Position numbers and translations under genes: made by a program
From: Armatimonadota bacterium
GTDB taxonomy: Bacteria; Armatimonadota; Hebobacteria; CAIYQO01
DNA length: 64,000 bases
Assembly (NCBI GenBank): GCA_029553475.1
Contig: JAKPKV010000028.1
Span: forward strand, 1 to 64,000
Reading direction: 5' to 3'
Part shown: piece by piece, positions 1 to 64,000 of the stretch
Layout of the letters: every line of letters starts with the position of its first letter
How positions within the stretch are numbered: position 1 is the stretch's first letter
The notes under the pieces: model-generated
Seen by the model: the letters and a program-made list of their open reading frames with translations, nothing else
Told to the model about the DNA's origin: nothing
Databases searched by the model: none

Positions 1-947
1 GCATCAAGTCCGAGCTGGTGCCGGTGCTGCCCACCGCCATCGGCGCCACCGCCGTCACCCCGCTGGAGATCTGCAACGGGTACGGCGTGCTGGCCAATCA
101 CGGCGTGCATCATCCGCCGGTGGGCATCATGAAGATCACCACGCCGGACGGATACGACGTGCTGTACGAATACCGGCCGCGGGGCAGGCGGATCCTCCCG
201 GCGAAGATCGCCGACACCATGAAAGCGGTGATGCGCGGGGTCATCGAGCGCGGCACGGCCACGCGGGCGCGCTGCCCCTTCCCCGCGTCCGGCAAGACGG
301 GCACGACCAACTCCTTCCGCGACGCCTGGTTCATCGGCTACACCGATGACCTGGTGGCCGCGGTGTGGGTGGGCAACCGGCATAACCAGCCGATGAACCG
401 CACGTTCGGCGGCACGGTGCCGGCGCCGGTCTGGAAGGAGTTCATGCTGGTGGCGCATCCGATCATGGCCGCCGAGCACAAGGATCGCGCGGACGCGCTG
501 GCGCGGCTGAACAACCTGCCGGAGTTGACGGCCGTCCCGTTGAATATCACGCCCTCACCGTACATCGTGAAGACGACCGGCGCGCGCGCGGAGCACGCGG
601 AACCGGCGCCGACGCCCGCGCCCGATAGCGGCGACCGCCTCAGCGTGACGATCTGCCAGGACAGCGGCGACCGCGCCACGCCGTGGTGCCCGGACACCGC
701 GGTGCGCACCTACGTGAAAGGGCGCGCCCCCTACCCGCCCTCGGCGACCTGCGTGATGCACACCAGCCCCGCGGACGTGCCGAACGCAGAGATGCGTGAA
801 CCCGGCGCGCAGGACCGGCGCGGGGGCGTGTTGATCAGCGTGTGCGTGGAGACGGGCAAGATCGCCACCGACAAATGCCCGATCGTGCGACTGAGGCGCT
901 TCACCAGCAACGCGCCCACGGAGACCTGCCCGATGCATGGTGATTGA
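1..947 (+). CDS. Penicillin-binding protein 1A-type transpeptidase, C-terminal part (5' end outside window)
   Basis: The frame is open from the first bases, so only the C-terminal part is visible. It is the transpeptidase half of a class A penicillin-binding protein, which cross-links peptidoglycan in the periplasm. The KTG box (SGKTGTTNSFRDAWFIGY) lies near 288-340, and the preceding stretch (AIGATAVTPLEICNGYGVLANHG) is typical of PBP1A. After the catalytic domain comes a Pro/Thr-rich linker and two tandem cysteine motifs of the form C-x10-CP followed by a CxMH ending, near 650-770 and 840-940. The family assignment is secure; the glycosyltransferase half is assumed to lie upstream. Confidence 0.9.
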   Translation, partial: IKSELVPVLPTAIGATAVTPLEICNGYGVLANHGVHHPPVGIMKITTPDGYDVLYEYRPRGRRILPAKIADTMKAVMRGVIERGTATRARCPFPASGKTGTTNSFRDAWFIGYTDDLVAAVWVGNRHNQPMNRTFGGTVPAPVWKEFMLVAHPIMAAEHKDRADALARLNNLPELTAVPLNITPSPYIVKTTGARAEHAEPAPTPAPDSGDRLSVTICQDSGDRATPWCPDTAVRTYVKGRAPYPPSATCVMHTSPADVPNAEMREPGAQDRRGGVLISVCVETGKIATDKCPIVRLRRFTSNAPTETCPMHGD

Positions 948-951
948 GGGG

Positions 952-1143
952 TCACTCGCTGATGTCGCGCACGGCTGACTTGGCGAGGTTGCCCACGACA
1001 TCCAGCGCTAGGTGCGTCATCTCCACCACCTGCGTCCGCCAGCGCGGACGGGTGACGAACAGGTAGGTCAGGCCCGCGGCGGCGATACCGACGACGGCCG
1101 CGACCACCACGGCTTGTGTTGAGATTCGACGCTCCCCACGCAT
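952..1143 (-). CDS. Small single-pass membrane protein, unknown function
   Basis: A 63-residue protein with one N-terminal hydrophobic segment (residues about 10-30, AVVVAAVVGIAAAGLTYLFV) and a short charged tail. The ATG at 1141-1143 is preceded on the minus strand by a GAGGAG sequence with good spacing, which supports it as a real gene. It converges on the penicillin-binding protein gene with only four bases between stops. No family was recognised; the shape is that of small YtxH-like membrane proteins, but that is only resemblance. Confidence 0.6.
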   Translation of the reverse strand: MRGERRISTQAVVVAAVVGIAAAGLTYLFVTRPRWRTQVVEMTHLALDVVGNLAKSAVRDISE

Positions 1144-1271
1144 GCGCAGACTCCTCGGCGGATGATATCTTAACTAAGTCTGTGCTCCAGACGCCGCCGT
1201 GTCAAGAGGCTTTCCCGCCCGTCTGGCGAAGAGCTGTTGTCGGCATGCGCGCCCGGTCGTATACTGGAGCC

Positions 1272-1508
1272 ATGATGACGTGGCGCGATGGGATGGAGCT
1301 GGCCGGCGCGGGACTGATCCTGCTGGCCTACTGGGCCAATGCCAGCGGCCGGTGGTCGCGCGAGTCAGCCCGGTATCTCTGGGTCAATCTCGCCGGCGCC
1401 GTGCTGCTGGGCATCATGGCCGCCTGGCGAGGCGCGCCCGGTTTCGTGGTGCTGGAGGTCTTCTGGATCGCCATCAGCGTCGCCGGCCTGCTGCGGCGCA
1501 GTCACTAG
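1272..1508 (+). CDS. Small membrane protein of the CBU_0592-like type
   Basis: A 78-residue protein predicted to cross the membrane three times. It has the pattern of the CBU_0592-like family: a first helix ending in LAYWANASGR, then LWVNLAGAVLLGIMAAWRG, then VVLEVFWIAISVAGLLRR. The role of this family is not known. The start is taken at the ATG of 1272 (a second ATG follows at once); longer upstream reading would add an unconserved, Arg/Cys-rich stretch. It is the last GC-rich gene before the AT-rich island. Confidence 0.6.
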   Translation: MMTWRDGMELAGAGLILLAYWANASGRWSRESARYLWVNLAGAVLLGIMAAWRGAPGFVVLEVFWIAISVAGLLRRSH

Positions 1509-1926
1509 TTCGGACATACTAGCAAGTAATCACAACTGAATAACATTTGTTCCCGTAACTCTACATTTGCGAATAGATACTTCCAAAAATGACAATAATA
1601 AGCTATACTGGTAGTGTTCGTACTGATAAGGTAACACAATATAGCAGACTTCACACTCTAGAACTTAATAATTTATTTCGCCTATTGAGTTTTACCTGCT
1701 TTCCTTGGTATTATTTGCAGATAGCAATAAAATACGTTTGTTTGCCAGTCCAGGAATAAGGCTGCTTAATGGGCAGCATTCGTTTTGGGTTGCACGACAA
1801 CCATTGTCGGTTGTAAGTAGTTCCAGTAAGCGCCGATCGATATTGCTTGTAGGAGGATTCACCTTGCACGCGTTACTTCAACAGCCGTCACTTGAAACGG
1901 CATTCTGCTCGTTTGGAGACTCTGCG
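1509..1926. other. AT-rich non-coding stretch upstream of pyrE
   Basis: About 400 bases with clearly lower GC than both flanks and no convincing gene. A TATACT box at 1604-1609 with a poor -35 (TTCCAA, 1581-1586) is a weak promoter candidate on the plus strand. At 1851-1856 an AGGAGG stands seven bases before a TTG (1864) that is in frame with pyrE, so part of this stretch may be translated as a 21-residue N-terminal extension. The composition break begins directly after the upstream gene. Confidence 0.6.
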
Positions 1927-2475
1927 ATGTCTACGATACGTGCTAGGCTTATTGAGTTATTGAAAGAGCATGCTCTCTGCCGAGGTCACTTCATCTTAGC
2001 TTCTGGACAAGAGAGCACATATCTCATAGATGGCCGCATGGTAACACTTCACCCGGAGGGTGCTTTACTCGTTGGGCGATTAATGTTTGAGGAACTACGC
2101 CTTTTAAACGTTGACGCAGTTGGCGGTCTTACCCTTGGTGCGGATCCCATTGCCACTTCTATTGCACTCGTAAGCTACCTTGAAGGTCATCCTATACCTG
2201 CTTTCATTGTGCGCAAAGAGGCAAAGTCACATGGTCGCAGGAAACTTGTTGAAGGTCCGCTCCCTGATGGTGCAAATCGCGTGGCTATTGTAGAGGATAC
2301 TATCACTACTGGCCAATCGGTGTTTAAAGCTATTCACGCCGTCGAAGACATGGGCTGTAAAGTCATCGCCGTTCTCGCCTTGGTTGATCGCTTGCAAGGT
2401 GGTCGCGAAACGCTTGAAGGTGCAGGATACCCCTTCCTTCCGTTGTTTACTATTCGCGACTTTGGAATAGAATAA
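1927..2475 (+). CDS. pyrE: Orotate phosphoribosyltransferase
   Basis: A 182-residue protein that joins orotate to PRPP to make OMP in pyrimidine synthesis. The PRPP-binding motif VAIVEDTITTGQS (family form VVxVEDxxTTGxS) is intact; the N-terminal part has GHFILASGQES and the middle VRKEAKSHGRRKLVEG, the family's mobile-loop region. The ATG at 1927 matches the usual family start and has GGAG eight bases upstream; a TTG at 1864 with a perfect AGGAGG would give a 203-residue form. Codon use is AT-rich (many TTA, ATT, CTT), unlike every neighbour, and no other pyrimidine gene is nearby, which suggests acquisition by transfer. Confidence 0.9.
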   Translation: MSTIRARLIELLKEHALCRGHFILASGQESTYLIDGRMVTLHPEGALLVGRLMFEELRLLNVDAVGGLTLGADPIATSIALVSYLEGHPIPAFIVRKEAKSHGRRKLVEGPLPDGANRVAIVEDTITTGQSVFKAIHAVEDMGCKVIAVLALVDRLQGGRETLEGAGYPFLPLFTIRDFGIE

Positions 2476-2519
2476 CGCATGAACCTGCTGATGCGATATA
2501 TACGTTCCGAGAGTTACCT

Positions 2520-2915
2520 ATGTTGATCACCTACGATGGCGGGATGCGCTTCACCGTGCAGGCGGGCGCGCACACCATCGTCATTGACCAGCCGGTACGC
2601 GGCGGCGGGGAGGACGCGGGACCATCGCCGACGGAGCTGCTGGCCGCGTCGGCGGGGTCGTGCGTCGGCACGTTCATCCTGTACTATCTGCGCAAGCGCG
2701 ATCTCGACGGGACGGGGCTGCGCATCGAGGTGAACTACACCTACGCCGAACACCCCCGGCGCATGGACCGCATCGAGACCCGCGTGTTCCTGCCGCCGCA
2801 GATCGACGATGAACACCTGCCCGGCCTCAGCAAATTCGCGCAGGAGTGCACCGTGCATAACACGCTGCACGGGATGCCGGAGGTACCGATAGCCTTCGTG
2901 CGGGATGAGCCGTAA
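2520..2915 (+). CDS. OsmC/Ohr family protein
   Basis: A 131-residue protein of the OsmC/Ohr fold, thiol peroxidases that reduce organic hydroperoxides in the cytoplasm. The segment GPSPTELLAASAGSCVGTF carries the first cysteine (C48) and QECTVHNTL the second (C110), the expected redox pair. The length is typical of the YhfA/OsmC-like subgroup rather than true Ohr. It lies 44 bases after pyrE but returns to high-GC codon use, so it is outside the AT-rich island. Substrate is not deducible. Confidence 0.85.
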   Translation: MLITYDGGMRFTVQAGAHTIVIDQPVRGGGEDAGPSPTELLAASAGSCVGTFILYYLRKRDLDGTGLRIEVNYTYAEHPRRMDRIETRVFLPPQIDDEHLPGLSKFAQECTVHNTLHGMPEVPIAFVRDEP

Positions 2916-3115
2916 GTCGCTGGCAGCCCGGAATAACGTTTTTCATCCGGGCGGGCGATCCCGATGCCATCGGGACGACGCCGGGAGGAAATATGGTCTG
3001 TCGTGTTCGATAGTGAGACTATCTCGTGCACACGACGGATATGACTTACTCCCGGAGTCGGCTCGCGAGGACGCTCGCCCGCCCATATCGAGATCGCCCG
3101 CCCGGATGCTGATGA

Positions 3116-4291
3116 TTATTGCACCAGGGGCACGTCCACTTCCGCGCCTGTGCGCTCGGCGGAGAGGTAGGCGGCGTAGATGACGGCGGTGGTATCCAGC
3201 GCGAGGGCGAGGTCGGATTGCGCCTGGCGACCGTCGGCGGCACAGGTGAGAAAGTCCTGGATTTCCTCCTGGTAGCCCATGGTCCAGTGTTCATCGGGGG
3301 CGGCGGCGTTCCAGCCGGCATGCGTGGAGAGTTTTTCCATCAGGTAGAGGTCATCGAAGCGGGGATCGCCGGGGTTATACAGGTCCAGCAGATTCGTCGG
3401 ACTCAAGCGGCAGCGCGCGCGGTGATTGTTGGCGAAGACTTCCACGTAGTCGTAGATGCCGCCCAGCGTCACCTCGCCGGTGACCACGTCGCCGACAGTA
3501 CCGTCGGCGAAGATGACGTGCATCCAGCCGGTATCCTCGACATCGGTATAGTCGGTGCGGAGGTAGCCCCGATCCTGGTAGCCGGGCAGGCGGGTGAGCG
3601 CGTGGGTGCGCGCGGACACGGCGACGGGACGGATGGGGTGGCCATCACGGGCGATGCCTTCACGGCGCTTCAGGTACAGCAGCGCGCCCAGCGGGTGGCA
3701 GCCTTTCCCGATGAGCGAGCCGCCGCCGGCGTGCCGCCAGATGCCGTAGACCGGCGCGTGCGAGCCGTTGTGCGATTCCTCGCCCAACATGCGCAGGATT
3801 TGCGCGCCGGTGCGTTCCACCAGCTCGCGCTCGCGCTGGACCGCCGGCGCGTAGACGAAGTTCTCCGCGTAGCCGAAGGTGGCGCCGGACGCCGCGACGA
3901 GGGCGGCGATATCCCGCAGCGCCTCCAGCACCGCTTCCAACATCGGGGCTTTCGGCGCGCGGTCGCCGCGGAAGGCATCATCGCGGCCGAAATAGCCGGT
4001 GAGGGGCTTTTCCACGATGAGGTGTTTGCCCGCGCGCGCGGCGAGGCGGATGCCCTCCAGGTGGCAGGCGGGAGGCGTGCAGATATCTACCACGTCCACG
4101 TGGTCGAGCATCGCCTCCAGCGAGGCGTAGACGGGGATGCCGCGCGCGGCGCCGAAGGTCTGACGGCTCTCGGCGCGCAGGGACGTGACGCCGGCGATCT
4201 CCACCGCCACGCCGTACACCCGGCGCAGGCAGACGACGTGATAACCCGCCGCCATCCCCGCCCCGACAATGCCGACCCGCAACACACCCAT
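3116..4291 (-). CDS. Gfo/Idh/MocA family oxidoreductase
   Basis: A 391-residue NAD(P)-dependent oxidoreductase. The N-terminal Rossmann fold opens with LRVGIVGAGMAAGYHV; VDICTPPACHLEG and GKHLIVEKPLTGYF are the family's nucleotide-binding and catalytic EKP motifs. The second half is the alpha/beta substrate domain. Such enzymes act on sugars, inositols or related compounds; substrate cannot be read here. The start at 4291 is chosen because GGGAGG lies eight bases upstream; an ATG six codons earlier overlaps that site. It is 22% longer than short members because of an insertion after EKPLTGYF. Confidence 0.85.
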   Translation of the reverse strand: MGVLRVGIVGAGMAAGYHVVCLRRVYGVAVEIAGVTSLRAESRQTFGAARGIPVYASLEAMLDHVDVVDICTPPACHLEGIRLAARAGKHLIVEKPLTGYFGRDDAFRGDRAPKAPMLEAVLEALRDIAALVAASGATFGYAENFVYAPAVQRERELVERTGAQILRMLGEESHNGSHAPVYGIWRHAGGGSLIGKGCHPLGALLYLKRREGIARDGHPIRPVAVSARTHALTRLPGYQDRGYLRTDYTDVEDTGWMHVIFADGTVGDVVTGEVTLGGIYDYVEVFANNHRARCRLSPTNLLDLYNPGDPRFDDLYLMEKLSTHAGWNAAAPDEHWTMGYQEEIQDFLTCAADGRQAQSDLALALDTTAVIYAAYLSAERTGAEVDVPLVQ

Positions 4292-4397
4292 GCCCCGTTC
4301 CTCCCCCACAGTCGAGGCTTACGGTAGCACAGCCGGCGGCGACGGTCAATCACCGGGCGGGGATGGCGAGGTGCGCGTCCCGCGACGGCATGGGCGG

Positions 4398-4574
4398 TCA
4401 GACCTGCGCCTTCTCCCACTCATCCTTGCTGACGAACTTGGTCAACGTGCGCCCATCCGCCGTTTTCCCACGAAACGCGTAGCGCTCGCGCCCGCCCTCG
4501 CCATACACCACTTTCTCGGTTACGTCGGCTTCCACTTTCTGTCGGGTCTTCACATCGTAAAACGTCGTTTTCAT
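4398..4574 (-). CDS. 58-residue conserved-looking small protein, unknown function
   Basis: A small soluble protein, MKTTFYDVKTRQKVEADV at the start and LTKFVSKDEWEKAQV at the end, rich in charged residues with a beta-strand-like alternation. AGGAGG stands nine bases before the ATG at 4574, which is the main reason to accept it; the longer open frame upstream reads as low-complexity sequence. I do not recognise a named family. It is a lone gene between the oxidoreductase and the repeat-rich spacer. Confidence 0.55.
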   Translation of the reverse strand: MKTTFYDVKTRQKVEADVTEKVVYGEGGRERYAFRGKTADGRTLTKFVSKDEWEKAQV

Positions 4575-4835
4575 GCCTTCGCGCCTCCTCGTCTCTTCGT
4601 CTGCGCCTGCCGACTCTCTCAGGCGGCTCCATTCTACCGTGTGTGTGCCGTTGAGCGTGTCGGACTGCACACACGCTCGCGACATTTGTTCGGCCATTCC
4701 TGCGTCCGCCCCTCTTTTCGTCGCCCGCCCAGGCGCGCGGGGAGTGGGCGCTGGAACCACTCCATCGCTGATTACTGATTACTTGTAGCGGGTCATCACG
4801 TTGTCCCGCGTTCTTCGTATCAACTCAAGCGTCGT

Positions 4836-4970
4836 GTAGGGCATGTCCCGCCGTGGCATTCCCGTAGCGGTGCGCGGTGGAGTCCGCGACCAAACGCTAT
4901 CGTCCAGTGCACTCCAGTGCAGCGTGCCAATTCGCGACGGTCGGGAATGCCACGGCGGGACATGCCCTAC
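4836..4970. repeat. 135-bp element with perfect 28-bp inverted ends
   Basis: The left arm (4836-4863, beginning GTAGGGCATGTCCCGCC) is the exact reverse complement of the right arm (4943-4970, ending GCGGGACATGCCCTAC). About 79 bases of unrelated sequence lie between, with a small internal repeat (CCAGTGCACTCCAGTGCA). No protein is encoded. It looks like a miniature non-autonomous element or an intergenic hairpin; only one copy is in this window. Confidence 0.85.
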
Positions 4971-4998
4971 AAGCGCTGATACCGCTGTACCGTGTTCT

Positions 4999-5113
4999 GT
5001 AGTCCGCGCCCTCCGCGGCGCCTGTGACCAACATGCGACACCGTGTCCGACAACACCGGCATCGGGCATGGTGTAGAAATGCGTCACCACGCGCCGCGGA
5101 GGGCGCGAACTAC
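4999..5113. repeat. 115-bp palindromic repeat, copy 1 of 3
   Basis: Arms start with GTAGTCCGCGCCCTCCGCGG and end with the near-complement CCGCGGAGGGCGCGAACTAC (one mismatch). The centre is conserved between copies as well, including TGTCCGACAACACCGGCATC. Matches 29145-29259 base for base apart from scattered changes, and 53826-53970 apart from an inserted stretch. An upstream CTGTACCGTG (4985-4994) is shared with copy 2. Confidence 0.85.
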
Positions 5114-5137
5114 CGGTAGTACAGCGCGGCACGGCGC

Positions 5138-6379
5138 TCACGCGCCGCGCGTCTCCGGCACATGCCGGATATACGGCTGGCGCGCGAGGAGCAGCCAGGC
5201 TCCGCCACAGACCACGCCGGCGAAGAGGTGCACTAGTCCCAGCGGCAGGATGAGCGACCGCCACCCGGCGGACATCAGCATCATGCCCAGGCTGCCGACC
5301 ATGGACATGAGGAAGTTGATGAGCGACGACACGGCGCCCGCGGCCGTTCGATGCTGTTCCAGCATGAGATGCGTCGAGGGCGGGCGGATGACGCCCATCG
5401 CCAGTGTGGCGGGCATGATGCAGAGCGCCAGCGCCAGCGGTTTGAGGTGACCCAGGCCCATGATGCCTACGCCGCTGATGCCAAGCATGGCGATACAGGC
5501 GGTGATGATGTCGCGGCGCGACCAGGCGCGCGTCAGGCGCAGGTAGATGAAGGGCGCCAGCACCGCGCAGGCGGCGTTCGCCATGAAGAACGCGCTGAAG
5601 ACGAGTTCGCTCTGCTTGAATTCAGTGATGTAGATATAGGACGAGCTCGCCAGGTACGCATACAGCGGAAGAATCGCGAGCGAAAAGGTGACCAGCAGCA
5701 GGGTGAAGCCGCGGTTTTTCACCACCGTGCCCAGTTGTCCCCAGGTTTGCACGAGTGTCCCGGTGAACGGTTCCGTCACCGTTTCGCGGAGCCGCAGACT
5801 CCAGAGCAATGCCACGAGGCCAAAACCGCCCAGCGTCCAGAAGATGCCGTGCCAGGTGGTCACGCGCAGCAGCAGCGCGCCGATGCCGGGGGCGATGATC
5901 GGCGCCAGCATGACCATGGATTGAATCAGCACGAGTCCGCGCTCGCGCTTCGGCCCCTGGAACAGGTCTTTCACCAGCGCCACCGCGATGGCGGGCGAGG
6001 CGCCGCCGGCGAGCGCCTGCAGCACGCGGCCGATAATCAACTGGGTGATGTTCGTCGCGCAGGCGCAGGCGATGCAGGCGGCGACATACCCGGTCAGCCC
6101 GATGAGGAGGATGGGTTTGCGGCCATATTTATCGCTCAATGGCCCCCAGAGCAGCGTGCCGATGCTGTAGAAGACGAAAAAGAGCACCAGCGTCAGATTC
6201 GCCCGGGCCATCGGCACGCCCAAATTCGCCGCCATCGTCGGCAGCGCGGGGAGGTACATGTCGGTGGAGAGCGGGATGAAGGCCGAGAGCAGCGCCAGCA
6301 GGGCAAACAGGCCGAAATCGCGCAAACGCTGTGGGACCGGTGCTTCGGTGGCGGGCGGTGACTGGGACTGATCATGCAT
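5138..6379 (-). CDS. MFS drug exporter of the Bcr/CflA type
   Basis: A 413-residue membrane protein with twelve predicted helices. The segment STDMYLPALPTMAANLG in the first helix and the loop GPLSDKYGRKPILLIG between helices 2 and 3 are the signatures of Bcr/CflA proton-driven efflux pumps (bicyclomycin, chloramphenicol and similar compounds). The Arg of motif C-like region (ALAGGASPAIAVALVKDLF) is shifted but the pattern holds. It is transcribed alone, with the beta-helix gene 150 bases upstream on the same strand. The substrate is unknown. Confidence 0.85.
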   Translation of the reverse strand: MHDQSQSPPATEAPVPQRLRDFGLFALLALLSAFIPLSTDMYLPALPTMAANLGVPMARANLTLVLFFVFYSIGTLLWGPLSDKYGRKPILLIGLTGYVAACIACACATNITQLIIGRVLQALAGGASPAIAVALVKDLFQGPKRERGLVLIQSMVMLAPIIAPGIGALLLRVTTWHGIFWTLGGFGLVALLWSLRLRETVTEPFTGTLVQTWGQLGTVVKNRGFTLLLVTFSLAILPLYAYLASSSYIYITEFKQSELVFSAFFMANAACAVLAPFIYLRLTRAWSRRDIITACIAMLGISGVGIMGLGHLKPLALALCIMPATLAMGVIRPPSTHLMLEQHRTAAGAVSSLINFLMSMVGSLGMMLMSAGWRSLILPLGLVHLFAGVVCGGAWLLLARQPYIRHVPETRGA

Positions 6380-6530
6380 GGTACTTCACTTCGACGGCGG
6401 GACGGCGTTTCCTACAGCGATGCGCAGCGGGCACGGCGCGGCCATCATGGCCTGTGGGACGGACTCATCGCGCCATCATAACCATGCGCCATGCACGCCG
6501 CCACGCGCGGTGTCGTCAACGCTTGCCGCG

Positions 6531-7658
6531 TCATTGGTCCGCGCCGGCCGCCTCCTCGATCACCAGGTTCACCACTCCCGGTCCCACCGCGAAGGGCGTC
6601 TCCGCGGGATCGAACACGTTGCCGATGAAGCGCAGGTCATGCACGGCGCCGGCGAGGACGACCTGCGGGCCGCCGCCGTTGTTGCCGGTGACGATATTCT
6701 CCCGATACAGGCCGCGGTGCGGGGCCATGGGGAAGATTTCGTCGCGGACGCAGATGCCGGCGCCGGCGTTGTCGCGGACGCGGTTGCGCAGGAAAAGGTT
6801 GTCAGTATCCTTGTGGCCGATGGAGATGCCGCCGGCGCCGTTGTGCTCCAGCAGATTGTCCTCGTAGCGCGCGCCCTTCACCCGCCAGCAGACAAAGAGC
6901 CCCCAGCCGGCGTTGCGGCGGGAGATGCAGCGGCGAATGATGGGGCGCTTGGAGCCGGAGCCGGGATGCATGCCGCCGCCGAGGTTGTCTTCAAAGAGGC
7001 AGTCTTCCACCACCCACTCGTGGCTGTGCTGGAAGCTGAGGGCATCGCCGTGGAAGTGGCGCACGGTGACGCCGGCGACATGCGCGCCGTGGCCGAAGAG
7101 GCCGTAGACGGCGGCGCCGCGGCAGCCGTTCATGCGCGGATTGTTGGCGCCGTTGCCGTCAAGGGTGAGGTCGCGGATCTCCACGTCGCCGCTTTCTTCC
7201 ACCGACACCAGCGGATACACGGTGGCGGCGAAGGCGCCCTGCGCCACCATGAAGTCGGCGCTGAAGCGACGGTTGATGCGCGCGCGGTTGCCGTCCACTT
7301 CCACGACCGTGCCGACGGTGGCGAAGAAGCCGCCGAAGGCGTGGGATTCAACGGTCAGCCCCTGGCCGAGCCGCAGCGGGGGCAGGGGGTCGCAGCAAAT
7401 CCAGTCATCGTAGAAGTCGCCGTCCTCGTAGAGCGGCGCCTGCCAGCCGTCCGCCTTGCGCAGCACCGTCTCCGCGCCCGCGCCGACGAGGCGCGTGTGG
7501 CTCGGCAGGCGCACGGCATCCCACAGCGTATAGGTTCCCGGACCGATGGCGACCTCTCCCCCACCCCGCGCGCCGACGTAATCGAGCGCGGCCTGAATCG
7601 CCGCGTCGGTGGTGCCGCAAATGTCGGCATCGGGTGTGTGCCCGACGGTGATGCGCAT
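6531..7658 (-). CDS. Right-handed parallel beta-helix protein
   Basis: A 375-residue protein with the look of a pectate-lyase-like beta-helix: an N-terminal cap (AAIQAALDYVGARGGGEVAIGPGTY, as in polygalacturonase-type proteins) followed by repeating turns such as VEDCLFEDNLGGGMHPG, PIIRRCISRRNAGWGLFV and ARYEDNLLEHNGAGGISIG. No signal peptide is visible, which is unusual for a polysaccharide lyase, so a cytoplasmic or unusually exported enzyme or a binding protein are both possible. GGAGG precedes the start. The neighbouring nitrilase operon is separated by a repeat element. Confidence 0.75.
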   Translation of the reverse strand: MRITVGHTPDADICGTTDAAIQAALDYVGARGGGEVAIGPGTYTLWDAVRLPSHTRLVGAGAETVLRKADGWQAPLYEDGDFYDDWICCDPLPPLRLGQGLTVESHAFGGFFATVGTVVEVDGNRARINRRFSADFMVAQGAFAATVYPLVSVEESGDVEIRDLTLDGNGANNPRMNGCRGAAVYGLFGHGAHVAGVTVRHFHGDALSFQHSHEWVVEDCLFEDNLGGGMHPGSGSKRPIIRRCISRRNAGWGLFVCWRVKGARYEDNLLEHNGAGGISIGHKDTDNLFLRNRVRDNAGAGICVRDEIFPMAPHRGLYRENIVTGNNGGGPQVVLAGAVHDLRFIGNVFDPAETPFAVGPGVVNLVIEEAAGADQ

Positions 7659-7979
7659 GACGAGCCTCCCTCCGGAGTGATATGCGCTCTATTCGGCGTG
7701 GGCGGGGGAATGCCTGCCGGGGGGAGTGTGTGGGTGCCCGCAAAGCTTGTGCGCTTCCTTTCGACCGGCGCTCACCTCTCCCCCCGACCCCCTCCCCTAC
7801 CTGGGGAGGGGGAGTGCGTGGCCATGCGACGACGGGCTGGCGTTGCGAGCCGGTTCCCCCCTCCCCGCTCAGGGGAGGGGGCCGGGGGGAGAGGTGAGCG
7901 CCGCGGGGGGAAGCATCAGTGCTGTCTCACAGTTTTGTGTGCACCCGAGTGTGTGTTACGGAACAGAGTGCGCTGCCAT
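7659..7979. other. Intergenic spacer dominated by a GC-rich palindromic element
   Basis: These 321 bases between two minus-strand genes hold no gene. Nearly all of the stretch is the repeat element at 7732-7946; the remainder shows no clear terminator or promoter. Confidence 0.7.
7732..7946. repeat. GC-rich inverted-repeat element, copy A (215 bp)
   Basis: Ends are GGGTGCCCGCAAAGCTTGTG and the inverted form of GGGTGCACACAAAACTGTGA. Inside are strong pyrimidine and purine arms (CCTCTCCCCCCGACCCCCTC against GAGGGGGCCGGGGGGAGAGG). The same sequence recurs at 44032-44178 in the opposite orientation. Copy A is 68 bp longer because it has an extra stretch between the arms. Its frames read as Pro/Gly/Arg low-complexity peptide and should not be annotated as protein. 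Confidence 0.85.
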
Positions 7980-9035
7980 TCAGGCTTTCGGCGCATGTGG
8001 GGAGCGATACAGCTCGGACAGATACTTCCGATACAGCGTCACATTGAACGCCGGCGGGTTGGCGGCGCGGTGTTCGCGAAGGGCGTGGAGGTCGAGCGTG
8101 TGGACGAGGACGGTCTCCCGGTCGGATGCATCGGCGACCGCGAGGGTGCGGGTGTTGTCGGGGAGGAGGGCGATGGGGGCGGCGATGCGGCCGGGACCGC
8201 GCCAGCGCAGGCCGAAGAGATCGGCGATACCGTAGACGTGCAGGCCGTAGCAGGGGGATTCCTGCACGCGCATCCGTACGCCGCGGGCAGCGCGCCATGC
8301 GCGGTCGCCGTCGGCGCCGGCGGAGGGGTCAATGAGGATCTCCGCCCCTTTCAGCCAGGCCAGCCGCGCCGTCTCCCAGTAGGTGTAGTCCATGCACACC
8401 GGCATCGCCACCGTGCCGAAGGGCAGATCGAAGACGCGCAGCGTGTCGCCCGTGGCCAGCCACTCCGCTTCATCGGTGAAGGGATGCAGCTTCGCCTGGG
8501 TGCCGATGAGGGCGCCGTCCGGGCCGAAGAGATGCGCGGTGTTATACAGTTTTCCGTCCGCCCCCACCGCGATCACCGTGCCGGCGGCGAGATAGACGCG
8601 AAAACCGGCGGCGAGCGCGGAGAAGGTCGCCAGGTAGGCGCGGCAGACGGCGGGCGCGGTGGCGCGGAAGATGTCCGCCACCCGCAGCGACGTGCCGCCG
8701 AGCTCGTTCAGCGCATCCGCCAGCGGCTCCCCGCGGTCCAGCCGCTTGGCGCCGGGCAGCAGGCCGAGGAGCGGCAGGCCGGTGTACTCCGGGAAAGCGA
8801 TGAGCTGCGCGCCCCCTTCCACGGCATCGCGCACGAGGCGGCAGGCGTGGCGCGCATACGCCCCCGCGCTGTCGGCGAGATCGAGGCGCATCTGCGCCAA
8901 CCCGACGGTCACGCGGCCCGGCTCCAGCGGCGGCGCGGCGGGGAAATCCTCCCCGCGCAGCGCCATCGCCACCAGCGACGGGCGCGTTCGCCAGTGGAGG
9001 AGAGCCTGCATCGCCAGCCGCAGCGCGCCGTTCAT
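7980..9035 (-). CDS. Carbon-nitrogen hydrolase (nitrilase superfamily), intact triad
   Basis: A 351-residue nitrilase-fold enzyme that would hydrolyse an amide or nitrile. The Glu-Lys-Cys triad is visible: E83 in AFPEYTG, K182 in QAKLHPF and C214 in MPVCMDYTYWE. Residues 1-40 form an unusual N-terminal extension before the first strand (RVTVGLAQMRLDL). Its start overlaps the stop of the upstream nitrilase-like gene, so the two are translationally coupled. With the coupled transporter, the operon probably imports and processes one compound; which one cannot be told. Confidence 0.85.
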   Translation of the reverse strand: MNGALRLAMQALLHWRTRPSLVAMALRGEDFPAAPPLEPGRVTVGLAQMRLDLADSAGAYARHACRLVRDAVEGGAQLIAFPEYTGLPLLGLLPGAKRLDRGEPLADALNELGGTSLRVADIFRATAPAVCRAYLATFSALAAGFRVYLAAGTVIAVGADGKLYNTAHLFGPDGALIGTQAKLHPFTDEAEWLATGDTLRVFDLPFGTVAMPVCMDYTYWETARLAWLKGAEILIDPSAGADGDRAWRAARGVRMRVQESPCYGLHVYGIADLFGLRWRGPGRIAAPIALLPDNTRTLAVADASDRETVLVHTLDLHALREHRAANPPAFNVTLYRKYLSELYRSPHAPKA

Positions 9036-9805
9036 GCGCCCTCCTCGTAGGCGGGCAGCAATTCGCGCCGGTAGAGATCGGCGTTCAGATACGCGAGGAC
9101 CGGGTAGTGCGCGATGACGGCGGCGCGGGCAGCATAGTCGAGTCGCGCGACGAGCAGCTCGGCTTCATCCGTCGTCGCCGCCCGCTCCAGGATGCCCGTC
9201 TCGCCGGGGGTCATCTCCAGCGGCGCGAGCACGGCGCTGCGCCCGGCATAGCCCTCGCCCACCAGGCAAGCCTGTAGGCCGAAGGTCTGGTTGCCCTGCA
9301 CCTCGCGCCAGAGCTGCGTGAGCCACGCTTCCTCGGTGAACGGCGCCGGCGTCGCCGCCAGGTGTATCAGCACCTCCGCCCCCCGCAGGGCGAGGATGCG
9401 CGCGACCTCCGGGTAGCGGATGTCCTCGCCGAGGATGAGACCGACGTGACCGACGGCGGTCGGGTAGACGTCGAGGCTGTCGCCGGCCCGCAGGCCGCGT
9501 TCCCGCTCCCAGGCGCCCGGATGGGTCTGGCGCTGGCGGCCGACGACGGCGCCGTCCGGCGCGATGACCGCCGCCTCCATGAAACCCCCGGACAGGTAGG
9601 AGCCGGTGACCAGACCCATGCTGAATTTTCCCGCGACATGGCGGCAGGCGTCCAGGTAGCCGGGAACATCCGCTCCATGCCGACCCGGCAGCGCCACCAG
9701 TCGCGCGCCGCGCACCGCCGCCGGGGCCACCAGCGCCGTCAACCGCGCTTCCGGGCCATCGGCGGGCAGCGGCGGGCACTGGAGGACGGCGGCGGTGGGA
9801 GACAT
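9032..9805 (-). CDS. Nitrilase-fold protein lacking the whole catalytic triad
   Basis: A 257-residue protein with the nitrilase layout (AVLQCPPLPAD, ARLVALPGRHGADV, VGLILGEDIRYPEVARIL, AEVLIHLAATPAPF) but none of the three catalytic residues. Aligned by eye with its downstream neighbour, the Glu position is G41, the Lys position is Q93 and the Cys position is G126. The rest of the fold is well kept and the frame is open, so this is a pseudoenzyme rather than a decayed gene. It overlaps both neighbours (TGATG at its start, ATGA at its end). A structural or regulatory partner of the active nitrilase is a reasonable inference. Confidence 0.8.
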   Translation of the reverse strand: MSPTAAVLQCPPLPADGPEARLTALVAPAAVRGARLVALPGRHGADVPGYLDACRHVAGKFSMGLVTGSYLSGGFMEAAVIAPDGAVVGRQRQTHPGAWERERGLRAGDSLDVYPTAVGHVGLILGEDIRYPEVARILALRGAEVLIHLAATPAPFTEEAWLTQLWREVQGNQTFGLQACLVGEGYAGRSAVLAPLEMTPGETGILERAATTDEAELLVARLDYAARAAVIAHYPVLAYLNADLYRRELLPAYEEGA

Positions 9806-11154
9806 CACCGCGCCCCCTTCACCTGGCGCACGAGCACGGTACCGGCCAGGAAGAAGACGAACGCCATGGAGAAGAGCGCCACGTAGCCATCGGTGGGGGC
9901 GGCCGCCCCCTGGACGCGCTGCAGATGCTGGAAATGGTCGAAGATGCGCCCGGCGAGGAGGAGGCCGAGCACCTGTGGCAGGGTGAGCGCCACGTGCCAT
10001 ACCCCCATATCTTTCGCGAAGTCCTCCTTGCTGGGCAGCACGTCGCTGGCCAGCGCCCAGTCCACCGATTGATACGCGCCGTACCCTAGGCCGAAGACGA
10101 TGCCCATCATCACCGCCACGTCGAACTGTCCCCAGAGGAGGATCGCCAGCGCGACGATGGCCTGCAGGCCGCCGCTGATATAGACCATCAGCTTGCGGCC
10201 ATACCGGTCAGAGAGTTTGCCCGCGAGGATGGCGCTGACCACCGCGCCCACGAGCATGGCGACGGTGAAGCAGAACGTGGCGCGCAGCGGCTCGCTGGCG
10301 ACAGTCCAGCCGAACAGTTGATAGGCGAACGGCTCCTGTCCCCGCGCCACCACGTCTTTCATGTAGTAATGCAGATACTCCTGCACCATATAGGTGCCGA
10401 GGACGACCAGGAAGCGCGTCCAGAACACCCAGGTGAAGTCGCGCGACTTGAACGGAGCGAAGAAGGCGCGGATGAATTCGAGCGCGCGCAGCGGCGGCAG
10501 CGATGCCGGCGCGGAGACATCGCGCATGAAGAGGAGGGTGCCGATCATCCCGATGAGGATGACGGCGGCGAGGATGACGTACACGCCGGCGGTGCCCAGC
10601 GACGGCTGGAACTGGGCGATGACGCCGCCCGCCATGATGCCGAGCATCGTCATCAGGCCCATCCAGCCGCTGGCGGAGCCGCGCTGCGGCGCGGGCACCG
10701 TTTCCGGGATGAGCGCCATGTAGGGGGCGGTGGCCAGATTGTTGAAGCATTGCACCCAGAGGAAGGCCAGGATGTAGAGTCCGAGCATGCCGGGCTGCGT
10801 GGGGATGACGGCCAGCGCCAGCAGCCCGATGACATTGCCGATAGCCCCGGCGAGCATGAGCGGCCGGCGGCGCCCCCAACGCGAGCGGAAGCGGTCGCTC
10901 CACATGCCGAAAAGGGGGGCGACGATCATCGCCATCAGTGAGCCGACGGGGAGAATGATGCCCAGCGTGGTGCCCTTGGCATGCTCGCCGCCGATCGCCA
11001 GCGCCGCCGCCGGCAACAGATAGATGAGGATGGCCGTCCATTGGGCGCTGGTGGCGAACCAGAACAGGCTCAAACCGACTTGCCCGCCGGTGCTCATGCG
11101 CGGTTCAACCACTGATTGGACCTGCGCCATCTCCTCCGGGATTGCCGCGTCCAT
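9805..11154 (-). CDS. MFS transporter, GPH/SLC45-like
   Basis: A 449-residue protein with about twelve membrane segments. FGMWSDRFRSRWGRRRPLMLAG in the loop between helices 2 and 3 is the pattern of glycoside/hexuronide and SLC45-type sugar symporters (first 20 residues and beyond; key part SDRFRSRWGRRRP). The second half has GKLSDRYGRKLMVY. The ATG at 11154 follows AGGAGG by four bases. It is the first gene of a three-gene operon with the pseudo-nitrilase and nitrilase, so its substrate is probably what they act on. Confidence 0.8.
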   Translation of the reverse strand: MDAAIPEEMAQVQSVVEPRMSTGGQVGLSLFWFATSAQWTAILIYLLPAAALAIGGEHAKGTTLGIILPVGSLMAMIVAPLFGMWSDRFRSRWGRRRPLMLAGAIGNVIGLLALAVIPTQPGMLGLYILAFLWVQCFNNLATAPYMALIPETVPAPQRGSASGWMGLMTMLGIMAGGVIAQFQPSLGTAGVYVILAAVILIGMIGTLLFMRDVSAPASLPPLRALEFIRAFFAPFKSRDFTWVFWTRFLVVLGTYMVQEYLHYYMKDVVARGQEPFAYQLFGWTVASEPLRATFCFTVAMLVGAVVSAILAGKLSDRYGRKLMVYISGGLQAIVALAILLWGQFDVAVMMGIVFGLGYGAYQSVDWALASDVLPSKEDFAKDMGVWHVALTLPQVLGLLLAGRIFDHFQHLQRVQGAAAPTDGYVALFSMAFVFFLAGTVLVRQVKGAR

Positions 11155-11257
11155 TCTGCCTCCTGGGCACGGATGAGCGTGACGTCGCTCATCAATACTG
11201 CTTGCCGAAGCATATTCTCTGTCGGTCAGCGCGATGCCTCTTGGCCGGGAGGACAGG

Positions 11258-11590
11258 TTATCCGCCGGCCATCGTGCGCAGGAGGAAGATGAGGAGGAGA
11301 AGGGCGAAGGGGGCGGCGATGATGAGCGGGCGATGCCGGCGCCAGCCGTAAATGGGCGCGAGCGTCCACAGGCCGCAGGCGGCGCCGATGACGGCGCCCC
11401 AGACGAGCCAGCAGAGCCAGGGCACGGCCGGCAGCAGGTCGGCGAGGAAGAAGCGGTCGAGGAAGGCGAAGGTGCCCTGGGAGACGACCGCAAAAAGCCA
11501 GTAGAGCGCGGACAGCAGCGGGCGGACCGCCACCGAGAGCAGCACGATGAGGGCGATGATGACCAGTACCCAGCTCAGCGCGGTGTCCAT
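11258..11590 (-). CDS. Small multi-pass membrane protein at the end of the kinase operon
   Basis: A 110-residue protein with three or four hydrophobic segments (LSWVLVIIALIVLLSVAVRP, LCWLVWGAVIGAACGLW, RPLIIAAPFALLLLIFLLR) and few polar loops. No family was recognised. It starts ten bases after the kinase stop and is on the same strand, so it is probably the last gene of the operon and may associate with the membrane-anchored kinase. Confidence 0.65.
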   Translation of the reverse strand: MDTALSWVLVIIALIVLLSVAVRPLLSALYWLFAVVSQGTFAFLDRFFLADLLPAVPWLCWLVWGAVIGAACGLWTLAPIYGWRRHRPLIIAAPFALLLLIFLLRTMAGG

Positions 11591-11600
11591 GCCCCTCCCC

Positions 11601-14033
11601 TCATGCCTTGCTCCCGCGCAGCGCGCGCACCCAGCACCAGCAGGCGAAGTAGATGCCCACCGCCAGCAGCAGGAAGGCGGTCACCAGCGGCCAGCGCGGG
11701 TACTCCAGATTGGTGATGCGCCCCCAGAGGCCGGGATCGAGGATGTTGTCGAGCGTGACGACGGATGATGCCGTGCTGTAGATGCTGTTGAGGATGGCGA
11801 GCACGAGACGCGGGAGCATGAGCAGCCCGGCGCCGATGCCCGCGCCGATGAGGCAGCGATTCACCGTTTCCGAGGTGGGATACTGCACCTCGAAGATGAA
11901 GCTGACCCGCCCGGCCAGCGCGGCAATGCCGCTGGTGAAGGTCAGCTCGACGGGATACTTTTTGAAGACGGCGATGTCGTGGGTGGAGTCAATGGTGAGC
12001 TCCACCGTCCCGTCGCGCTTGCGCACCAATCCGTCCACGATGGCGACGCCGGGCGGCGCATTGGCGAGGGTGAAGGCGCCGAAGGGCACGCCCGCGCTGC
12101 GTGTCCGGTAGCGGATGCTCACCGCGCGCTTTTGCCCGAAGAAGATCACGCTGCCCTGGGCGAGATGCGACAGGTCCGCCTCGAGCTGCACCGGCGGCAG
12201 CGCGGGATCGAGCAGGCGCAGGATGGTCTCGAAGGCGGCGGCGGGATCATCGGGCATCCCGTCGCGGATTTCGTCCGCCTGTTTGGCGAGCTCGATGAGC
12301 CCGCGCTGGCGCATCCAGGCGCAGAGGCCGCCTTCGAACCAGCGCTGATAGGCGGCGTCGTAACAGGCCGGCCGCTTGCGCTTCCAGTCTTCCGGCTTGC
12401 CGTAGGTGAACTCGACAATCTCCTTCGGCGTGCGCAGCGCCACCCCGCGCATCACGTAGTAGGGACGCTCCGGCTGGAAGAGGTAAGCGAGTTCCTCCAG
12501 CCGCACGCGCATGGGCGAATAGGCGATATCGAGCACGCCGTCCGCCAGCATCTCCTCCGGCTCCGCCTTCAGGCGGAGCCAGTGCTCGAGCTGGTGCAGC
12601 AGCACGTTGGTGGCATAGCCCTCGATGAGGCCGGGCGACTGGCTGACGACGTGGATGGCATGGCGCAGCCACTCCTCGGCGGTGTAGACTTCCGTGCCGT
12701 CGGCGAAGAGGAAGGGGCGGGTGGGATCGCAGCGGATGATGGCGCAGAGGAGGGCGACATCGGGCTGCTGGCGCCAATATTCGCGGTCGCGGCGAATCTG
12801 GCGGGCGAGGTTCGGGTCGAGGGTGCCGATCCAGTTGAGCAGCACCTCGCCGCCCATCAGGTCTTCCTTCGCCGTTTCCTGCTCGCGGGACATGGCGTCG
12901 GCGAGGGTGGGCAGGTCCACCGCCACCAGCTCCCCCAGGCGATAGGGTCGGCCGGCGCGCGCCAGCTCGTAGAACTCGTCATCGTGAATCTTCTGCAGGT
13001 CCGCGTCGCTGTTCTGCCCGGCGATCCAGCGCGCGACTTCCTCATATCCCCAGCGGGTGCGCCGGTTGCGGATGAGCAGGCCGCGCAGCAGCAGCGCCAG
13101 CCGGCTGGGGATGCCGCGCGGTATTTCCACGCGCCCGCCCTGCAGATAGAAGTCGAAGAGATCGGGCAACTGGCAGAGGTGCAGGCTGGTGGTGCCCATG
13201 AGCAGCTCGATGAGGGTGATGCCGAGGGAGTAATAGTCGCTGCCGCGGCTGATGCGCCCGCGGCGCGAGCTGGCGTGGTCATCCACGAAGCGCGGAAAGG
13301 CTTCCGGCGCGGTGTAGAGCCAGGTGCCGCCGGCGCGCTGGGTATCGCGGGAGGTGCGCGTCTGATCCAGCACGGAGGAGATATCAAAATCGGCGAGCAC
13401 CAGCGTCTCGCGCCCGCCCTCCTCTTTGATGTAGATATTCGCCGGCTTGATGTCGCGATGGACGACGTCATGTTCATGCAAATACCGCAGTCCTTCATTC
13501 ACCTGCGGGATGAAGGCGGACGCCACCCATTCCGGCGAGGCCGGGGGGACGCCGCTGCCCAGGCGGGGCACGCGGTCAAAGAGCGTGCCGCCGGCACAGT
13601 ATTCCTGCACCTCGCAGTAGAAGCCGTCGTCGTCCAGCGTGCGGTAGATGGTGAGGACATTCGGGTGATCGAGCCGGGGGAGCTTCTCCCAGAGCTCGGG
13701 TTTCGGCGGATAGTTGCCGGCGTAGACCTTGACGACGACCCGGCCTTCCGGCGCCTGGCAGAGATAGAGGCCCGGCCGCTCGGTTTCATGGGGATGGAGG
13801 GTGCATTCCACCCGGCAATCGCCGCAGAGGATGGCCCCAGGCGGCAGCACGCCCAGCGCCAGCCGGCGCCCGCCCTGCCGCACCCACTCCACGCGCACCG
13901 TGCCGTCTTCGCCCACCGTCATGCGGCGGGTGGCCACCGCCAGGTCCTCCCCCACGCGGCGCGTGGCGCCGTCCGCGCCCGCCGGCGCGTCGTCCTCTTC
14001 GGGGAAGATGACTTTCAGGGTATCATCCGTCAT
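11601..14033 (-). CDS. Membrane-anchored Ser/Thr protein kinase with C-terminal beta domain
   Basis: An 810-residue protein. The kinase domain covers about residues 85-345: K102 in VVVKVYAG, HRDIKPAN at 182-189, a metal motif reading DFD (205-207) instead of DFG, and APE at 232-234. Residues about 370-620 are helical and hold two similar units of the type W-x-LDP-LA...P-x-VAL...I-x-DP. An Ig-like beta sandwich (about 630-730) follows and then two membrane segments (LIGAGIGAGLLMLPRLVLAI and LVTAFLLLAVGIYFACWCWV). Its ATG overlaps the PP2C stop, so kinase and phosphatase are coupled. The DFD variant may still be active, since the metal-binding Asp is kept. Confidence 0.88.
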   Translation of the reverse strand: MTDDTLKVIFPEEDDAPAGADGATRRVGEDLAVATRRMTVGEDGTVRVEWVRQGGRRLALGVLPPGAILCGDCRVECTLHPHETERPGLYLCQAPEGRVVVKVYAGNYPPKPELWEKLPRLDHPNVLTIYRTLDDDGFYCEVQEYCAGGTLFDRVPRLGSGVPPASPEWVASAFIPQVNEGLRYLHEHDVVHRDIKPANIYIKEEGGRETLVLADFDISSVLDQTRTSRDTQRAGGTWLYTAPEAFPRFVDDHASSRRGRISRGSDYYSLGITLIELLMGTTSLHLCQLPDLFDFYLQGGRVEIPRGIPSRLALLLRGLLIRNRRTRWGYEEVARWIAGQNSDADLQKIHDDEFYELARAGRPYRLGELVAVDLPTLADAMSREQETAKEDLMGGEVLLNWIGTLDPNLARQIRRDREYWRQQPDVALLCAIIRCDPTRPFLFADGTEVYTAEEWLRHAIHVVSQSPGLIEGYATNVLLHQLEHWLRLKAEPEEMLADGVLDIAYSPMRVRLEELAYLFQPERPYYVMRGVALRTPKEIVEFTYGKPEDWKRKRPACYDAAYQRWFEGGLCAWMRQRGLIELAKQADEIRDGMPDDPAAAFETILRLLDPALPPVQLEADLSHLAQGSVIFFGQKRAVSIRYRTRSAGVPFGAFTLANAPPGVAIVDGLVRKRDGTVELTIDSTHDIAVFKKYPVELTFTSGIAALAGRVSFIFEVQYPTSETVNRCLIGAGIGAGLLMLPRLVLAILNSIYSTASSVVTLDNILDPGLWGRITNLEYPRWPLVTAFLLLAVGIYFACWCWVRALRGSKA

Positions 14034-14854
14034 GGGTACGGTCGTTCACCGAGCTGCACCACCACCACGGTGGCATTGTCCTGGCCGTCCATCGCCACGG
14101 CGCCGCGGACCAGCGCCGCCGCGAGCTTCTCCGCATCATGCTCCTTGCGCATGAGCGTGCGGATGGTCGCGCGCGGCAATCCGCGCCCGAGGCCATGCCA
14201 GCCGTCGGTGCCGACGAGGAAGAGCTCGCCCGGCGCCCAGGCCAGATCAATATTCACCGCCACCCGGTGGTCTCCCTTCTGCCCGAGGGAGCAGGTGAGC
14301 TGGGTGGCTTCCGGGCGGGCGATCGCGTCGTCCTCGCTGATGAGGCCGGAATCCACGTCCGGGCCGAGCAGGGTGTGGTCCACGGTGAGCGCGCGCACGT
14401 AGCCGGCGCTGCCGCGCAGCACCCGGCTGTCGCCGGCGTGAAAGATCACCAGGTAGTCGGGGGCCATGAGGGCGACGCCGGCGAGGGTGGTGCCGGCGTC
14501 GGCGTATTCGCGCGAGCGTTCGAGCGTCTTCGTCAGCACCTTCTGCGTCTGCTGCAGATAGCGCTCCAGGCTGGCGGCGAGCTCGCGGATATCGCAGCCG
14601 CGGCGCGTCTCGCCGTAGTAGAGCGCGGTGAGCGTCTCCAGCACCACGCGGCTGGCCACGTCGCCGCCGGCGTAGCCGCCCATGCCGTCCGCCACCGCGG
14701 CCAGGAGGCCGTAATCACGGAAAAACGCGGAGTCGCGATCCACGGTGAGGGTGGTCAGCGTCTCCTGCTCGACGAAGGAACCCAGGCAGTAGTGGTCGTC
14801 GTTCTTCTCCCGCGCGGTCCCGCGGTCACCGATGGCGGCGGCGCGAATCAGCAT
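14030..14854 (-). CDS. PP2C-type protein phosphatase
   Basis: A 274-residue metal-dependent Ser/Thr phosphatase. The conserved aspartates are present in GTAREKNDDHY, LLAAVADGMGGYAGGDVAS, FLVGTDGWHG and AMDGQDNATVVVVQ. The domain fills the whole protein; there is no membrane segment. It follows the FHA gene after two bases and overlaps the kinase start. It is expected to reverse phosphorylation made by the kinase, with the FHA protein reading the phosphothreonine. Confidence 0.9.
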   Translation of the reverse strand: MLIRAAAIGDRGTAREKNDDHYCLGSFVEQETLTTLTVDRDSAFFRDYGLLAAVADGMGGYAGGDVASRVVLETLTALYYGETRRGCDIRELAASLERYLQQTQKVLTKTLERSREYADAGTTLAGVALMAPDYLVIFHAGDSRVLRGSAGYVRALTVDHTLLGPDVDSGLISEDDAIARPEATQLTCSLGQKGDHRVAVNIDLAWAPGELFLVGTDGWHGLGRGLPRATIRTLMRKEHDAEKLAAALVRGAVAMDGQDNATVVVVQLGERPYP

Positions 14855-14856
14855 GC

Positions 14857-15375
14857 TCAGCTCCCGGCGATCTTCACGCGAAAGGTGGTGAGGGAGAGCA
14901 CGAGCACCGAGCCATCGTAGATGGGCACTTCCTCCTGTCCCTTATACATTTCGCCATCCACCTTGATGAAGTTCGTCGAGCCCAGGTGGGTGACGAGCCA
15001 CTGCGCCCCGTCGCGCCACAGGCGGGCATGGCAGCCGGAGATATAGTCGAGGTTGGGCACGCCGACGAGGGCGACGTCGGCCTTATGATTGCGGCCCACC
15101 GTCTGCCCGTCGAGCACGGTGAAGTGGATTTCCGGATTCTCGACCAGCTCGAGCGCGCAGGCGGCCGCGTCGCGGCGCTTGCCCACTTTCAGCGTTTCGG
15201 GATCCTCTTCGCCGTCGGGCACGCTGGGCTCCGCCATCGCCGCGCGCGCGTCGCGCTTCGGCTCCACCGGCACGGTAGTCAGGTCGCCGTCCGCGCAGGA
15301 CACGCAGAAGGCGGCCTGGCGGGGGTTCTCCGCGCCGCACAGCGGGCAATATTTCACGAACTGCAGATCGCTCAT
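14857..15375 (-). CDS. Zinc-ribbon plus FHA domain protein
   Basis: A 172-residue protein. Residues 9-28 are a zinc ribbon (CPLCGAENPRQAAFCVSC) and residues about 85-170 an FHA domain that binds phosphothreonine: TVGRNHKAD for the Gly-Arg, ISGCHARL for the Ser-x-x-His and LGSTNFIKVDG for the late loop. The middle is acidic and probably disordered. Its ATG overlaps the radical-SAM stop. In other bacteria such proteins act as phospho-dependent adaptors between a kinase and its targets; the Clp-like ATPase of this operon is a candidate target. Confidence 0.88.
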   Translation of the reverse strand: MSDLQFVKYCPLCGAENPRQAAFCVSCADGDLTTVPVEPKRDARAAMAEPSVPDGEEDPETLKVGKRRDAAACALELVENPEIHFTVLDGQTVGRNHKADVALVGVPNLDYISGCHARLWRDGAQWLVTHLGSTNFIKVDGEMYKGQEEVPIYDGSVLVLSLTTFRVKIAGS

Positions 15376-16004
15376 TCCTGTACCTTTTCTCGCAACGCCG
15401 CCATCGCCTGGCGGTAGGCGGCCACATCGCCGCGCCGGGGGATGCCGATCACGCGGAAGCTGACGGGCGTCACCATCTGCACCTGCAGCGGGCGCGGCTC
15501 CGGCATCGGCAGCGCCGCTTCCGCCGCGTAACGCCCTGCCCGCGGGCTGAGCAAGTGCACGCGCTGATTATCCGATCCCCGCCACCGCCGGGTATTCGGC
15601 GCGGATTCCATGAACGGCCCGTCAATGAGCAGGTCCAGCCGGTCGAGGAGGGCGGCGGCGTCTCCCCCACCCGCGCGCAGCTCTTCCAGCAGGAAGCCGG
15701 TGTAGACGAGCACCTCGACGTCCACGTCCTCGCGCAGCCGGTCAATGAGCGCGCAGAGCGCCGCCGCCTGATTGAACGGCTCGCCGCCGGAAATGGTGAG
15801 GCCATCCACGCCGGCGAGCTGCGGCAGCAGCTCGCGCGCCAGCGGCTCGATGGGCAGCGCTTCGCCAGGCTCCCACATTTCCGGCGCGATGCAACCGGGA
15901 CAGCGGCGGCCGCAGCCGCGCACCCAGAGGATGCCGCGCCGCCCGGGGCCCAGCCCTTCGACCGGGCACGCGTAGCCGGCGTAATCAAGCAGGGACGTGC
16001 GCAT
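15372..16004 (-). CDS. Small radical-SAM activase-like protein
   Basis: A 210-residue protein with the radical-SAM cluster motif C31-x3-C35-x2-C38 (WVRGCGRRCPGCIAPEMW) and the SAM-binding LTISGGEPF. It resembles anaerobic ribonucleotide reductase activase (NrdG) and pyruvate-formate-lyase activases in size and N-terminal order, but no glycyl-radical enzyme gene is nearby. The start at 16004 follows GGAGAGG; it lies within the 3' end of the ATPase gene. Residues 165-210 form an extra C-terminal part. What it modifies is unknown. Confidence 0.8.
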   Translation of the reverse strand: MRTSLLDYAGYACPVEGLGPGRRGILWVRGCGRRCPGCIAPEMWEPGEALPIEPLARELLPQLAGVDGLTISGGEPFNQAAALCALIDRLREDVDVEVLVYTGFLLEELRAGGGDAAALLDRLDLLIDGPFMESAPNTRRWRGSDNQRVHLLSPRAGRYAAEAALPMPEPRPLQVQMVTPVSFRVIGIPRRGDVAAYRQAMAALREKVQE

Positions 16005-18099
16005 CGGCCTCTCCGGCGGCATCGTCGGGCGTCTCCGGCGCGGGCGCCGCTTCTCCCGGCATCGCATCGCCGACGGCGATCTCCAGCTCATCCTTCACGA
16101 CGACGATCTCGTCCTCCGGCTCATCGTCTTCTTCCGGCGCTTCCGCGTCTTCCAGCATCTCCCAGGTGATATCGTAGCGGTGATCGCCGGAGGTTTTCGG
16201 CGGGATGATCCCGGACACCCGCAGGCGCTTGCGGCGGAGATCGCCATATTCCTGCAGCAAGAGGAACAGCACGCGCGAGAGCGGATTGAGGACGGCGGTC
16301 TCGGCGAGGTTGCCGATGCCGCGGCCGCCGGAGGCGACGTCAGCGCCGCCGACTTCCATCAGTTTGTCAATGACCTCCTGGGCGAAGATCACCTCCAACC
16401 CCCAGCTCTCCGCGACCTGGCGGCTGATGGAGGGGAGCACGCGGCGCTCGAGGATGAGCTGTTTCACCGGCTGGCGGATGAAGTCGAAGACGATGATGTT
16501 CTGCCCGATGCGGTTGAGCAGCTCCGGGCGCCCCAGGTAATGTTTGAAGTACGCCTGCACGCCCTCCAGCATGCGCAGGCGCACGTCCTCGTAGCGGATG
16601 TGGATCTCCGGGTCCACGTGCAGCACGGGCTGGCGGGTGACGGGGTCCACCATCGGCCGGCCGGTATTCGGATCGAGCTTGTACGTCCCCACGTTGCTGG
16701 TGAAGATGATGATGCTCTCGGAGAAATAGACGGTATCGCCGCGGCCGTCGGTCATGCGCCCGTCCTCGAGGATCTGCAGGAATTTGTCCAGGATGCTCGG
16801 ATGCGCCTTCTCCACTTCGTCGAAGAGGATGACGCGGAAGGGGTTCGCCTTCACCTGATTGGTGAGCTGGCCCCCTTCCTCGTAGCCGATGTAGCCCGGC
16901 GGGGCGCCGAGCAGGCGCTGATCGGCGTGGGACTGGCTGTATTCGCTCATGTCGAAGCGGATGCAGGCTTCGTCGGTGCGGAAAACCAGCTCGGCGATGG
17001 CTTTGGCGAGCTCCGTCTTCCCCACCCCGGTGGGGCCGGCGAAGAAGAGGACGCCGCGCGGCTTGGTGCGGCTGGCGTGCTGGGCGCCGGAGAGATTGAG
17101 GCGGGCGCGGCGGAGCATATCCGCCACCGCGCTGACCGCCGCCGGCTGGCCGATGACGCGTTTTGCCAGCTCCGCCTCCGCGGTATCCAGGCGTTTCCAG
17201 TCCAGCCGATCCCATTCGCTCTCCTGGACGCCATATTTATAAAAGTCCACGAGCGATTTCGCGGTCATCGCGGTGCTTTCCGGACGGCGGGCGAGGGCGC
17301 GGATGCCGCAGAGGTCGCGGACGGTCATCCCCTCGGTCAGCTCTACCAGGTCAGCGGGTTCGAGGCGAGCGCCGACCTGCGCTTTCTTGCCCGGCTTGAG
17401 GAACAGGTCGAAGAAGTGTTTGCGCTCTGCGCCGCGCGGGACATCCACCTCAATCCCCCCCGTGAAGGGGTTGTTCAGGTAGAGCCAGACGGGGAGATCG
17501 GTGAGCTTGTCGCAGAGCAGCACCAGCAGGTTCTGCAGCACGCGGCGGCTTTCGCCCTCGCCGGAGGAGACGAGCTGGCTTTCGCCGGAGGCTTTGAGCA
17601 GGCGCAGGAAGCACATGCGCTCGCCGGTGTTCAGGCTGGCGGGCGAGGTGGCTAACTGGGTGGCGTTTTCGATGATGAAGACGCACGGGCGCGAACGGTT
17701 CACGAGCGAGAGCCGCATCTGCTGCAATGCCTGTTCCAGCGGCGATTCCGGATTCGTCGGCTGCGGCACCCGGCCTTTGTAGGCGGAGTGCATCGCCTTC
17801 TCGCCCTCGTTGAGGATCTCCTCGTACAGCCGTGCCATGGTATTGGCGTCGCGGCCGTCGGCGAAGACCATGCCGTCCACCAGGTTATAGGCGGCGACGA
17901 CTTCATAGCCGGGGATGCGGTGGCGAAAGAGCTCAAACAGCGCCTGGCGCATGGGCCCCAGCGTCCAGCTTTCGCGCTCGCCGCCCACGGGGAAGAGCAC
18001 GGTATCCTTGATATTGCCATACAGGTAGAGCTGGGTCTTATAGGCCGCGAGGCGCTCGACATCGCGCATCCAGTGCGGCAGCAGTTCCGGTGCGGTCAT
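15985..18099 (-). CDS. Clp-like AAA+ ATPase with degenerate N-terminal module
   Basis: A 704-residue protein. Residues about 315-650 are a ClpA/ClpB D2-type AAA+ module: Walker A GPTGVGKT at 355-362, the substrate pore loop GYIGYEEGG near 402, Walker B ILFDEVEKAH at 424-433, and arginine finger region GRPELLNR at 523-530. Residues 1-300 look like a second AAA-type module without a Walker A (a hydrophobic PCVFIIENATQL could be a degenerate Walker B). The last 45 residues are acidic. No Clp N domain and no ClpP-docking loop are seen, so an unfoldase or remodeller is more likely than a protease subunit. Confidence 0.85.
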   Translation of the reverse strand: MTAPELLPHWMRDVERLAAYKTQLYLYGNIKDTVLFPVGGERESWTLGPMRQALFELFRHRIPGYEVVAAYNLVDGMVFADGRDANTMARLYEEILNEGEKAMHSAYKGRVPQPTNPESPLEQALQQMRLSLVNRSRPCVFIIENATQLATSPASLNTGERMCFLRLLKASGESQLVSSGEGESRRVLQNLLVLLCDKLTDLPVWLYLNNPFTGGIEVDVPRGAERKHFFDLFLKPGKKAQVGARLEPADLVELTEGMTVRDLCGIRALARRPESTAMTAKSLVDFYKYGVQESEWDRLDWKRLDTAEAELAKRVIGQPAAVSAVADMLRRARLNLSGAQHASRTKPRGVLFFAGPTGVGKTELAKAIAELVFRTDEACIRFDMSEYSQSHADQRLLGAPPGYIGYEEGGQLTNQVKANPFRVILFDEVEKAHPSILDKFLQILEDGRMTDGRGDTVYFSESIIIFTSNVGTYKLDPNTGRPMVDPVTRQPVLHVDPEIHIRYEDVRLRMLEGVQAYFKHYLGRPELLNRIGQNIIVFDFIRQPVKQLILERRVLPSISRQVAESWGLEVIFAQEVIDKLMEVGGADVASGGRGIGNLAETAVLNPLSRVLFLLLQEYGDLRRKRLRVSGIIPPKTSGDHRYDITWEMLEDAEAPEEDDEPEDEIVVVKDELEIAVGDAMPGEAAPAPETPDDAAGEADAHVPA

Positions 18100-19457
18100 A
18101 CCTCATCTACTTTCCTGGAGTGTTGCGCGGCGGCGGTTGCCGCGGCGGACTCCTCGCGACCCGGCAGCGTGACGACCTGCAGGCGCTCGCCTTCTTTCAC
18201 GGTGATGCGATATTTTTCGCGGACGTACCATTCGCGATCGCGCAGGCTGACGAGCACGCGCTCCACCAGCGCGCAGACCTTCTCTTTTGTCTCGGCGTCG
18301 GCCACGGCGTGCTGCTCGGAGAAGGCCACCACTTCCGTCTTCAGGTGGCCGGCGCCGTCGGTGTGGAAGGAGACGCCCACGCGGCCGTCGGCGGCGGCGA
18401 TGAGCGCCGGGCTGTCCGTCTCCCCCTGCCCCGGCACCAGGGAGACCTGATAGCCCAGCGAGAGGAGCACTTCGCGCACCTGCTCGCTGATATAGGCGGA
18501 AACCGCCTGCTCCTCCAGCGCGCGCCGGCAATCTTCGTACAGCTGCGCCGCCTCGTCCGCCATGCCGCGCACGCGCTCCAGCTCATCCTCGGCGGTGGCG
18601 AGGGCATTGGCCAGCGCCGCCAGCAGCGCCTCGGCCTGCGCGCGGTAGTCCGGCAGCACGGTCTGCGAGGCGAGGGCCTGCAGCTTGGCCAGCGTGTCAC
18701 CGACGAGCAGGCGCATCTCCTCGGCGGCTTTCGCGCGCTGTTCGCGACGGTCCGCCTGCCATTGCGCTTCACGATGGATGCGCTCGCGCAGCAGCGAGAC
18801 CCCCTGCCCGGCGATATCGGGATTGCGCGCCAGCATCGTCTCCAGCGCGTCGGCCTGGGCCACGAGCTGCGCTTTGGCCGCGGCGTAGTCGGCGGTGGCG
18901 AACAGCGGCGACGCGAGCTCCTCGCGCAGGGCGGACAGCTCGCCGGCCAGCGCGCTTCTCGCGGCGGGCGCGCCGGCGGCGGCGGCCGCGACGGCGTCGG
19001 TCAAGCGGTGATACTGCTCGACGTAGAGGCCCAGCTCACCGGTGGCCTCTTCCAACGCCATGCGCAGCTGCGCGCACTGCGCGGCCAGCGAGGGATCGGG
19101 GGTGGGCGCGCCGTCAATGCGCTCCGCGAGGGCGGCAAGGCGCCCCTGCAGGAACTCGACGGTGGCATCCATCTCGCGGCGAAGCTGGGTGCGCTTCGCC
19201 AGCGCCATCGCCGCCTGATCGGCGCCGCGCTGGGCGGACGCCGCCGCCGCGCGCTCCGCTTCCTCGGCGGCCGAGCGCGTGGCAAAGGCATCCCGCGCGG
19301 ACAGGTAATCGTGATTTAATTTTTGAATGGCGAGATAGGCGCCGTAGGCCGCGCCGCCGACGACGGCCAGCGCGGCCACCGAGCTGAGGATCGGCGTAAT
19401 GACCGGCACCAGCGACGGGGCCGCCGGCGCCACGAAGACATCATGAAATCCACTCAT
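18096..19457 (-). CDS. Membrane-anchored coiled-coil protein, first gene of the kinase/ATPase operon
   Basis: A 453-residue protein of unknown family. A single hydrophobic segment lies at about residues 20-46 (PILSSVAALAVVGGAAYGAY). Residues 50-320 are Ala/Glu/Arg-rich and predicted coiled coil. Residues about 325-430 look like a folded domain (ISEQVREVLLSLGYQVSLVP, then DREWYVREKYRITVKEGER). Its stop overlaps the ATPase start. It could act as a membrane scaffold that presents substrates to the ATPase; that is inference from shape and position only. Confidence 0.75.
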   Translation of the reverse strand: MSGFHDVFVAPAAPSLVPVITPILSSVAALAVVGGAAYGAYLAIQKLNHDYLSARDAFATRSAAEEAERAAAASAQRGADQAAMALAKRTQLRREMDATVEFLQGRLAALAERIDGAPTPDPSLAAQCAQLRMALEEATGELGLYVEQYHRLTDAVAAAAAGAPAARSALAGELSALREELASPLFATADYAAAKAQLVAQADALETMLARNPDIAGQGVSLLRERIHREAQWQADRREQRAKAAEEMRLLVGDTLAKLQALASQTVLPDYRAQAEALLAALANALATAEDELERVRGMADEAAQLYEDCRRALEEQAVSAYISEQVREVLLSLGYQVSLVPGQGETDSPALIAAADGRVGVSFHTDGAGHLKTEVVAFSEQHAVADAETKEKVCALVERVLVSLRDREWYVREKYRITVKEGERLQVVTLPGREESAAATAAAQHSRKVDEV

Positions 19458-19592
19458 TGGATTTCTCCCTTCACCGATGTGTGCGCTAACAGACAGCTCG
19501 GCACGCGCCCTGTCTTCCCTGACCGGGATGGGGAGTGCCCGACCTGCGGACGCTCCACCGCTTCAGCCGCCGAACCGGGGCATGGCCGTTAC

Positions 19593-19621
19593 ATTATACC
19601 CTACTCGTCACCGCGTGCATA
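19593..19621 (-). promoter_or_regulatory. Possible sigma-70 promoter of the kinase/ATPase operon
   Basis: On the minus strand the -10 is a perfect TATAAT (19593-19598) with TATGCA as a poor -35 seventeen bases away. It lies about 135 bases before the first gene of the operon. Confidence 0.4.
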
Positions 19622-19697
19622 CTCCAGTGCGTGAAAAAGATGGCGCACCGGCGCATTCGCGCCGGCCGCGACGGCGCCTCCCGCTCCTAACCTTTTA

Positions 19698-19725
19698 TTA
19701 TCGGCCGCCGCACCGCTGGACTGTA
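19698..19725 (-). promoter_or_regulatory. Sigma-28-like promoter facing the kinase/ATPase operon
   Basis: Minus strand: TACAGT, 14 bases, GCCGATAA. This is one base off the TAAAGT/GCCGATAN pattern in the -35 and has exactly the same spacing as the sites before fliC and flgM. It is about 240 bases from the first start codon, so its use is less certain than that of the other two. Confidence 0.4.
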
Positions 19726-19949
19726 GGGAAAAATTCCGCCATCGCGGGCGATTTTTCGATTTTTTTGTGGAATAGGTATACTGGCGCTGACGCCGAGGAG
19801 GCTGCCAAGACCTTTCTCGACCGCAGATGCGCGCACCAGCGCGGGCACGTTCCCGGCCTGGTCGCTGCCCACGCGCCATCCAGACAGTACTGGCGCCGCA
19901 TGGCCGAGCGGTCTGTCCGCTGCCCGCGGGGCACGGAGTTCACGATACG

Positions 19950-20861
19950 ATGTTAGCGATGCAAGAGCAGATCATGCGATCATCCGTCGAAGACGCGACA
20001 GCACGCGACCGCGCCGCACACGGGCCGGCGGAACCGTGTCCGTCGGCGCTGCCCGCGGGGCACGGCGCATTCCTGCACCGGGTGCACGCGGATGCCGTCC
20101 CTCCCCTGGCCGAGGCGCTACGCGCGCTGCTCCCGACGGCGGTCGTCAGCGCGCAGGCCTTCTCGGTGACGCCCTATTCCCAGGCGCCCGCTCACCCGCA
20201 CGTGCTGTCCTTCCGCGCCGACAGCGGTCCAAGCGGCACCATCACCTGCTCCCCATCGCTGCTCGCCCACCTGCTCGATCATCTGCTGGGGAGCGACGGC
20301 ATCCCCGCGACACTGGCGGAGGAGATGAGCGCGCTCACGCAGGCCTTCCTCTGCCAGACGCTGGCCGAGCTGCTGCCCGCCTATGCGACCGCCTGGGCAG
20401 ACCATCTCCCCCCGGCGTCCTTCCGCGCGACGCCCGCGGTGACCATCGCGCCGGACACCCCGGCCTTTCTCGCCGAGTACGCGGTGACGCACGGCTCCGG
20501 CCGCGGCACGGTCACCGTGCTGCTGCCCCTGCCGACCTGGGCGCCGCTGCTGGCGGCCCGCGCGCCGGCGGCGCCGGCGCCCCGCCGCGATCTCGCGCCC
20601 ACGTCGCCCCTGCTGCAGGCCATCGGCACCTGCCTGCTGCCGGTGCGCGCGATCCTGGGACGCACCCACGTCAGCGTCGAGGAGTTGTTGGACTTGCGCC
20701 CCGGCGATATCATCTGCCTGGACCAGCCGGGCGATGCGCCGGTCGCCATTCATATCGGCGCGCGGCCCCGGCTGCAGGGCCGCGCGCGGGTGGTTGAGGG
20801 CCAGTATCACATCACCATCACCCCATCCATGACAGAGGGAGAGGCACATGGATCTGAATGA
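19950..20861 (+). CDS. fliM: Flagellar motor switch protein FliM-like
   Basis: A 303-residue protein whose C-terminal SpoA domain (VRAILGRTHVSVEELLDLRPGD, key part LGRTHVSVEELLDL, then ARPRLQGRARVVEGQYHITI) fits FliM of the flagellar C-ring. The middle is a recognisable but divergent FliM CheC-like region. The usual N-terminal EIDALL motif that binds phosphorylated CheY is not seen. The start is uncertain: ATG at 19950 with GGAG eleven bases upstream was chosen; ATGs at 19959 and 19974 are alternatives. It heads the flagellar operon and overlaps fliN by 14 bases. Confidence 0.8.
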   Translation: MLAMQEQIMRSSVEDATARDRAAHGPAEPCPSALPAGHGAFLHRVHADAVPPLAEALRALLPTAVVSAQAFSVTPYSQAPAHPHVLSFRADSGPSGTITCSPSLLAHLLDHLLGSDGIPATLAEEMSALTQAFLCQTLAELLPAYATAWADHLPPASFRATPAVTIAPDTPAFLAEYAVTHGSGRGTVTVLLPLPTWAPLLAARAPAAPAPRRDLAPTSPLLQAIGTCLLPVRAILGRTHVSVEELLDLRPGDIICLDQPGDAPVAIHIGARPRLQGRARVVEGQYHITITPSMTEGEAHGSE

Positions 20862-21255
20862 TCTGCTGGCGGACGTTGACGGCATCGGCGGCGACTACTA
20901 CGTGCCGTCACAGCCGGCCGACGCGCCCGGCGACGCTCCCGGCGACGCGCCCACCGCGGGCGAACCCGTCACGGCGGCCGCGCCGGCGGCGCCTCCGCCC
21001 GCCGACGCCTTCACCGACGCCCTGGAGATGGTGCGCGACGCGGAGATGGAGATGGTGGTGGAGCTCGGCACGGCGCACCTGCCGCTGCGCGACGTGATCG
21101 CGCTGGCGGACGGCGGCGCCTTCACCTTGCCGACCCGTCCGGAGGATCCGGTAAAAATCTTCGTGGCCGACCAATGCATCGGTCACGGCGAGGCGCTGCT
21201 CATTGACGGGCGGCTGGCCATTCGCCTGCTCGAACTCTACCAATTTACCGCCTAA
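20848..21255 (+). CDS. fliN: Flagellar motor switch protein FliN
   Basis: A 135-residue protein with one SpoA domain (MVVELGTAHLPLRDVIALAD, ending EALLIDGRLAIRLLELYQF), the C-ring component below FliM. The first 60 residues are an Ala/Pro-rich linker with repeated APGDAPGDAP-type sequence. The ATG follows GAGAGG and lies inside the end of fliM, so the pair is translationally coupled. Confidence 0.85.
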   Translation: MDLNDLLADVDGIGGDYYVPSQPADAPGDAPGDAPTAGEPVTAAAPAAPPPADAFTDALEMVRDAEMEMVVELGTAHLPLRDVIALADGGAFTLPTRPEDPVKIFVADQCIGHGEALLIDGRLAIRLLELYQFTA

Positions 21256-21283
21256 CGAACTCCGTGTTCCGCCAAGCGAGGTG

Positions 21284-21892
21284 ATGATGCGTGTCCTCCT
21301 GACGCTCTGCCTGTTGCTGCCGATTGTCGCCGTCCCGGCGCAGGTGCGGCCATCCGCGCCCCCGCCGGTGACGGGGGTGACGACCCACGCGCCACCCGCC
21401 GACGCCAACCCGGAGGCGTCACGTCCGTGGAAATCCGACACCCGCGCGACCGACGCGCCGGAAGCGCCCCGCGACAAAGGCGCGGCGGCGCGGGTGCTTG
21501 ACACCGTCCTGAACCTGGCGCTGGTGCTGGTGCTCGCCTACGTGGCGATGCTGGGCGTGAAGCGCTACCTGGCCGGCACCCTGCGCCTGCCCGGCCTGCC
21601 GGCCAAAGCGCAGCCGCGCCTGCTGCAGGTGGTGGAAACGCTGCCGCTGGCACAGGGGCGCAGCCTGTATCTGGTGCGCGCCGGCGCGCGCACCTATCTC
21701 ATCGGCGCCGCCGGCCAGCAATTCATCCTGCTGGGCGAGGTGACCGGCGATGGCGCCATCGAGGCGGCGCTGCCGCCGGCGACCCCGGCCACCTTCGACG
21801 CGGCGCTCGCGCGGGTACTCCCCGCCGCCGGCCTGCCCGACCGGGAGCAAACCGGTCCGCCCGCACCTGCCGACAGACGTGACGCGCGTTGA
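21284..21892 (+). CDS. fliO: Flagellar biosynthetic protein FliO
   Basis: A 202-residue protein with an N-terminal signal-like segment (LLTLCLLLPIVAVPAQV), a Pro/Ala-rich periplasmic linker, one membrane helix (LNLALVLVLAYVAMLGVKRY) and a cytoplasmic FliO domain (LLQVVETLPLAQGRSLYLVR). FliO assists assembly of the FliP ring. The start is at one of two adjacent ATGs after GCGAGG. Position directly before fliP is the normal order. Confidence 0.82.
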   Translation: MMRVLLTLCLLLPIVAVPAQVRPSAPPPVTGVTTHAPPADANPEASRPWKSDTRATDAPEAPRDKGAAARVLDTVLNLALVLVLAYVAMLGVKRYLAGTLRLPGLPAKAQPRLLQVVETLPLAQGRSLYLVRAGARTYLIGAAGQQFILLGEVTGDGAIEAALPPATPATFDAALARVLPAAGLPDREQTGPPAPADRRDAR

Positions 21893-21906
21893 AGGACCCC
21901 CACCCG

Positions 21907-22665
21907 ATGCCTACGCGACTGACCATATGCATCATCGTCTTGCTGGGCTGCCTGTTTGCCCCCGTCGCGGCGCAAGCGCCGACGCCGGCGATTCCCGACA
22001 TCTCGCTCACCATCGGGAACAGCGGCGGCGAGGTACAGGACGTCTCCAACAGCCTGCAGATGCTCTTCATCCTGACCGTGCTGAGCCTGGCGCCGGCGAT
22101 CATCATGCTGGCGACCAGCTTCTCACGGATCGTCATCGTCCTCGGCTTCACCCGCCAGGCGCTGGGCGCCCAGCAGATTCCGCCGAACAGCGTGCTCATC
22201 GGGCTGGCGCTGTTCCTCACCGCGTTCACCATGGCGCCGGTGTGGACGGCGGTGGATGCCCAGGCGGTCCAGCCCTATCTGGCCCATCAGCTCACCTACA
22301 AGGACGCGCTGACGCGGGCGATGTATCCGATCCGCGACTTCATGTTCCGGCAGACGCGCGAGAGCGACCTGACCCTCTTCGTGGAGATGGCCCGCATCGA
22401 GCAGCCGCGCACGCGGGCGGACATCCCGAGCTGGGTGCTGGTGCCGGCGTTCGTCATCGGGGAGCTGCGCACCGCGTTCACCATGGGCTTTCTCATCTTC
22501 ATCCCCTTTGTCGTCATTGATCTGGTGGTGGCGACGATTCTCATGTCTATGGGCATGATGATGATGCCGCCGGTGCTCATCTCGCTCCCCTGCAAGATCA
22601 TGCTCTTCGTGCTGATTGACGGCTGGGCGCTCATCGCGCAAAGCCTGGTACACAGTTTCCGTTGA
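21907..22665 (+). CDS. fliP: Flagellar export gate protein FliP
   Basis: A 252-residue protein with a signal peptide (ICIIVLLGCLFAPVAAQA) and the FliP core: LSLAPAIIMLATSFSRIVIV, GFTRQALGAQQIPPNSVLIG, PSWVLVPAFVIGELRTAF and MGMMMMPPVLISLPCKIM. FliP forms the export gate of the flagellar type III apparatus with FliQ and FliR. The ATG at 21907 with GAAGGA upstream is preferred over a TTG at 21889 that overlaps the fliO stop. Confidence 0.95.
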   Translation: MPTRLTICIIVLLGCLFAPVAAQAPTPAIPDISLTIGNSGGEVQDVSNSLQMLFILTVLSLAPAIIMLATSFSRIVIVLGFTRQALGAQQIPPNSVLIGLALFLTAFTMAPVWTAVDAQAVQPYLAHQLTYKDALTRAMYPIRDFMFRQTRESDLTLFVEMARIEQPRTRADIPSWVLVPAFVIGELRTAFTMGFLIFIPFVVIDLVVATILMSMGMMMMPPVLISLPCKIMLFVLIDGWALIAQSLVHSFR

Positions 22666-22675
22666 GGAGGCGCGC

Positions 22676-22945
22676 ATGACCGAAGTGACGATTCTCGAGC
22701 TCATCAAACAGGCGCTGACCGTAGGCATCAGCGTGTCGGCGCCGCTGCTCATCGCCAGCCTGGTCGTCGGCGCGATCATCGGCATCCTCATGGCCGCGAC
22801 GCAAATTCAGGAATTCACGCTGACCTTCGTGCCGAAACTGCTGGCGCTGGCGACCATCCTGCTCATCGCCGGACCGTGGATGCTGCGCAGCCTGACGACC
22901 TTCGCGCTGATGATCTTTCAGAAGCTGCCGTCGGTGGCGCCGTAA
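22676..22945 (+). CDS. fliQ: Flagellar export gate protein FliQ
   Basis: An 89-residue protein with two membrane helices and the FliQ pattern (LIASLVVGAIIGILMAATQI, QEFTLTFVPKLLALATILLI). It has a strong GAGGAGG five to six bases before the ATG and lies ten bases after fliP. Confidence 0.95.
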   Translation: MTEVTILELIKQALTVGISVSAPLLIASLVVGAIIGILMAATQIQEFTLTFVPKLLALATILLIAGPWMLRSLTTFALMIFQKLPSVAP

Positions 22946-22966
22946 CGCCGCCCGGAGCGGGACACG

Positions 22967-23746
22967 ATGGACTTTCTCGGCCTGACAACAGGACAGATCG
23001 TGCTGCTGCTGCTGATCTTCGCGCGGGTGGGCGCGATCAGCTTCACCGCGCCGGTGATCAGCAACCCGCGGGTGCCGCCGCAGATCAAGGCGGGGCTGGG
23101 GCTGGCGCTCACCTTCGCCTTCTACAGCCTGGCGGCGCGCGGCGCGGCGATCGCCGCGCCGACGATCCCGATCTTCGCCCTGCTGCTCATCAAGGAGGTG
23201 GTCGTCGGGGTGGTCATCGGGTATACGGCGAACCTGCTCTTCAACGTGGTGCAGATGGCCGGCGAGATGCAGGACAACCAGGCGGGGTTCAGCTTCGCCG
23301 GCGTGGTGGACCCGAACATGGGGCACGGCGCGGCGATCCTCGGCCAACTGCAGATGACGATGATGTGGCTGATCTTTTTCGCGGTGAACGGCCACCTGCT
23401 GCTCATCCGCGGCATCGGGGAAAGTTTCCTCGCCATCCCGGTGGGCAGTTTCAGCTACGACCCGCAGGTGACGCCGTACATGTTCAGTCTGGCGACCACG
23501 CTGATGATGACGGCGGTGAAGATCAGCGCGCCGATCATCTGCGCCGTGCTGCTGGCCGACCTGGCGATGGGCATGCTGCAGCGCACGGCGCCGCAGTTGA
23601 ACCTGATCGCCGTGGGCTTTCAGGTCAAAATCGGCGTGGCGGTGGTGATGCTGCTGCTGGCGCTGCCGCTGGTGGCCGTGCTGCAGCGCGACCTGATCCC
23701 GTTCAACGCGCACGTGCTGCAGAAACTCTATACGTTTTTCAGGTAA
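22967..23746 (+). CDS. fliR: Flagellar export gate protein FliR
   Basis: A 259-residue protein with about six membrane helices and the FliR landmarks (ARVGAISFTAPVISNPRVPP, EMQDNQAGFSFAGVVDPNMG, LADLAMGMLQRTAPQLNLIA). It completes the FliPQR gate complex. It follows fliQ by 21 bases. Confidence 0.95.
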   Translation: MDFLGLTTGQIVLLLLIFARVGAISFTAPVISNPRVPPQIKAGLGLALTFAFYSLAARGAAIAAPTIPIFALLLIKEVVVGVVIGYTANLLFNVVQMAGEMQDNQAGFSFAGVVDPNMGHGAAILGQLQMTMMWLIFFAVNGHLLLIRGIGESFLAIPVGSFSYDPQVTPYMFSLATTLMMTAVKISAPIICAVLLADLAMGMLQRTAPQLNLIAVGFQVKIGVAVVMLLLALPLVAVLQRDLIPFNAHVLQKLYTFFR

Positions 23747-23775
23747 CGACATACCTTTTTAGGTGACGACACGCA

Positions 23776-24837
23776 ATGATGGAAGGCCAGGAACGCACCG
23801 AACAAGCCACCCCGCGGCGGCGGGAAGACGCCCGCAAGAAGGGCCAGGTGGCGCGCAGCTTCGAGCTGACCGCCACGCTCAGCCTGCTGATCGGGGTGCT
23901 GGCGCTGCAGGCCACGGCGGGGCCGATGCTGCGCACCTGGCGCGCCTTCGCCGAGGAGAGCATCGCGCGCGCGTCGGCGTTTCAGCTGTCCATCCCGACG
24001 GTGCAGACGGAAATGACGATGGCGGGCCTCAGTTTTCTGGGCATGATGCTGCCGCTCTTATTGGTCTTGGGCACCGCCAGCCTGGCGGCGAATATGCTGC
24101 AGGTGGGCTTCCTGTTCTCGTCGCAGGCGCTGGCCTTCGATTTCAGCAAGCTCAATCCGCTGCAAGGCATTGCGCGCATGTTCTCCATGCGTTCGTTCGT
24201 CGAGATGGTGAAGTCGCTGCTGAAGGCGGGGGCCATCACCTGGGTCATCATTGATTTTTTCAAGACGCGCACGCCGCAGACGCTGGAGATGCTGCAGGAT
24301 GATTACGACGCGTTGGGGCCGGCAATCTTCACGCTGGCGATATCGCTGCTGCTCCGCGCCGCCGCCGTGCTGCTGGTGATCGCCATCGCGGATTACGCCT
24401 GGCAGCGCTGGCAATTCGAGAAATCCCTGCGGATGACCAAAGAGCAGGTGAAGGAAGAATACAAACGCACGGAAGGCGACCCGATGGTGAAGGGACGCAT
24501 TCGCGGCAAGCAGCGCACGCTGGCGCGGCAGCGCATGATGGCCGCCGTGCCCACCGCCACGGTGGTGGTGACGAACCCGACGCACCTGGCCGTGGCGCTG
24601 CGCTATGAGCCAGCGACCATGGACGCGCCGCGGGTGGTGGCAAAGGGCCAGCGGTTGGTGGCGGCGCGCATCAAGGAGATCGCCAAACAGCACGGCGTGT
24701 CGGTGATCGAGAACAAACCCATCGCGCGGGCGCTGTATAACGCCTGCGAGGTCAACGACGCTATTCCGCTGGAACTCTATCGCGCGGTGGCGGAAATCAT
24801 CGCGTTTGTCTTAAAACAGTCAGGACGCGGGGTATAA
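23776..24837 (+). CDS. flhB: Flagellar export switch protein FlhB
   Basis: A 353-residue protein with four N-terminal membrane helices and the cytoplasmic autocleavage domain. The NPTH cleavage site is at residues 267-270 (VVTNPTHLAVALRY). It begins ERTEQATPRRREDARKKGQV, the typical start. FlhB sets the change from rod/hook to filament export. Separate genes for FliR and FlhB are kept here, unlike the fused form of some clostridia. Confidence 0.95.
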   Translation: MMEGQERTEQATPRRREDARKKGQVARSFELTATLSLLIGVLALQATAGPMLRTWRAFAEESIARASAFQLSIPTVQTEMTMAGLSFLGMMLPLLLVLGTASLAANMLQVGFLFSSQALAFDFSKLNPLQGIARMFSMRSFVEMVKSLLKAGAITWVIIDFFKTRTPQTLEMLQDDYDALGPAIFTLAISLLLRAAAVLLVIAIADYAWQRWQFEKSLRMTKEQVKEEYKRTEGDPMVKGRIRGKQRTLARQRMMAAVPTATVVVTNPTHLAVALRYEPATMDAPRVVAKGQRLVAARIKEIAKQHGVSVIENKPIARALYNACEVNDAIPLELYRAVAEIIAFVLKQSGRGV

Positions 24838-24840
24838 TTC

Positions 24841-26946
24841 ATGCCAATTCGCGATCTCGTCAACCGCATAGTGCAGGGTATCGCCGGCGCGTCGGATTTA
24901 CAGGCGCCGCTGCTGTTCGTCATCGTGCTGGCGATGCTCATTCTCCCGATGCCGAGCTGGCTGCTGGACTTCTGTCTCGTCATCAACATCGCGCTGACGT
25001 TCTTGGTGCTGCTGCGCACGGCGAGCGTCGCGCACCCGCTGGAGTTCTCCGTCTTCCCCTCGGTCCTGCTGGTCACCACGCTGCTGCGGCTGGCGATGAA
25101 CATCTCCGCCACGCGTTTGATTCTGGGGTCCGGCGACGAATTCGGCGCGGGACAGATCATCCACGCCTTCGGGACGTTCGTCATCGGCCAGAACGTGGTG
25201 GTCGGGGTGGTGATCTTCGTGATCCTGGTCATCATCCAGTTCGTCGTCATCACCGCCGGCGCCGGGCGCGTGGCGGAGGTGGCGGCGCGCTTCACGCTGG
25301 ACGCCATGCCGGGCAAGCAAATGGCCATTGACGCCGACCTGAACGCGGGGATGATTGACGAGCGGGAAGCCCGCCGCCGTCGTGAGGAGGTGGGCAAGGA
25401 GGCGGACTTCTACGGCGCGATGGACGGCGCGAGCAAATTCGTGCGCGGCGACGCCATCGCCGCCGTGGTGATGATCATCATCAATGTCCTCGGCGGATTC
25501 GCGGTGGGCATGTTGATTCACAAGCTGCCGCTGCAAGAGGCGGTGCTGCAGTATACCGTGAAGACCGTCGGCGAAGGCATCGTCACGCAGATTCCCGCGC
25601 TCATCATGTCCATCGCCACCGGCCTCATCGTCACCCGCGCCACCTCGGAATCGAATCTGGGGGAGGATTTGAACCTGCAGATCCTCGGGCAATACCGCAC
25701 GGTGGGCATCGCGGCGGTCATCATGGCCAGCTTCATGCTGGTCCCGCAACTGCCAAAACTGCCGTTCATGCTCGGCGCCGGGGCGCTGGGCTACCTGGCC
25801 TACCGGCAGTGGAAGCGCGCGAAGGACGCGCCGCCGGCCGCGACGGACGACGAGGCCGCGGCGGGCGCGCCGGCGCCGGCCGCGGCGGACGATATGCTGT
25901 CGCTGCTCTCGCTTGATCCCATCGAAGTGGAGATCGGGTACGGCCTCATCCACCTGGCGGACCCGGCCCAGGGCGGCGACCTGCTGGAGCGCATCACCAC
26001 GCTGCGCAAGCAGATCGCCATGGAGCTGGGCTTCGTGGTGCCGCCGGTGCGCGTGCGCGACAACATTCAATTGAAGAACAACGGCTACAGCATCAAGCTG
26101 TGGGACATCGAGGTGGCCCAGGGGGAGATCGTGCCGCGCTTCCTGCTGGCGATGAATCCCGCCGATCCCGACACCGTCTTTCCCGGGGCCATTCCCACCC
26201 GCGAGCCGGCGTTCGGCCTGCCGGCGCAGTGGATACAGGAAGCGCAGAAGATGCAGGCGGAAGTCGCCGGCTTCACGGTGGTGGATCCGACGACCGTGCT
26301 GGTGACGCACTTGAGCGAAGTGATTCGCGGCCACGCGCACGAGGTGCTCGCGCGGCAGGACGTACAGGGACTGCTGGACAAGGTCCGCGCGGCGGCGCCG
26401 GCGCTGGTAGACGATCTGGTGCCCAAAGTCATCAGCCTGGCGGAGGTCCACCGCGTCCTGCAGAACCTGCTGCGCGAGCGCATCTCCATTCGCGACATGA
26501 ACCGCATCCTCTCCACGCTGGGCGACTACGCGCCCAGCGTGCGCGAGGTGGATCAGCTCACCGAGCACGTGCGACAGGCGCTGGCGCGGGTGATCAGCAG
26601 CCAGTATCGGGGCGCGGACGGGCCGATTGACGTCATCACCCTCCATCCCGACGTGGAAGACCTGCTGCTGAACAACCTGCGGCCGACGCAATACGGCCTG
26701 CAGATCGTGCTCGATCCCGCGTCGGCGCAGGCGCTGCTGCTGAATTTGAAGGCGCAGGTTGAGCGGATGGTCGGGCTCGGCTATCAGCCGGTGCTGCTCT
26801 GCTCGACGCAGCTGCGCCTGTACCTGCGCCGTTTCGTCGAACGCTTTATGCCCGGCATCACGGTGCTGTCCCATGCCGAGGTCGCGCCGGGCGTGCAGGC
26901 GCAATCCCGCGGTGAAGTTACCCTCGCCGCGCCCATTCTCGTATAA
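24841..26946 (+). CDS. flhA: Flagellar export protein FlhA
   Basis: A 701-residue protein, full length for FlhA. Residues about 18-325 hold eight membrane helices with the conserved cytoplasmic loop (RFTLDAMPGKQMAIDADLNA, then GKEADFYGAMDGASKFVRGD). An Ala-rich linker (about 335-355) leads to the C-terminal domain that docks chaperone-substrate complexes. The end (AEVAPGVQAQSRGEVTL) is close to the family's usual end. It begins three bases after the flhB stop. Confidence 0.95.
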   Translation: MPIRDLVNRIVQGIAGASDLQAPLLFVIVLAMLILPMPSWLLDFCLVINIALTFLVLLRTASVAHPLEFSVFPSVLLVTTLLRLAMNISATRLILGSGDEFGAGQIIHAFGTFVIGQNVVVGVVIFVILVIIQFVVITAGAGRVAEVAARFTLDAMPGKQMAIDADLNAGMIDEREARRRREEVGKEADFYGAMDGASKFVRGDAIAAVVMIIINVLGGFAVGMLIHKLPLQEAVLQYTVKTVGEGIVTQIPALIMSIATGLIVTRATSESNLGEDLNLQILGQYRTVGIAAVIMASFMLVPQLPKLPFMLGAGALGYLAYRQWKRAKDAPPAATDDEAAAGAPAPAAADDMLSLLSLDPIEVEIGYGLIHLADPAQGGDLLERITTLRKQIAMELGFVVPPVRVRDNIQLKNNGYSIKLWDIEVAQGEIVPRFLLAMNPADPDTVFPGAIPTREPAFGLPAQWIQEAQKMQAEVAGFTVVDPTTVLVTHLSEVIRGHAHEVLARQDVQGLLDKVRAAAPALVDDLVPKVISLAEVHRVLQNLLRERISIRDMNRILSTLGDYAPSVREVDQLTEHVRQALARVISSQYRGADGPIDVITLHPDVEDLLLNNLRPTQYGLQIVLDPASAQALLLNLKAQVERMVGLGYQPVLLCSTQLRLYLRRFVERFMPGITVLSHAEVAPGVQAQSRGEVTLAAPILV

Positions 26947-26975
26947 TACACGTATTGGTCTGACAAGGAACGACT

Positions 26976-27968
26976 ATGGCACTACGCAAATTTACCGCCG
27001 CGACCGTGGAAGAGGCTTTCGCGCAGATCGAGCGCGAGCTAGGCGGGGAGGCCATCATCCTCGACACGCGGACATCGCTGATCGAACGCGCGCCCGGGGC
27101 GGCGCCGGCCGAACAGGTCGAAGTCTGGGTACAGGAGCCGGACGCGCCGCCGGCGCCGTCCGCGGATGCGCCCGCGGCATCGCCGGACGCCGCGGCGCCC
27201 GACGCCCTGGCTGACGACCTGTCCCGCCTGCGCGCGCGGGTGCAGGCCGTCCACGCGCAGCTCGACACGCTGGCGCAGCGGCTGGATTGGCTGGGCGCCG
27301 CCGGCAGCGCCCTGCCCGGGGAGTTCGCGCTGTCCGTCGCGGAGGGACTGGCGCGCAATCTGCCGTTTTCGAGCGCCCTGCCGGACGCGCCGGCGCGCGT
27401 GGCGCTCATCGGCCCGTCCGGCGTGGGCAAGACGACGTGCCTCGCGCGGCTGGCGTATCATGCCCGGCGCGACGGTCACGCGGTCGGCGTCATCTCCGCG
27501 GACACCATCCGCCTCGGGGCGCGGGAGCAAATCACCACGCTCTGCGAGCATGGGGATTTCCCGTTAGCCTTCGTGTATCATCCCGCGGACGTTGGCGACG
27601 CGCTGCGGCGCGTGGAGGGATGCGCGCTGGTGCTGCTCGACACGCCGGGGATCAACCCGCGCCAGCCCGAGGACGGCGCCTGGCTGGCGGAGCTGCTGGC
27701 GGCATTTGATCCGGCACAGGTGCACCTGGTGCAGCCGGGCAGCGTCTCCGGCGCGGCGCTGCGCGACACGCTGCAGGCTTACGCGCGCTTCACGCCGGAT
27801 CACCTGCTCATCACCAAGATGGACGAAGCGGCGTACCTGGTGGACCTGCTGCCGGTCATCGCGCAGAGCGGGCTGGCGCTCAGCTTTTTCGGGATGAGCG
27901 CGTCGGTCACCGAGACGCCGTTGCCGGCCACGGCCGCGCGGCTGGCGCAGGCGCTGCGGCTGGCGTAA
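26976..27968 (+). CDS. flhF: SRP-type GTPase FlhF
   Basis: A 330-residue protein with the FlhF start (RKFTAATVEEAFAQIERELG, then AIILDTRT), a Pro/Ala-rich linker and the NG GTPase domain: GPSGVGKTT at 146-154, ISADTIRLGAREQ and LLDTPGINPR. The G4 motif TKMDE is present. FlhF sets where and how many flagella form. Usually flhG follows; here a 68-residue membrane protein does. Confidence 0.9.
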   Translation: MALRKFTAATVEEAFAQIERELGGEAIILDTRTSLIERAPGAAPAEQVEVWVQEPDAPPAPSADAPAASPDAAAPDALADDLSRLRARVQAVHAQLDTLAQRLDWLGAAGSALPGEFALSVAEGLARNLPFSSALPDAPARVALIGPSGVGKTTCLARLAYHARRDGHAVGVISADTIRLGAREQITTLCEHGDFPLAFVYHPADVGDALRRVEGCALVLLDTPGINPRQPEDGAWLAELLAAFDPAQVHLVQPGSVSGAALRDTLQAYARFTPDHLLITKMDEAAYLVDLLPVIAQSGLALSFFGMSASVTETPLPATAARLAQALRLA

Positions 27969-27989
27969 CGTCAGCACACGGAGGCGCGG

Positions 27990-28196
27990 ATGCTGTTGAA
28001 ACAGATCATCATGCAAATCGGGTTACTGGCCGCGGCGCTGACGTGCGGCCTGCTCCTCTGGCGCCTGCTGTCGCACGGCGGGACGGACATCCTGGACGCC
28101 GCGCTGCGCGCGGTGGTGGCCGGGCTGGCGGTGGTCATTCTGACCCTGATCCTCTGCGGGATCATGGACAAGCTCGGCGGCACGACCGGAGAGTAA
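27990..28196 (+). CDS. 68-residue membrane protein in the flhG position
   Basis: A small protein with two hydrophobic segments (IIMQIGLLAAALTCGLLLW and AVVAGLAVVILTLILCGIMD). GGAGG lies close before the ATG. It sits between flhF and fliA, where flhG (MinD-type ATPase) is normal in the Bacillus-type order. No family was recognised and it is not a piece of FlhG. Confidence 0.65.
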   Translation: MLLKQIIMQIGLLAAALTCGLLLWRLLSHGGTDILDAALRAVVAGLAVVILTLILCGIMDKLGGTTGE

Positions 28197-28255
28197 TTTT
28201 TGCGACGGTCATACGGAAATCGTGCCGCATGTGGAAGGAGTATGAGGAAGACTTC

Positions 28256-29014
28256 ATGATGGTAGAACTCTGGACAGCTTATCGCGAAGCCCCCAGCGAT
28301 GCGCTGCGCCGCCAGTTAATCGAGCAATACGCTCCCCTGGCGCGCTACGTCGTGGATCGCCTCAACCTGCAACCGTCCGGCGGACTCTGCTACGATGACC
28401 TGATCAGCCAGGCGATCGTCGGGTTGATCGAGGCGATTGATCGCTATGATCCTTCGCGCGGGGTGAAATTCAACACCTACGCCTACTATCGTATTCGCGG
28501 CGCGGTCATGGACATGTTACGCGAACTGGACTGGGTGCCCCGCTCCCTGCGCGCCAAGAGCGCCGATATCATCAACACCATCGCGCGCCTGGAGGGCGAG
28601 CTGGGACGCGCGCCGAGCGACGCGGAGATCGCGGCGGCGATGGGGTTGACGATGGCCGCCTTCGACGAGCTGGCGCAGGAAGTCGGCGGGCAGACCATCG
28701 TCTCGCTCGACGAAACCGTCGAGCAGTTCGGTGGCGACGCCGGCATGGCCATCGGCGAGTTGATTCCCGACCAGCAGACGACGTCGCCGGAGGAGCACAC
28801 CACGCATGAAGACCTGCGCCGGGCGCTGGCTGAGGCCATCGAGCAACTGCCGGAGAACGAGCGACTGGTCATCTCACTTTATTACCATGACGGGTTGACG
28901 CTGAAGGAAATCGGCAAGGTGCTCGGGGTGACCGAGTCGCGCGTGTGCCAGCTGCACGCGAAGGCCATCCTGCGGCTGCGCGCCATGATGCAGACCGCGT
29001 ATCCGGATTTCTGA
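28256..29014 (+). CDS. fliA: Flagellar sigma factor FliA (sigma-28)
   Basis: A 252-residue sigma factor of the FliA/SigD group. It starts with ELWTAYREAPSDALRRQLIE, has the region 2 core (RYDPSRGVKFNTYAYYRIRG and then LRELDWVPRSLR), region 3 (LGRAPSDAEIAAAMGL) and the region 4 helix-turn-helix (LTLKEIGKVLGVTESRVCQL). The ATG at 28256 is chosen because GAGGAAG lies five bases upstream; an ATG at 28229 is also in frame. It should read the two sigma-28 promoters found before fliC and flgM, and FlgM (encoded here too) should hold it inactive. Confidence 0.92.
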   Translation: MMVELWTAYREAPSDALRRQLIEQYAPLARYVVDRLNLQPSGGLCYDDLISQAIVGLIEAIDRYDPSRGVKFNTYAYYRIRGAVMDMLRELDWVPRSLRAKSADIINTIARLEGELGRAPSDAEIAAAMGLTMAAFDELAQEVGGQTIVSLDETVEQFGGDAGMAIGELIPDQQTTSPEEHTTHEDLRRALAEAIEQLPENERLVISLYYHDGLTLKEIGKVLGVTESRVCQLHAKAILRLRAMMQTAYPDF

Positions 29015-29025
29015 CCCCGCCGATG

Positions 29026-29392
29026 AGAAATTGTCCGAGCAGTCTCGGCGTGGGACTGCTGAGGGGATGCCGGCCTGGATCAAGGCGGACGGCCGAGGCG
29101 CTATCGGGAGAGTGTCGCGGGTCGTTCACGCTGTACCGTGCTCTGTAGTCCGCGCCCTCCGCGGCGCGTGTGACCAAAATGCGGTACCGTGTCCGACAAC
29201 ACCGGCATCGGGCACGATGTAGAAATACGTCACCAAGCGCCGCGGAGGGCGCGGACTACCGGTGGCGTGTTTGAAGGCACACGGTACAGTGTGACGGCCC
29301 GCTACAGGAGAGGGATAGGGTGAGGACGGCCAACGCCAAGCCAGGCCGGAAGCCACCAGCAGGCGCGCACCGAGACTGCTCGGACAATTTCT
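29026..29392. repeat. 367-bp element with perfect 23-bp terminal inverted repeats
   Basis: The left end (29026-29048, starting AGAAATTGTCCGAGCAG) is the exact reverse complement of the right end (29370-29392). Further in, the arms stay loosely complementary (GCCGGCCTGGATCAAGG against the right-hand CCAAGCCAGGCCGG). Its centre is copy 2 of the 115-bp palindrome. No open frame in it looks like a transposase, so it would have to be moved by enzymes from elsewhere if it is mobile. Confidence 0.8.
29145..29259. repeat. 115-bp palindromic repeat, copy 2 of 3
   Basis: The arms GTAGTCCGCGCCCTCCGCGG and CCGCGGAGGGCGCGGACTAC are perfect complements. An outer pair, CTGTACCGTG (29131-29140) and CACGGTACAG (29279-29288), extends the stem. 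The conserved centre TGTCCGACAACACCGGCATC is shared with copy 1. Confidence 0.85.
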
Positions 29393-29401
29393 GAGGCTGC
29401 G

Positions 29402-29659
29402 ATGATCGAGATCCGCAAGGTGGAGCAGGAGCGTATTCCCCCGGCGCCCGCCGGCGATCATGCCGCGCGGGTCGAGGTGGAACGTCATCCGGCCGACCGG
29501 CGAGACGATGAGCCGGCGCACCGTCATCCACGCGACGATACCGACGACGCCGACGGCAGCCACGGCGCCCCGCATATCCAGATGTACGATCCGGAGGGGC
29601 ACGTGGAAGAACACGACTTACCGGGAACGGAAACGCGCCGGATAGATTTCACCGCCTGA
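29402..29659 (+). CDS. Small acidic, His-rich protein, unknown
   Basis: An 85-residue hydrophilic protein with many Asp, Glu, His and Arg. Its last third (HIQMYDPEGHVEEHDLPGTE) looks more ordered. It starts just after the 367-bp element, whose edge (CTGAGG) supplies the ribosome-binding site. It is 13 bases before the next gene in the flagellar operon, which supports it weakly. No family was recognised. Confidence 0.5.
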   Translation: MIEIRKVEQERIPPAPAGDHAARVEVERHPADRRDDEPAHRHPRDDTDDADGSHGAPHIQMYDPEGHVEEHDLPGTETRRIDFTA

Positions 29660-29672
29660 GAGGGGAGCCATT

Positions 29673-30065
29673 ATGCTGGAACTGAGCCCGACATCCTATC
29701 TCGCGCTGTGCGTCCTCGCCGCCGCCGGCATCTGGTGGTGGCGACGCCAATCCCTGCCGCCCGCCGCGGCGGCTGACGCGTGCCCTGCCGCGCCGGCGTC
29801 CTCCCCCGCGCCACCGCCGCCCGCGGGCGACGCGCGCCTGGCGGAGCTGGCACGGCGCGTGATGCGCGTCGAAGCCGCGCTCGAGACGCTGCTGACCCGC
29901 GATACGCCGCTCCCGCCGGCGCGCCCGGATCAGCCCCCCGTGCGCGAGACGGTCTACCGCCTGCATGATCACGGCCTTGACCCGCGGCGGATCGCCGAGC
30001 AGGCGCAGATTTCCCGCGGCGAGGTGGAGCTGCTGCTCGCGCTCCGCGTCACTCCACCTGCCTGA
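29673..30065 (+). CDS. SwrB-like membrane protein with DUF6115-type helix-turn-helix end
   Basis: A 130-residue protein with one N-terminal membrane helix (YLALCVLAAAGIWWWRRQ), a Pro/Ala linker, a short helix and a C-terminal motif VYRLHDHGLDPRRIAEQAQI ending in SRGEVELLLAL, as in DUF6115 proteins. In Bacillus subtilis the gene after sigD encodes SwrB, a single-pass protein that helps assemble flagellar basal bodies. The same place and architecture here suggest the same role. The identification is by position and pattern. Confidence 0.65.
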   Translation: MLELSPTSYLALCVLAAAGIWWWRRQSLPPAAAADACPAAPASSPAPPPPAGDARLAELARRVMRVEAALETLLTRDTPLPPARPDQPPVRETVYRLHDHGLDPRRIAEQAQISRGEVELLLALRVTPPA

Positions 30066-30527
30066 TCAGCGCACGCCGTCCAGAAAACGCGGCGCCGTCC
30101 ACCGTGCGGCGCCGTAGTGCCGCGCAGAGTGCCGCCGGCTGTGCGCGCTGACCTGCTCCAGCAGCGCATCGCGCACCGCAATCAAGGCATCGCGGGTCTG
30201 CGTTTCACTCTCCATCATCTTCGCCACATGCGCCCGCGCGGTCTCCCAGGCCGCACGCAGCTCCTCGGCTTCGGTTCGCCCCGCACTGGCGTACCGGCGA
30301 TAACAGGCCTCGGTCGCGGAGAACAGCGCGGTCAGATCATGCCGAGCGAGTTCATCCAGCAACTGCTGGCGCGCGGTCAGCACGCGCTCGTGATCCAGAT
30401 CTACCCCGGACACGAGGACCAGATTCAGCCGGATCAACGCATCAAGGATACGCAACAGGGCCGTATGCGCGGCAAGCAGGCGCACGAAATCGTCCGTACC
30501 ATACGACGAAGCATTCGCGTCGGGCAT
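30066..30527 (-). CDS. FliT-like flagellar chaperone candidate
   Basis: A 153-residue all-helical, hydrophilic protein directly after fliS. In the Bacillus-type order hag-flaG-fliD-fliS, this place is that of fliT, the chaperone for the cap protein FliD. The sequence itself (AETA-type helices, EELRAAWETARAHVAKMMES) shows no firm motif, so the name rests on position and size. It converges with the SwrB-like gene with no space between. Confidence 0.5.
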   Translation of the reverse strand: MPDANASSYGTDDFVRLLAAHTALLRILDALIRLNLVLVSGVDLDHERVLTARQQLLDELARHDLTALFSATEACYRRYASAGRTEAEELRAAWETARAHVAKMMESETQTRDALIAVRDALLEQVSAHSRRHSARHYGAARWTAPRFLDGVR

Positions 30528-30531
30528 GTCG

Positions 30532-30918
30532 TCAGCCCTCCATCACGCGGAGCTGTCGCTCGGCTTCCGCCCAGGTCTCGCGCAGGTCGCCGATCATGGC
30601 GCTCACTTCATCGAGCATGGCGATATTATCCTCGACGTTCGCCTGCACCAGGCGCTGATACATATAGGTATAGAGTTGTTCCAGGTTCTGCGCCAACTCG
30701 GGGAAGGCGTCGGGGTTCAGCGCGCACAGCAGCTCGACGAGCAGATCCTGCGCTTTCTGCAGATGCGCGTTCTGCGCCTCATGGCGCCGCTCCAGCATGG
30801 CCGCGCGTCCTTCCTGCAGAAAGCGGGCAATGCCATCGTAGGCCAGCAGCAGCAACTGCCCCCGGCTGATGGTGGAGACTTGATTCGCACGATACGCGTT
30901 GACACTGGCGACTGGCAT
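30532..30918 (-). CDS. fliS: Flagellin chaperone FliS
   Basis: A 128-residue helical protein with the FliS features: an N-terminal NAYRANQV, QLLLLAYDGIARFLQEGRAA, HLQKAQDLLVELLCALNP and LYTYMYQRLVQANVEDN. FliS binds the C-terminal part of flagellin in the cytoplasm and delivers it to FlhA. The gene is downstream of fliD in the filament operon. Confidence 0.92.
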   Translation of the reverse strand: MPVASVNAYRANQVSTISRGQLLLLAYDGIARFLQEGRAAMLERRHEAQNAHLQKAQDLLVELLCALNPDAFPELAQNLEQLYTYMYQRLVQANVEDNIAMLDEVSAMIGDLRETWAEAERQLRVMEG

Positions 30919-30960
30919 GATTCTCCTTCTTTCCGTATGCGCGCCTGGCCGTCTGCGCGG

Positions 30961-32892
30961 CTAGAGCGTGAACGTCGGCAGTCCGGCGATGAGATTCGAT
31001 AACTGCGCACTCTGGTTCTGATAGGTGCTCAGCGCCGACTCCATGGCATTGAACTGCGCGCGCAGGCGGGCAATTTCCCGGGTGACGGAGGCTTCCTCAC
31101 GCGCGAGCGTAGCATCGAGCGAGCGGATGTTGGCATCGAGCGTGGTCTGTACGTTACTGATGGTGCCATCGCCGGCGCGGGTCACGTACTCCAGCAGGCT
31201 GTCAATGACGCCCCCCACCCCGCGGGTGAAGGTGACCGCGCCGAAATCGCCGGGGGCGGCGGCATTGACCTGGAGCATCAAGCCTGTGACGGCGCCGTCG
31301 CTGCCGGTGAGCACCTGGCCGGCGCCGGTCGCCGCCTGCCCGTTGATGATGCCGGCCACGTCTTTGCCCGCGCGGCCGACATTGCCGGCGCCCGGATTAC
31401 CGGCCGTGATGAGCGTACTGCCGATCCCCGTGCCGCCCGCCGCCAGCGTGGAGATGGCTCGCACATATTCCGTGGCGCCGTACTCCGCCTGGGTGAGCGT
31501 CAGGTAGTTGCCCGTTCCCGTGCCGTCCGCGCCGGTGAGCGTCGCGGTGACGCGGCTGCCCGCGGTCTTCGCGTTGATGGCGGCGATCACCTGGCCGCGC
31601 GTCATGCCGGCCGTCAGGGTGATCGTCTCACCATTGAGGGTGAGCGTCTCATCATCGGTCAGGGTCGCCGGCAGCTCACCGCCGGCGATGGTCAGGCGCG
31701 CGCGTTCGGCCGCTTGCGTGATCTGCACTGCGTAGCCGGCGGCATCGCTGGCCCGGGTTTCGCCAGTGGCGCTCAAATACGCGACGTAGGGACTGCTGGC
31801 GACCCCCATGGTGCTGAAGAGTCGCACCACGCTTTGGCGGTCCGTATTCACCGCGGCTTCCAGGATGGCGTTATCGTAGGCGAGCTTGCCGTCCGTGCCC
31901 AGCCGGATGCCAACCTGCACGGCGGAATTCATGCCGGTCGTCAGCCCGCCGATCTGTGCGGTGATGGCGGTGAGGAGCTCGCCTTTGATCTGCTGCAGGC
32001 GCGCATTGCCGAAGAGCACTCCCGTCTCTCCGGTATCCGCATCATACGAGGAGAGCTGCGTGACGGCATCGAGAAAGGCATTCACCTGGGTGACGAAGGC
32101 GCTCACGCCGGTCCGCACGTCCGCGTTGTTGCCGCTGACGGTGATGGTCGCCGTCTTGCCCACGGACGCCGACGCCAGGGTGAGGGTGACGCCGGGGATG
32201 ACGTCCGTCAGCGTGGTGCCGTCGCGCGTCAGGGTGATGGCGTTAGCGCCGCTGCCCAGCGTGACCCGGGTATCCGCCGCCGCCTGCAGCTCCACCATCG
32301 CCGGCGCCGTCCCGTCCGCAAGCGCCGGCGTCACGGTGATGGCGCCCTCCGTCCCGGCGGTTTTCGCGGAGAGGACGAGATGGTAGGCCCCGTCATTTTC
32401 CACGATGAAGGCGGAGACGTCGGCGCCGCTGCCGTTGATGGCGTCGCGCAAGCCGGTGAGCGTCAGCTCGTTGACCGCGATCTCCGTCGTCGTGCCCTGC
32501 GCGTGGATGGTATACGTGCCTGAGCCGAGGCTCGTGGTATCCCGATCGGTGTACGCCTGGCTGATGAGCTGATGGTTCGTCGCGAGAGCTTCCACCGTGA
32601 CGGTATAGTGCCCAGCCACCGCGCCGGCGCCGGCGCTGGCGGTGATGGTAGATTCCGTAGAGGCGGCGGCCATGGCGCCACTGGCGCCCAGGCGCGAGAG
32701 GGCGGCGGCTTTTTCCTTGATGGCGAGTAAGCGCGTGGAGACCGCCTGCCAGGCCGACTGCTGGGCCTGCAGGGCGCTGCGCCGCTGCTGCAGCCGCGCC
32801 ATCGGCTGCCGGGAGACCGCTTCCAGCTTCCCGAGAATCTCATCCACGTCGAGTCCCGATACCAGGCCGCCGATTGACATCACACCGGACAT
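30961..32892 (-). CDS. fliD: Flagellar filament cap protein FliD
   Basis: A 643-residue protein, on the long side for FliD. The N-terminal D0/D1 domain (GLVSGLDVDEILGKLEAVSR) and the C-terminal coiled part (LDATLAREEASVTREIARLR, then YQNQSAQLSNLIAGL) are characteristic. The centre is made of Thr/Ala-rich beta domains. It caps the growing filament and folds flagellin subunits. It is followed by fliS and the FliT-like gene. Confidence 0.92.
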   Translation of the reverse strand: MSGVMSIGGLVSGLDVDEILGKLEAVSRQPMARLQQRRSALQAQQSAWQAVSTRLLAIKEKAAALSRLGASGAMAAASTESTITASAGAGAVAGHYTVTVEALATNHQLISQAYTDRDTTSLGSGTYTIHAQGTTTEIAVNELTLTGLRDAINGSGADVSAFIVENDGAYHLVLSAKTAGTEGAITVTPALADGTAPAMVELQAAADTRVTLGSGANAITLTRDGTTLTDVIPGVTLTLASASVGKTATITVSGNNADVRTGVSAFVTQVNAFLDAVTQLSSYDADTGETGVLFGNARLQQIKGELLTAITAQIGGLTTGMNSAVQVGIRLGTDGKLAYDNAILEAAVNTDRQSVVRLFSTMGVASSPYVAYLSATGETRASDAAGYAVQITQAAERARLTIAGGELPATLTDDETLTLNGETITLTAGMTRGQVIAAINAKTAGSRVTATLTGADGTGTGNYLTLTQAEYGATEYVRAISTLAAGGTGIGSTLITAGNPGAGNVGRAGKDVAGIINGQAATGAGQVLTGSDGAVTGLMLQVNAAAPGDFGAVTFTRGVGGVIDSLLEYVTRAGDGTISNVQTTLDANIRSLDATLAREEASVTREIARLRAQFNAMESALSTYQNQSAQLSNLIAGLPTFTL

Positions 32893-32910
32893 GCGTCACC
32901 TCCCCCTGGG

Positions 32911-33240
32911 CTACCCGCGCTGATCCACCACCGCCCCCAGCCGCTCCATCACGCCTTGCAACAAATGCAGGATCTGTTCCGGGGGGAGCTGCTGGATGAC
33001 TTCACCGGTATCCTGGCTGCGCAGGGTGATGATGACCATGTGCAGGTCTTCGCGGTAGTCATAGCTGGCGACCAGGTGATCCTGCTCAAGCGTGACGGGC
33101 TGCGACGCGTGCGGAGCGCCAGCAGCCTCCTCCCATCGCCCAGCGGGCGTGCCGGTCGTCGCGGGTGCGGTGCTGGGCGCGTGCGTCACCCGGCGCATGG
33201 GGGGAACACCGGCAATATCGAACTGCATGCTGCCTGCCAT
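32911..33240 (-). CDS. flaG: FlaG family protein
   Basis: A 109-residue protein. The C-terminal half is a FlaG domain (VASYDYREDLHMVIITLRSQ, GEVIQQLPPEQILHLLQGVM); the first half is a disordered Pro/Ala stretch. FlaG influences filament length. The ATG at 33240 is set by GGAGG seven bases upstream. It lies between flagellin and fliD, as yvyC does in Bacillus subtilis. Confidence 0.85.
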   Translation of the reverse strand: MAGSMQFDIAGVPPMRRVTHAPSTAPATTGTPAGRWEEAAGAPHASQPVTLEQDHLVASYDYREDLHMVIITLRSQDTGEVIQQLPPEQILHLLQGVMERLGAVVDQRG

Positions 33241-33334
33241 GGTTTGTCCTCCCTGTGGATCAGCGGAACGACCTGTCCGGGCCTGGCGCGGGAGCCTGCC
33301 GCTCCCGGCGCTCCGCGGTGATCTCCGGAGACGG

Positions 33335-33371
33335 GACATCCCCGGCTCGGTGCCGGCGAGCCGGGGATGTC
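33335..33371 (-). terminator. Strong hairpin after flagellin
   Basis: A perfect 15-bp stem (33335-33349 with 33357-33371) and a 7-base loop lie 17 bases past the flagellin stop. There is no T tract, so it may be an attenuator or an mRNA-stabilising end that lowers read-through into flaG and fliD. Confidence 0.6.
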
Positions 33372-33387
33372 TGGTGCGACGACGCGA

Positions 33388-34695
33388 TTACCGCAGCATC
33401 TGCAGGATGGACTGCGGCGCGGAGTTGGCCTGGGCCATCATGGCCTGGCTCGCCTGCATGAGGATCTGGGCGCGCGTGAAGCTCATCATCTCAGCCGCCA
33501 TGTCCGTGTCGCGGATGGCCGATTCGGACGCCGCCAGATTTTCCTTGGCGACGGAGATGCTGGCCAGGTTCGATTCCAGATTGTTCTTCTGGAACGCCCC
33601 CATATTCACGCGAAGGCCTTCCACCATCTTCAGCGCGTCTTCGATCGTGCCGAGCAGGCTATCGAAATCCGCGCCGACCAGCGTGATGCCGGAGGTGGCG
33701 GTCGTGCCACTGGCGCTCACGCCGTTCAGGGTGTCGAACAGGGCGCCCTTGGCGGCGACGCTCGACTCGGAGCGAACGGTCACCGTCGAGGCCGCATTCC
33801 GCTCGACCTGGTTCTCCATGCGATCCACCACGCCGATGCTGATCTTGCCGCCCACCACGGTGGCTTCGAGCAGATTGGAGACATCCTGCGCGGCGGTGCC
33901 GTTCACCGTGGCGCCGCCCGCGAGCTGCGCGTTGATGAGCGCGGCGTACTCGTCAGCGGTTTCCGCGCCGGCCGCGGAGGTGACGGTGAGGGTGATGTGC
34001 TGCACCGTGCCGTCCGCTTTCTCCCAGGTGATGTCGAAGTCTTCCGTGCCGGCCGCACCCAGCGCGACATACGCATTGCCCGAGGTGGCTTCGGCATAGG
34101 TGCCGGCCGCCGCGGTGAAGCCCAGCGTCGTCGCATGCATATCCGTATGCAGGGTCAGCGCGTTGCCGGCATGGTCCAGGCCGAACGTCACGCCCACCGC
34201 CCTGAAGGTGGCCGTCTGCCCGGCGTCGCCGCCGATCTGGAACTTCTTCCCTTCAATGCTGCGCGTGCCGGTGTCATCCGAGAAGAGTTTCAGGCCAGCG
34301 AACTCGGTCTGCTCGGCGATGCGATCAATCGAGGCGAGGGCCTGATCCACCTGCGCCTGGTCGGCCGCAATTTGCGCGGCGTTGCCGTTCGCGTTGGCGG
34401 CGTGCAGGGTCAGGTCGCGGATGCTGCGGAGTTGGGTCTCGATCTCATCGAGGGCCTTCTCACCGGTTTTGATCATGTTGACCGCGTCCTGGGTGTTTTT
34501 GTAGGCGACGGTCAGGCCGGAGATCTTGGTGCGAAGGGTCTCGCTGATCACGAGGCCGGCGGCGTCGTCCGCCGCACTGTTGATTCGGAAGCCCGAGCTG
34601 AGGCGCTCAATGGACTTCGCCATAGCCGCATCATTGGTGGACAACCACCGATGCGCACTCATGGCCGCGATGTTCTGGTTGATACGCAGTGTCAT
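33388..34695 (-). CDS. fliC: Flagellin
   Basis: A 435-residue flagellin. The N-terminal D0/D1 part (LRINQNIAAMSAHRWLSTND, then ERLSSGFRINSAADDAAGL) and the C-terminal part (SAIRDTDMAAEMMSFTRAQI, ending PQSILQMLR) are intact; the centre (about residues 170-350) is the variable surface region. Start set by AGGAGG eight bases upstream. Transcribed from a sigma-28 promoter about 100 bases upstream. The leader carries GGA motifs, one in the ribosome-binding site, and csrA and fliW lie next door, so CsrA control as in Bacillus is likely. Confidence 0.95.
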   Translation of the reverse strand: MTLRINQNIAAMSAHRWLSTNDAAMAKSIERLSSGFRINSAADDAAGLVISETLRTKISGLTVAYKNTQDAVNMIKTGEKALDEIETQLRSIRDLTLHAANANGNAAQIAADQAQVDQALASIDRIAEQTEFAGLKLFSDDTGTRSIEGKKFQIGGDAGQTATFRAVGVTFGLDHAGNALTLHTDMHATTLGFTAAAGTYAEATSGNAYVALGAAGTEDFDITWEKADGTVQHITLTVTSAAGAETADEYAALINAQLAGGATVNGTAAQDVSNLLEATVVGGKISIGVVDRMENQVERNAASTVTVRSESSVAAKGALFDTLNGVSASGTTATSGITLVGADFDSLLGTIEDALKMVEGLRVNMGAFQKNNLESNLASISVAKENLAASESAIRDTDMAAEMMSFTRAQILMQASQAMMAQANSAPQSILQMLR

Positions 34696-34796
34696 TGGGT
34701 TTTTCCTCCTTGACGGAAAAAGTAGAGTGTGTACCCGACGGTCGCCTGTCCTCATTACCGGCACACCCGAGGCCCGCGGCGGCACCGTCACTCACA

Positions 34797-34824
34797 GTAT
34801 CGGCGGGGTTGAGGCGGAACTTTA
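34797..34824 (-). promoter_or_regulatory. Sigma-28 promoter of flagellin
   Basis: Minus strand: TAAAGT, 14 bases, GCCGATAC. This matches the flagellar sigma-28 consensus (TAAA, 15-16 bases, GCCGATA) and lies about 100 bases before the fliC start, between csrA and fliC. Confidence 0.85.
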
Positions 34825-34864
34825 GCGTCGGGAGAAAAAAAGAGGAAAAAGTCGCGGCACAGAT

Positions 34865-35113
34865 TTATTCCGCATCCTGCGCGGGAGGCAGGAACGCGGA
34901 GGTCAGCGCGTCGGGGGAGGTCTGCGCGGTGGCGGCGCGGCGGTTTTCCGCGCGGATCGCCTGCAGGAGCTCGCGGCGATAGATGCCCACCGCGCGCGGG
35001 GCGTTGATGCCCAGGCGCACCTGGTCCTGGCTCAACTGCACCTGCACCAGGGTGACGTCAATCTCCTCGCCGATGGCGATGCTGTGCCCGAGTTTACAGG
35101 TAATAATGCGCAT
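34865..35113 (-). CDS. csrA: Carbon storage regulator CsrA
   Basis: An 82-residue RNA-binding protein with the CsrA core (MRIITCKLGHSIAIGEEIDV, QDQVRLGINAPRAVGIYRRE, key residues of the RNA-binding face being the VxLG and APxxVxIYR segments). The tail after residue 55 is longer than usual and Ala/Pro-rich. In the FliW system CsrA blocks flagellin translation until FliW, freed when flagellin is exported, captures it. It lies between fliW and fliC, as expected. Confidence 0.92.
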   Translation of the reverse strand: MRIITCKLGHSIAIGEEIDVTLVQVQLSQDQVRLGINAPRAVGIYRRELLQAIRAENRRAATAQTSPDALTSAFLPPAQDAE

Positions 35114-35203
35114 GGCGCTCCGGCCGGCACGTGCAATGCCGTGTCGTCTCTCAGCCGTGTCGTGTCTTAATAGTAAATGGCGCGCGGCCCGATGTCAAAC
35201 GGG

Positions 35204-35626
35204 TCAGGCGGCGCGGACCAGCGCGTGGCGCACGGAATACGGGGAATCGGCGAGCACGACCTGGGCGGCGAGTCGGGCGCGCATATTCACCACGATCGGC
35301 CCGACCAGATTGGTGGTCATCTCGCGCTCGCGGATGGTCACCAGCGTGAGCACCGCGACGTCGTGCGGATCATGCAGGCCAAGGCGCCCGGCATCAGCGG
35401 CGGGCACGGCGATGTCGTAGTCGGCGAAAAAGTCATACGGATTGATGACGACAAACGCCAGCTCGGGCACGGCGACCGCCTGCAGCCAGCGGAACGGGCT
35501 GGCGGGCGCGTGCGGAATGAGACAGTATTCCGTCACCGCTTCAAACCCCAGCAGGCCGCTGGCCAGCGTGATCACCTGGGCGTCATCCACGTCAATGTCG
35601 CCAAAGCGCGTGGTCTGTACCTTCAT
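35204..35626 (-). CDS. fliW: Flagellar assembly factor FliW
   Basis: A 140-residue protein with the FliW landmarks (FGDIDVDDAQVITLASGLLG, FRWLQAVAVPELAFVVINPY, NLVGPIVVNMRARLAAQVVL). It binds CsrA and flagellin in turn, linking flagellin synthesis to export. There are 90 bases between it and csrA. Confidence 0.92.
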   Translation of the reverse strand: MKVQTTRFGDIDVDDAQVITLASGLLGFEAVTEYCLIPHAPASPFRWLQAVAVPELAFVVINPYDFFADYDIAVPAADAGRLGLHDPHDVAVLTLVTIREREMTTNLVGPIVVNMRARLAAQVVLADSPYSVRHALVRAA

Positions 35627-35645
35627 CCGTTCTCCCCCTGGCGCC

Positions 35646-36548
35646 TTACTTCAACCAGTAGAGCAAGCCGCCGTTCATGAGCGAGCTGGCGACGTAGCTG
35701 GCCGCCTGATAGACATTCTGCTGCTCTTTCAAGTGGACGATCGCCTCGGTCAGATCCGTGGATTCCACCGAGCCCAGCAGATCCTGCAGCACGAGGTCGG
35801 TCTGGGCCAGGTGCGCCGACGCGAGTTCCACCTGCTGCAGCCGCGTGCCGGTTTCTGCGCGCACGGACACGAGGCGCGTGGCGTGCTGATCGAGCTCGGC
35901 CAGCGACTGCTGCAGCCCGTCGCTGTCCCCGGCGCGCGTCCGCGCGCTCATCGTCGCCAGCGTGGCAAAGAGATCGGGCAGCGCGGCATCGGCGGCGCCG
36001 CCCATGTTGAAGACGACATCACCGGCGTGATTGACGGTGAGCGACATCCCCTCGCTGATCTCAATCGCTTTCACGCCGGCATCCCCCGCGTAGCCGATCC
36101 CCGCGGGCGCGCCGGTGAAGGGGGTGGTGAGCGTCTGGAAGCCGGAGAAGAGATAATGCACGCCGTCCGTGCTGTTCGCGGCCTGCTTCACGCCGTCAAT
36201 GAGCTGATCGAGCTGGCGGGCGTAGGTCTCGCGCTCCTCCGGGGAGCGCGGATTCGCTGCGGCGATGCCCACGGCGCGCGCCTCGCGCACGAGGCGCTGC
36301 AGCGTATCGAGGGCGGTGTCTTCGCTTTTCAGCCAGGCCTCCGCGTAGTTGACCGTCTTCTCATACATGGCGGTCCGCGCCAGGCCGGAGCGCAGCATGG
36401 CGGCGCGCAGCGCGCCATCCGGATCGTCAGACGGTTTCTGCAGACTGATGCCGCTGGCCACTTCCACCTGCAGCCGCGCGATGCGCGCGGAGACGCGCGA
36501 GAGGTGCGACGCCAGATTTCCCGTCATCATGTTATTGGCAATACGCAT
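35646..36548 (-). CDS. flgL: Hook-filament junction protein FlgL
   Basis: A 300-residue flagellin-like junction protein. It starts MRIANNMMTGNLASHLSRVS and ends with DLTEAIVHLKEQQNVYQAAS, as FlgL does. The ATG at 36548 matches the family start; an ATG five codons earlier (36563) overlaps the flgK stop as ATGA and could be used instead through coupling, with GGAGGG lying between the two. Confidence 0.9.
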   Translation of the reverse strand: MRIANNMMTGNLASHLSRVSARIARLQVEVASGISLQKPSDDPDGALRAAMLRSGLARTAMYEKTVNYAEAWLKSEDTALDTLQRLVREARAVGIAAANPRSPEERETYARQLDQLIDGVKQAANSTDGVHYLFSGFQTLTTPFTGAPAGIGYAGDAGVKAIEISEGMSLTVNHAGDVVFNMGGAADAALPDLFATLATMSARTRAGDSDGLQQSLAELDQHATRLVSVRAETGTRLQQVELASAHLAQTDLVLQDLLGSVESTDLTEAIVHLKEQQNVYQAASYVASSLMNGGLLYWLK

Positions 36549-36559
36549 AGTCCCTCCGC

Positions 36560-37942
36560 TCATCGCACGCCGAGGCGATCAATCACCGTGCGCACCATTT
36601 CATCCGCGACGGTGAGCACGCGCGCCGACGCGTCATACGCCCGCTGGAAGACGAGGAGATTCATCATCTCTTCGTCGAGATTCACCCCGCTGGTCGCCAT
36701 GATCTGGTTATCAAGCTGGGTGAGCAGCGTTGCTGAAGCTTCCCGCGCGGTGGTCGCGCCGCGCACCGCGTGACCGATCTGTCCGAGCATCGAGGCGGCG
36801 GCCTGTCCCAGCGTCTGGTTGCCGATCAGCGGCTGCGCGGCGACCAGCGCCAGCTCCGCGGCCAGCCGGCCGTCGCCGGCGGCGCCGGCGACGCGCGTGG
36901 CGGCGACGGCGCGCGCATCCGCCGCAATGGCGGCATGCACCGCAATGCTGCCCGCCGAGTTCCCGTCAAAAAAGATGCCGGCGGGCGTGCCCTGCATCGT
37001 CGTGCCCGTCTGGTGCAGGGCATTGATGGTGGACACCAGCGCGCTGGCGATGGTATCGAGCTGCCCCAGGTAATCGGGGATCACCGTATCGCGCATCTGG
37101 AAGAGGCCGGCGATCTCCCCGTTGCGAATCTGCACGGGGGCGCCGTCGTCCCAGGTCATTGTCCACCCACTCGCGCCCATCCCATAGCTCAGGTGACTGG
37201 CGGCGCTGCCTTGGACGAGCGGCCGCCCATCGAGGTTGATGATGAGGCCGTCGTCATTGGCCGACAGCGAGGTAATACCCGCGAGCGTGGCCATCTCGCC
37301 CAGCACGGCGTCGCGCCGATCCAGCAGATCGTTCGCCTGTCCGCCGGCGCCGAGCACCCCGCTGATGTTCCCGTTCAACGCGGCCAACTCGTCAGCAAGC
37401 TGGTTCAGGCGGGTGACGCGGGCGCTGATGGAGGCATCCATGGTGGCGGACAAATCCGTCAATTGCTTCGCGAGATTATTGAAGGTCGTCGTCAGGTTGG
37501 CCGCTTCCCCCTGGACCAGTGACCGCGACCCCTGCTCTTCGGGGTAGACGGATAACTGCTGCCAGGCGCTGAAGAAACGGTCCAGCATGGTGGCCAGGTT
37601 CAACTCGCTGCTGGGCGCGAGGAAGGTCTCGATCTGCTGGAGGGTTTTTGTCGCGGTCTCCCAGCGGCCATTTTGCCCCTGGATATTGCGGACTTGCTGC
37701 TCCAGGTAGGCATCCTGCATCCGCTGCACGGTCACCACGTCCACCCCGGTGCCGACGAGAGTGCCCACCGTGGCGGTGGAGCCGCCGGACGGCATGGGAG
37801 GCGGCGTGGCGCGCAGCACCGCTTCCTGGCGGTGATAGCCGGGGGTGGCGAGATTCGCCACGTTATGCCCGGTCACATCCAGGGCTTTCTGTTGGGCTAA
37901 CAGCCCGGTGAATGCGGTTCGGATAATATCAAACGTTGACAC
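36560..37942 (-). CDS. flgK: Hook-filament junction protein FlgK
   Basis: A 460-residue protein with the FlgK N-terminus (TGLLAQQKALDVTGHNVANL, then TPGYHRQEAVLRAT) and the C-terminal helix (VNLDEEMMNLLVFQRAYDAS). It is the first junction protein on the hook. Overlaps flgL by four bases and follows flgN by 18 bases. Confidence 0.93.
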   Translation of the reverse strand: MSTFDIIRTAFTGLLAQQKALDVTGHNVANLATPGYHRQEAVLRATPPPMPSGGSTATVGTLVGTGVDVVTVQRMQDAYLEQQVRNIQGQNGRWETATKTLQQIETFLAPSSELNLATMLDRFFSAWQQLSVYPEEQGSRSLVQGEAANLTTTFNNLAKQLTDLSATMDASISARVTRLNQLADELAALNGNISGVLGAGGQANDLLDRRDAVLGEMATLAGITSLSANDDGLIINLDGRPLVQGSAASHLSYGMGASGWTMTWDDGAPVQIRNGEIAGLFQMRDTVIPDYLGQLDTIASALVSTINALHQTGTTMQGTPAGIFFDGNSAGSIAVHAAIAADARAVAATRVAGAAGDGRLAAELALVAAQPLIGNQTLGQAAASMLGQIGHAVRGATTAREASATLLTQLDNQIMATSGVNLDEEMMNLLVFQRAYDASARVLTVADEMVRTVIDRLGVR

Positions 37943-37960
37943 GCTTGCCTGCCTGGCGCA

Positions 37961-38455
37961 TTACGCGCAACTATTCATCAGCAACCGGGCGCCCTGCTGG
38001 GGCGCGGAAGGCTTGACGGGCGCATAGGGATGCGGCCCCTCCTTCGCCTGCCCGATGACTTTGAGGGTGAAATCCACGTAGCGCAGCGCCTGCTGCGCGA
38101 GATGCCAGTTGACGCGGCCTTCACGCTGGACGGCATCGGCCAGCTCCGTGAGGCCCTGCGCCCGGCGCTGGATGCGGGCGCCCGTTTCGGCATCCAGACG
38201 GGGGATCAGCTCGCTCAGCGCGGTATGCGGCGGCATCTCCAGGCGTTGGGCGAGCGCTTCCAGCGCGGTGAAGGTCTGCGTGCAGAGCCAGGCCTGGCGC
38301 GCCAGCAGCTCCGCCTGCGCGTGGGTGATCGCATCCAATTCCGCGATGCCCGCCGCCAGCAGGCACTCCCGCTCGCGCGCACAGAGGTCCAGCAGGCGCG
38401 CCAAACCGTCCCGCTGGGCTTCCAGCAGGCGCTCCAGTTGCTCGAGGGCTTTCAT
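37961..38455 (-). CDS. flgN: Flagellar export chaperone FlgN
   Basis: A 164-residue helical protein with the FlgN shape (ALEQLERLLEAQRDGLARLL near the start, long heptad-like helices). It is the chaperone of FlgK and FlgL. Its place between flgM and flgK is the standard one, and the assignment relies partly on that. Confidence 0.8.
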   Translation of the reverse strand: MKALEQLERLLEAQRDGLARLLDLCARERECLLAAGIAELDAITHAQAELLARQAWLCTQTFTALEALAQRLEMPPHTALSELIPRLDAETGARIQRRAQGLTELADAVQREGRVNWHLAQQALRYVDFTLKVIGQAKEGPHPYAPVKPSAPQQGARLLMNSCA

Positions 38456-38469
38456 GGTGACTCCCGTCG

Positions 38470-38772
38470 CTACTTCTGACTCAACCGCGCCTGGCGGCCT
38501 TCGGTGAGGATCTTCTCCGCGACCTGCTCCGCAGGCGCCTGATACGTTCCGTCTCCGATGGCTTTGCGCAGGGCTGCAACCTTCTCTTCGCGAATGTCCG
38601 GCGTCTGGGCGATGGCGTCACGCGCCGCCGCAATCACCTCGACATCGCTCGAGAGGTGCACGGTATCCGTCGGCTGGGTTGCGCCGGGGGCCGCAGCCGG
38701 AGTGGTCTTTTTCACCTTCTCCGCCTGCAACGGCGTCACCGATCCAACCTGGGAACCCGTGATTCTCATCAC
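38470..38772 (-). CDS. flgM: Anti-sigma-28 factor FlgM
   Basis: A 100-residue protein with a disordered first half and the C-terminal sigma-28-binding helices (DTVHLSSDVEVIAAARDAIA, IREEKVAALRKAIGDGTYQA, AEKILTEG). It holds FliA until the hook is finished and FlgM itself is exported. Its own promoter is sigma-28 dependent, giving feedback. It heads the flgM-flgN-flgK-flgL group. Confidence 0.88.
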   Translation of the reverse strand: MMRITGSQVGSVTPLQAEKVKKTTPAAAPGATQPTDTVHLSSDVEVIAAARDAIAQTPDIREEKVAALRKAIGDGTYQAPAEQVAEKILTEGRQARLSQK

Positions 38773-38816
38773 TCGCCTCCTGCCCGGTCTACCAATACCG
38801 AGCCTGCCACTTCACT

Positions 38817-38844
38817 GTATCGGCACCCCGCCATGCAGACTTTA
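38817..38844 (-). promoter_or_regulatory. Sigma-28 promoter of flgM
   Basis: Minus strand: TAAAGT, 14 bases, GCCGATAC, identical in boxes and spacing to the flagellin promoter. The TAA inside its -35 is the stop codon of the upstream flgJ-like gene. Confidence 0.85.
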
Positions 38845-39168
38845 GCCCCGCGCGGAAAAATTTTCAACAGTTTTTTCCCCGGCCGGCGCACCACCGGCGG
38901 TGAGTTGGCGATACAGCATCGCCGCCAGGCCGGTGGGAGAGCTGCGCGCGAGGACTTTCGCGTATTCGCCATCCAGCATCTCCCGGAAGAGCGCCTCGCC
39001 GTCGCCGCGCGGGATGAGGCCGTCATCGGGAATGCTGGCGCGCATTTCACGCAGCAGTTGGCTGAAGAAGAGGGCTTCCACCTCGGCGCACACGTCACGC
39101 AGCCGGCGATCATCCCGCGCAGCGGGCGATGGCGGCGATTGGAGGTGATGGGCGACCGGCACGGACAT
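38842..39168 (-). CDS. flgJ: Rod-binding protein (FlgJ N-terminal type)
   Basis: A 108-residue protein with the rod-binding domain (CAEVEALFFSQLLREMRASI, ALFREMLDGEYAKVLARSSP, GLAAMLYRQL). It lacks the peptidoglycan-hydrolase half of enterobacterial FlgJ, which is normal in many phyla. It helps rod assembly. GGGAGAG lies before the ATG. The rod, hook and basal-body genes themselves are not in this window. Confidence 0.85.
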   Translation of the reverse strand: MSVPVAHHLQSPPSPAARDDRRLRDVCAEVEALFFSQLLREMRASIPDDGLIPRGDGEALFREMLDGEYAKVLARSSPTGLAAMLYRQLTAGGAPAGEKTVENFSARG

Positions 39169-39346
39169 CTTTTCTCTCCCGACACGATTACGGTTACGCG
39201 CGACCCGCTACGGTCACGCGTGACATGATGATTATCGGCGGCGGCGGTCGGCGGCTTGAGCGGGGGATTCCCGGTCTCGGATGCGGGAACGCGACGGGAC
39301 ACGCCGGGCCGGTGCGGCGCCCCCCGTCGCGCTGGGATCATCGCCG

Positions 39347-40078
39347 TCACCCCTGGTCATACCCGGTGAGCGGGCGATACCAGATATTGCGGAAGCGCAC
39401 CAGGTCGCCGTGGTCCTGCAGGCGCAGCGGCAGCGCGTCGTCGTGGGGCGCATAGGACGCGAGCTGGCGGTGCTGCGTCGGCCCCTGCAGCTCCTGCGCG
39501 TGATGGATGACGATAGTGTTGAGCAGCACGGTCACCCGCGCGGGCTTCACCAGCGCCTCGCCGGCGAATTGCGGCGCTTCCCAGATGATGTCGTAGGTCT
39601 GCCACTCGCCGGGTTGGCGGCAGGCGTTCACCAGCGGGGGATACTGGCCGTAGATGGCGCCGATGGTGCCGTCGGGATAGGTCGGGTTCTGGTAGCAGTC
39701 CAGCACCTGAATCTCGTAGCGGCCCATGAGGAAGATGCCGCTGTTGCCGCGTCCCTGGCTCTCGCCCTTCACCACGGCCGGCGTCGCCATCTCCAGGTGC
39801 AGCTGGCAGTCGCCGAGGAGCGCCGTGGTCTGGATATCGCCGGTGGAGGGCACTACTTCCAGGTAGCCGTCTTCCACTTTCCACCGCGCCGGGGCGCCGT
39901 CGCTCACCGACACCCAGCCGGCGAGGCCGGTGCCGTCGAAGAGCACGACGGCATCGGAGGGCGCGCCGGCGCAGGCGGCGCCGGGCGTCACGACGCGCGG
40001 CTGCGGCCGGGTGCCGTCATGCACCTTGTAGACCGAGCCGGGGATGACCGGGGTATCGTCATAACCGAGATTTGCCAT
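39347..40078 (-). CDS. DUF1080 (3-keto-disaccharide hydrolase) domain protein
   Basis: A 243-residue protein with the DUF1080 fold: DAVVLFDGTGLAGWVSV, ARWKVEDGYLEVVPSTG, GNSGIFLMGRYEIQVLDCY and the final DHGDLVRFRNIWYRPL. Members of this concanavalin-like family act on 3-keto-glycosides or bind polysaccharide. No signal peptide is seen. Gfo/Idh-type oxidoreductases, two of which are in this window, often make the 3-keto substrates, so a shared pathway is possible. It is divergent from the GH116 gene. Confidence 0.85.
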   Translation of the reverse strand: MANLGYDDTPVIPGSVYKVHDGTRPQPRVVTPGAACAGAPSDAVVLFDGTGLAGWVSVSDGAPARWKVEDGYLEVVPSTGDIQTTALLGDCQLHLEMATPAVVKGESQGRGNSGIFLMGRYEIQVLDCYQNPTYPDGTIGAIYGQYPPLVNACRQPGEWQTYDIIWEAPQFAGEALVKPARVTVLLNTIVIHHAQELQGPTQHRQLASYAPHDDALPLRLQDHGDLVRFRNIWYRPLTGYDQG

Positions 40079-40325
40079 GTGATGTCGTTCCTTTCCAGAT
40101 AGTGGCGCATGCGCCTTGACGTTATTCGCGCCGGTGGAAGCGCATTCCTCCCACCCCGCGCCATCTTTTCCGCCGGCGGCGAGACACCGCCATCGTGAAG
40201 CTTGCGCCCACCGCCGGCATTGTGCTATACCAATCAGGCGACGGCCACGCCGGCGACGCCTGCCGCCCTGCCGGGGCGACGGCGGCCGGTGGACTGGACG
40301 CCCACCGCGACGGGGAGAGCGACGC

Positions 40326-42839
40326 ATGCCACTCCTGAATGCCGCCTGGCCGGTCATCGCCAGCTATGACGCACCGCACCTGCGCCGCATCGCGCTGCCC
40401 CTGGGCGGCATCGGCACCGGCACCATCTCGCTGGGCGGGCGCGGCGACCTGCGCGACTGGGAGGTGCTGAACAAGCCGGCGAAAGGGCTGTTCTCGCCGC
40501 AGCGCAGCGCGTTCTTCGCCCTGTATGCGAAAGCGGGCGACCGTCCGGCGGTGACGCGCGCGCTGGAAGGCCCCATTGACGTGGAGGATTACGAAGGGGC
40601 CAGCGGCTGCCCGGTGCCGAACCACGGCCTGCCGCGATTCCGGCACTGTAGCTTTCACGTCGCCTATCCGTTGGCGCAAATCCTGCTTGCCGATCCCGAC
40701 GTGCCGGTGACCGTGCGCCTGGAGGCGTTCAACCCCTTCATCCCCGCCGACGCCGACGCCAGCGGCCTCCCCATCGCCGTGCTGCGCTACGTGCTCCGCA
40801 ATACCACCGACGAGGCGGTGACGGCGAGTCTCTGCGGCGCGATGGCCCACTTTTTCGACGCCGGCGGCGCCGCGACCAGCACCATCATGGATACGGATGG
40901 CCTGCATGGCCTCCAATTGGGGATCAACGGCGGCGACCGCTGGGCGGAACAATGGGGCACGTTCGCCATCGCCACGCCGGAGGCGTCCGTCACCCGCCGC
41001 ACCGCGCGGCTGCAGATGGGCTGGTCCGGCTCGCTGCTCGATTTCTGGGACGACTTTTCCGATGATGGCCGCCTTGACGAGCGGGAAGGGCCGGCGCACG
41101 CCTATCTCGCCGCGGAAGTCACCATCCCGCCGCGCGGTGAACGCGCCGTCACTTTCCTCCTCGCCTGGCACTTCCCCAACCGCCTCACCTGGACGCCGAC
41201 GCCGGAGGAGGAAAAGGCGGCGGCGCCCTGCGGCGGCGGCGCATGCCCGCCGCACGACGTGGTGGGCAATTACTATGCCACGCAATTCGCGGATGCCTGG
41301 GACGCCGCCGCGCGGGCGCTTCCCCGCCTGCCGGAACTCGAAGCGACGACCGTGCAGTTCGTCCGCGCCGTCTGTGACAGCTCCCTGCCGACGGTGGTGA
41401 AGGAGGCGGCGCTGGCGAACCTGAGCACGCTCCGCAGCCAGACCTGTTTCCGCACCGCGGACGGCCTTTTCTTCGGCTGGGAAGGCTGCAATGACGACGC
41501 GGGCTGGTGCCACGGCTCCTGCACGCACGTGTGGAACTACGAGCAGGCCACCGCGTTCCTTTTCGGCGATCTCGCCCGCACAATGCGGACGGTGGAATTC
41601 GGCCCCGCCATGCTGGAGCACGGCTTGATGTGTTTTCGCACCGCGCTGCCGCTCTCCCGCGCCGCCGCCTGGCCGGTGGCGGCGGCGGATGGGCAGATGG
41701 GCTGCCTGATGAAGCTCTATCGCGACTGGCAGCTCTGCGGCGACGACGATTTTCTTCGCGCGCTGTGGCCCAACGCGAAACAGGCGCTGGCCTTCTGCTG
41801 GATCCCCGGCGGCTGGGACGCCGACCAGGACGGCGTGATGGAAGGCTGCCAGCACAATACGATGGACGTGGAATATTTCGGCCCCAACCCGCAGATGGGC
41901 CTCTGGTATCTGGGGGCGCTGCGCTGCGCGGAGGCGATGGCGCGCCACCTGGACGAGGCCGACTTCGCCGACCGCTGCCGCCGCCTTTACGAGCAGGGCC
42001 GCGCCTGGATTGACGCCAACCTGTTCAATGGCGCGTATTACGAACAGCAAATCCGGCCGCCGATGACGCCGGAGAACATCGCGCCCGGCCTGCAGGCGAA
42101 TATGGGCGCGACAAACCTGGCGGATCCGCAGTTCCAGCTCGGCAGCGCCTGCCTGGTGGATCAGCTCGTCGGGCAGTTTCTCGCCCACATCTGCGGTCTC
42201 GGCCACCTCACCGATGACGGGCATCAGCGCGCCACGCTGGCGAGCGTCTACCGCCACAATTTCCGCGCCCTCACCGGTCATTTTAACCACATGCGCTCCT
42301 ACGCCATGCCGGACGAGACGGGGGTGCTGATGGCAACGTATCCGCGCGGCAAGCGGCCCAAATGGCCCTTTCCCTATTTCAGCGAGGTGATGACCGGCTT
42401 TGAATATACCGCTGCCGTGCACATGCTCTACGAAGGGATGCGTGACGAGGGCCTGGCCATCATCGCCGCCATCCGCGCGCGCTACGACGGCCGCAGGCGC
42501 AATCCCTTCGACGAAGCCGAGTGCGGCCACCACTATGCCCGCGCGATGGCCAGTTGGGCGGCGATCCTCGCCCTCACCGGCTTTCATTATTCGGGCGTCA
42601 CCGGCGCCATGCGCTTCGCGCCGCTGGCGGGCACGAATTTTTGGTCGGCGGGCAACGCCTGGGGTGAGGTCAGCCAGCGGGAGACGCCGGACGGCATCGC
42701 CGTCACCCTGACCGTGCGCGGCGGCGCGCTGTCGCTGCGCCGCGTTGCCCTCACGGGACGGGGCGAGGCAGCGGTCTCGCCCCCGGCGTCCCTCCGCGCC
42801 GGCGACGCCGTGACGGTGACCGTGCCCTCAGCGGGCTGA
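40326..42839 (+). CDS. GH116-family glycoside hydrolase (glucosylceramidase/beta-glucosidase type)
   Basis: An 837-residue enzyme. The N-terminal beta domain has the GH116 signature RRIALPLGGIGTGTISLGGR and continues DLRDWEV; the C-terminal (alpha/alpha)6 domain has the nucleophile E406 in THVWNYEQ and the acid/base D514 in CQHNTMDVEYFG. Both catalytic residues known for the family are therefore present. Substrates in the family include glucosides, xylosides and glucosylceramide. No signal peptide, so cytoplasmic. GGGGAGAG precedes the ATG. Shares a 247-base divergent region with the DUF1080 gene. Confidence 0.9.
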   Translation: MPLLNAAWPVIASYDAPHLRRIALPLGGIGTGTISLGGRGDLRDWEVLNKPAKGLFSPQRSAFFALYAKAGDRPAVTRALEGPIDVEDYEGASGCPVPNHGLPRFRHCSFHVAYPLAQILLADPDVPVTVRLEAFNPFIPADADASGLPIAVLRYVLRNTTDEAVTASLCGAMAHFFDAGGAATSTIMDTDGLHGLQLGINGGDRWAEQWGTFAIATPEASVTRRTARLQMGWSGSLLDFWDDFSDDGRLDEREGPAHAYLAAEVTIPPRGERAVTFLLAWHFPNRLTWTPTPEEEKAAAPCGGGACPPHDVVGNYYATQFADAWDAAARALPRLPELEATTVQFVRAVCDSSLPTVVKEAALANLSTLRSQTCFRTADGLFFGWEGCNDDAGWCHGSCTHVWNYEQATAFLFGDLARTMRTVEFGPAMLEHGLMCFRTALPLSRAAAWPVAAADGQMGCLMKLYRDWQLCGDDDFLRALWPNAKQALAFCWIPGGWDADQDGVMEGCQHNTMDVEYFGPNPQMGLWYLGALRCAEAMARHLDEADFADRCRRLYEQGRAWIDANLFNGAYYEQQIRPPMTPENIAPGLQANMGATNLADPQFQLGSACLVDQLVGQFLAHICGLGHLTDDGHQRATLASVYRHNFRALTGHFNHMRSYAMPDETGVLMATYPRGKRPKWPFPYFSEVMTGFEYTAAVHMLYEGMRDEGLAIIAAIRARYDGRRRNPFDEAECGHHYARAMASWAAILALTGFHYSGVTGAMRFAPLAGTNFWSAGNAWGEVSQRETPDGIAVTLTVRGGALSLRRVALTGRGEAAVSPPASLRAGDAVTVTVPSAG

Positions 42840-42874
42840 GCCGTTGCGGCGCGCGATACGGCCGCCGCTCGGCG

Positions 42875-43945
42875 TCATCGCCGCGCCGCCGGCTCATTCA
42901 GCGCGCCGCCGGCAAGCTGCACCGGTGTGCCGGCGCGCGATGACGCGTAAAGCCCCAGGATCACCTCCACCGCCCGGCGGGCGGAATGGCCGGTGATGGG
43001 ATACGGCGTGGCGGACAGCACGGCGTCGGTGAACGCCTCCAGCGCGCGGATGTGGCTGTTGCCGTAGCAGGTCTTCCCGACCTGCGGCGCCGCTTCCTCC
43101 TCCATCGCGGCGGCTGCCGGCGCCCCGCTCGTCTCCAGGAAGGTGAATGCCACCGGGAAGCCGGTGCTCACCACCGCGGACCCTTCGGTCCCGTAGACGT
43201 GCAGGCGGGTATCCCACTCCAGGTGCGACGCGCTGGTCGCGACGATATGCCCCTGCGCGCCGCTGGCGAAGGTCACCACCCCGGTCGCGGTATCTTCGAC
43301 CTCGATGCAGTCATGCCAGCGCAGGGTGCTGAACGTGCCCTGCACGGACGTCGGCTCGCCGAGCAGCCAGAGCATCAGGTCAATGGTGTGAATGGCCTGA
43401 TTGATGAGGACGCCGCCGCCTTCGTACTGCCAGGTGCCGCGCCACTGCTCGCTGGTGTAGTACCGCGCATCGCGCAGGCAGCGGCAATGCGCGCCGCCCA
43501 GCAGCAGCCTGCCGAAGCCGCCATCCGCGATGAGCTGCCGCAGATGCGCCACCACCGGATCGAAACGATGCTGAAAGCAGATGCCGAGCTGCACGCCGGC
43601 GCGCTCCGCCGCGGCGATCATGGCATCCATCTGCGCCGGGGAGATCGCCATCGGCTTCTCGCAGAACACGTGCTTGCCGGCGGCGGCGGCGGCAATCGCC
43701 ATCTCGGCATGCAGGTAGTGCGGCGTACAGATGCAGACGGCATCGAGATCCGGCCGTTCCAGCAATGCCTGGTACTCGGTGGTGACGAACGGGACGGCGT
43801 ATTCGTGCGCAAGCCGGTCCGCGCGCTCGCGCACGGTATCGCATACGCCCACCAGCCGCGCGTGAGGCAGGTGCGCAATGGCATTCGCGTGTACCGGACC
43901 GATCACGCCGCAACCGATGATGCCGAAGTGAAGCGTCGAAGACAT
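42875..43945 (-). CDS. Gfo/Idh/MocA family oxidoreductase
   Basis: A 356-residue dehydrogenase: Rossmann start LHFGIIGCGVIGPVHANAIA, VCICTPHYLHAEMAIAAAAA, and GKHVFCEKPMAISPAQ with the catalytic-site EKP. The C-terminal domain has GGVLINQAIHTIDLMLWLLG with the conserved His pair. Probably acts on a sugar or sugar derivative. ATG at 43945 follows GGAGAG by five bases; a GTG two codons earlier is less likely. It is unlike the other oxidoreductase at 3.1-4.3 kb outside these motifs. Confidence 0.9.
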   Translation of the reverse strand: MSSTLHFGIIGCGVIGPVHANAIAHLPHARLVGVCDTVRERADRLAHEYAVPFVTTEYQALLERPDLDAVCICTPHYLHAEMAIAAAAAGKHVFCEKPMAISPAQMDAMIAAAERAGVQLGICFQHRFDPVVAHLRQLIADGGFGRLLLGGAHCRCLRDARYYTSEQWRGTWQYEGGGVLINQAIHTIDLMLWLLGEPTSVQGTFSTLRWHDCIEVEDTATGVVTFASGAQGHIVATSASHLEWDTRLHVYGTEGSAVVSTGFPVAFTFLETSGAPAAAAMEEEAAPQVGKTCYGNSHIRALEAFTDAVLSATPYPITGHSARRAVEVILGLYASSRAGTPVQLAGGALNEPAARR

Positions 43946-44031
43946 GGACACTCTCCAGGGTTGTCGGAATATTTGGGCTGTATTGTTACCTTATCCCTGC
44001 TCCGGGAGTTTTCCTTCCGCTTTCGCCCGGC

Positions 44032-44178
44032 GGGTGCGCGCAAAAACTGTGAGACCGCACTGATGCTTCCCCCTGCGGCGCTCCCCTCTCCCCCCGGCCC
44101 CCTCCCCTGAGCGGGGAGGGGGCCGGGGGGAGAGGGGAGCGCCGGTCGAAAGGAAGCGCACAAGCTTTGCGTGCACCC
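44032..44178. repeat. GC-rich inverted-repeat element, copy B (147 bp)
   Basis: Inverted relative to copy A at 7732-7946. It has the same end motif (GGGTGCGCGCAAA), the CTGATGCTTCCCCC stretch, the pyrimidine/purine arms meeting at CCCTGAGCGGGG, and the TCGAAAGGAAGCGCACAAGC stretch. It lacks the extra 68 bp in the centre of copy A. Confidence 0.85.
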
Positions 44179-44218
44179 CGCCCGGAGGGTGCGCGCAACA
44201 GTGAAGCGGGGCGTGATC

Positions 44219-44264
44219 GTATCCCCCCGCGGAAAACGCGAGGTTTTCCCATGCGGGGCGATAC
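44219..44264. other. Compound hairpin downstream of the large glycosidase-like gene
   Basis: Outer arms GTATCCCCCCGC and GCGGGGCGATAC (one mismatch) enclose a perfect inner stem GGAAAAC/GTTTTCC. It lies just past the stop of the minus-strand gene and could end its transcript, though no T tract follows. Confidence 0.55.
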
Positions 44265-44270
44265 AAGGCT

Positions 44271-46679
44271 TCACCAACCGGCCGCGGCCGGCGGCCTGAT
44301 CTCCAGTAAATCAACCGGGCGCGATCCTGGCGCGACGTGTACCGTGGCATGCACCTCCCCGCGCGGAAAACCTCCCGTGACGGTGAGCCGCCACGGCCCC
44401 GGCTCATCGTTGATGCCCACCGGCAGGCGGAGATGGCCGGTCCCGTCCTCCAGGCCGACGTAGCCGCTGCAGCCGCTGGGCCGGCCGCTGGGGGAGGTGA
44501 AGGTCACCTGCACCGTGAAGGCGCCGGAGACGGGCCGGCCCGCGGCATCGCGCATGGTGATGGTGAAAGCGGCCGCCTCGCCGCGGGCGATGTGCGTATC
44601 GCCCTCCACCGCGGCGCGCACCGGGCCGGGCAGCGCGATCACCGCCTTGCCCCACGACGGCGGCAGCGTCAGGGTGAGCGGCGCATCCGTGCGGCCCATC
44701 TCCTCGCCGGTGGTCAGGTCGAACAGGTAAAACCCCCGGCGGGCGAACGCCAGCCGCGTCTGGGCGGCGGCGTCGCGCACCAGCGCGATATCCCGGTAAT
44801 TGCCGGCGGGATCGTCGTAGCGGAACGGCAGGCCCCAGTAACGGTCGGCGTAGTTGTTCACGAAGACAAAATACTCGGTGTCGCCGCAGACCAGCCGGCG
44901 CGCGATGACGTCCGGGTTGCTGCTCGACACCGCCGGGGTGATTTGGTCGCGCAGCACCTGGGCCATGGTCTCCGGGGCCATCTCCAGCGCGCCGCGCAGT
45001 TGAACCCGCGGGGGCTCCCAGTCGTAGAACAGCAAATCCTGCTCCACCAGCACGGTCCCTCCCCGCTCGATATACTGCTCCAGCGCCCGGTGGACGTGAT
45101 CCGGCAGCACGCGCACGCCGGTCAGGCAGACGGCGCGATAGCGCGCGAGGATGCCGTCGAGCACCTCTTCCTCGCCGATGACCTCCATCGGCACGTTGTG
45201 GCGCAGCATCGCGCGATACAGGGCGCAGACCTTTTCGGTGTGGAGGTGCCCGCGATGGTCGGGCGCTATATCGAAGGCTTCCGCGGTGAACGAGTAGAGG
45301 ACCGCGCAGTCGGCCGGCGCCGGTCGCCAGTGTTTGGCGGTCTGCAGTATCCAGTCCTTGTGCCGCGCGCAGGCCGCCAGGGCGCGGAGCTCTTCGTCCA
45401 CCAGCGGGGACGTCCCCGACGCCTGCCGTTCCAGCTCCTTGGCGCAGTCCCACCAGGAAAAGAAGGCGATGAAGCGGTAGCCGGCCGCCACCATATTCCA
45501 GTAATTCTGGTAGACCATCCACGCCGGATAGAGGGTGCGGTTCGAGTTGATGGCCCCGAGCATCCAGACATCCTTCTCGCGATGGCCCATGCGGCCGATC
45601 TCATAGTGGCAGATGAGGTCGGCGCGGGGCGAGCGGAGATACGGATAGCAATAGCTGGACACGGCCGACGTGGGCTGGGTGAGCGGGCCGTAGATGCCCG
45701 AGGCGAGGTGCGAGAAGGGCTGATGCGGCCAGCCGTGGCACAGGCCGACGGCGATGGACGGGTCCACCTCCCGTTTGGCCTCCTCCAGCGCGGCGATGAA
45801 GCCGCCGAAGACGACGCCGCAGCGGTAGCGATGCCACTGCAGCCAGGGATGATCCGCCGACACCACGCCGGCGGCGGCGGCGGTGGTCTGCGGCGGCGCG
45901 TACCCGTAGCGCGCGGCGAAATCCTGCCGGCAGCGCTCGCAGTAGCAGGACAGGCCGACGGCGCCGCGCTGGTAATGGACGCGGAGGAAGAGATCGTCGC
46001 CGTAGTAGACCAGCGTGCTGAAGCCGGGATGCGCGCGGTACTCGGCCAGGTGGTCGGCGAACGCGGCGGCGGCCCGCGCGCGCACCGCCGGCTGGTTGAG
46101 GCACACGCGGCGGCGCTGGCGCCCCGGATCATCGCCCTGCAGGTGGTCGAGCCACTCGTCACGCGCCTCGATGCCCGCGCGGTCGAGCGTGTCGGAGGGC
46201 ATGAAGCGGATGCCCCGGCAGGCCGCGCGGTCGAACAGGCGCGCCCACTCGCCCCCCAGGCCGCCCAGGTGCTGGCAGATCAGATTGATGCCCGCGCCCT
46301 GCAGGGCCGCCAGCAGCGCCTCCCACTCCTCGTCGTCCCGCGGCGGCTGCACGGCATAGATGCCGAAGGGGAACGGCGCATCGAGCGGCGCGGCCAGCCG
46401 GCGGAAGCGGATCTCCCGGCAGGCGGTCTCGCCGGCCACCTCGACGCGCAGCGTGCCGGCATACTCGCCTTCCGCCAGCGGCGCGCCCGAAAGGAGCACG
46501 TCGAAATCGCCGCGCACCGACACGCGGGCCTCCGCGACCAGCGGGTCCGGCCCCGGGCCGCGCAGCTCGACCGCGACGTGCGCGGTCGCCGGCGGGCCGG
46601 CGACCGCGCACGCGACGCGGAGGCGATAGGGATGCTGGTCGGTCACCAGCGTGGATGCCGGCGGCGTGATGTGTAGCAA
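44271..46679 (-). CDS. Large glycosidase-like protein (TIM-barrel plus GATase-like and beta domains)
   Basis: An 802-residue protein. Residues 1-100 look like a beta-sandwich; about 105-440 resemble a GH42-like TIM barrel (PFGIYAVQPPRDDEEW, LVYYGDDLFLRVHYQRGA, CYCERCRQDFAARYGY, FIAFFSWWDCAKELER); about 470-570 a glutamine-amidotransferase-like domain (RYRAVCLTGVRVLPDHVHRA, GGTVLVEQDLLF) as in GH42; and the end is a macroglobulin-like beta domain. Catalytic glutamates cannot be assigned with confidence. The start is a TTG at 46679 with AAGGA upstream. It follows the two pseudopilins in one operon under the LacI-type regulator. Confidence 0.6.
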   Translation of the reverse strand: MLHITPPASTLVTDQHPYRLRVACAVAGPPATAHVAVELRGPGPDPLVAEARVSVRGDFDVLLSGAPLAEGEYAGTLRVEVAGETACREIRFRRLAAPLDAPFPFGIYAVQPPRDDEEWEALLAALQGAGINLICQHLGGLGGEWARLFDRAACRGIRFMPSDTLDRAGIEARDEWLDHLQGDDPGRQRRRVCLNQPAVRARAAAAFADHLAEYRAHPGFSTLVYYGDDLFLRVHYQRGAVGLSCYCERCRQDFAARYGYAPPQTTAAAAGVVSADHPWLQWHRYRCGVVFGGFIAALEEAKREVDPSIAVGLCHGWPHQPFSHLASGIYGPLTQPTSAVSSYCYPYLRSPRADLICHYEIGRMGHREKDVWMLGAINSNRTLYPAWMVYQNYWNMVAAGYRFIAFFSWWDCAKELERQASGTSPLVDEELRALAACARHKDWILQTAKHWRPAPADCAVLYSFTAEAFDIAPDHRGHLHTEKVCALYRAMLRHNVPMEVIGEEEVLDGILARYRAVCLTGVRVLPDHVHRALEQYIERGGTVLVEQDLLFYDWEPPRVQLRGALEMAPETMAQVLRDQITPAVSSSNPDVIARRLVCGDTEYFVFVNNYADRYWGLPFRYDDPAGNYRDIALVRDAAAQTRLAFARRGFYLFDLTTGEEMGRTDAPLTLTLPPSWGKAVIALPGPVRAAVEGDTHIARGEAAAFTITMRDAAGRPVSGAFTVQVTFTSPSGRPSGCSGYVGLEDGTGHLRLPVGINDEPGPWRLTVTGGFPRGEVHATVHVAPGSRPVDLLEIRPPAAAGW

Positions 46680-46715
46680 CGTGTGGTCATCCTTTCCGTA
46701 TGTCTGCTCTCACCA

Positions 46716-47858
46716 TTACCATTCGGTCAGCCCGACGCCGGCGATCTGGCAGCTATTGACGCCCATGAAGAGGGTGTTTCCACTAAGGCGGACCTCTACC
46801 CGGTAGGTTCCGGACGGTATGTCCTTGATATGCTTCATCACGGTGGTCGGCAACTGGCCCGGCGCGCCGTAGCGCAGGGTGACATGGCGTCCCTTGCGCT
46901 CGATCATGAAGGTCATGCCGGCCTTCCACAAGGTATTGCCCTGCTGCGGGGTTGTGAAAGAGGTTCCCGGTGTGTGATACCATATTCTGGTGTTGTAGCA
47001 CCCGATGCCATACCCCATCCTATCGGCGCCGAGAAATCCTTTTCCGTCGGTGATCGGCTTGATGCCGACCTGGACCCCGGTCTGCTCGTTGGTATTGAAG
47101 GCGACCCGCCAGGTGACGTAGCCGTTGCGGGGCATGGCCAGCGTGGATTGGGCGCCCGAGTTGATGACGCCGTAGGCGCTGAGCGTACTGCCGAAGGTGG
47201 TGCTCTGTGCCGGGTAGATACGCCCGGCCGGCTGTGAGGGGTGCGGGGTGCTCTCGATGGTTTTCCAGGTGATCGGGATGGGCGGGGGGAGCGGCTCGAA
47301 GTAGAACCCGGCATCCTCCAGCGCGCCTTCGAGGTCGGGCGGTTGGCGGTTGGAGACGAATTCCGCGTGGCCGTCCAGCAGGGAGAGGATCAGTCCCCGG
47401 CTGTGCCGGGGATCGAAATCCGCATACTTGACGAGCGCGTGGCTGTCGGTGCGCGCGGACGCTGCCAGGTCCGCGGTGACGATCTGCAGCTGCGGCATCT
47501 CGATCTCGCCCAGCGCCGTGCCGTACAGATGCGCGTTGACGCCGTATTCGGGCGCCCCCGGCGATCCGGCGCCGCTCATCGTCGGGCAATCGTAAATCGA
47601 GCCTTCATTGTAGGCGGCGAGGTACGCGGGCCAGCTCGCGCTGGACGGGGCGGGAAAAAACGCGTCGCCGTGGTCCTGGACGTACATCAGCACGGCGACC
47701 ATCTGCTGGCGCACGTTGTTCAGGCAGCGGGATTGGCGCGCTTTTTCGCGCGCCCTGGCGAAGACGGGAAACAGGATGGCGGCCAGCACGGCAATGATCC
47801 CGATGACGACCAGCAATTCGATGAGGGTGAACCCCTTTCGCGGGTGACGATGATACAT
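46716..47858 (-). CDS. Pseudopilin-like protein with H-x9-DG motif and lectin-like tail
   Basis: A 380-residue protein with a type IV prepilin leader ([20 protein letters not shown]) and the following [20 protein letters not shown] pattern. The H-x9-DG motif is [17 protein letters not shown]. After about residue 190 a beta-rich domain begins (ITWKTIEST, then [20 protein letters not shown]) that looks like a concanavalin-type carbohydrate-binding fold. AGGAGG lies six bases before the ATG. Such proteins are processed by prepilin peptidase and held in or outside the inner membrane. A closely similar architecture is encoded immediately upstream. Confidence 0.82.
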
Positions 47859-47871
47859 GATCGACCTCCTT

Positions 47872-49038
47872 TCACAAACTATCCGGCACATCGGCCATCT
47901 CGTAGGCGCTGATGCGGCACTCGAAAACCCCGTTTCCCGGGATATAACTGTGGCCGCTGCAGCAGACATCCGGAAAGAGCATGACCTCGGGGATGGTATC
48001 GGCAACGTGCAGCAGCACCGGCGACTCGCCGGGCCGGGTGATCCAGTACTTCATCAGACTGCCGTGCCGTTCGACCTTGAATTCGGCGCCGCTCTTCGTC
48101 TCGGCGGCGGCGCCTAACTGATTGGGAATTGCCGCGAAGTGTACAGCATACTGGCTGACCTGGATAACGGGACGCATCGGTCCCCAACCCTGGACGGTCT
48201 GCACGCCGTAATGCACCATGTTGACGCTGGTTACGGCTCCGATGTGTTTGCGAGGGTTCTGGGGCTTCACCATCAACAGCGACAGGCCGACGTTCATGCC
48301 GCTGACATTACCAAAATTCTCCATACGGGCGATTTTGAAGCTGAAGTAGCCGTCGCCGACGAAGCCCCGCGTGCCGACGGCGCCCATGTCGCGGTTCTGG
48401 TCGAAGTTGGGCGCGGTGAAGTCGAGGCGATTCCCGCCGTCGGAGGGGGTCAGCGTGCAGTCGGCTGCCACCACCAGGTTCTTCCAGATCACCTTCTCTT
48501 CCGGGGGGAACGGCGGCCGGGGGAGCCCCCCGGCGTCCGGCGCGGTGGCCAGCACCTCCACGTGCCCGTCCAGGAAGCCGGCCATCAGCTTGCCCGCGTG
48601 CCGCCAGGCGAAATCGTCGGCCTGGTAGGCGATATTGTCGTAGGTGGGCAGTTGTCCGGCGGTCTGCCCGGTGGCGCGGTGTTGGCCGTCGGCGATGACC
48701 GCCTGCCCGGCCGGGCTGGCGATATCGCCCAGCGCGACCCCGGCGCAGTTGTTGAGATAGACATAGCCGTTCGGCGTAGTGGATGCCGCCGGGCAGGCCA
48801 GCAGGCCCCGCTCCACGGCCAGGTCTCGCCAGGCGGTGGCGGCGTGGGGCAGCACCTCGTCGTGATCCTGCGCGTGCATGGTGACCGCCATCACCAACTG
48901 GCGTTGATTGCTGGCGCAGGCGGCCTGCCAGGCTTTGGCGCGCGCCTTGGCAAACACCGGGAAGAGGATGGCGGCCAGGACTGCGATGATCGCGATCACC
49001 ACCAGGAGTTCAATGAGCGTAAATCCTCGGAATCTCAT
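47872..49038 (-). CDS. Pseudopilin-like protein with H-x9-DG motif and lectin-like tail
   Basis: A 388-residue protein with the prepilin leader ([20 protein letters not shown]), the H-x9-DG motif in [17 protein letters not shown], and a C-terminal beta domain from about residue 185 ([40 protein letters not shown]). It is the first gene of the operon that continues into a second pseudopilin and the large glycosidase-like protein. Two LacI-type operators lie in front of it. It was probably duplicated from or with its neighbour. Confidence 0.82.
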
Positions 49039-49061
49039 CGGCGACCTCCCATGGGATAGTG

Positions 49062-49077
49062 TCGTAACCGGTTACGA
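49062..49077. promoter_or_regulatory. LacI-type operator O1
   Basis: A perfect 16-bp palindrome, TCGTAACCGGTTACGA, with the central CCGG typical of LacI-family sites. It lies 24 bases before the pseudopilin start, where bound repressor would block it. Confidence 0.8.
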
Positions 49078-49103
49078 AACATCTGTAAAAAATGGCCGGC
49101 CAC

Positions 49104-49133
49104 TTGATTGTTCGGAACCGGTTACGATATAAT
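49104..49133 (+). promoter_or_regulatory. Sigma-70 promoter of the LacI-type regulator
   Basis: TTGATT (49104-49109), 18-base spacer, perfect TATAAT (49128-49133). The spacer contains operator O2, so the regulator would repress itself. Confidence 0.7.
49112..49127. promoter_or_regulatory. LacI-type operator O2
   Basis: TCGGAACCGGTTACGA, one base from the O1 palindrome. Its centre is 50 bp from that of O1, about five helical turns, which suits a looped tetramer or two dimers on one face. Confidence 0.78.
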
Positions 49134-49228
49134 TATATCACGACGCCGCCGCCTGTCAAGCAAGACGGAACAATGCCTGTTCATCTTCGACACGGCATCG
49201 CCCATCGGCGCCGGAGCGCGGGAGCAGC

Positions 49229-50401
49229 ATGGCGATGGACGATCTGCGGAGAGAGCGGCCGGTGACGTTGCAGGACGTGGCCGATCGGTGCGGCGTGGCC
49301 AAGGCCACGGTGTCGCGGGCCCTCAACGGCAACCCGGAAATCAACTCGACCACCGCCGCGCGCATTCGCGACATGGCGGCCGCGCTGGGGTACGATCCGG
49401 CGCACTTTCACCAGGCCCGGCGCCTGGCCGCGCGGAGAAGCGGCCGGCGCGTGCTGAACCACCAGGTGGCGCTGCTGCTGCCGGCGTATTTCCATACCTC
49501 CCGCTATTTCAGCGAGCTATTCCATGGCCTGCTCAATACGCTGACGCCGCGGGGATACGGCATCTCCATCTCCATCATCCCCGGCAGCCACGCCGATGCC
49601 TTTCCGCTGACCTTCCACCCCGGCATCGTGCGCGGCGAGATTGATGGGGTCGTCCTCGTCGGACATCCGTCGCATGACAAGAAGGTCTTGCCCCAATTGC
49701 GGCGCCATCTGCGCGATTATCCCTGCCCCATCGTCACCATGATCCTCCCCAATGCCGGCTGCGCGTCCGTCGTCGCCGATGACGCGCAGGGAGGTTACCT
49801 GGCCGCCCAGCACCTGATCGCCCAGGGCCACCGCCACATCGTCTACGTGTACGATGGCATCGAGCATCACGGGTTTTTTCGCCGGCGGGACGGCCTCTGG
49901 CGCGCGCTGCGCGAGGCGAACATCGAGTTCGATCCCTGGACCTCCTGCTTTCCCTGGTGCGGCGTGCCGATCATCCCGCATCATCTGGAGACCACCGGGG
50001 CGCTGCTCGACAGCGATGCGGCCGGGGGGGAGTCGTCGCTCCTGCGCCTGCTGCGGGAGCAGCCGGACATCACCGCGCTGCTGGCGCAAAACGACGTGAC
50101 CGCGCTGCAGATCTGGTACCTGCTGCGCAGCGCCGGCTACCGCATCCCCGAGGATATCAGCCTGGTCGGCTACGACGACTCGGACCCGCTCCTCGACGCC
50201 CGCGGCCGCAACATGCTGACCACCATCGCGCTGCCCTTGCGGGAGATCGGCCAGCGCGCGGCCGAGCTGCTGCTGCACCAGATTGACACCGCGGTGGTGG
50301 AAGCGACCGGCCTGACGCTGGGCGTGGAGCTGGTGCGGCGGAAGACGACGAGACGCGCCCCCGCGGCGGGCGCCGGCCCGCGGCCCGCCCGTCACCGGTG
50401 A
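49229..50401 (+). CDS. LacI-family transcriptional regulator
   Basis: A 390-residue regulator. Residues about 12-60 are the LacI helix-turn-helix and hinge (VTLQDVADRCGVAKATVSRA, then INSTTAARIRDMAAALGYDP). The rest is a periplasmic-binding-protein-like sensor domain (GEIDGVVLVGHPSHD, LAAQHLIAQGHRHIVYVYDG, ISLVGYDDSDPLLDARGRNM). It is divergent from the pseudopilin operon, with two palindromic operators between. A sugar or sugar-derived ligand is expected from the family and the glycosidase-like gene it faces. Confidence 0.92.
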   Translation: MAMDDLRRERPVTLQDVADRCGVAKATVSRALNGNPEINSTTAARIRDMAAALGYDPAHFHQARRLAARRSGRRVLNHQVALLLPAYFHTSRYFSELFHGLLNTLTPRGYGISISIIPGSHADAFPLTFHPGIVRGEIDGVVLVGHPSHDKKVLPQLRRHLRDYPCPIVTMILPNAGCASVVADDAQGGYLAAQHLIAQGHRHIVYVYDGIEHHGFFRRRDGLWRALREANIEFDPWTSCFPWCGVPIIPHHLETTGALLDSDAAGGESSLLRLLREQPDITALLAQNDVTALQIWYLLRSAGYRIPEDISLVGYDDSDPLLDARGRNMLTTIALPLREIGQRAAELLLHQIDTAVVEATGLTLGVELVRRKTTRRAPAAGAGPRPARHR

Positions 50402-50541
50402 ATTCCGCCGCGCGACTTGGCGGACGCCCACCCGTTCCGGATACAGCAGGAATGAACGGCCGGGACGTTGAATGCAGCGGCATCCCCGCCGGCCATCGCC
50501 GCGTGTGGCGCATGGCGATCGGGGGGAATATCCGGACTATC

Positions 50542-51810
50542 ATGGGCTTTCCGTTTCGACAACAGCAGACGCCGCGGCCGGCAGCGGATGACGCGGCGCC
50601 GCGCGTCGAGCACCTGACTCTGCCGCTGCCGCCGATCGCGCCGGGGCTGCCGCTGGGTGAGGCGCTGCACGCGCTGCGCGAGCAGCAGGTCGCCTGGCTG
50701 CCCGTGCTGGACGGCGCGGCGCTGGCCGGATGCCTGTCCGCGCGCGGCATGGCCCGGCGCCTCGCCGGTGATCCCCGCCGCGCGGAGACGGAGATCGCCG
50801 CCGTCGCGCTGGAGCCGCCGCCGCCGGCGCTGGATCCCCGGCACACCCTCGATGACGCGATGCGGATCTTCGCGGACGCCGACGCCGGGATGCTGCCGGT
50901 GATCGCGCCGGACGGGCGGTACCTGGGCGTCGTCACGCTGTCCGACCTGAGCGCCGCGCGGGCGGGACGGCTGTACCCGCCGCGCGTGGGCGGCATGGCC
51001 ACCCCGCTGGGCGTCTATCTCACCACGGGCAGGGTGAGCGGCGGCGCCGGCGACTTCGGCCTGGTGCTGGCCGGCATGGCGATGGCGCTGCTGTTCTGGC
51101 TGGCGCAGGCGCTGCTGGCGATCCTGATCGCCGTCGCCTACCACTTCACGCGTGAACCGCTGGCGAAAGACGCCCTATTCCTCCTCAAAGGCGCGCTCGA
51201 TATCCCGCGCGATCCCCTGTTCGTGCTCTGGCTGTGGATGGGCGTCACCGGGCTGCTGTTCCTCGTCTTCCTGCTGCTCATGCGCGCGGCGCCGCTGCTG
51301 GCGGGGTATCACGCCGCCGAGCATCAGACGGTGCACGCGATGGAGGCGGGCAAACCGCTGACCCCCGCAGCCGTGGCGCGCATGCCGCGGGTGCATCCGC
51401 GCTGCGGCACGAACCTCTGGGCCATCATGCAGCTCAGTCTCGTCGCCCTTGGCGCGCTGGCGACTTGGCTCTCCACCGACGTCGGCCGGCAGAGCCTGCC
51501 GCTGCTCATGCCGGTCGCCGTCGCGCTGGCGCTCTGCATCGCCCTCGGCTGGCGCGCGCTGGGCGGGTGGCTGCAGCACGCCTTCACCACGCGGCCCCCC
51601 TCCGCGCGCGAGATCGCCAGCGGCATCCGCGCCGGGCAGGAGGTGACGCGGCGCCACCTGGCCACGCCCGCCACCGCCCGTTTGCATCCGGCACAGCGTA
51701 TCTGGGGCATGGGCCTGCTGCAAGCCGCAGCCGGCATCGCCGCGCTGTGGCTTCCGCTGCAGTGGCTCACCGGTATCCTGGACAGGCTGTTGATTTCCCT
51801 GTTACAGTAA
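50542..51810 (+). CDS. CBS-domain membrane protein with DUF1385-like domain
   Basis: About 422 residues. The first 150 form a pair of CBS motifs (GLPLGEALHALREQQVAWLP, TLDDAMRIFADADAGMLPVI, YLGVVTLSDLSAA), which bind adenine nucleotides. Then come several membrane helices and the DUF1385 motif (LLAGYHAAEHQTVHAMEAGK with MPRVHPRCGTNLWAI). The fusion of CBS with DUF1385 is not one I know as standard. The start is unclear: ATGs at 50398, 50452 and 50512 are also in frame; 50542 begins the first sequence that looks protein-like. Confidence 0.75.
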   Translation: MGFPFRQQQTPRPAADDAAPRVEHLTLPLPPIAPGLPLGEALHALREQQVAWLPVLDGAALAGCLSARGMARRLAGDPRRAETEIAAVALEPPPPALDPRHTLDDAMRIFADADAGMLPVIAPDGRYLGVVTLSDLSAARAGRLYPPRVGGMATPLGVYLTTGRVSGGAGDFGLVLAGMAMALLFWLAQALLAILIAVAYHFTREPLAKDALFLLKGALDIPRDPLFVLWLWMGVTGLLFLVFLLLMRAAPLLAGYHAAEHQTVHAMEAGKPLTPAAVARMPRVHPRCGTNLWAIMQLSLVALGALATWLSTDVGRQSLPLLMPVAVALALCIALGWRALGGWLQHAFTTRPPSAREIASGIRAGQEVTRRHLATPATARLHPAQRIWGMGLLQAAAGIAALWLPLQWLTGILDRLLISLLQ

Positions 51811-51861
51811 TGGCCTCAATTCGGCACAGAACATCCACTTCGCACGGGGAAGAAGAACAGT

Positions 51862-53556
51862 ATGATCAGAGAACTCCTGACCAGCGCATTCGTGAAAGCG
51901 GCGACGATGGCGCGCGATGCCCGTCGTCTCTCCTATACCGATCTCCCCGCGTTCACCCTGGAGCGGCCATCGAACATCGTCTTCGGCGACTTCTCCTGCA
52001 ATCTGGGCATGCTGCTGGCCAGTGAGACGCAACAACCGCCGCGGCAGGTGGCGCAGACGCTCATGGATTTTCTCCAGCTCCCGCCGACGCTGCTGGAGCG
52101 GCTGGAGATCACCGGACCCGGCTTCATCAACCTGTTCCTGTCCCATCAGTGGCTGCACGACGTCGTCCGCGACATCCACGCGCAGGGCGACGGCTACGGC
52201 GCCGGCACCGCGGGCAACGGCACGAGCGTGCTGGTGGAATACGTCAGCGCGAATCCCAACGCCCCGCTGGGCATCGCCCATGGACGCGGCGCGGTGATCG
52301 GCGACGTGCTCTGCAACGTGCTGCGCACCGCCGGCTACGCCGTCACCCGCGAATTTTACGTCAATGACGCCGCCACCAGCACGCAGATGGTGCGGTTTGG
52401 CGAGAGCCTGGTGGTGCGCTATCTGCAGGTGTGCGGCAAAGACCTCGCCTTCCCGGAGGATGGCTACCACGGGAGCTACGTGACGGAGATCGCCCGCCGG
52501 ATTTACGATACGGACGGCGCCGCCTACGTGAAGATGCCGCCCGCCGAACGGCTTGAGCGCTTCACCGAGATGGGGCTCACCGCGATGCTCGATTGGCAGC
52601 GCCGGGTGCTGGCCGACCTGGGCGTGGTCTTCGACCACTGGTTCCGCGAGAATGACCTGTATACGTCACGCGCGGTGGAAGACGTGGTGCGCGAGCTGGC
52701 GGCGCACGGCGAAACGTACGAGGCGGATGGCGCCATCTGGCTCGCGTCCACCCGTTACGGCGATGAAAAGGACCGCCCGCTGGTACGCAGCAACGGCAAG
52801 CCGACCTATCTCGCCTCGGACGTAGCCTACCATCGCGAGAAATTCACCCGCGGCTTTCAAATGCTCATTGATATCTGGGGGCCGGAACACCACGGATATA
52901 TCGCGCGGACCAAAGCGGCGATGGCGGCACTCGGCTACGATCCGGAGCGGCTGCACATCCTCATTTTCCAGCCCGTGCACGCGCAGCGCGGCAGCGCGTT
53001 CCTGTCCGGCGCGATGCCGGAGCATGAGGCCATGCCGTTATCCGACTTGCTGGATGAGGCGGGCCGTGACGCGGCGCGCTTCCTCCTCCTGCGCGCCAGC
53101 GCCGACACGGAATTGCGCCTTGATCTTGACCTGGCTACACGGCAGGACGCGGACAATCCCGCCTACTTCGTACAGCACGCCTACGCGCGCATTGCCGGCA
53201 TCCTGCGCACCGCCGGCGAGCAGGGCATCGCGCTGCCCGACCCGGCCGCGACCGATCTCTCCCCGATGACGGACGAGGTGGAAATCTCGCTCATGCGCCG
53301 GCTGACCGACCTGCCGGAAGAAATTCTCACCGCCGCCGAACTCTTCGAGCCCCACCGCATCGCCCGCTACGCGCAGGAGCTGGCGCGGGAATTTCGCCTC
53401 TTTTACGACCGCTGCCCGGTGCTCATCGCCGACACGCCGGCGCCGCTGCGCGATGCCCGCCTGGTGCTCACCGGCGCGGTGAAGATCGCGCTGCACAACG
53501 TCCTCACCCTGCTCGGCGTCAGCGCGCCGGAACGGATGGAGAAGGCGACGGTCTGA
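51862..53556 (+). CDS. Arginyl-tRNA synthetase-like protein with altered HIGH and KMSKS sites
   Basis: A 564-residue protein with the full ArgRS layout: N-terminal Add-1 domain (SNIVFGDFSCNLGMLLAS), catalytic Rossmann fold (VLVEYVSANPNAPLGIAHGR), LLDEAGRDAARFLLLRASAD after the KMSKS region, and the alpha-helical anticodon-binding domain. Yet the HIGH motif (HVGH in normal ArgRS) reads GIAH at residues 137-140, and the KMSKS region reads FLSGAMPEHEAMPL with no MSK. The gene is intact with unremarkable codon use. It may be an ArgRS paralogue with another function, or a divergent but working enzyme. The gene symbol is left blank for this reason. Confidence 0.85.
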   Translation: MIRELLTSAFVKAATMARDARRLSYTDLPAFTLERPSNIVFGDFSCNLGMLLASETQQPPRQVAQTLMDFLQLPPTLLERLEITGPGFINLFLSHQWLHDVVRDIHAQGDGYGAGTAGNGTSVLVEYVSANPNAPLGIAHGRGAVIGDVLCNVLRTAGYAVTREFYVNDAATSTQMVRFGESLVVRYLQVCGKDLAFPEDGYHGSYVTEIARRIYDTDGAAYVKMPPAERLERFTEMGLTAMLDWQRRVLADLGVVFDHWFRENDLYTSRAVEDVVRELAAHGETYEADGAIWLASTRYGDEKDRPLVRSNGKPTYLASDVAYHREKFTRGFQMLIDIWGPEHHGYIARTKAAMAALGYDPERLHILIFQPVHAQRGSAFLSGAMPEHEAMPLSDLLDEAGRDAARFLLLRASADTELRLDLDLATRQDADNPAYFVQHAYARIAGILRTAGEQGIALPDPAATDLSPMTDEVEISLMRRLTDLPEEILTAAELFEPHRIARYAQELAREFRLFYDRCPVLIADTPAPLRDARLVLTGAVKIALHNVLTLLGVSAPERMEKATV

Positions 53557-53758
53557 GCCGCTGGTTGCAGCGTGATGGTGGTGGTCGTCTGGCTGGTTGG
53601 TTTCGATGACGACTCCCCCTAAAATTGGCGCTTTTTTGCCAAACGTGGGGTAGTCCTCTTGCAGATCAGGTGCCCAAACCATCCCGTTCGTAGTCAGGCA
53701 CGCAACGGAGCGGCTTGTCCCCCGTAGCTTTAGCGAAGGGGGGAGTGCCGTCACCAGG

Positions 53759-53828
53759 GGGACTGTCCCCATATGCCGTACCCCGTTGATCCACAGGGGC
53801 CTCACCGGGACTGTCCCCATATGCCGTA
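53759..53828. repeat. Pair of 22-bp direct repeats
   Basis: Two identical 22-bp copies (53759-53780 and 53807-53828) start with GGGACTGTCCCCATATGC and are 48 bp apart. The second runs directly into the left arm of the 115-bp palindrome. Confidence 0.8.
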
Positions 53829-53970
53829 GTCCGCGCCCTCCGCGGCGCGTGTGACCAATATGCGCATCCGTGTCCGACACCACCGTCATCCGGCACCAGC
53901 CTTCGCTAAAGCTTCGGCTGGCAAACGGTGGAGCAATGCGTCACCACGCGCCGCGGAGGGCGCGGACTAC
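53826..53970. repeat. 115-bp palindromic repeat, copy 3 of 3, with insertion
   Basis: Arms are as in copy 2 (GTAGTCCGCGCCCTCCGCGG and its complement). The centre holds an extra stretch of about 30 bp with its own small stem (CCAGCC near 53898 and GGCTGG), so this copy is 145 bp long. Confidence 0.82.
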
Positions 53971-54152
53971 CCCGGGCTGGTGTGCTACACAGAGGACATC
54001 GTGACGACCCGCTACACGTGCGGAGTACAACTCCGCGGCCCCGGTGGTGGGTGGAGCGTCCCCCGGATGCACATCCGGGGCTGGAGCCACGACGTCCACC
54101 GGCGTGGCCCCCCCGGAGCGGGCCGACGGACCGGATACCGAGACATCAGGCG

Positions 54153-54737
54153 TCATCGCAGGCGGGCGCACACCCCCAGCAGGGCACGCACGACGATAGC
54201 GCCGAAGGCCAGCAGGTAGAGCACCTGACCGTGGATGAGGTACGGGATGACGACGTAGAGCGACGCCACTGTGATGGCCGCGCCCAGGAGGAGCACAAGT
54301 ACCAGCGCGAGATTGCGCCCATCGCGCTGCACGATGCCCGCCAGCCAGAGCGCCAGCAGCCCCTGGAGCACGAACAGCACGGTGCCGATGCGCACGTGCA
54401 GCAGGCTGATGGCCGGGCTGGAGGATGAGGTGGTGAGCACGACGCCGAGGAACAGCGGCAGCATGGCAAAAAATCCGATCCGCACCACGCGGAACGCCGC
54501 GATGGCGGGCATGGAGCGCGCGGAGAGCAGGAGCAACACGCCGGCGGCAACGAAGGCCAGTTGGTAGAGCCCACGGGTCTGGGGTTGCTCGCCATAGAAG
54601 CAAAAGCCGTGGTTGGCCTGCAGGCCCCGCGGCAGGAGCGCCACGCACAGCAGCAGGCAGAGAAAAAAGGCCGCCTGGGCGCAGCCAAAGAGGCGGATCG
54701 CCCGGAGCGCGCGTGTCTGCAGCTCGTCCCTCGCCAT
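54153..54737 (-). CDS. Six-helix membrane protein, unknown function
   Basis: A 194-residue protein with about six hydrophobic segments (AAFFLCLLLCVALLPRGLQA, LVLVLLLGAAITVASLYVVI). The ATG at 54737 follows GGAAGG; the frame continues upstream but overlaps the next gene. No family was recognised. It follows the DarA-type gene by 22 bases on the same strand, so it may be its co-transcribed neighbour. Confidence 0.6.
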   Translation of the reverse strand: MARDELQTRALRAIRLFGCAQAAFFLCLLLCVALLPRGLQANHGFCFYGEQPQTRGLYQLAFVAAGVLLLLSARSMPAIAAFRVVRIGFFAMLPLFLGVVLTTSSSSPAISLLHVRIGTVLFVLQGLLALWLAGIVQRDGRNLALVLVLLLGAAITVASLYVVIPYLIHGQVLYLLAFGAIVVRALLGVCARLR

Positions 54738-54759
54738 GCCCGCGGCCTTCCGCGCGCTG

Positions 54760-55089
54760 CTAAAACTTCTCAAAGCGGGCGACATCCAGCACGAAGATAA
54801 TCGCGCCGCCCACGAGCACTTTCACCGGACTGGGGATCACCGTGCCGACCGGCTCCATCGTCGGCGGCATCACGTTGACATACTGCTCGCGCGTCTGGCA
54901 GCTTTCGCGGATGACCTCGATCACCTGGTCAATTTGATCCTCTTCCACGCCCATGAGCAGCGTGACGTTGCCCTCCCGCAAAAATCCGCCGGTGCTGGCG
55001 ACGTTCGTGAATTGGAATCCCTGTTCAAGCAGGCCGTCCTGCACGTGGCGTTGATCCTTTTCATGGATCACGGCGAGGATCAGTTTCAT
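54760..55089 (-). CDS. darA: PII-like cyclic-di-AMP receptor (DarA/PstA type)
   Basis: A 109-residue PII-fold protein beginning MKLILAVIHEKDQRHVQDGL, with ASTGGFLREGNVTLLMGVEE and IIEVI-type strands, as in DarA/PstA (formerly DUF970). The family binds cyclic-di-AMP in Firmicutes. It lies directly after tmk, the order also found in Firmicutes (tmk-darA). Cyclic-di-AMP signalling is therefore likely, though the cyclase is not in this window. Confidence 0.85.
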   Translation of the reverse strand: MKLILAVIHEKDQRHVQDGLLEQGFQFTNVASTGGFLREGNVTLLMGVEEDQIDQVIEVIRESCQTREQYVNVMPPTMEPVGTVIPSPVKVLVGGAIIFVLDVARFEKF

Positions 55090-55748
55090 CACGGTTCTCC
55101 TTCCGCGGGATTGGCAGGCGCCGGACAACTCAACCCGGCGGTAATCGCCCGGTGAATCGCCGCCGCCGCGGGCCGGCCGTCAACGAGGCGAATCGTCGCA
55201 TCTGAATGCGCGAGCGCATGGTACCCGGCGATCACCCGGCGAAGGAATGCCGCCCCTTCGCCTTCAATCCGGTCGCGCGCGGCGCCAAGCCGTTCCAGCG
55301 CCGTCTCCAGCGGGACGTCAATGACGAGCGTCAGGTCGGGTCGCAATCCGCCGGTCGCCACCGCGTCCGCCGCGCGGATCTCCTCCAGCGGCAGCCCGCG
55401 CCCGTAGCCCTGATACGCCAGCGACGAGAGCGAAAACCGGTCGGTAATGACCACCTGTCCCGCCGCCAGCGCAGGACGTATGCACGCGGCGACATGTTGG
55501 GCGCGGGCGGCCAGCATCAGCATCAGCTCCGCGCGGTCCGCGCAGGTTATCGCCGGGTCGAGCACTATCGCCCGCAGCCGTTCGCCCAGCGCGGTCCCCC
55601 CCGGCTCGCGGGTGAGCATGACGTCCATGCCGTGCGCGCGGTACCAGTCCGCCAGCAATTGCGCCTGGGTTGATTTCCCGCTGCCGTCCACGCCTTCCAG
55701 CGCGAGAAAGCGTGCGGTGGGCGCTCCGGCGGTAGACGGGTTGGGCAT
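55089..55748 (-). CDS. tmk: Thymidylate kinase
   Basis: A 219-residue kinase that converts dTMP to dTDP. The P-loop LEGVDGSGKSTQ is at residues 17-28, the substrate-binding DRF in VVITDRFSLSSLAYQGYGRG, and REPGGTALGERLR matches the family. The lid lacks an obvious extra Arg cluster. It stops at the start of the DarA gene. Confidence 0.93.
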   Translation of the reverse strand: MPNPSTAGAPTARFLALEGVDGSGKSTQAQLLADWYRAHGMDVMLTREPGGTALGERLRAIVLDPAITCADRAELMLMLAARAQHVAACIRPALAAGQVVITDRFSLSSLAYQGYGRGLPLEEIRAADAVATGGLRPDLTLVIDVPLETALERLGAARDRIEGEGAAFLRRVIAGYHALAHSDATIRLVDGRPAAAAIHRAITAGLSCPAPANPAEGEP

Positions 55749-55773
55749 GGTACCTGATATTGTAACAATGCGG

Positions 55774-57195
55774 TTATTCGTTCGTCAATGCCGCCAGCAA
55801 CTCCCGGCTGTACTGGCGATTCTCCGGCGACAGCTCCGGGTCGCTGATGATCGTCCGCAGCAGGCGGGCGGCGTCCGCCGTCCGCCCCGCATCCAGGTAC
55901 CCCCGCAGCGCGTTCCAGCGCACCGCCAGGCCGCGGCGCGCCAAGGCCGGCGTCGCGTCGGCGGCGCGGCACAGCGCCTCGGTGCGCCCAAGCTCGCCGA
56001 GGAGCGCGAGGTAGCCGGCCCGCGTCTCATCGTCGGCGCCGCGGGATAGCGCCTCCGCGTACGCCGCCAGCGCCGCATCCGCGTCCTCCGCGCGCCAATA
56101 CAGGTCGCCCAGCGCGCGCAGCGGCGCCCAGGCGTCGGGGTACCGTCGGTGCACCGCCCGCAGGCGCGCGACGGCGCCCTCGACGTCGGCGTCGTGCGTG
56201 GTCGCCGCCAGCAGCCGCAGCGGCGCCAGGGCATTCGGATCGCGGTCAATCACCGCCTCCAGATACGGCGCGGCGTCCGCCGGCCCGCGCTGTTCCCAGA
56301 TTACTCGGGCGAGATTCACGCGGCCTTCGTAGGAATCCGGCTCCAGCGCGAGGCATTCTTCCAGCGCCGCCACCGCCGCATCAAGCCGGCGCAGCCGCCA
56401 TTGCGCGATCCCCTTGAACAGCCAGGCGTCCGCCGTATCCGGCGCCAGCGCCAGCGCGCGGTCAGCGGCCTGCGCCGCCAGCTCCGCCCGGTCCTCCTCC
56501 AGCAGCACCCGCGCCTGCTCCGTGAAGAATGCCGGCGTCTGCGGCGCCCCGTCCCAGTAGGCGCGCACCACCGCCTGGTAATCCTCGCGGGTGATGTAGA
56601 TGGTGGATTCGGGATCATCCGGGTCCGGCGCCAGCTCCACCAGCGCGCCCATCCGCGTCAACTGCTCCAGCGCAAAGGGATCGCCGGGCAGCAGCTCCAG
56701 CGCTTTCAGGTAGTCGGCGATGGCGCTGTCGCGCTCGCCCAGCGCTTCGTGCGTGCGCGCGCGATTGGTATAGAAGAGCCCCTCGCCACTGAACACCGCT
56801 TCGCAGCGCGCATACTGCGCCAGCGAACGGCCGGGATCGCCCAGATTGCGATACACCGCGCCAAGATTGAACTGCGCGGCCGCGTCCTCCGGATCGAGGG
56901 TGAGTATCTGCTCCAGCAGCGGCAGCGCCGCCGCCCACGCGCCGTCCACCAGGTGCGCGCGGGCGGCGATCCACAGCGGGCCTTTGCGCGCGAAGACGGC
57001 GAGCGCCTGCGCCAGCGCGTGTTCCGGCATCGCCGCGATGAACTCCAGCGTCCAGGCGACGAATTCCTCGAAGGTCGGCGGCGTCTCCGCGAACCCGTCA
57101 TAGGCGTCCCCGGGCACCGGCAGGCTGCTCGGCATGCCCAGCCGCCGCGCTTCGCCGTCATCCAGGCCAATCTGTATCCATGTGCGCTCCGTCAT
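55774..57195 (-). CDS. Tetratricopeptide-repeat protein
   Basis: A 473-residue protein built of TPR units (ALPLLEQILTLDPEDAAAQF, LAQYARCEAVFSGEGLFYTN, AVAALEECLALEPDSYEGRV, YLEAVIDRDPNALAPLRLLA). No signal peptide and no membrane helix, so probably a cytoplasmic scaffold. It lies between pth and tmk with short gaps. The N-terminal 70 residues (RTWIQIGLDDGEARRLGMPS) are not TPR. Partner proteins are unknown. Confidence 0.8.
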   Translation of the reverse strand: MTERTWIQIGLDDGEARRLGMPSSLPVPGDAYDGFAETPPTFEEFVAWTLEFIAAMPEHALAQALAVFARKGPLWIAARAHLVDGAWAAALPLLEQILTLDPEDAAAQFNLGAVYRNLGDPGRSLAQYARCEAVFSGEGLFYTNRARTHEALGERDSAIADYLKALELLPGDPFALEQLTRMGALVELAPDPDDPESTIYITREDYQAVVRAYWDGAPQTPAFFTEQARVLLEEDRAELAAQAADRALALAPDTADAWLFKGIAQWRLRRLDAAVAALEECLALEPDSYEGRVNLARVIWEQRGPADAAPYLEAVIDRDPNALAPLRLLAATTHDADVEGAVARLRAVHRRYPDAWAPLRALGDLYWRAEDADAALAAYAEALSRGADDETRAGYLALLGELGRTEALCRAADATPALARRGLAVRWNALRGYLDAGRTADAARLLRTIISDPELSPENRQYSRELLAALTNE

Positions 57196-57201
57196 GCGGT
57201 C

Positions 57202-57801
57202 TCACCCATTCCACGTATTCATCGCCGGCTCGATCCCCTCGCGCAGCCAGCACTCCGCCGCGGACGCCGCGCGCGCCACCGCGTCGCCAATGAGCGGCTG
57301 CTCGCGGCCCAGGAAACGGCTCAGCACGTAGTCCACCCGATCCATCTCCGGCGGCGGCTCTCCGATGCCCACGCGCAGGCGGGGGAAAGCATCGGTGCCC
57401 AGGCGGTTGATGATATGCGCCACGCCGTTGTGGCCGCCGGCGCCGCCCTGCGCGCGCAGGCGGAGCTTCCCCACCGGCAGCGCGAGGTCGTCATAGATCA
57501 CCAGAATTCGCTCGGCGGGGATGCGATAGAACCGGGCGGCCGCGGCCACCGCGTCGCCGCTCAGGTTCATCAGCGTGTGCGGCTTCAGCAGCAGCGCACG
57601 ATGGCCGCCGATGGCCACGGTGGCATCCTCGGCGCGAAATTTGCCGCGGCGGAAACGCCCGCTGAAACGGCGCGCCAGCTCATCCGCGACGAGAAAGCCG
57701 ACGTTGTGGCGGGTGCCGGCGTACCGTGCGCCGATATTCCCCAGCCCGGCGAGCAGGCTGAGGTCCGACATCACGGCGGGTTGTCGTCGAAAGAGTGCCA
57801 T
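57202..57801 (-). CDS. pth: Peptidyl-tRNA hydrolase
   Basis: A 199-residue enzyme that frees tRNA from stalled peptidyl-tRNA. GLGNIG (residues 19-24, usual form GLGNPG) and the catalytic H32 in GTRHNVGFLVAD are present, as are the KPHTLMNLSG and GGAGGHNGVAHI motifs. The ATG at 57801 has GAGG upstream; an ATG ten codons later is also possible. Confidence 0.93.
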   Translation of the reverse strand: MALFRRQPAVMSDLSLLAGLGNIGARYAGTRHNVGFLVADELARRFSGRFRRGKFRAEDATVAIGGHRALLLKPHTLMNLSGDAVAAAARFYRIPAERILVIYDDLALPVGKLRLRAQGGAGGHNGVAHIINRLGTDAFPRLRVGIGEPPPEMDRVDYVLSRFLGREQPLIGDAVARAASAAECWLREGIEPAMNTWNG

Positions 57802-58004
57802 CAGCACCACCTCACCGCGGGGGCATACGCGTCATCATAGCGTCAGCGCTCGTGCTCGTACTCGTCCTCGAAATCAGCTACGTGCGGACAGGATGTCCGC
57901 GCTCCGATGAGCACGAGTACGAGCACGAGTACGAAGGATGCGCGAACCCTATCGTGACGCATACGCCGCGGGGGGCGCCCCCCCGCGGTGAAGCGCGTCA
58001 TCTT
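57802..58004. other. Spacer with two strong hairpins between pth and tRNA-Arg
   Basis: No gene. Perfect 17-bp arms built of a CTCGTG/CTCGTACTCG pattern (57849-57865 and 57913-57929) enclose a second stem GCGGACA/TGTCCGC (57884-57900). Farther on is the GC hairpin at 57966-57988. Confidence 0.7.
57966..57988 (-). terminator. GC-only hairpin after tRNA-Arg
   Basis: CCGCGGGGGG and CCCCCCGCGG form a near-perfect 10-bp stem 17 bases past the tRNA 3' end. No T tract follows, so its role as terminator is tentative. Confidence 0.45.
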
Positions 58005-58081
58005 TGGTGCCCCCGGCGCGAATTGAACGCACGACCTAGCGCTTAGGAGGCGCTCGCTCTATCCGACTGAGCTACGGGGGC
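58005..58081 (-). tRNA. tRNA-Arg (anticodon CCT)
   Basis: Minus strand. The acceptor stem pairs GCCCCCG with CGGGGGC, the D arm is GCTC...GAGC, the anticodon arm AGCGC-CTCCTAA-GCGCT gives anticodon CCT (codon AGG), and the T arm is GTGCG-TTCAATT-CGCGC. CCA is encoded after discriminator A. Confidence 0.93.
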
Positions 58082-58115
58082 CACGGCATCATTGTAGCTT
58101 CCCGCCGAAGCGCGG

Positions 58116-59156
58116 TCAAGGTCGTCCCGCCGCCGGCGCGGGGAAGGACACCGCGCCGTCCGCCGGCAGCACCTCCACCCAGGTCTGGCCGGGTTGGAGC
58201 GGCAGCGGCGCGCCGGCGGCGTCGGTATACGTGGTGATGTCGTAGTAGGACGGCTTCGCCCAGCGGATGTCCGTGCGCCGGCCATCCACCAGCAGATACC
58301 CGAGTCCGGCGCCGGTGACGGTGACATCGTACGTGCCGTGCTTCGACGCCGCATACGGCTCGGCGCGCACGCGCTGGATGATGACGTTCCGCGCCACCAG
58401 CGCCTCACCGGACTCCCGATCCACATGGAGCTTGCCGTCCATATAACGGAGGTAGCCGCCTTTTTCCGCGTGATACTCGAGCCGCAGGCGATACTTCACC
58501 GCGCCGCCGAAACTGAGCGCCGCGACCGCCGCCGGGTCATGAAGCCGGACCGGCTGGTCGCCATACCAGCGCGGCAGCGGAGAGACGGCGCCCTCCCACG
58601 CGTGCTGGCGCATGAATGCGCGCAATGTCCCGGTGGCGGTGTAGAGGTTGTGCGGTACGCGCCGGGCGCGCTCCCGCCAGAAGGGGTGCGGGTACTGCAT
58701 TTGGTCGAGATCGTAGATGGAGGGATCCGCCGCGAGAATCTGCAGCGCTTCGTAGCTTTCGCCGCAATGGACGAGCGCGGCCGCGTACTCGCGCGACAAC
58801 TGGATGAAATGCGGGCGCACGCTGCGCACCGGGCCCACCGTTGCCGCGTCCCGGTGGAGATATACGGCCATGAAGCGCGTGATCCCGCCTTCGGTAATCG
58901 CTTCATACACCACGCAGGCGGTCGCCAGGCCGCTTTGCGGGCGCGCCGCCGGCGCGTTTTCAATCATCACCGCCAGCGGACGGCGGGCTATCGCCGCCTC
59001 CGTCGTCGGCAGTCCGTCCAGCGGGCAGACGGGCCGCGCGACGCGCGCCGGCCGTTCCCGTGCGTCGCCCTGTTTCCCGCGGCAGCCCGCCAGCAGGCCG
59101 ACGCTCACCAATAATATCGCCAGTAGCGTGAGGGTTTGTCGCAGTCGCACCATCAT
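58116..59156 (-). CDS. DUF3048-type (YerB-like) lipoprotein
   Basis: A 346-residue protein with a lipoprotein signal peptide and lipobox (LLVSVGLLAGC). The mature part fits DUF3048: CPLDGLPT, RPLAVMIENAPAARPQSGLA, VVYEAITEGGITRFMAVYLH and a second half near LTVDRESGEALVARNVII. Its function is unknown; YerB homologues are surface lipoproteins. Two adjacent ATGs (59156 and 59153) could start it. Confidence 0.82.
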   Translation of the reverse strand: MMVRLRQTLTLLAILLVSVGLLAGCRGKQGDARERPARVARPVCPLDGLPTTEAAIARRPLAVMIENAPAARPQSGLATACVVYEAITEGGITRFMAVYLHRDAATVGPVRSVRPHFIQLSREYAAALVHCGESYEALQILAADPSIYDLDQMQYPHPFWRERARRVPHNLYTATGTLRAFMRQHAWEGAVSPLPRWYGDQPVRLHDPAAVAALSFGGAVKYRLRLEYHAEKGGYLRYMDGKLHVDRESGEALVARNVIIQRVRAEPYAASKHGTYDVTVTGAGLGYLLVDGRRTDIRWAKPSYYDITTYTDAAGAPLPLQPGQTWVEVLPADGAVSFPAPAAGRP

Positions 59157-59330
59157 ACCGTTCCGTCGCCGCACTCCCCCCACAGTATGCCCCGGATGCG
59201 CCGCGCGCATGCGCGCGTATCGCGGGCGCGGGGCGACCACGCCCGCCGGCCGCGCGGCAATGCCCACCGTGAAACTTTTCTTTCTCGCCGGTGTATTTAC
59301 TAATGGAACATATCCAGGAGGTAATAGCCC

Positions 59331-60542
59331 ATGTCACGCCCTATCGCGCGTCCCCGCGCCGGGTTCACCCTCATCGAGCTGCTGGTGGTGATCGCGATCA
59401 TTGCGATCCTGGCCGGCATTCTCTTCCCGGTCTTCAGCCGGGCACGCGCCAAAGGACGGCAGGCGTCGTGCTTGAGCAACCAGAAGCAACTCGCCACCGG
59501 CATCATCATGTATGCCGACGACTGGGAAAAGTATCCCGATACGAACTGGTACCATGTGGTGGAAGGCATCAATGGCGTCACCACTTGCCCGGACACACCG
59601 GACGTCAAAGTCGGCTACGGCATGAACGGCTACCTGCATAACCTGCGCCGCGACCTGATCCGGAATCCGAGCGAGCTCATCGTCACGGCGGACGCCACCG
59701 CCACCTCGACCATCGAGACGGAATTCGGCCGCCATTTCAAAGGCGCCATCGTCAGCCATCTCGACGGCTCGGCGACCTTCGCCCTCACCCCGGAGCAGGC
59801 GGGGCGCTACGCCTGCGGCAAGTTCCCGATTCAACCGATCGTCGTCGTGGACGGCACCGCCATGCTCGAGCGGCCGACGATTTTCGAGGACCTGGGCGCC
59901 GGGGATGAAATCACCACGCAGCTCATCATCGTCGGCCCCTACGGCAAAAACGGCACGTCCTCGAAAAAGACCCTGCACATAGACCTGTGTGGGGAAGGCG
60001 ACTTGGCGCGCCGGCTGGCGGATATCTCGCCGCGCGTCGGCGATCCCGCGCCGATGGCCGAAAAGATCTATGATCCGGATCCGCTGATTGACACCGGGCT
60101 GGGCGGCGAGGCGCCGCTGCAGTTCAAAGTGTGGACGAAACCCACATTCGACCAGGGATTCTGGAGCACCGGCTCCGCCGGCGACGGCACGCTCCGCAAC
60201 GCGTATAACTGCCAGTACTTCGGCCGCACCACCTATGCCGCGCTGTACGTCTACTCCGAAGCCGAGCAATCGGTCACCATGAGCTGGAAGTGCGACGACA
60301 CCGGGAAATTCTGGCTGAACGGCGAGACGCGTCCCGGCGCCACCGGGTGGCAGGAAGACTCCAACGTGGACATCCTGACGGAAAACACCACGTTCACCTA
60401 TCTGCTGCCCAAAGGCATCAATTACTTCCTCTTCAAAGTCTGCAACAACACCGAAGGCGGTGAGGACCCGACGCCCGCCGGCGGCATGAAGCTGAAATTG
60501 AGCTTCGACAAACTCGTCTCCGTCTCGGGTATCATCGAGTAA
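59331..60542 (+). CDS. Pseudopilin-like protein with H-x9-DG motif and jelly-roll-like tail
   Basis: A 403-residue protein with the prepilin leader ([20 protein letters not shown]) and FPVFSRARAKGRQASCLSNQ. The H-x9-DG motif is HFKGAIVSHLDG. Its C-terminal half differs from the two others: FWLNGETRPGATGW and YLLPKGINYFLFKVCNN recall the small beta domain used by sugar-active enzymes for binding. AGGAGG lies before the ATG at 59331. It is monocistronic and followed by a hairpin. Confidence 0.82.
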   Translation: MSRPIARPRAGFTLIELLVVIAIIAILAGILFPVFSRARAKGRQASCLSNQKQLATGIIMYADDWEKYPDTNWYHVVEGINGVTTCPDTPDVKVGYGMNGYLHNLRRDLIRNPSELIVTADATATSTIETEFGRHFKGAIVSHLDGSATFALTPEQAGRYACGKFPIQPIVVVDGTAMLERPTIFEDLGAGDEITTQLIIVGPYGKNGTSSKKTLHIDLCGEGDLARRLADISPRVGDPAPMAEKIYDPDPLIDTGLGGEAPLQFKVWTKPTFDQGFWSTGSAGDGTLRNAYNCQYFGRTTYAALYVYSEAEQSVTMSWKCDDTGKFWLNGETRPGATGWQEDSNVDILTENTTFTYLLPKGINYFLFKVCNNTEGGEDPTPAGGMKLKLSFDKLVSVSGIIE

Positions 60543-60551
60543 CGCCGCGCA

Positions 60552-60571
60552 GGGCCCTCTCCGGAGGGCCC
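60552..60571 (+). terminator. Hairpin after the pseudopilin
   Basis: Perfect 8-bp stem GGGCCCTC/GAGGGCCC with a TCCG loop, ten bases past the stop codon. No T tract. Confidence 0.6.
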
Positions 60572-60602
60572 CGCGTGCTTCACGGGACCCCCGCCCGCCC
60601 TC

Positions 60603-60631
60603 TTGACGGATTGTCCGCGATATTCTATACT
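60603..60631 (+). promoter_or_regulatory. Sigma-70 promoter of the Fur/PerR-type regulator
   Basis: TTGACG (60603-60608), 17-base spacer, TATACT (60626-60631), about 55 bases before the gene. The AT-rich stretch after it (60632-60660) could hold a Fur/PerR-type site, but no clean palindrome was seen. Confidence 0.75.
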
Positions 60632-60687
60632 TCTTTTAAGATTGTACTGATTATCGCTAACGACACCATCCGGAGAGGACAACACGC

Positions 60688-61101
60688 ATGCTCACCGCTG
60701 AATCAGCCCAATCCGCCCTGCAGCGCGCGGGCGTCCGCCTGACCCCGCAGCGCCTGATGATCGTTGACGTCCTGGTCGGCAACCGTACCCATCCCACGAT
60801 CGAGCAAATCTACGCCACCGCGCGCCAACGCTACCCCACCCTGTCGCTGGCCACCGTCTACCATACCGTGGACCTGCTGGCGAAACACGGGCTCATCCTG
60901 GAGCTGCGCGGCAGCAAAGACGGCCTGCGCTGTGACCCGGACACCGCCCCGCACGCCCATGCCTACTGCACGGAGTGCAACGCGGTCTACGACATCATCC
61001 TCCCGGCCGCAGCCGCCCCCGACGCGAGCGCCCTCGACGGTTTTCGTGCGACGCGCGTGGACATCTCGCTGTACGGAGAATGTCAGGCGTGCCGCACGTA
61101 G
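60688..61101 (+). CDS. Fur-family regulator, probably PerR-type
   Basis: A 137-residue metal-dependent regulator. The winged helix has GVRLTPQRLMIVDVLVGNRT and TLSLATVYHTVDLLAKHGLI. The dimer part carries HAHAYCTECNAVYDI and the final GECQAC, the two CxxC pairs of the structural zinc. The peroxide-stress genes just downstream favour PerR over Fur or Zur. An acidic residue needed for PerR sensing (Asp rather than Glu at the metal site) could not be fixed by eye. Ends very close to its last Cys pair. Confidence 0.85.
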   Translation: MLTAESAQSALQRAGVRLTPQRLMIVDVLVGNRTHPTIEQIYATARQRYPTLSLATVYHTVDLLAKHGLILELRGSKDGLRCDPDTAPHAHAYCTECNAVYDIILPAAAAPDASALDGFRATRVDISLYGECQACRT

Positions 61102-61215
61102 CGTGATCGTTCCCGCGCTGTTTTCGACCATTGACACAGACAGCACAGCTTAGCTGTCCGCCGGCACACCGCCGGCACGTGACCCGACCGATAATATCGT
61201 AAAAGGAGTACCACC

Positions 61216-61803
61216 GTGGAGACCACGACCCGCACCCTGGCCGGCACGCAGACCGAGCGCAACATTGTCACGGCGTTCGCCGGTGAGTCCCAGGCACGCA
61301 ATCGCTACAGCTTCTTCGCCTCGAAAGCGCGCGAGGAAGGCTACGTGCAGATCGCCGATATCTTCGAGGAGACGGCCAACCAGGAAAAAGAACACGCCAA
61401 GCGGCTCTTCAAGCTCCTCCAGGGCGGCATGGCCGACATCACCGCCACGTTCCCCGCCGGCGCCATCGGCACCACCGCGGACAACCTTCGCGCCTCCGCG
61501 TCCGGCGAGCACGAGGAGTGGGACGAGATGTATCCGGCCTTCGCCGTGACCGCGCGCGAGGAAGGTTTCCCCGCCATCGCCAAGGTGTTCGAAGCGATCG
61601 CGGTCGCCGAAAAGCAGCACGAACGCCGCTTCCAGGGCCTGCTGGCCAACGTCGAGCGCGGCACGGTGTTCCAGAAGAACACCCAGGTGATCTGGCGCTG
61701 CCGCAACTGCGGGTATCTTCACGAGGGCCCGGAAGCGCCGAAGGCCTGCCCGGCCTGCGCGCATCCGCAGGCGCACTTTGAGCTGCTCGCGGAAAACTGG
61801 TAA
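61216..61803 (+). CDS. Rubrerythrin
   Basis: A 195-residue non-haem di-iron peroxidase. The four-helix bundle has GESQARNRYSFFASKAREEG, ETANQEKEHAKRLFKLLQ and AIAVAEKQHERRF with the Glu/His iron ligands. The C-terminal rubredoxin domain has CRNCG and CPAC. It reduces hydrogen peroxide in the cytoplasm, as in many anaerobes and microaerophiles. GGAG precedes the ATG. Confidence 0.94.
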   Translation: METTTRTLAGTQTERNIVTAFAGESQARNRYSFFASKAREEGYVQIADIFEETANQEKEHAKRLFKLLQGGMADITATFPAGAIGTTADNLRASASGEHEEWDEMYPAFAVTAREEGFPAIAKVFEAIAVAEKQHERRFQGLLANVERGTVFQKNTQVIWRCRNCGYLHEGPEAPKACPACAHPQAHFELLAENW

Positions 61804-61810
61804 GCTACGG

Positions 61811-61839
61811 GGAGGACGGACGCGTTCCGTCCTCCTTTT
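61811..61839 (+). terminator. Rho-independent terminator after rubrerythrin
   Basis: Perfect 10-bp stem GGAGGACGGA/TCCGTCCTCC with a CGCGT loop followed by TTTT, eight bases after the stop codon. Confidence 0.9.
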
Positions 61840-61907
61840 CGCCCATCAGCACGCGCCCATCTCGCTGTTCCACCCGGCGCGACTGTCAATAACAACGGGA
61901 GGTTTCC

Positions 61908-62300
61908 ATGACGACGACAACGATTACCGAGCGTCTGCACGTGTATAAGTGCCTGGCTTGCGGCACGATCGTGGAGGTGCTGCAGGGCGGCCCCGGCACG
62001 CTGGCGTGCTGCGATCAGCCGATGAAGCTGTTCACCGAGAATACCGTGGACGCGGCGAAGGAGAAGCACGTGCCCGTCCTCGAGCGCGTGGACGGCGGCA
62101 TCCTGGTGCAGGTCGGCAGCGTCGCCCACCCGATGGAAGCGGCGCACTACATCGCGTTCATCGAGCTCATCGCCGACGGCATCGTCTATCGCCAGTTCCT
62201 GAATCCCGGCGACGCGCCGCAGGCCTTCTTCCCGGTGACCGCGGCGACCGTCGCGGCGCGCGAGTACTGCAACCTGCACGGCCTCTGGAAAGGAGCGTGA
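61908..62300 (+). CDS. dfx: Superoxide reductase (desulfoferrodoxin)
   Basis: A 130-residue protein. The N-terminal desulforedoxin-like site has C15, C18, C34 and C35. The catalytic iron site has H54 in EKHVP, H74, H80, H124 and C121 (REYCNLHG). It reduces superoxide to peroxide, which rubrerythrin can then remove. It is the first of a pair with ferritin, three bases apart. Confidence 0.94.
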
Positions 62301-62303
62301 CGC

Positions 62304-62822
62304 ATGATCAGCGACACGATGCAAGCGGCCCTCAACGACCAGATCAACGCGGAACTCTACTCGTCGTACCTGTACCTGTCCATGGCGGCGTATTACCAGG
62401 ACAGTGACTTGCCCGGCTTCGCCAACTGGATGCGCATGCAAACGCTGGAAGAAGGCGTGCACGCCACCATGTTCTTCGACTTCCTCATCGAGCGGGGCGG
62501 CCGCGTGCTGCTGCAGCCCATCGCCGGCCCGCCGACGGCATGGGATTCGCCCCTCGCGCCGTTCGAGCAGGCGTATGAACACGAAACCGTCGTCACCCGG
62601 CGCATCAACGACCTGGTGACGCTGGCGCTCGAGGAACGCGACCACGCCACGGTCACCTTCCTCGACTGGTTCGTGCGCGAGCAGGTGGAAGAGGAAGCAT
62701 CGGCGCTGGCCATCGTCAAGCAGCTCCGCATGATCGGCGACGACCGCGGCGGCCTCTTCATGCTCGACCGCGAGCTCGCCGCCCGCGTCTTCACGCCGCC
62801 GGCGGCCAACGCCGCGGGGTAA
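62304..62822 (+). CDS. Ferritin
   Basis: A 172-residue ferritin with ferroxidase ligands visible in AELYSSYLYLSMAAYYQ (E17), TLEEGVHATMFFDFLIERG (E50, H53) and YEHETVVTRRINDL (E94). Stores iron as a mineral in a 24-subunit shell. Being coupled to superoxide reductase suggests a shared oxygen-stress response. Confidence 0.92.
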   Translation: MISDTMQAALNDQINAELYSSYLYLSMAAYYQDSDLPGFANWMRMQTLEEGVHATMFFDFLIERGGRVLLQPIAGPPTAWDSPLAPFEQAYEHETVVTRRINDLVTLALEERDHATVTFLDWFVREQVEEEASALAIVKQLRMIGDDRGGLFMLDRELAARVFTPPAANAAG

Positions 62823-62839
62823 TCGCCATGTGCAACCCG

Positions 62840-62875
62840 ACAGGGGCGGCGCCGTCGTTGCCGCCCCTGTCTTTT
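62840..62875 (+). terminator. Rho-independent terminator after ferritin
   Basis: 11-bp stem ACAGGGGCGGC/GCCGCCCCTGT with a 9-base loop, followed by CTTTT. Confidence 0.88.
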
Positions 62876-62906
62876 GGCCTCTCTGACGCTTACGAGGGGG
62901 ACCCGT

Positions 62907-64000
62907 ATGGACCCGCAACAACTCGAACTCGCCGTCGTGCTCGCCCGCATTCAGTTCGCCTTCACCACCGCCTTTCATTTCCTGTTTCCCCCCATCACCA
63001 TCGGGATGAGCTGGATCATCGCGGGCCTGATGTATCGCTACTGGCGCACGAATGACGAGGTCGTGACACGCGCGGCGCGGCTCTGGATCCGCATCTTCGC
63101 GCTCACCTTCGCCGTCGGCGTCGCCAGCGGGATCGCGCTGGAATTCCAGTTCGGGGCAAACTGGGCCGCGTATTCGCGCTTCGTGGGCGACATCTTCGGG
63201 GCGCCGCTGGCGGCGGAAGTCGTCTTCACCTTCTTCCTGGAGTCCACCTTCCTGGCGATGCTCGTGCTCGGATGGGGCCGGCTGTCCCGCGGCGTCCACT
63301 TCCTCTCCGCCGTCCTCGTCGCGGTGGGCGCCACCCTGTCCGCCTTCTGGATCCTCGTCGCCAACTCGTGGATGCAGACGCCCGCCGGTTATACGATGGT
63401 GAACGGCCGTCCCGAGCTCGCCAGCTTCGCCGCCGCCGTCTTCAACCCCTCCACGCTGCCGCGCTTCCTGCACACGGTTGACGCCTGCCTGATGACCGGC
63501 GCCTTCTTCGTCCTCGGCCTCAGCGCCATCCTGCTCTTGCGGCGGCGGCAGCGCGAGGTCGCCCGCCTCTCGTTCAACATCGCGCTGCTCGTCGCCTTCG
63601 CGGCGTCCGTGCTGCAGCTCGGCGCCGGCCACTTCCACGCCGTGCAGGTGGCGCAGACGCAGCCGGAGAAGCTGGCCGCCTTCGAGGGGCTGTATGTGAC
63701 GCAAGCCCACGCCCCGCTCCTCATCTTCGGCATCCCCGACCCCGCGGCGCGCACCGTCCATTACGCGATCAAGATCCCCGGCATGCTGAGCTGGCTGGCG
63801 ACGGGCGATCCCCGCGCCGTCGTGCGCGGCCTGAACGACTTCGGCGACGATATCCCGCCCATCGCGCTCACCTTCTACCCCTTCCACCTGATGGTCGCGT
63901 TCGGGCTCTACTTCATCGGCGTGACGCTCCTCGGGCTGTTTCTCTGGTGGCGGAACGCGCTGCATGACAATCGCCTCTTCCTCCGCCTCGCGATCGTCAC
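62907..64000 (+). CDS. cydA: Cytochrome bd oxidase subunit I, N-terminal part (3' end outside window)
   Basis: The frame is open to the end of the window (364 residues). FTTAFHFLFPPITIGMSWII carries the first haem-ligand His, ALEFQFGANWAAYSRFVGDI and FFLESTFLAMLVLGW are CydA segments, and LPRFLHTVDACLMTGAF carries the second His. Quinol oxidase with high oxygen affinity, fitting its oxygen-defence neighbours. GAGGGGG lies before the ATG. Confidence 0.93.
   Translation, partial: MDPQQLELAVVLARIQFAFTTAFHFLFPPITIGMSWIIAGLMYRYWRTNDEVVTRAARLWIRIFALTFAVGVASGIALEFQFGANWAAYSRFVGDIFGAPLAAEVVFTFFLESTFLAMLVLGWGRLSRGVHFLSAVLVAVGATLSAFWILVANSWMQTPAGYTMVNGRPELASFAAAVFNPSTLPRFLHTVDACLMTGAFFVLGLSAILLLRRRQREVARLSFNIALLVAFAASVLQLGAGHFHAVQVAQTQPEKLAAFEGLYVTQAHAPLLIFGIPDPAARTVHYAIKIPGMLSWLATGDPRAVVRGLNDFGDDIPPIALTFYPFHLMVAFGLYFIGVTLLGLFLWWRNALHDNRLFLRLAIV

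What the first reader, a model, noticed from the sequence alone, without database searches (positions are those of the whole stretch)
11258..19457. Candidate undescribed system: coiled-coil scaffold, Clp-like unfoldase, radical-SAM protein, FHA adaptor, PP2C, kinase
Seven minus-strand genes, five junctions overlapping or within two bases, code for a membrane-anchored coiled-coil protein, an AAA+ ATPase with an intact pore loop and degenerate first module, an NrdG-like radical-SAM protein, a zinc-ribbon/FHA protein, a PP2C phosphatase, a membrane-anchored kinase and a small membrane protein. Kinase/phosphatase/FHA sets are known as phospho-signalling modules, but with a Clp-like remodeller and a radical-SAM activase and no glycyl-radical enzyme they suggest phospho-controlled remodelling plus radical modification of an unknown substrate at the membrane. 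The working model is inference.
Basis: partly seen in the sequence, partly recalled or inferred. Interest (0 to 1): 0.78.

Follow-up and report, generated by a model that had tools for sequence, protein, structure and literature searches.

The report
Mobile unfoldase–radical-SAM–scaffold signalling system
Seven neighbouring genes form a real, conserved bacterial cassette whose three-protein core (a protein-unfolding motor, a radical-chemistry enzyme and a coiled-coil partner) recurs in several bacterial phyla with different signalling or DNA/RNA-cutting partners, which suggests an apparently undescribed stress- or virus-response system.

Summary
It is not a chance assembly. The ATPase belongs to a distinct family: a pseudo-AAA first module with no Walker A, joined to a ClpB-type second motor. 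In 30 sampled loci from several phyla, 26 have the same NrdG-like radical-SAM gene nearby and 27 the same coiled-coil partner; 76 ordinary Clp-type control loci have neither. ATPase and radical-SAM proteins co-diverge (Mantel r 0.91, p 0.0001). Around this three-gene core sit exchangeable sets: kinase/PP2C/FHA (with or without vWA; the window's kind), SF1 helicase + PIN nuclease, a kinase–helicase–nuclease fusion, or DO-GTPase/GAP1. Such sets are typical of known or predicted conflict systems, and several loci are on plasmids. The radical-SAM protein is not the genome's NrdD activase. No database model or held paper describes the trio. Best reading: an NTPase-gated, phospho-controlled switch in which unfoldase and radical-SAM act on the coiled-coil partner, probably in defence or stress. 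Existence and modularity are well supported; function and chemistry are inference. The partner's invariant Ser2, Gly-aromatic and Cys make it the testable radical-SAM substrate candidate.

The parts
18096..19457 (-). cc: 453-aa coiled-coil partner; starts MSG, N-terminal TM segment, conserved C-terminal alpha/beta domain
   Evidence: family profile found in 27/30 family loci and 0/76 controls
18174..18575 (-). C-terminal domain of cc (residues 295-428), with invariant Gly335-Tyr336 (about 18455-18450) and Cys395 (about 18275-18273)
   Evidence: alignments; AlphaFold pLDDT 83.5; no significant PDB fold match
15985..18099 (-). AAA: 704-aa ATPase, pseudo-AAA first module + ClpB-type second AAA module
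17188..18084 (-). Pseudo-AAA N-module: GNxxD, no Walker A, conserved W, P, R, G residues
   Evidence: also found in about 580-aa ATPases that carry a classical AAA motor
16264..17196 (-). ClpB-type D2 motor: GPTGVGKT, LFDE, pore loop GYIGY, RPELLNR
   Evidence: Foldseek to ClpB NBD2, 36% identity
15372..16004 (-). rSAM: 210-aa NrdG-like radical-SAM protein (CxxxCxxC at about 15914-15891, GGEP, WRGSxNQR)
   Evidence: start from homology (the ORF can begin at 16091)
14857..15375 (-). Zinc-ribbon + FHA adaptor, 172 aa
14030..14854 (-). PP2C phosphatase, 274 aa, metal-binding motifs intact
11601..14033 (-). Ser/Thr kinase, 810 aa, kinase domain about residues 60-345, C-terminal TM helices
11258..11590 (-). 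Small membrane protein, 110 aa, three predicted TM segments; conserved in L105 and L106

Best explanation
The window carries one clade of an apparently undescribed family of mobile, NTPase-gated systems built on a three-protein core: (1) a hexameric unfoldase made of an ATP-dead AAA-like first module (docking ring) and a live ClpB-type threading motor; (2) an NrdG-like radical-SAM enzyme; (3) a coiled-coil partner with an N-terminal MS(G) start and a small C-terminal domain with invariant Gly-aromatic and Cys. In the window the kinase and PP2C set the phosphorylation state of a component, the zinc-ribbon/FHA protein reads it and brings substrate or partner to the unfoldase, the unfoldase remodels the partner, and the rSAM modifies it by radical chemistry; the assembly sits at the membrane through cc, the kinase and the small protein. 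In related loci the same core is wired instead to DO-GTPase/GAP1 or to helicase/nuclease effectors, so its most likely role is a threshold switch in a conflict (anti-phage/anti-plasmid) or stress response. Shown here: gene set, motifs, conservation, trio linkage, co-divergence, module swapping. Inferred: hexamer, phospho-control, rSAM acting on cc, defence role.
For: Trio linkage: rSAM in 26/30 and cc in 27/30 family loci against 0/76 Clp-type controls; 3 of the 4 rSAM misses are at contig ends, and L028 is the one true miss. Loci not used to build the profiles (L110, L168-L171) also carry both. AAA and rSAM distances correlate, r = 0.91, p = 0.0001, n = 21. Whole window set conserved in the sister species with the same flanks and in another family of the phylum (L106); purifying selection on all seven genes. 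Kinase/PP2C/FHA occur with the core in three separate ATPase clades; PP2C and kinase are fused in the sister species. The core also sits with SF1 helicase + PIN, with a kinase-DUF4011-helicase-MTES nuclease fusion and with DO-GTPase/GAP1-N2, components of predicted conflict systems (Kaur 2020, PMC7159879). Patchy: 11 of 291 genomes of the phylum by strong match; 20 plasmid records. rSAM cluster motif intact in all 18 aligned copies; own genome has a separate NrdD activase. AlphaFold model resembles two-ring ClpC/ClpB.
Against: No experiment anywhere. The window copy lies beside flagellar genes, not in a defence island, and is vertically kept in the genus, which also fits a housekeeping or stress role. 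It has no recognisable effector enzyme. No PADLOC model matches the trio. The rSAM substrate is unknown; the Gly-aromatic motif may be only a structural turn. The kinase has DFD instead of DFG.
Confidence: 0.55

Rival explanations
1. A housekeeping envelope or stress phospho-signalling module: the kinase senses an envelope signal, FHA recruits the Clp-like motor to clear or remodel membrane-associated protein, and the rSAM maintains a cofactor or partner. No defence role in this clade.
For: Membrane segments in cc, kinase and small protein; conserved position next to flagellar genes in two species and strong purifying selection; no nuclease effector in the window clade.
Against: Sister clades keep company with nucleases, helicases and DO-GTPase/GAP1, several on plasmids; only 11 of 291 genomes of the phylum carry the family.
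Confidence: 0.3
2. The radical-SAM protein is a viperin-like or other small-molecule radical enzyme that makes a signal or chain terminator, and the ATPase/cc pair only gates it.
For: It is a radical-SAM protein in a conflict-like setting; PADLOC pVip models give weak matches to the Moellerella homologue.
Against: It has NrdG-type CxxxCxxC plus WRGSxNQR and best matches NrdG; PADLOC gives no hit for the window protein.
Confidence: 0.1
3. The radical-SAM gene is a spare NrdD activase and the operon is only loosely related to it.
For: NrdG model match (E 1.3e-25); the genome does encode NrdD.
Against: NrdD has its own Fer4_12 activase gene adjacent (C76:23150); relatives of the window rSAM sit beside this ATPase family in other phyla, and the two co-diverge.
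Confidence: 0.05

Closest known systems
GTPase- and MoxR-vWA-centred conflict systems (Kaur et al. 2020, PMC7159879)
   Same: NTPase switch with exchangeable partners; kinase + PP2C + vWA theme; some core trio loci (own paralogue L109, L027) carry DO-GTPase or GAP1-N2
   Different: Core motor here is a pseudo-AAA/ClpB-D2 hybrid with an NrdG-like rSAM and cc partner; the paper names a radical-SAM domain only once, in its FtsH systems
TerY-P (vWA + PP2C + kinase; known to the author from memory)
   Same: vWA, PP2C and kinase genes together in six core loci (seven with vWA)
   Different: Window clade lacks vWA; TerY-P as remembered has no ClpB-type motor, rSAM or cc partner; the describing paper was not held
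Mokosh (MkoA)
   Same: Helicase of the plasmid loci matches MkoA models (E 7e-102) and L116 fuses kinase, helicase and nuclease
   Different: Present only in other clades, not in the window; no Mokosh model covers cc, the AAA motor or rSAM
Dodola DolB, PADLOC PDC-M37B, ClpB/ClpC
   Same: ClpB-type D2 motor
   Different: Matches are to D2 only; here D1 is a pseudo-AAA module shared with about 580-aa ATPases that have a classical AAA motor
NrdG activase of anaerobic ribonucleotide reductase
   Same: Fold family, CxxxCxxC, GGEP, RGSxNQ
   Different: Below the NrdG curated cut-off (90 against 126 bits); no glycyl-radical enzyme in the cassette
Type VI secretion phospho-pathway (PpkA/PppA/Fha with ClpV; from memory)
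   Same: Kinase + PP2C + FHA + Clp-type ATPase
   Different: No other T6SS gene recognised near the cassette; ClpV model scores 191 against a cut-off of 885 and only on D2

Membership tests
NrdG (TIGR02491) | Score above curated cut-off | tested here: not met
   90.1 against 126.1 bits
NrdG (TIGR02491) | Adjacent NrdD | tested here: not met
   Only NrdD of the genome is on C76 with its own activase
NrdG-like radical-SAM superfamily member | CxxxCxxC, GGEP, Fer4_12 domain | tested here: met
ClpB/ClpC | Two active AAA modules | tested here: not met
   No Walker A in the first module; curated ClpB cut-off not reached, 237 against 1232 bits
ClpB-type motor (D2) | Walker A/B, aromatic pore loop, Arg finger | tested here: met
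Glycyl-radical enzyme (for cc) | GRE domain with RVxGY motif | tested here: not met
   No Pfam Gly_radical/NRDD hit for cc; only a Gly-aromatic pair and a Cys
TerY-P | vWA + PP2C + kinase triad | tested here: not met
   Window lacks vWA; triad present in sister-clade loci
DO-GTPase/GAP1 systems | DO-GTPase + GAP1 | tested here: not met
   Absent in window cassette; DO-GTPase seen with trio in L109, GAP1-N2 in L027
Mokosh | MkoA helicase | tested here: not met
   No helicase in the cassette
T6SS | Tss core genes | not tested
   None recognised in the ORFs examined; not searched genome-wide

The most novel reading that the evidence does not exclude
A categorically new conflict/stress system in which an unfoldase and an NrdG-like radical-SAM enzyme post-translationally radicalise or modify a small non-GRE partner domain (invariant Gly-aromatic and Cys, Ser2 N-terminus) to arm or threshold interchangeable outputs.
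Probability: 0.3. Interest if true: 0.9.

Novelty: new variant of a known kind. Interest (0 to 1): 0.68.

Why it matters
A three-protein core shared by plasmids and chromosomes of several phyla and coupled to four kinds of partner modules would be a new regulatory unit of bacterial conflict or stress systems. An unfoldase tied to an NrdG-like radical-SAM enzyme without a classical glycyl-radical enzyme would widen what activase-type radical enzymes are known to act on. The partner's invariant residues make both claims directly testable.

Tried and rejected
Chance assembly: rejected. rSAM as the NrdD activase: rejected. Phage-borne system: no match in phage records or two IMG/VR scans (the IMG/VR scans use short exact peptide patterns and find only close relatives). 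E. coli copies: only Clp-type D2 matches. Known structure of the cc domain: none. The one genome-contig scan used a single protein, so most returned loci were ordinary Clp-type ATPases; 76 of them served as controls. Literature: no held paper found that describes the trio; subscription papers and preprints were not searchable. A cofold of cc with rSAM, and distances within the models, could not be obtained.
Full report
What is there. The seven minus-strand genes are as described: cc 19457-18096, AAA 18099-15985, rSAM 16004-15372, zinc-ribbon/FHA 15375-14857, PP2C 14854-14030, kinase 14033-11601 and a small membrane protein 11590-11258. Five junctions overlap or lie within two bases. Pfam and NCBIfam name the ATPase second module (AAA_2/ClpB, residues 303-611), rSAM (Fer4_12/NrdG-like), FHA, PP2C and kinase; cc and the small protein match nothing. 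PADLOC matches only the generic D2 motor, the kinase and weak coiled-coil or PP2C models. All seven genes are under purifying selection between the window and the sister species (dN/dS 0.05-0.14).

Conservation. In the sister species the cassette lies between the same flanks with PP2C and kinase fused into one 1055-aa frame. In another family of the phylum (L106) all seven genes recur with the ATPase 58% identical.

The ATPase family. Aligning full-length relatives shows a shared N-terminal module of about 300 aa with invariant or nearly invariant W, GNxxD, P, R and G residues and no Walker A, followed by an intact ClpB-type motor. By profile the module resembles the sensor and lid region of classical AAA proteins such as VCP, Vps4 and spastin, and the AlphaFold model (pLDDT 79) matches two-ring ClpC/ClpB structures. 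A weaker set of hits in the phylum are about 580-aa proteins with the same N-module and a classical GPPGTGKT motor; they look like Ycf46, a comparison made from memory. The family is patchy: strong matches in 11 of 291 genomes of the phylum, on 20 plasmid records, none in phage records.

The core trio. I collected 30 loci of the family from the window's phylum, named genomes and plasmids, and 76 ordinary Clp-type loci as controls. Profiles for the rSAM and for the C-terminal domain of cc detect them in 26/30 and 27/30 family loci and 0/76 controls (run at a looser threshold, gives one weak control hit). Misses are contig ends, one decayed locus (L111) and L028, which lacks both rSAM and cc within 10 kb. 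Several loci helped build the profiles; L110 and L168-L171 did not, and they carry both. The 30 loci are not all independent (four Rhizobium plasmid loci, some near-identical; window and L105; L109 and L110). AAA and rSAM distances correlate with r 0.91, p 0.0001. All aligned rSAMs keep CxxxCxxC and nearly all GGEP and RGSxNQ-type motifs. The genome's NrdD has a separate adjacent activase, and the two best Fer4_12 matches of the genome are the two copies inside such systems.

The partner. cc proteins vary in length and coiled coil. In the window, L105, L106 and L156 they have a predicted N-terminal TM segment, elsewhere none. Two things hold across the family: an N-terminal Met-Ser, mostly MSG and often MSGxPKY (some starts were chosen by me among in-frame candidates), and a C-terminal domain with Gly-Phe/Tyr and a Cys in every copy, including the five held-out ones. 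Automatic alignment misplaces the Cys in four divergent rows; I read it from the sequences. AlphaFold predicts helix-four strands-helix-strand at pLDDT 83.5 with no significant PDB fold match. It is not a glycyl-radical enzyme by domain tests; a radical-SAM substrate role is a hypothesis.

Exchangeable modules. Around the core are: kinase/PP2C/FHA (window clade; a second clade with vWA; a third with L115, L155, L156); SF1 helicase matching MkoA models plus PIN protein (Moellerella, Polaromonas, Acinetobacter, Photobacterium, Leisingera plasmids); kinase-DUF4011-helicase-MTES nuclease fusion (Rhizobium and Caballeronia plasmids); and DO-GTPase or GAP1-N2 (own paralogue L109, Rhodopirellula L027). 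Each module set maps to one or two clades of the ATPase tree: 7 changes against a shuffled mean of 19.5 (the deepest joins are weakly supported and some branches are long). Kaur et al. 2020 describe DO-GTPase/GAP1 and kinase/PP2C/vWA sets as parts of predicted conflict systems (PMC7159879); in the passages retrieved I found no mention of this ATPase/rSAM/cc trio. Other held papers gave nothing closer.

How it most likely works. The motor's intact pore loop and nucleotide sites indicate ATP-driven threading; the dead first module is probably a docking ring. FHA domains bind phosphothreonine (general knowledge), so the kinase/PP2C pair most likely sets what FHA recruits. The rSAM most likely acts on the partner protein, which is the only other constant member. 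In the window the assembly is membrane-tethered. A defence or stress-threshold role follows from the company the core keeps elsewhere, not from the window itself, where the neighbours are flagellar genes. Each of these steps is inference.

Verdict. The system is real, modular and apparently undescribed in what could be searched. I file it as a new variant of NTPase-gated, phospho-regulated conflict-like systems; the possibility that the trio is a class of its own stands at about 0.3.

Noticed in passing
L109 (G000:C5:28000-47999): Second copy of the core trio in the same genome, with a DO-GTPase2-like gene and HEAT-repeat proteins instead of kinase/PP2C/FHA.
   Followed up: partly
L105:13477-16644: PP2C and kinase are one 1055-aa frame in the sister species, through a deletion of roughly 85 bases at the junction.
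   Followed up: partly
L134-L150: About 580-aa ATPases that join the same pseudo-AAA N-module to a classical AAA motor, resembling Ycf46.
   Followed up: partly
L117 (plasmid pNDM1_010055, Acinetobacter): Core trio with SF1 helicase and PIN gene, followed by a small AAA gene and a second radical-SAM gene, on a plasmid whose name indicates an NDM-1 carrier.
   Followed up: no
L028: Croceicoccus copy of the ATPase without rSAM and without cc within 10 kb.
   Followed up: no
window 19827-32892: Flagellar cluster (FliM/N-type, FlhB, FlhA, FliD) beside the cassette.
   Followed up: partly
[quoted passage not shown] relation to the trio not tested.
   Followed up: no
window 40122-42587 and 61719-63965: Long minus-strand frames (821 and 748 aa) without Pfam match; may be spurious in this GC-rich DNA.
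   Followed up: no
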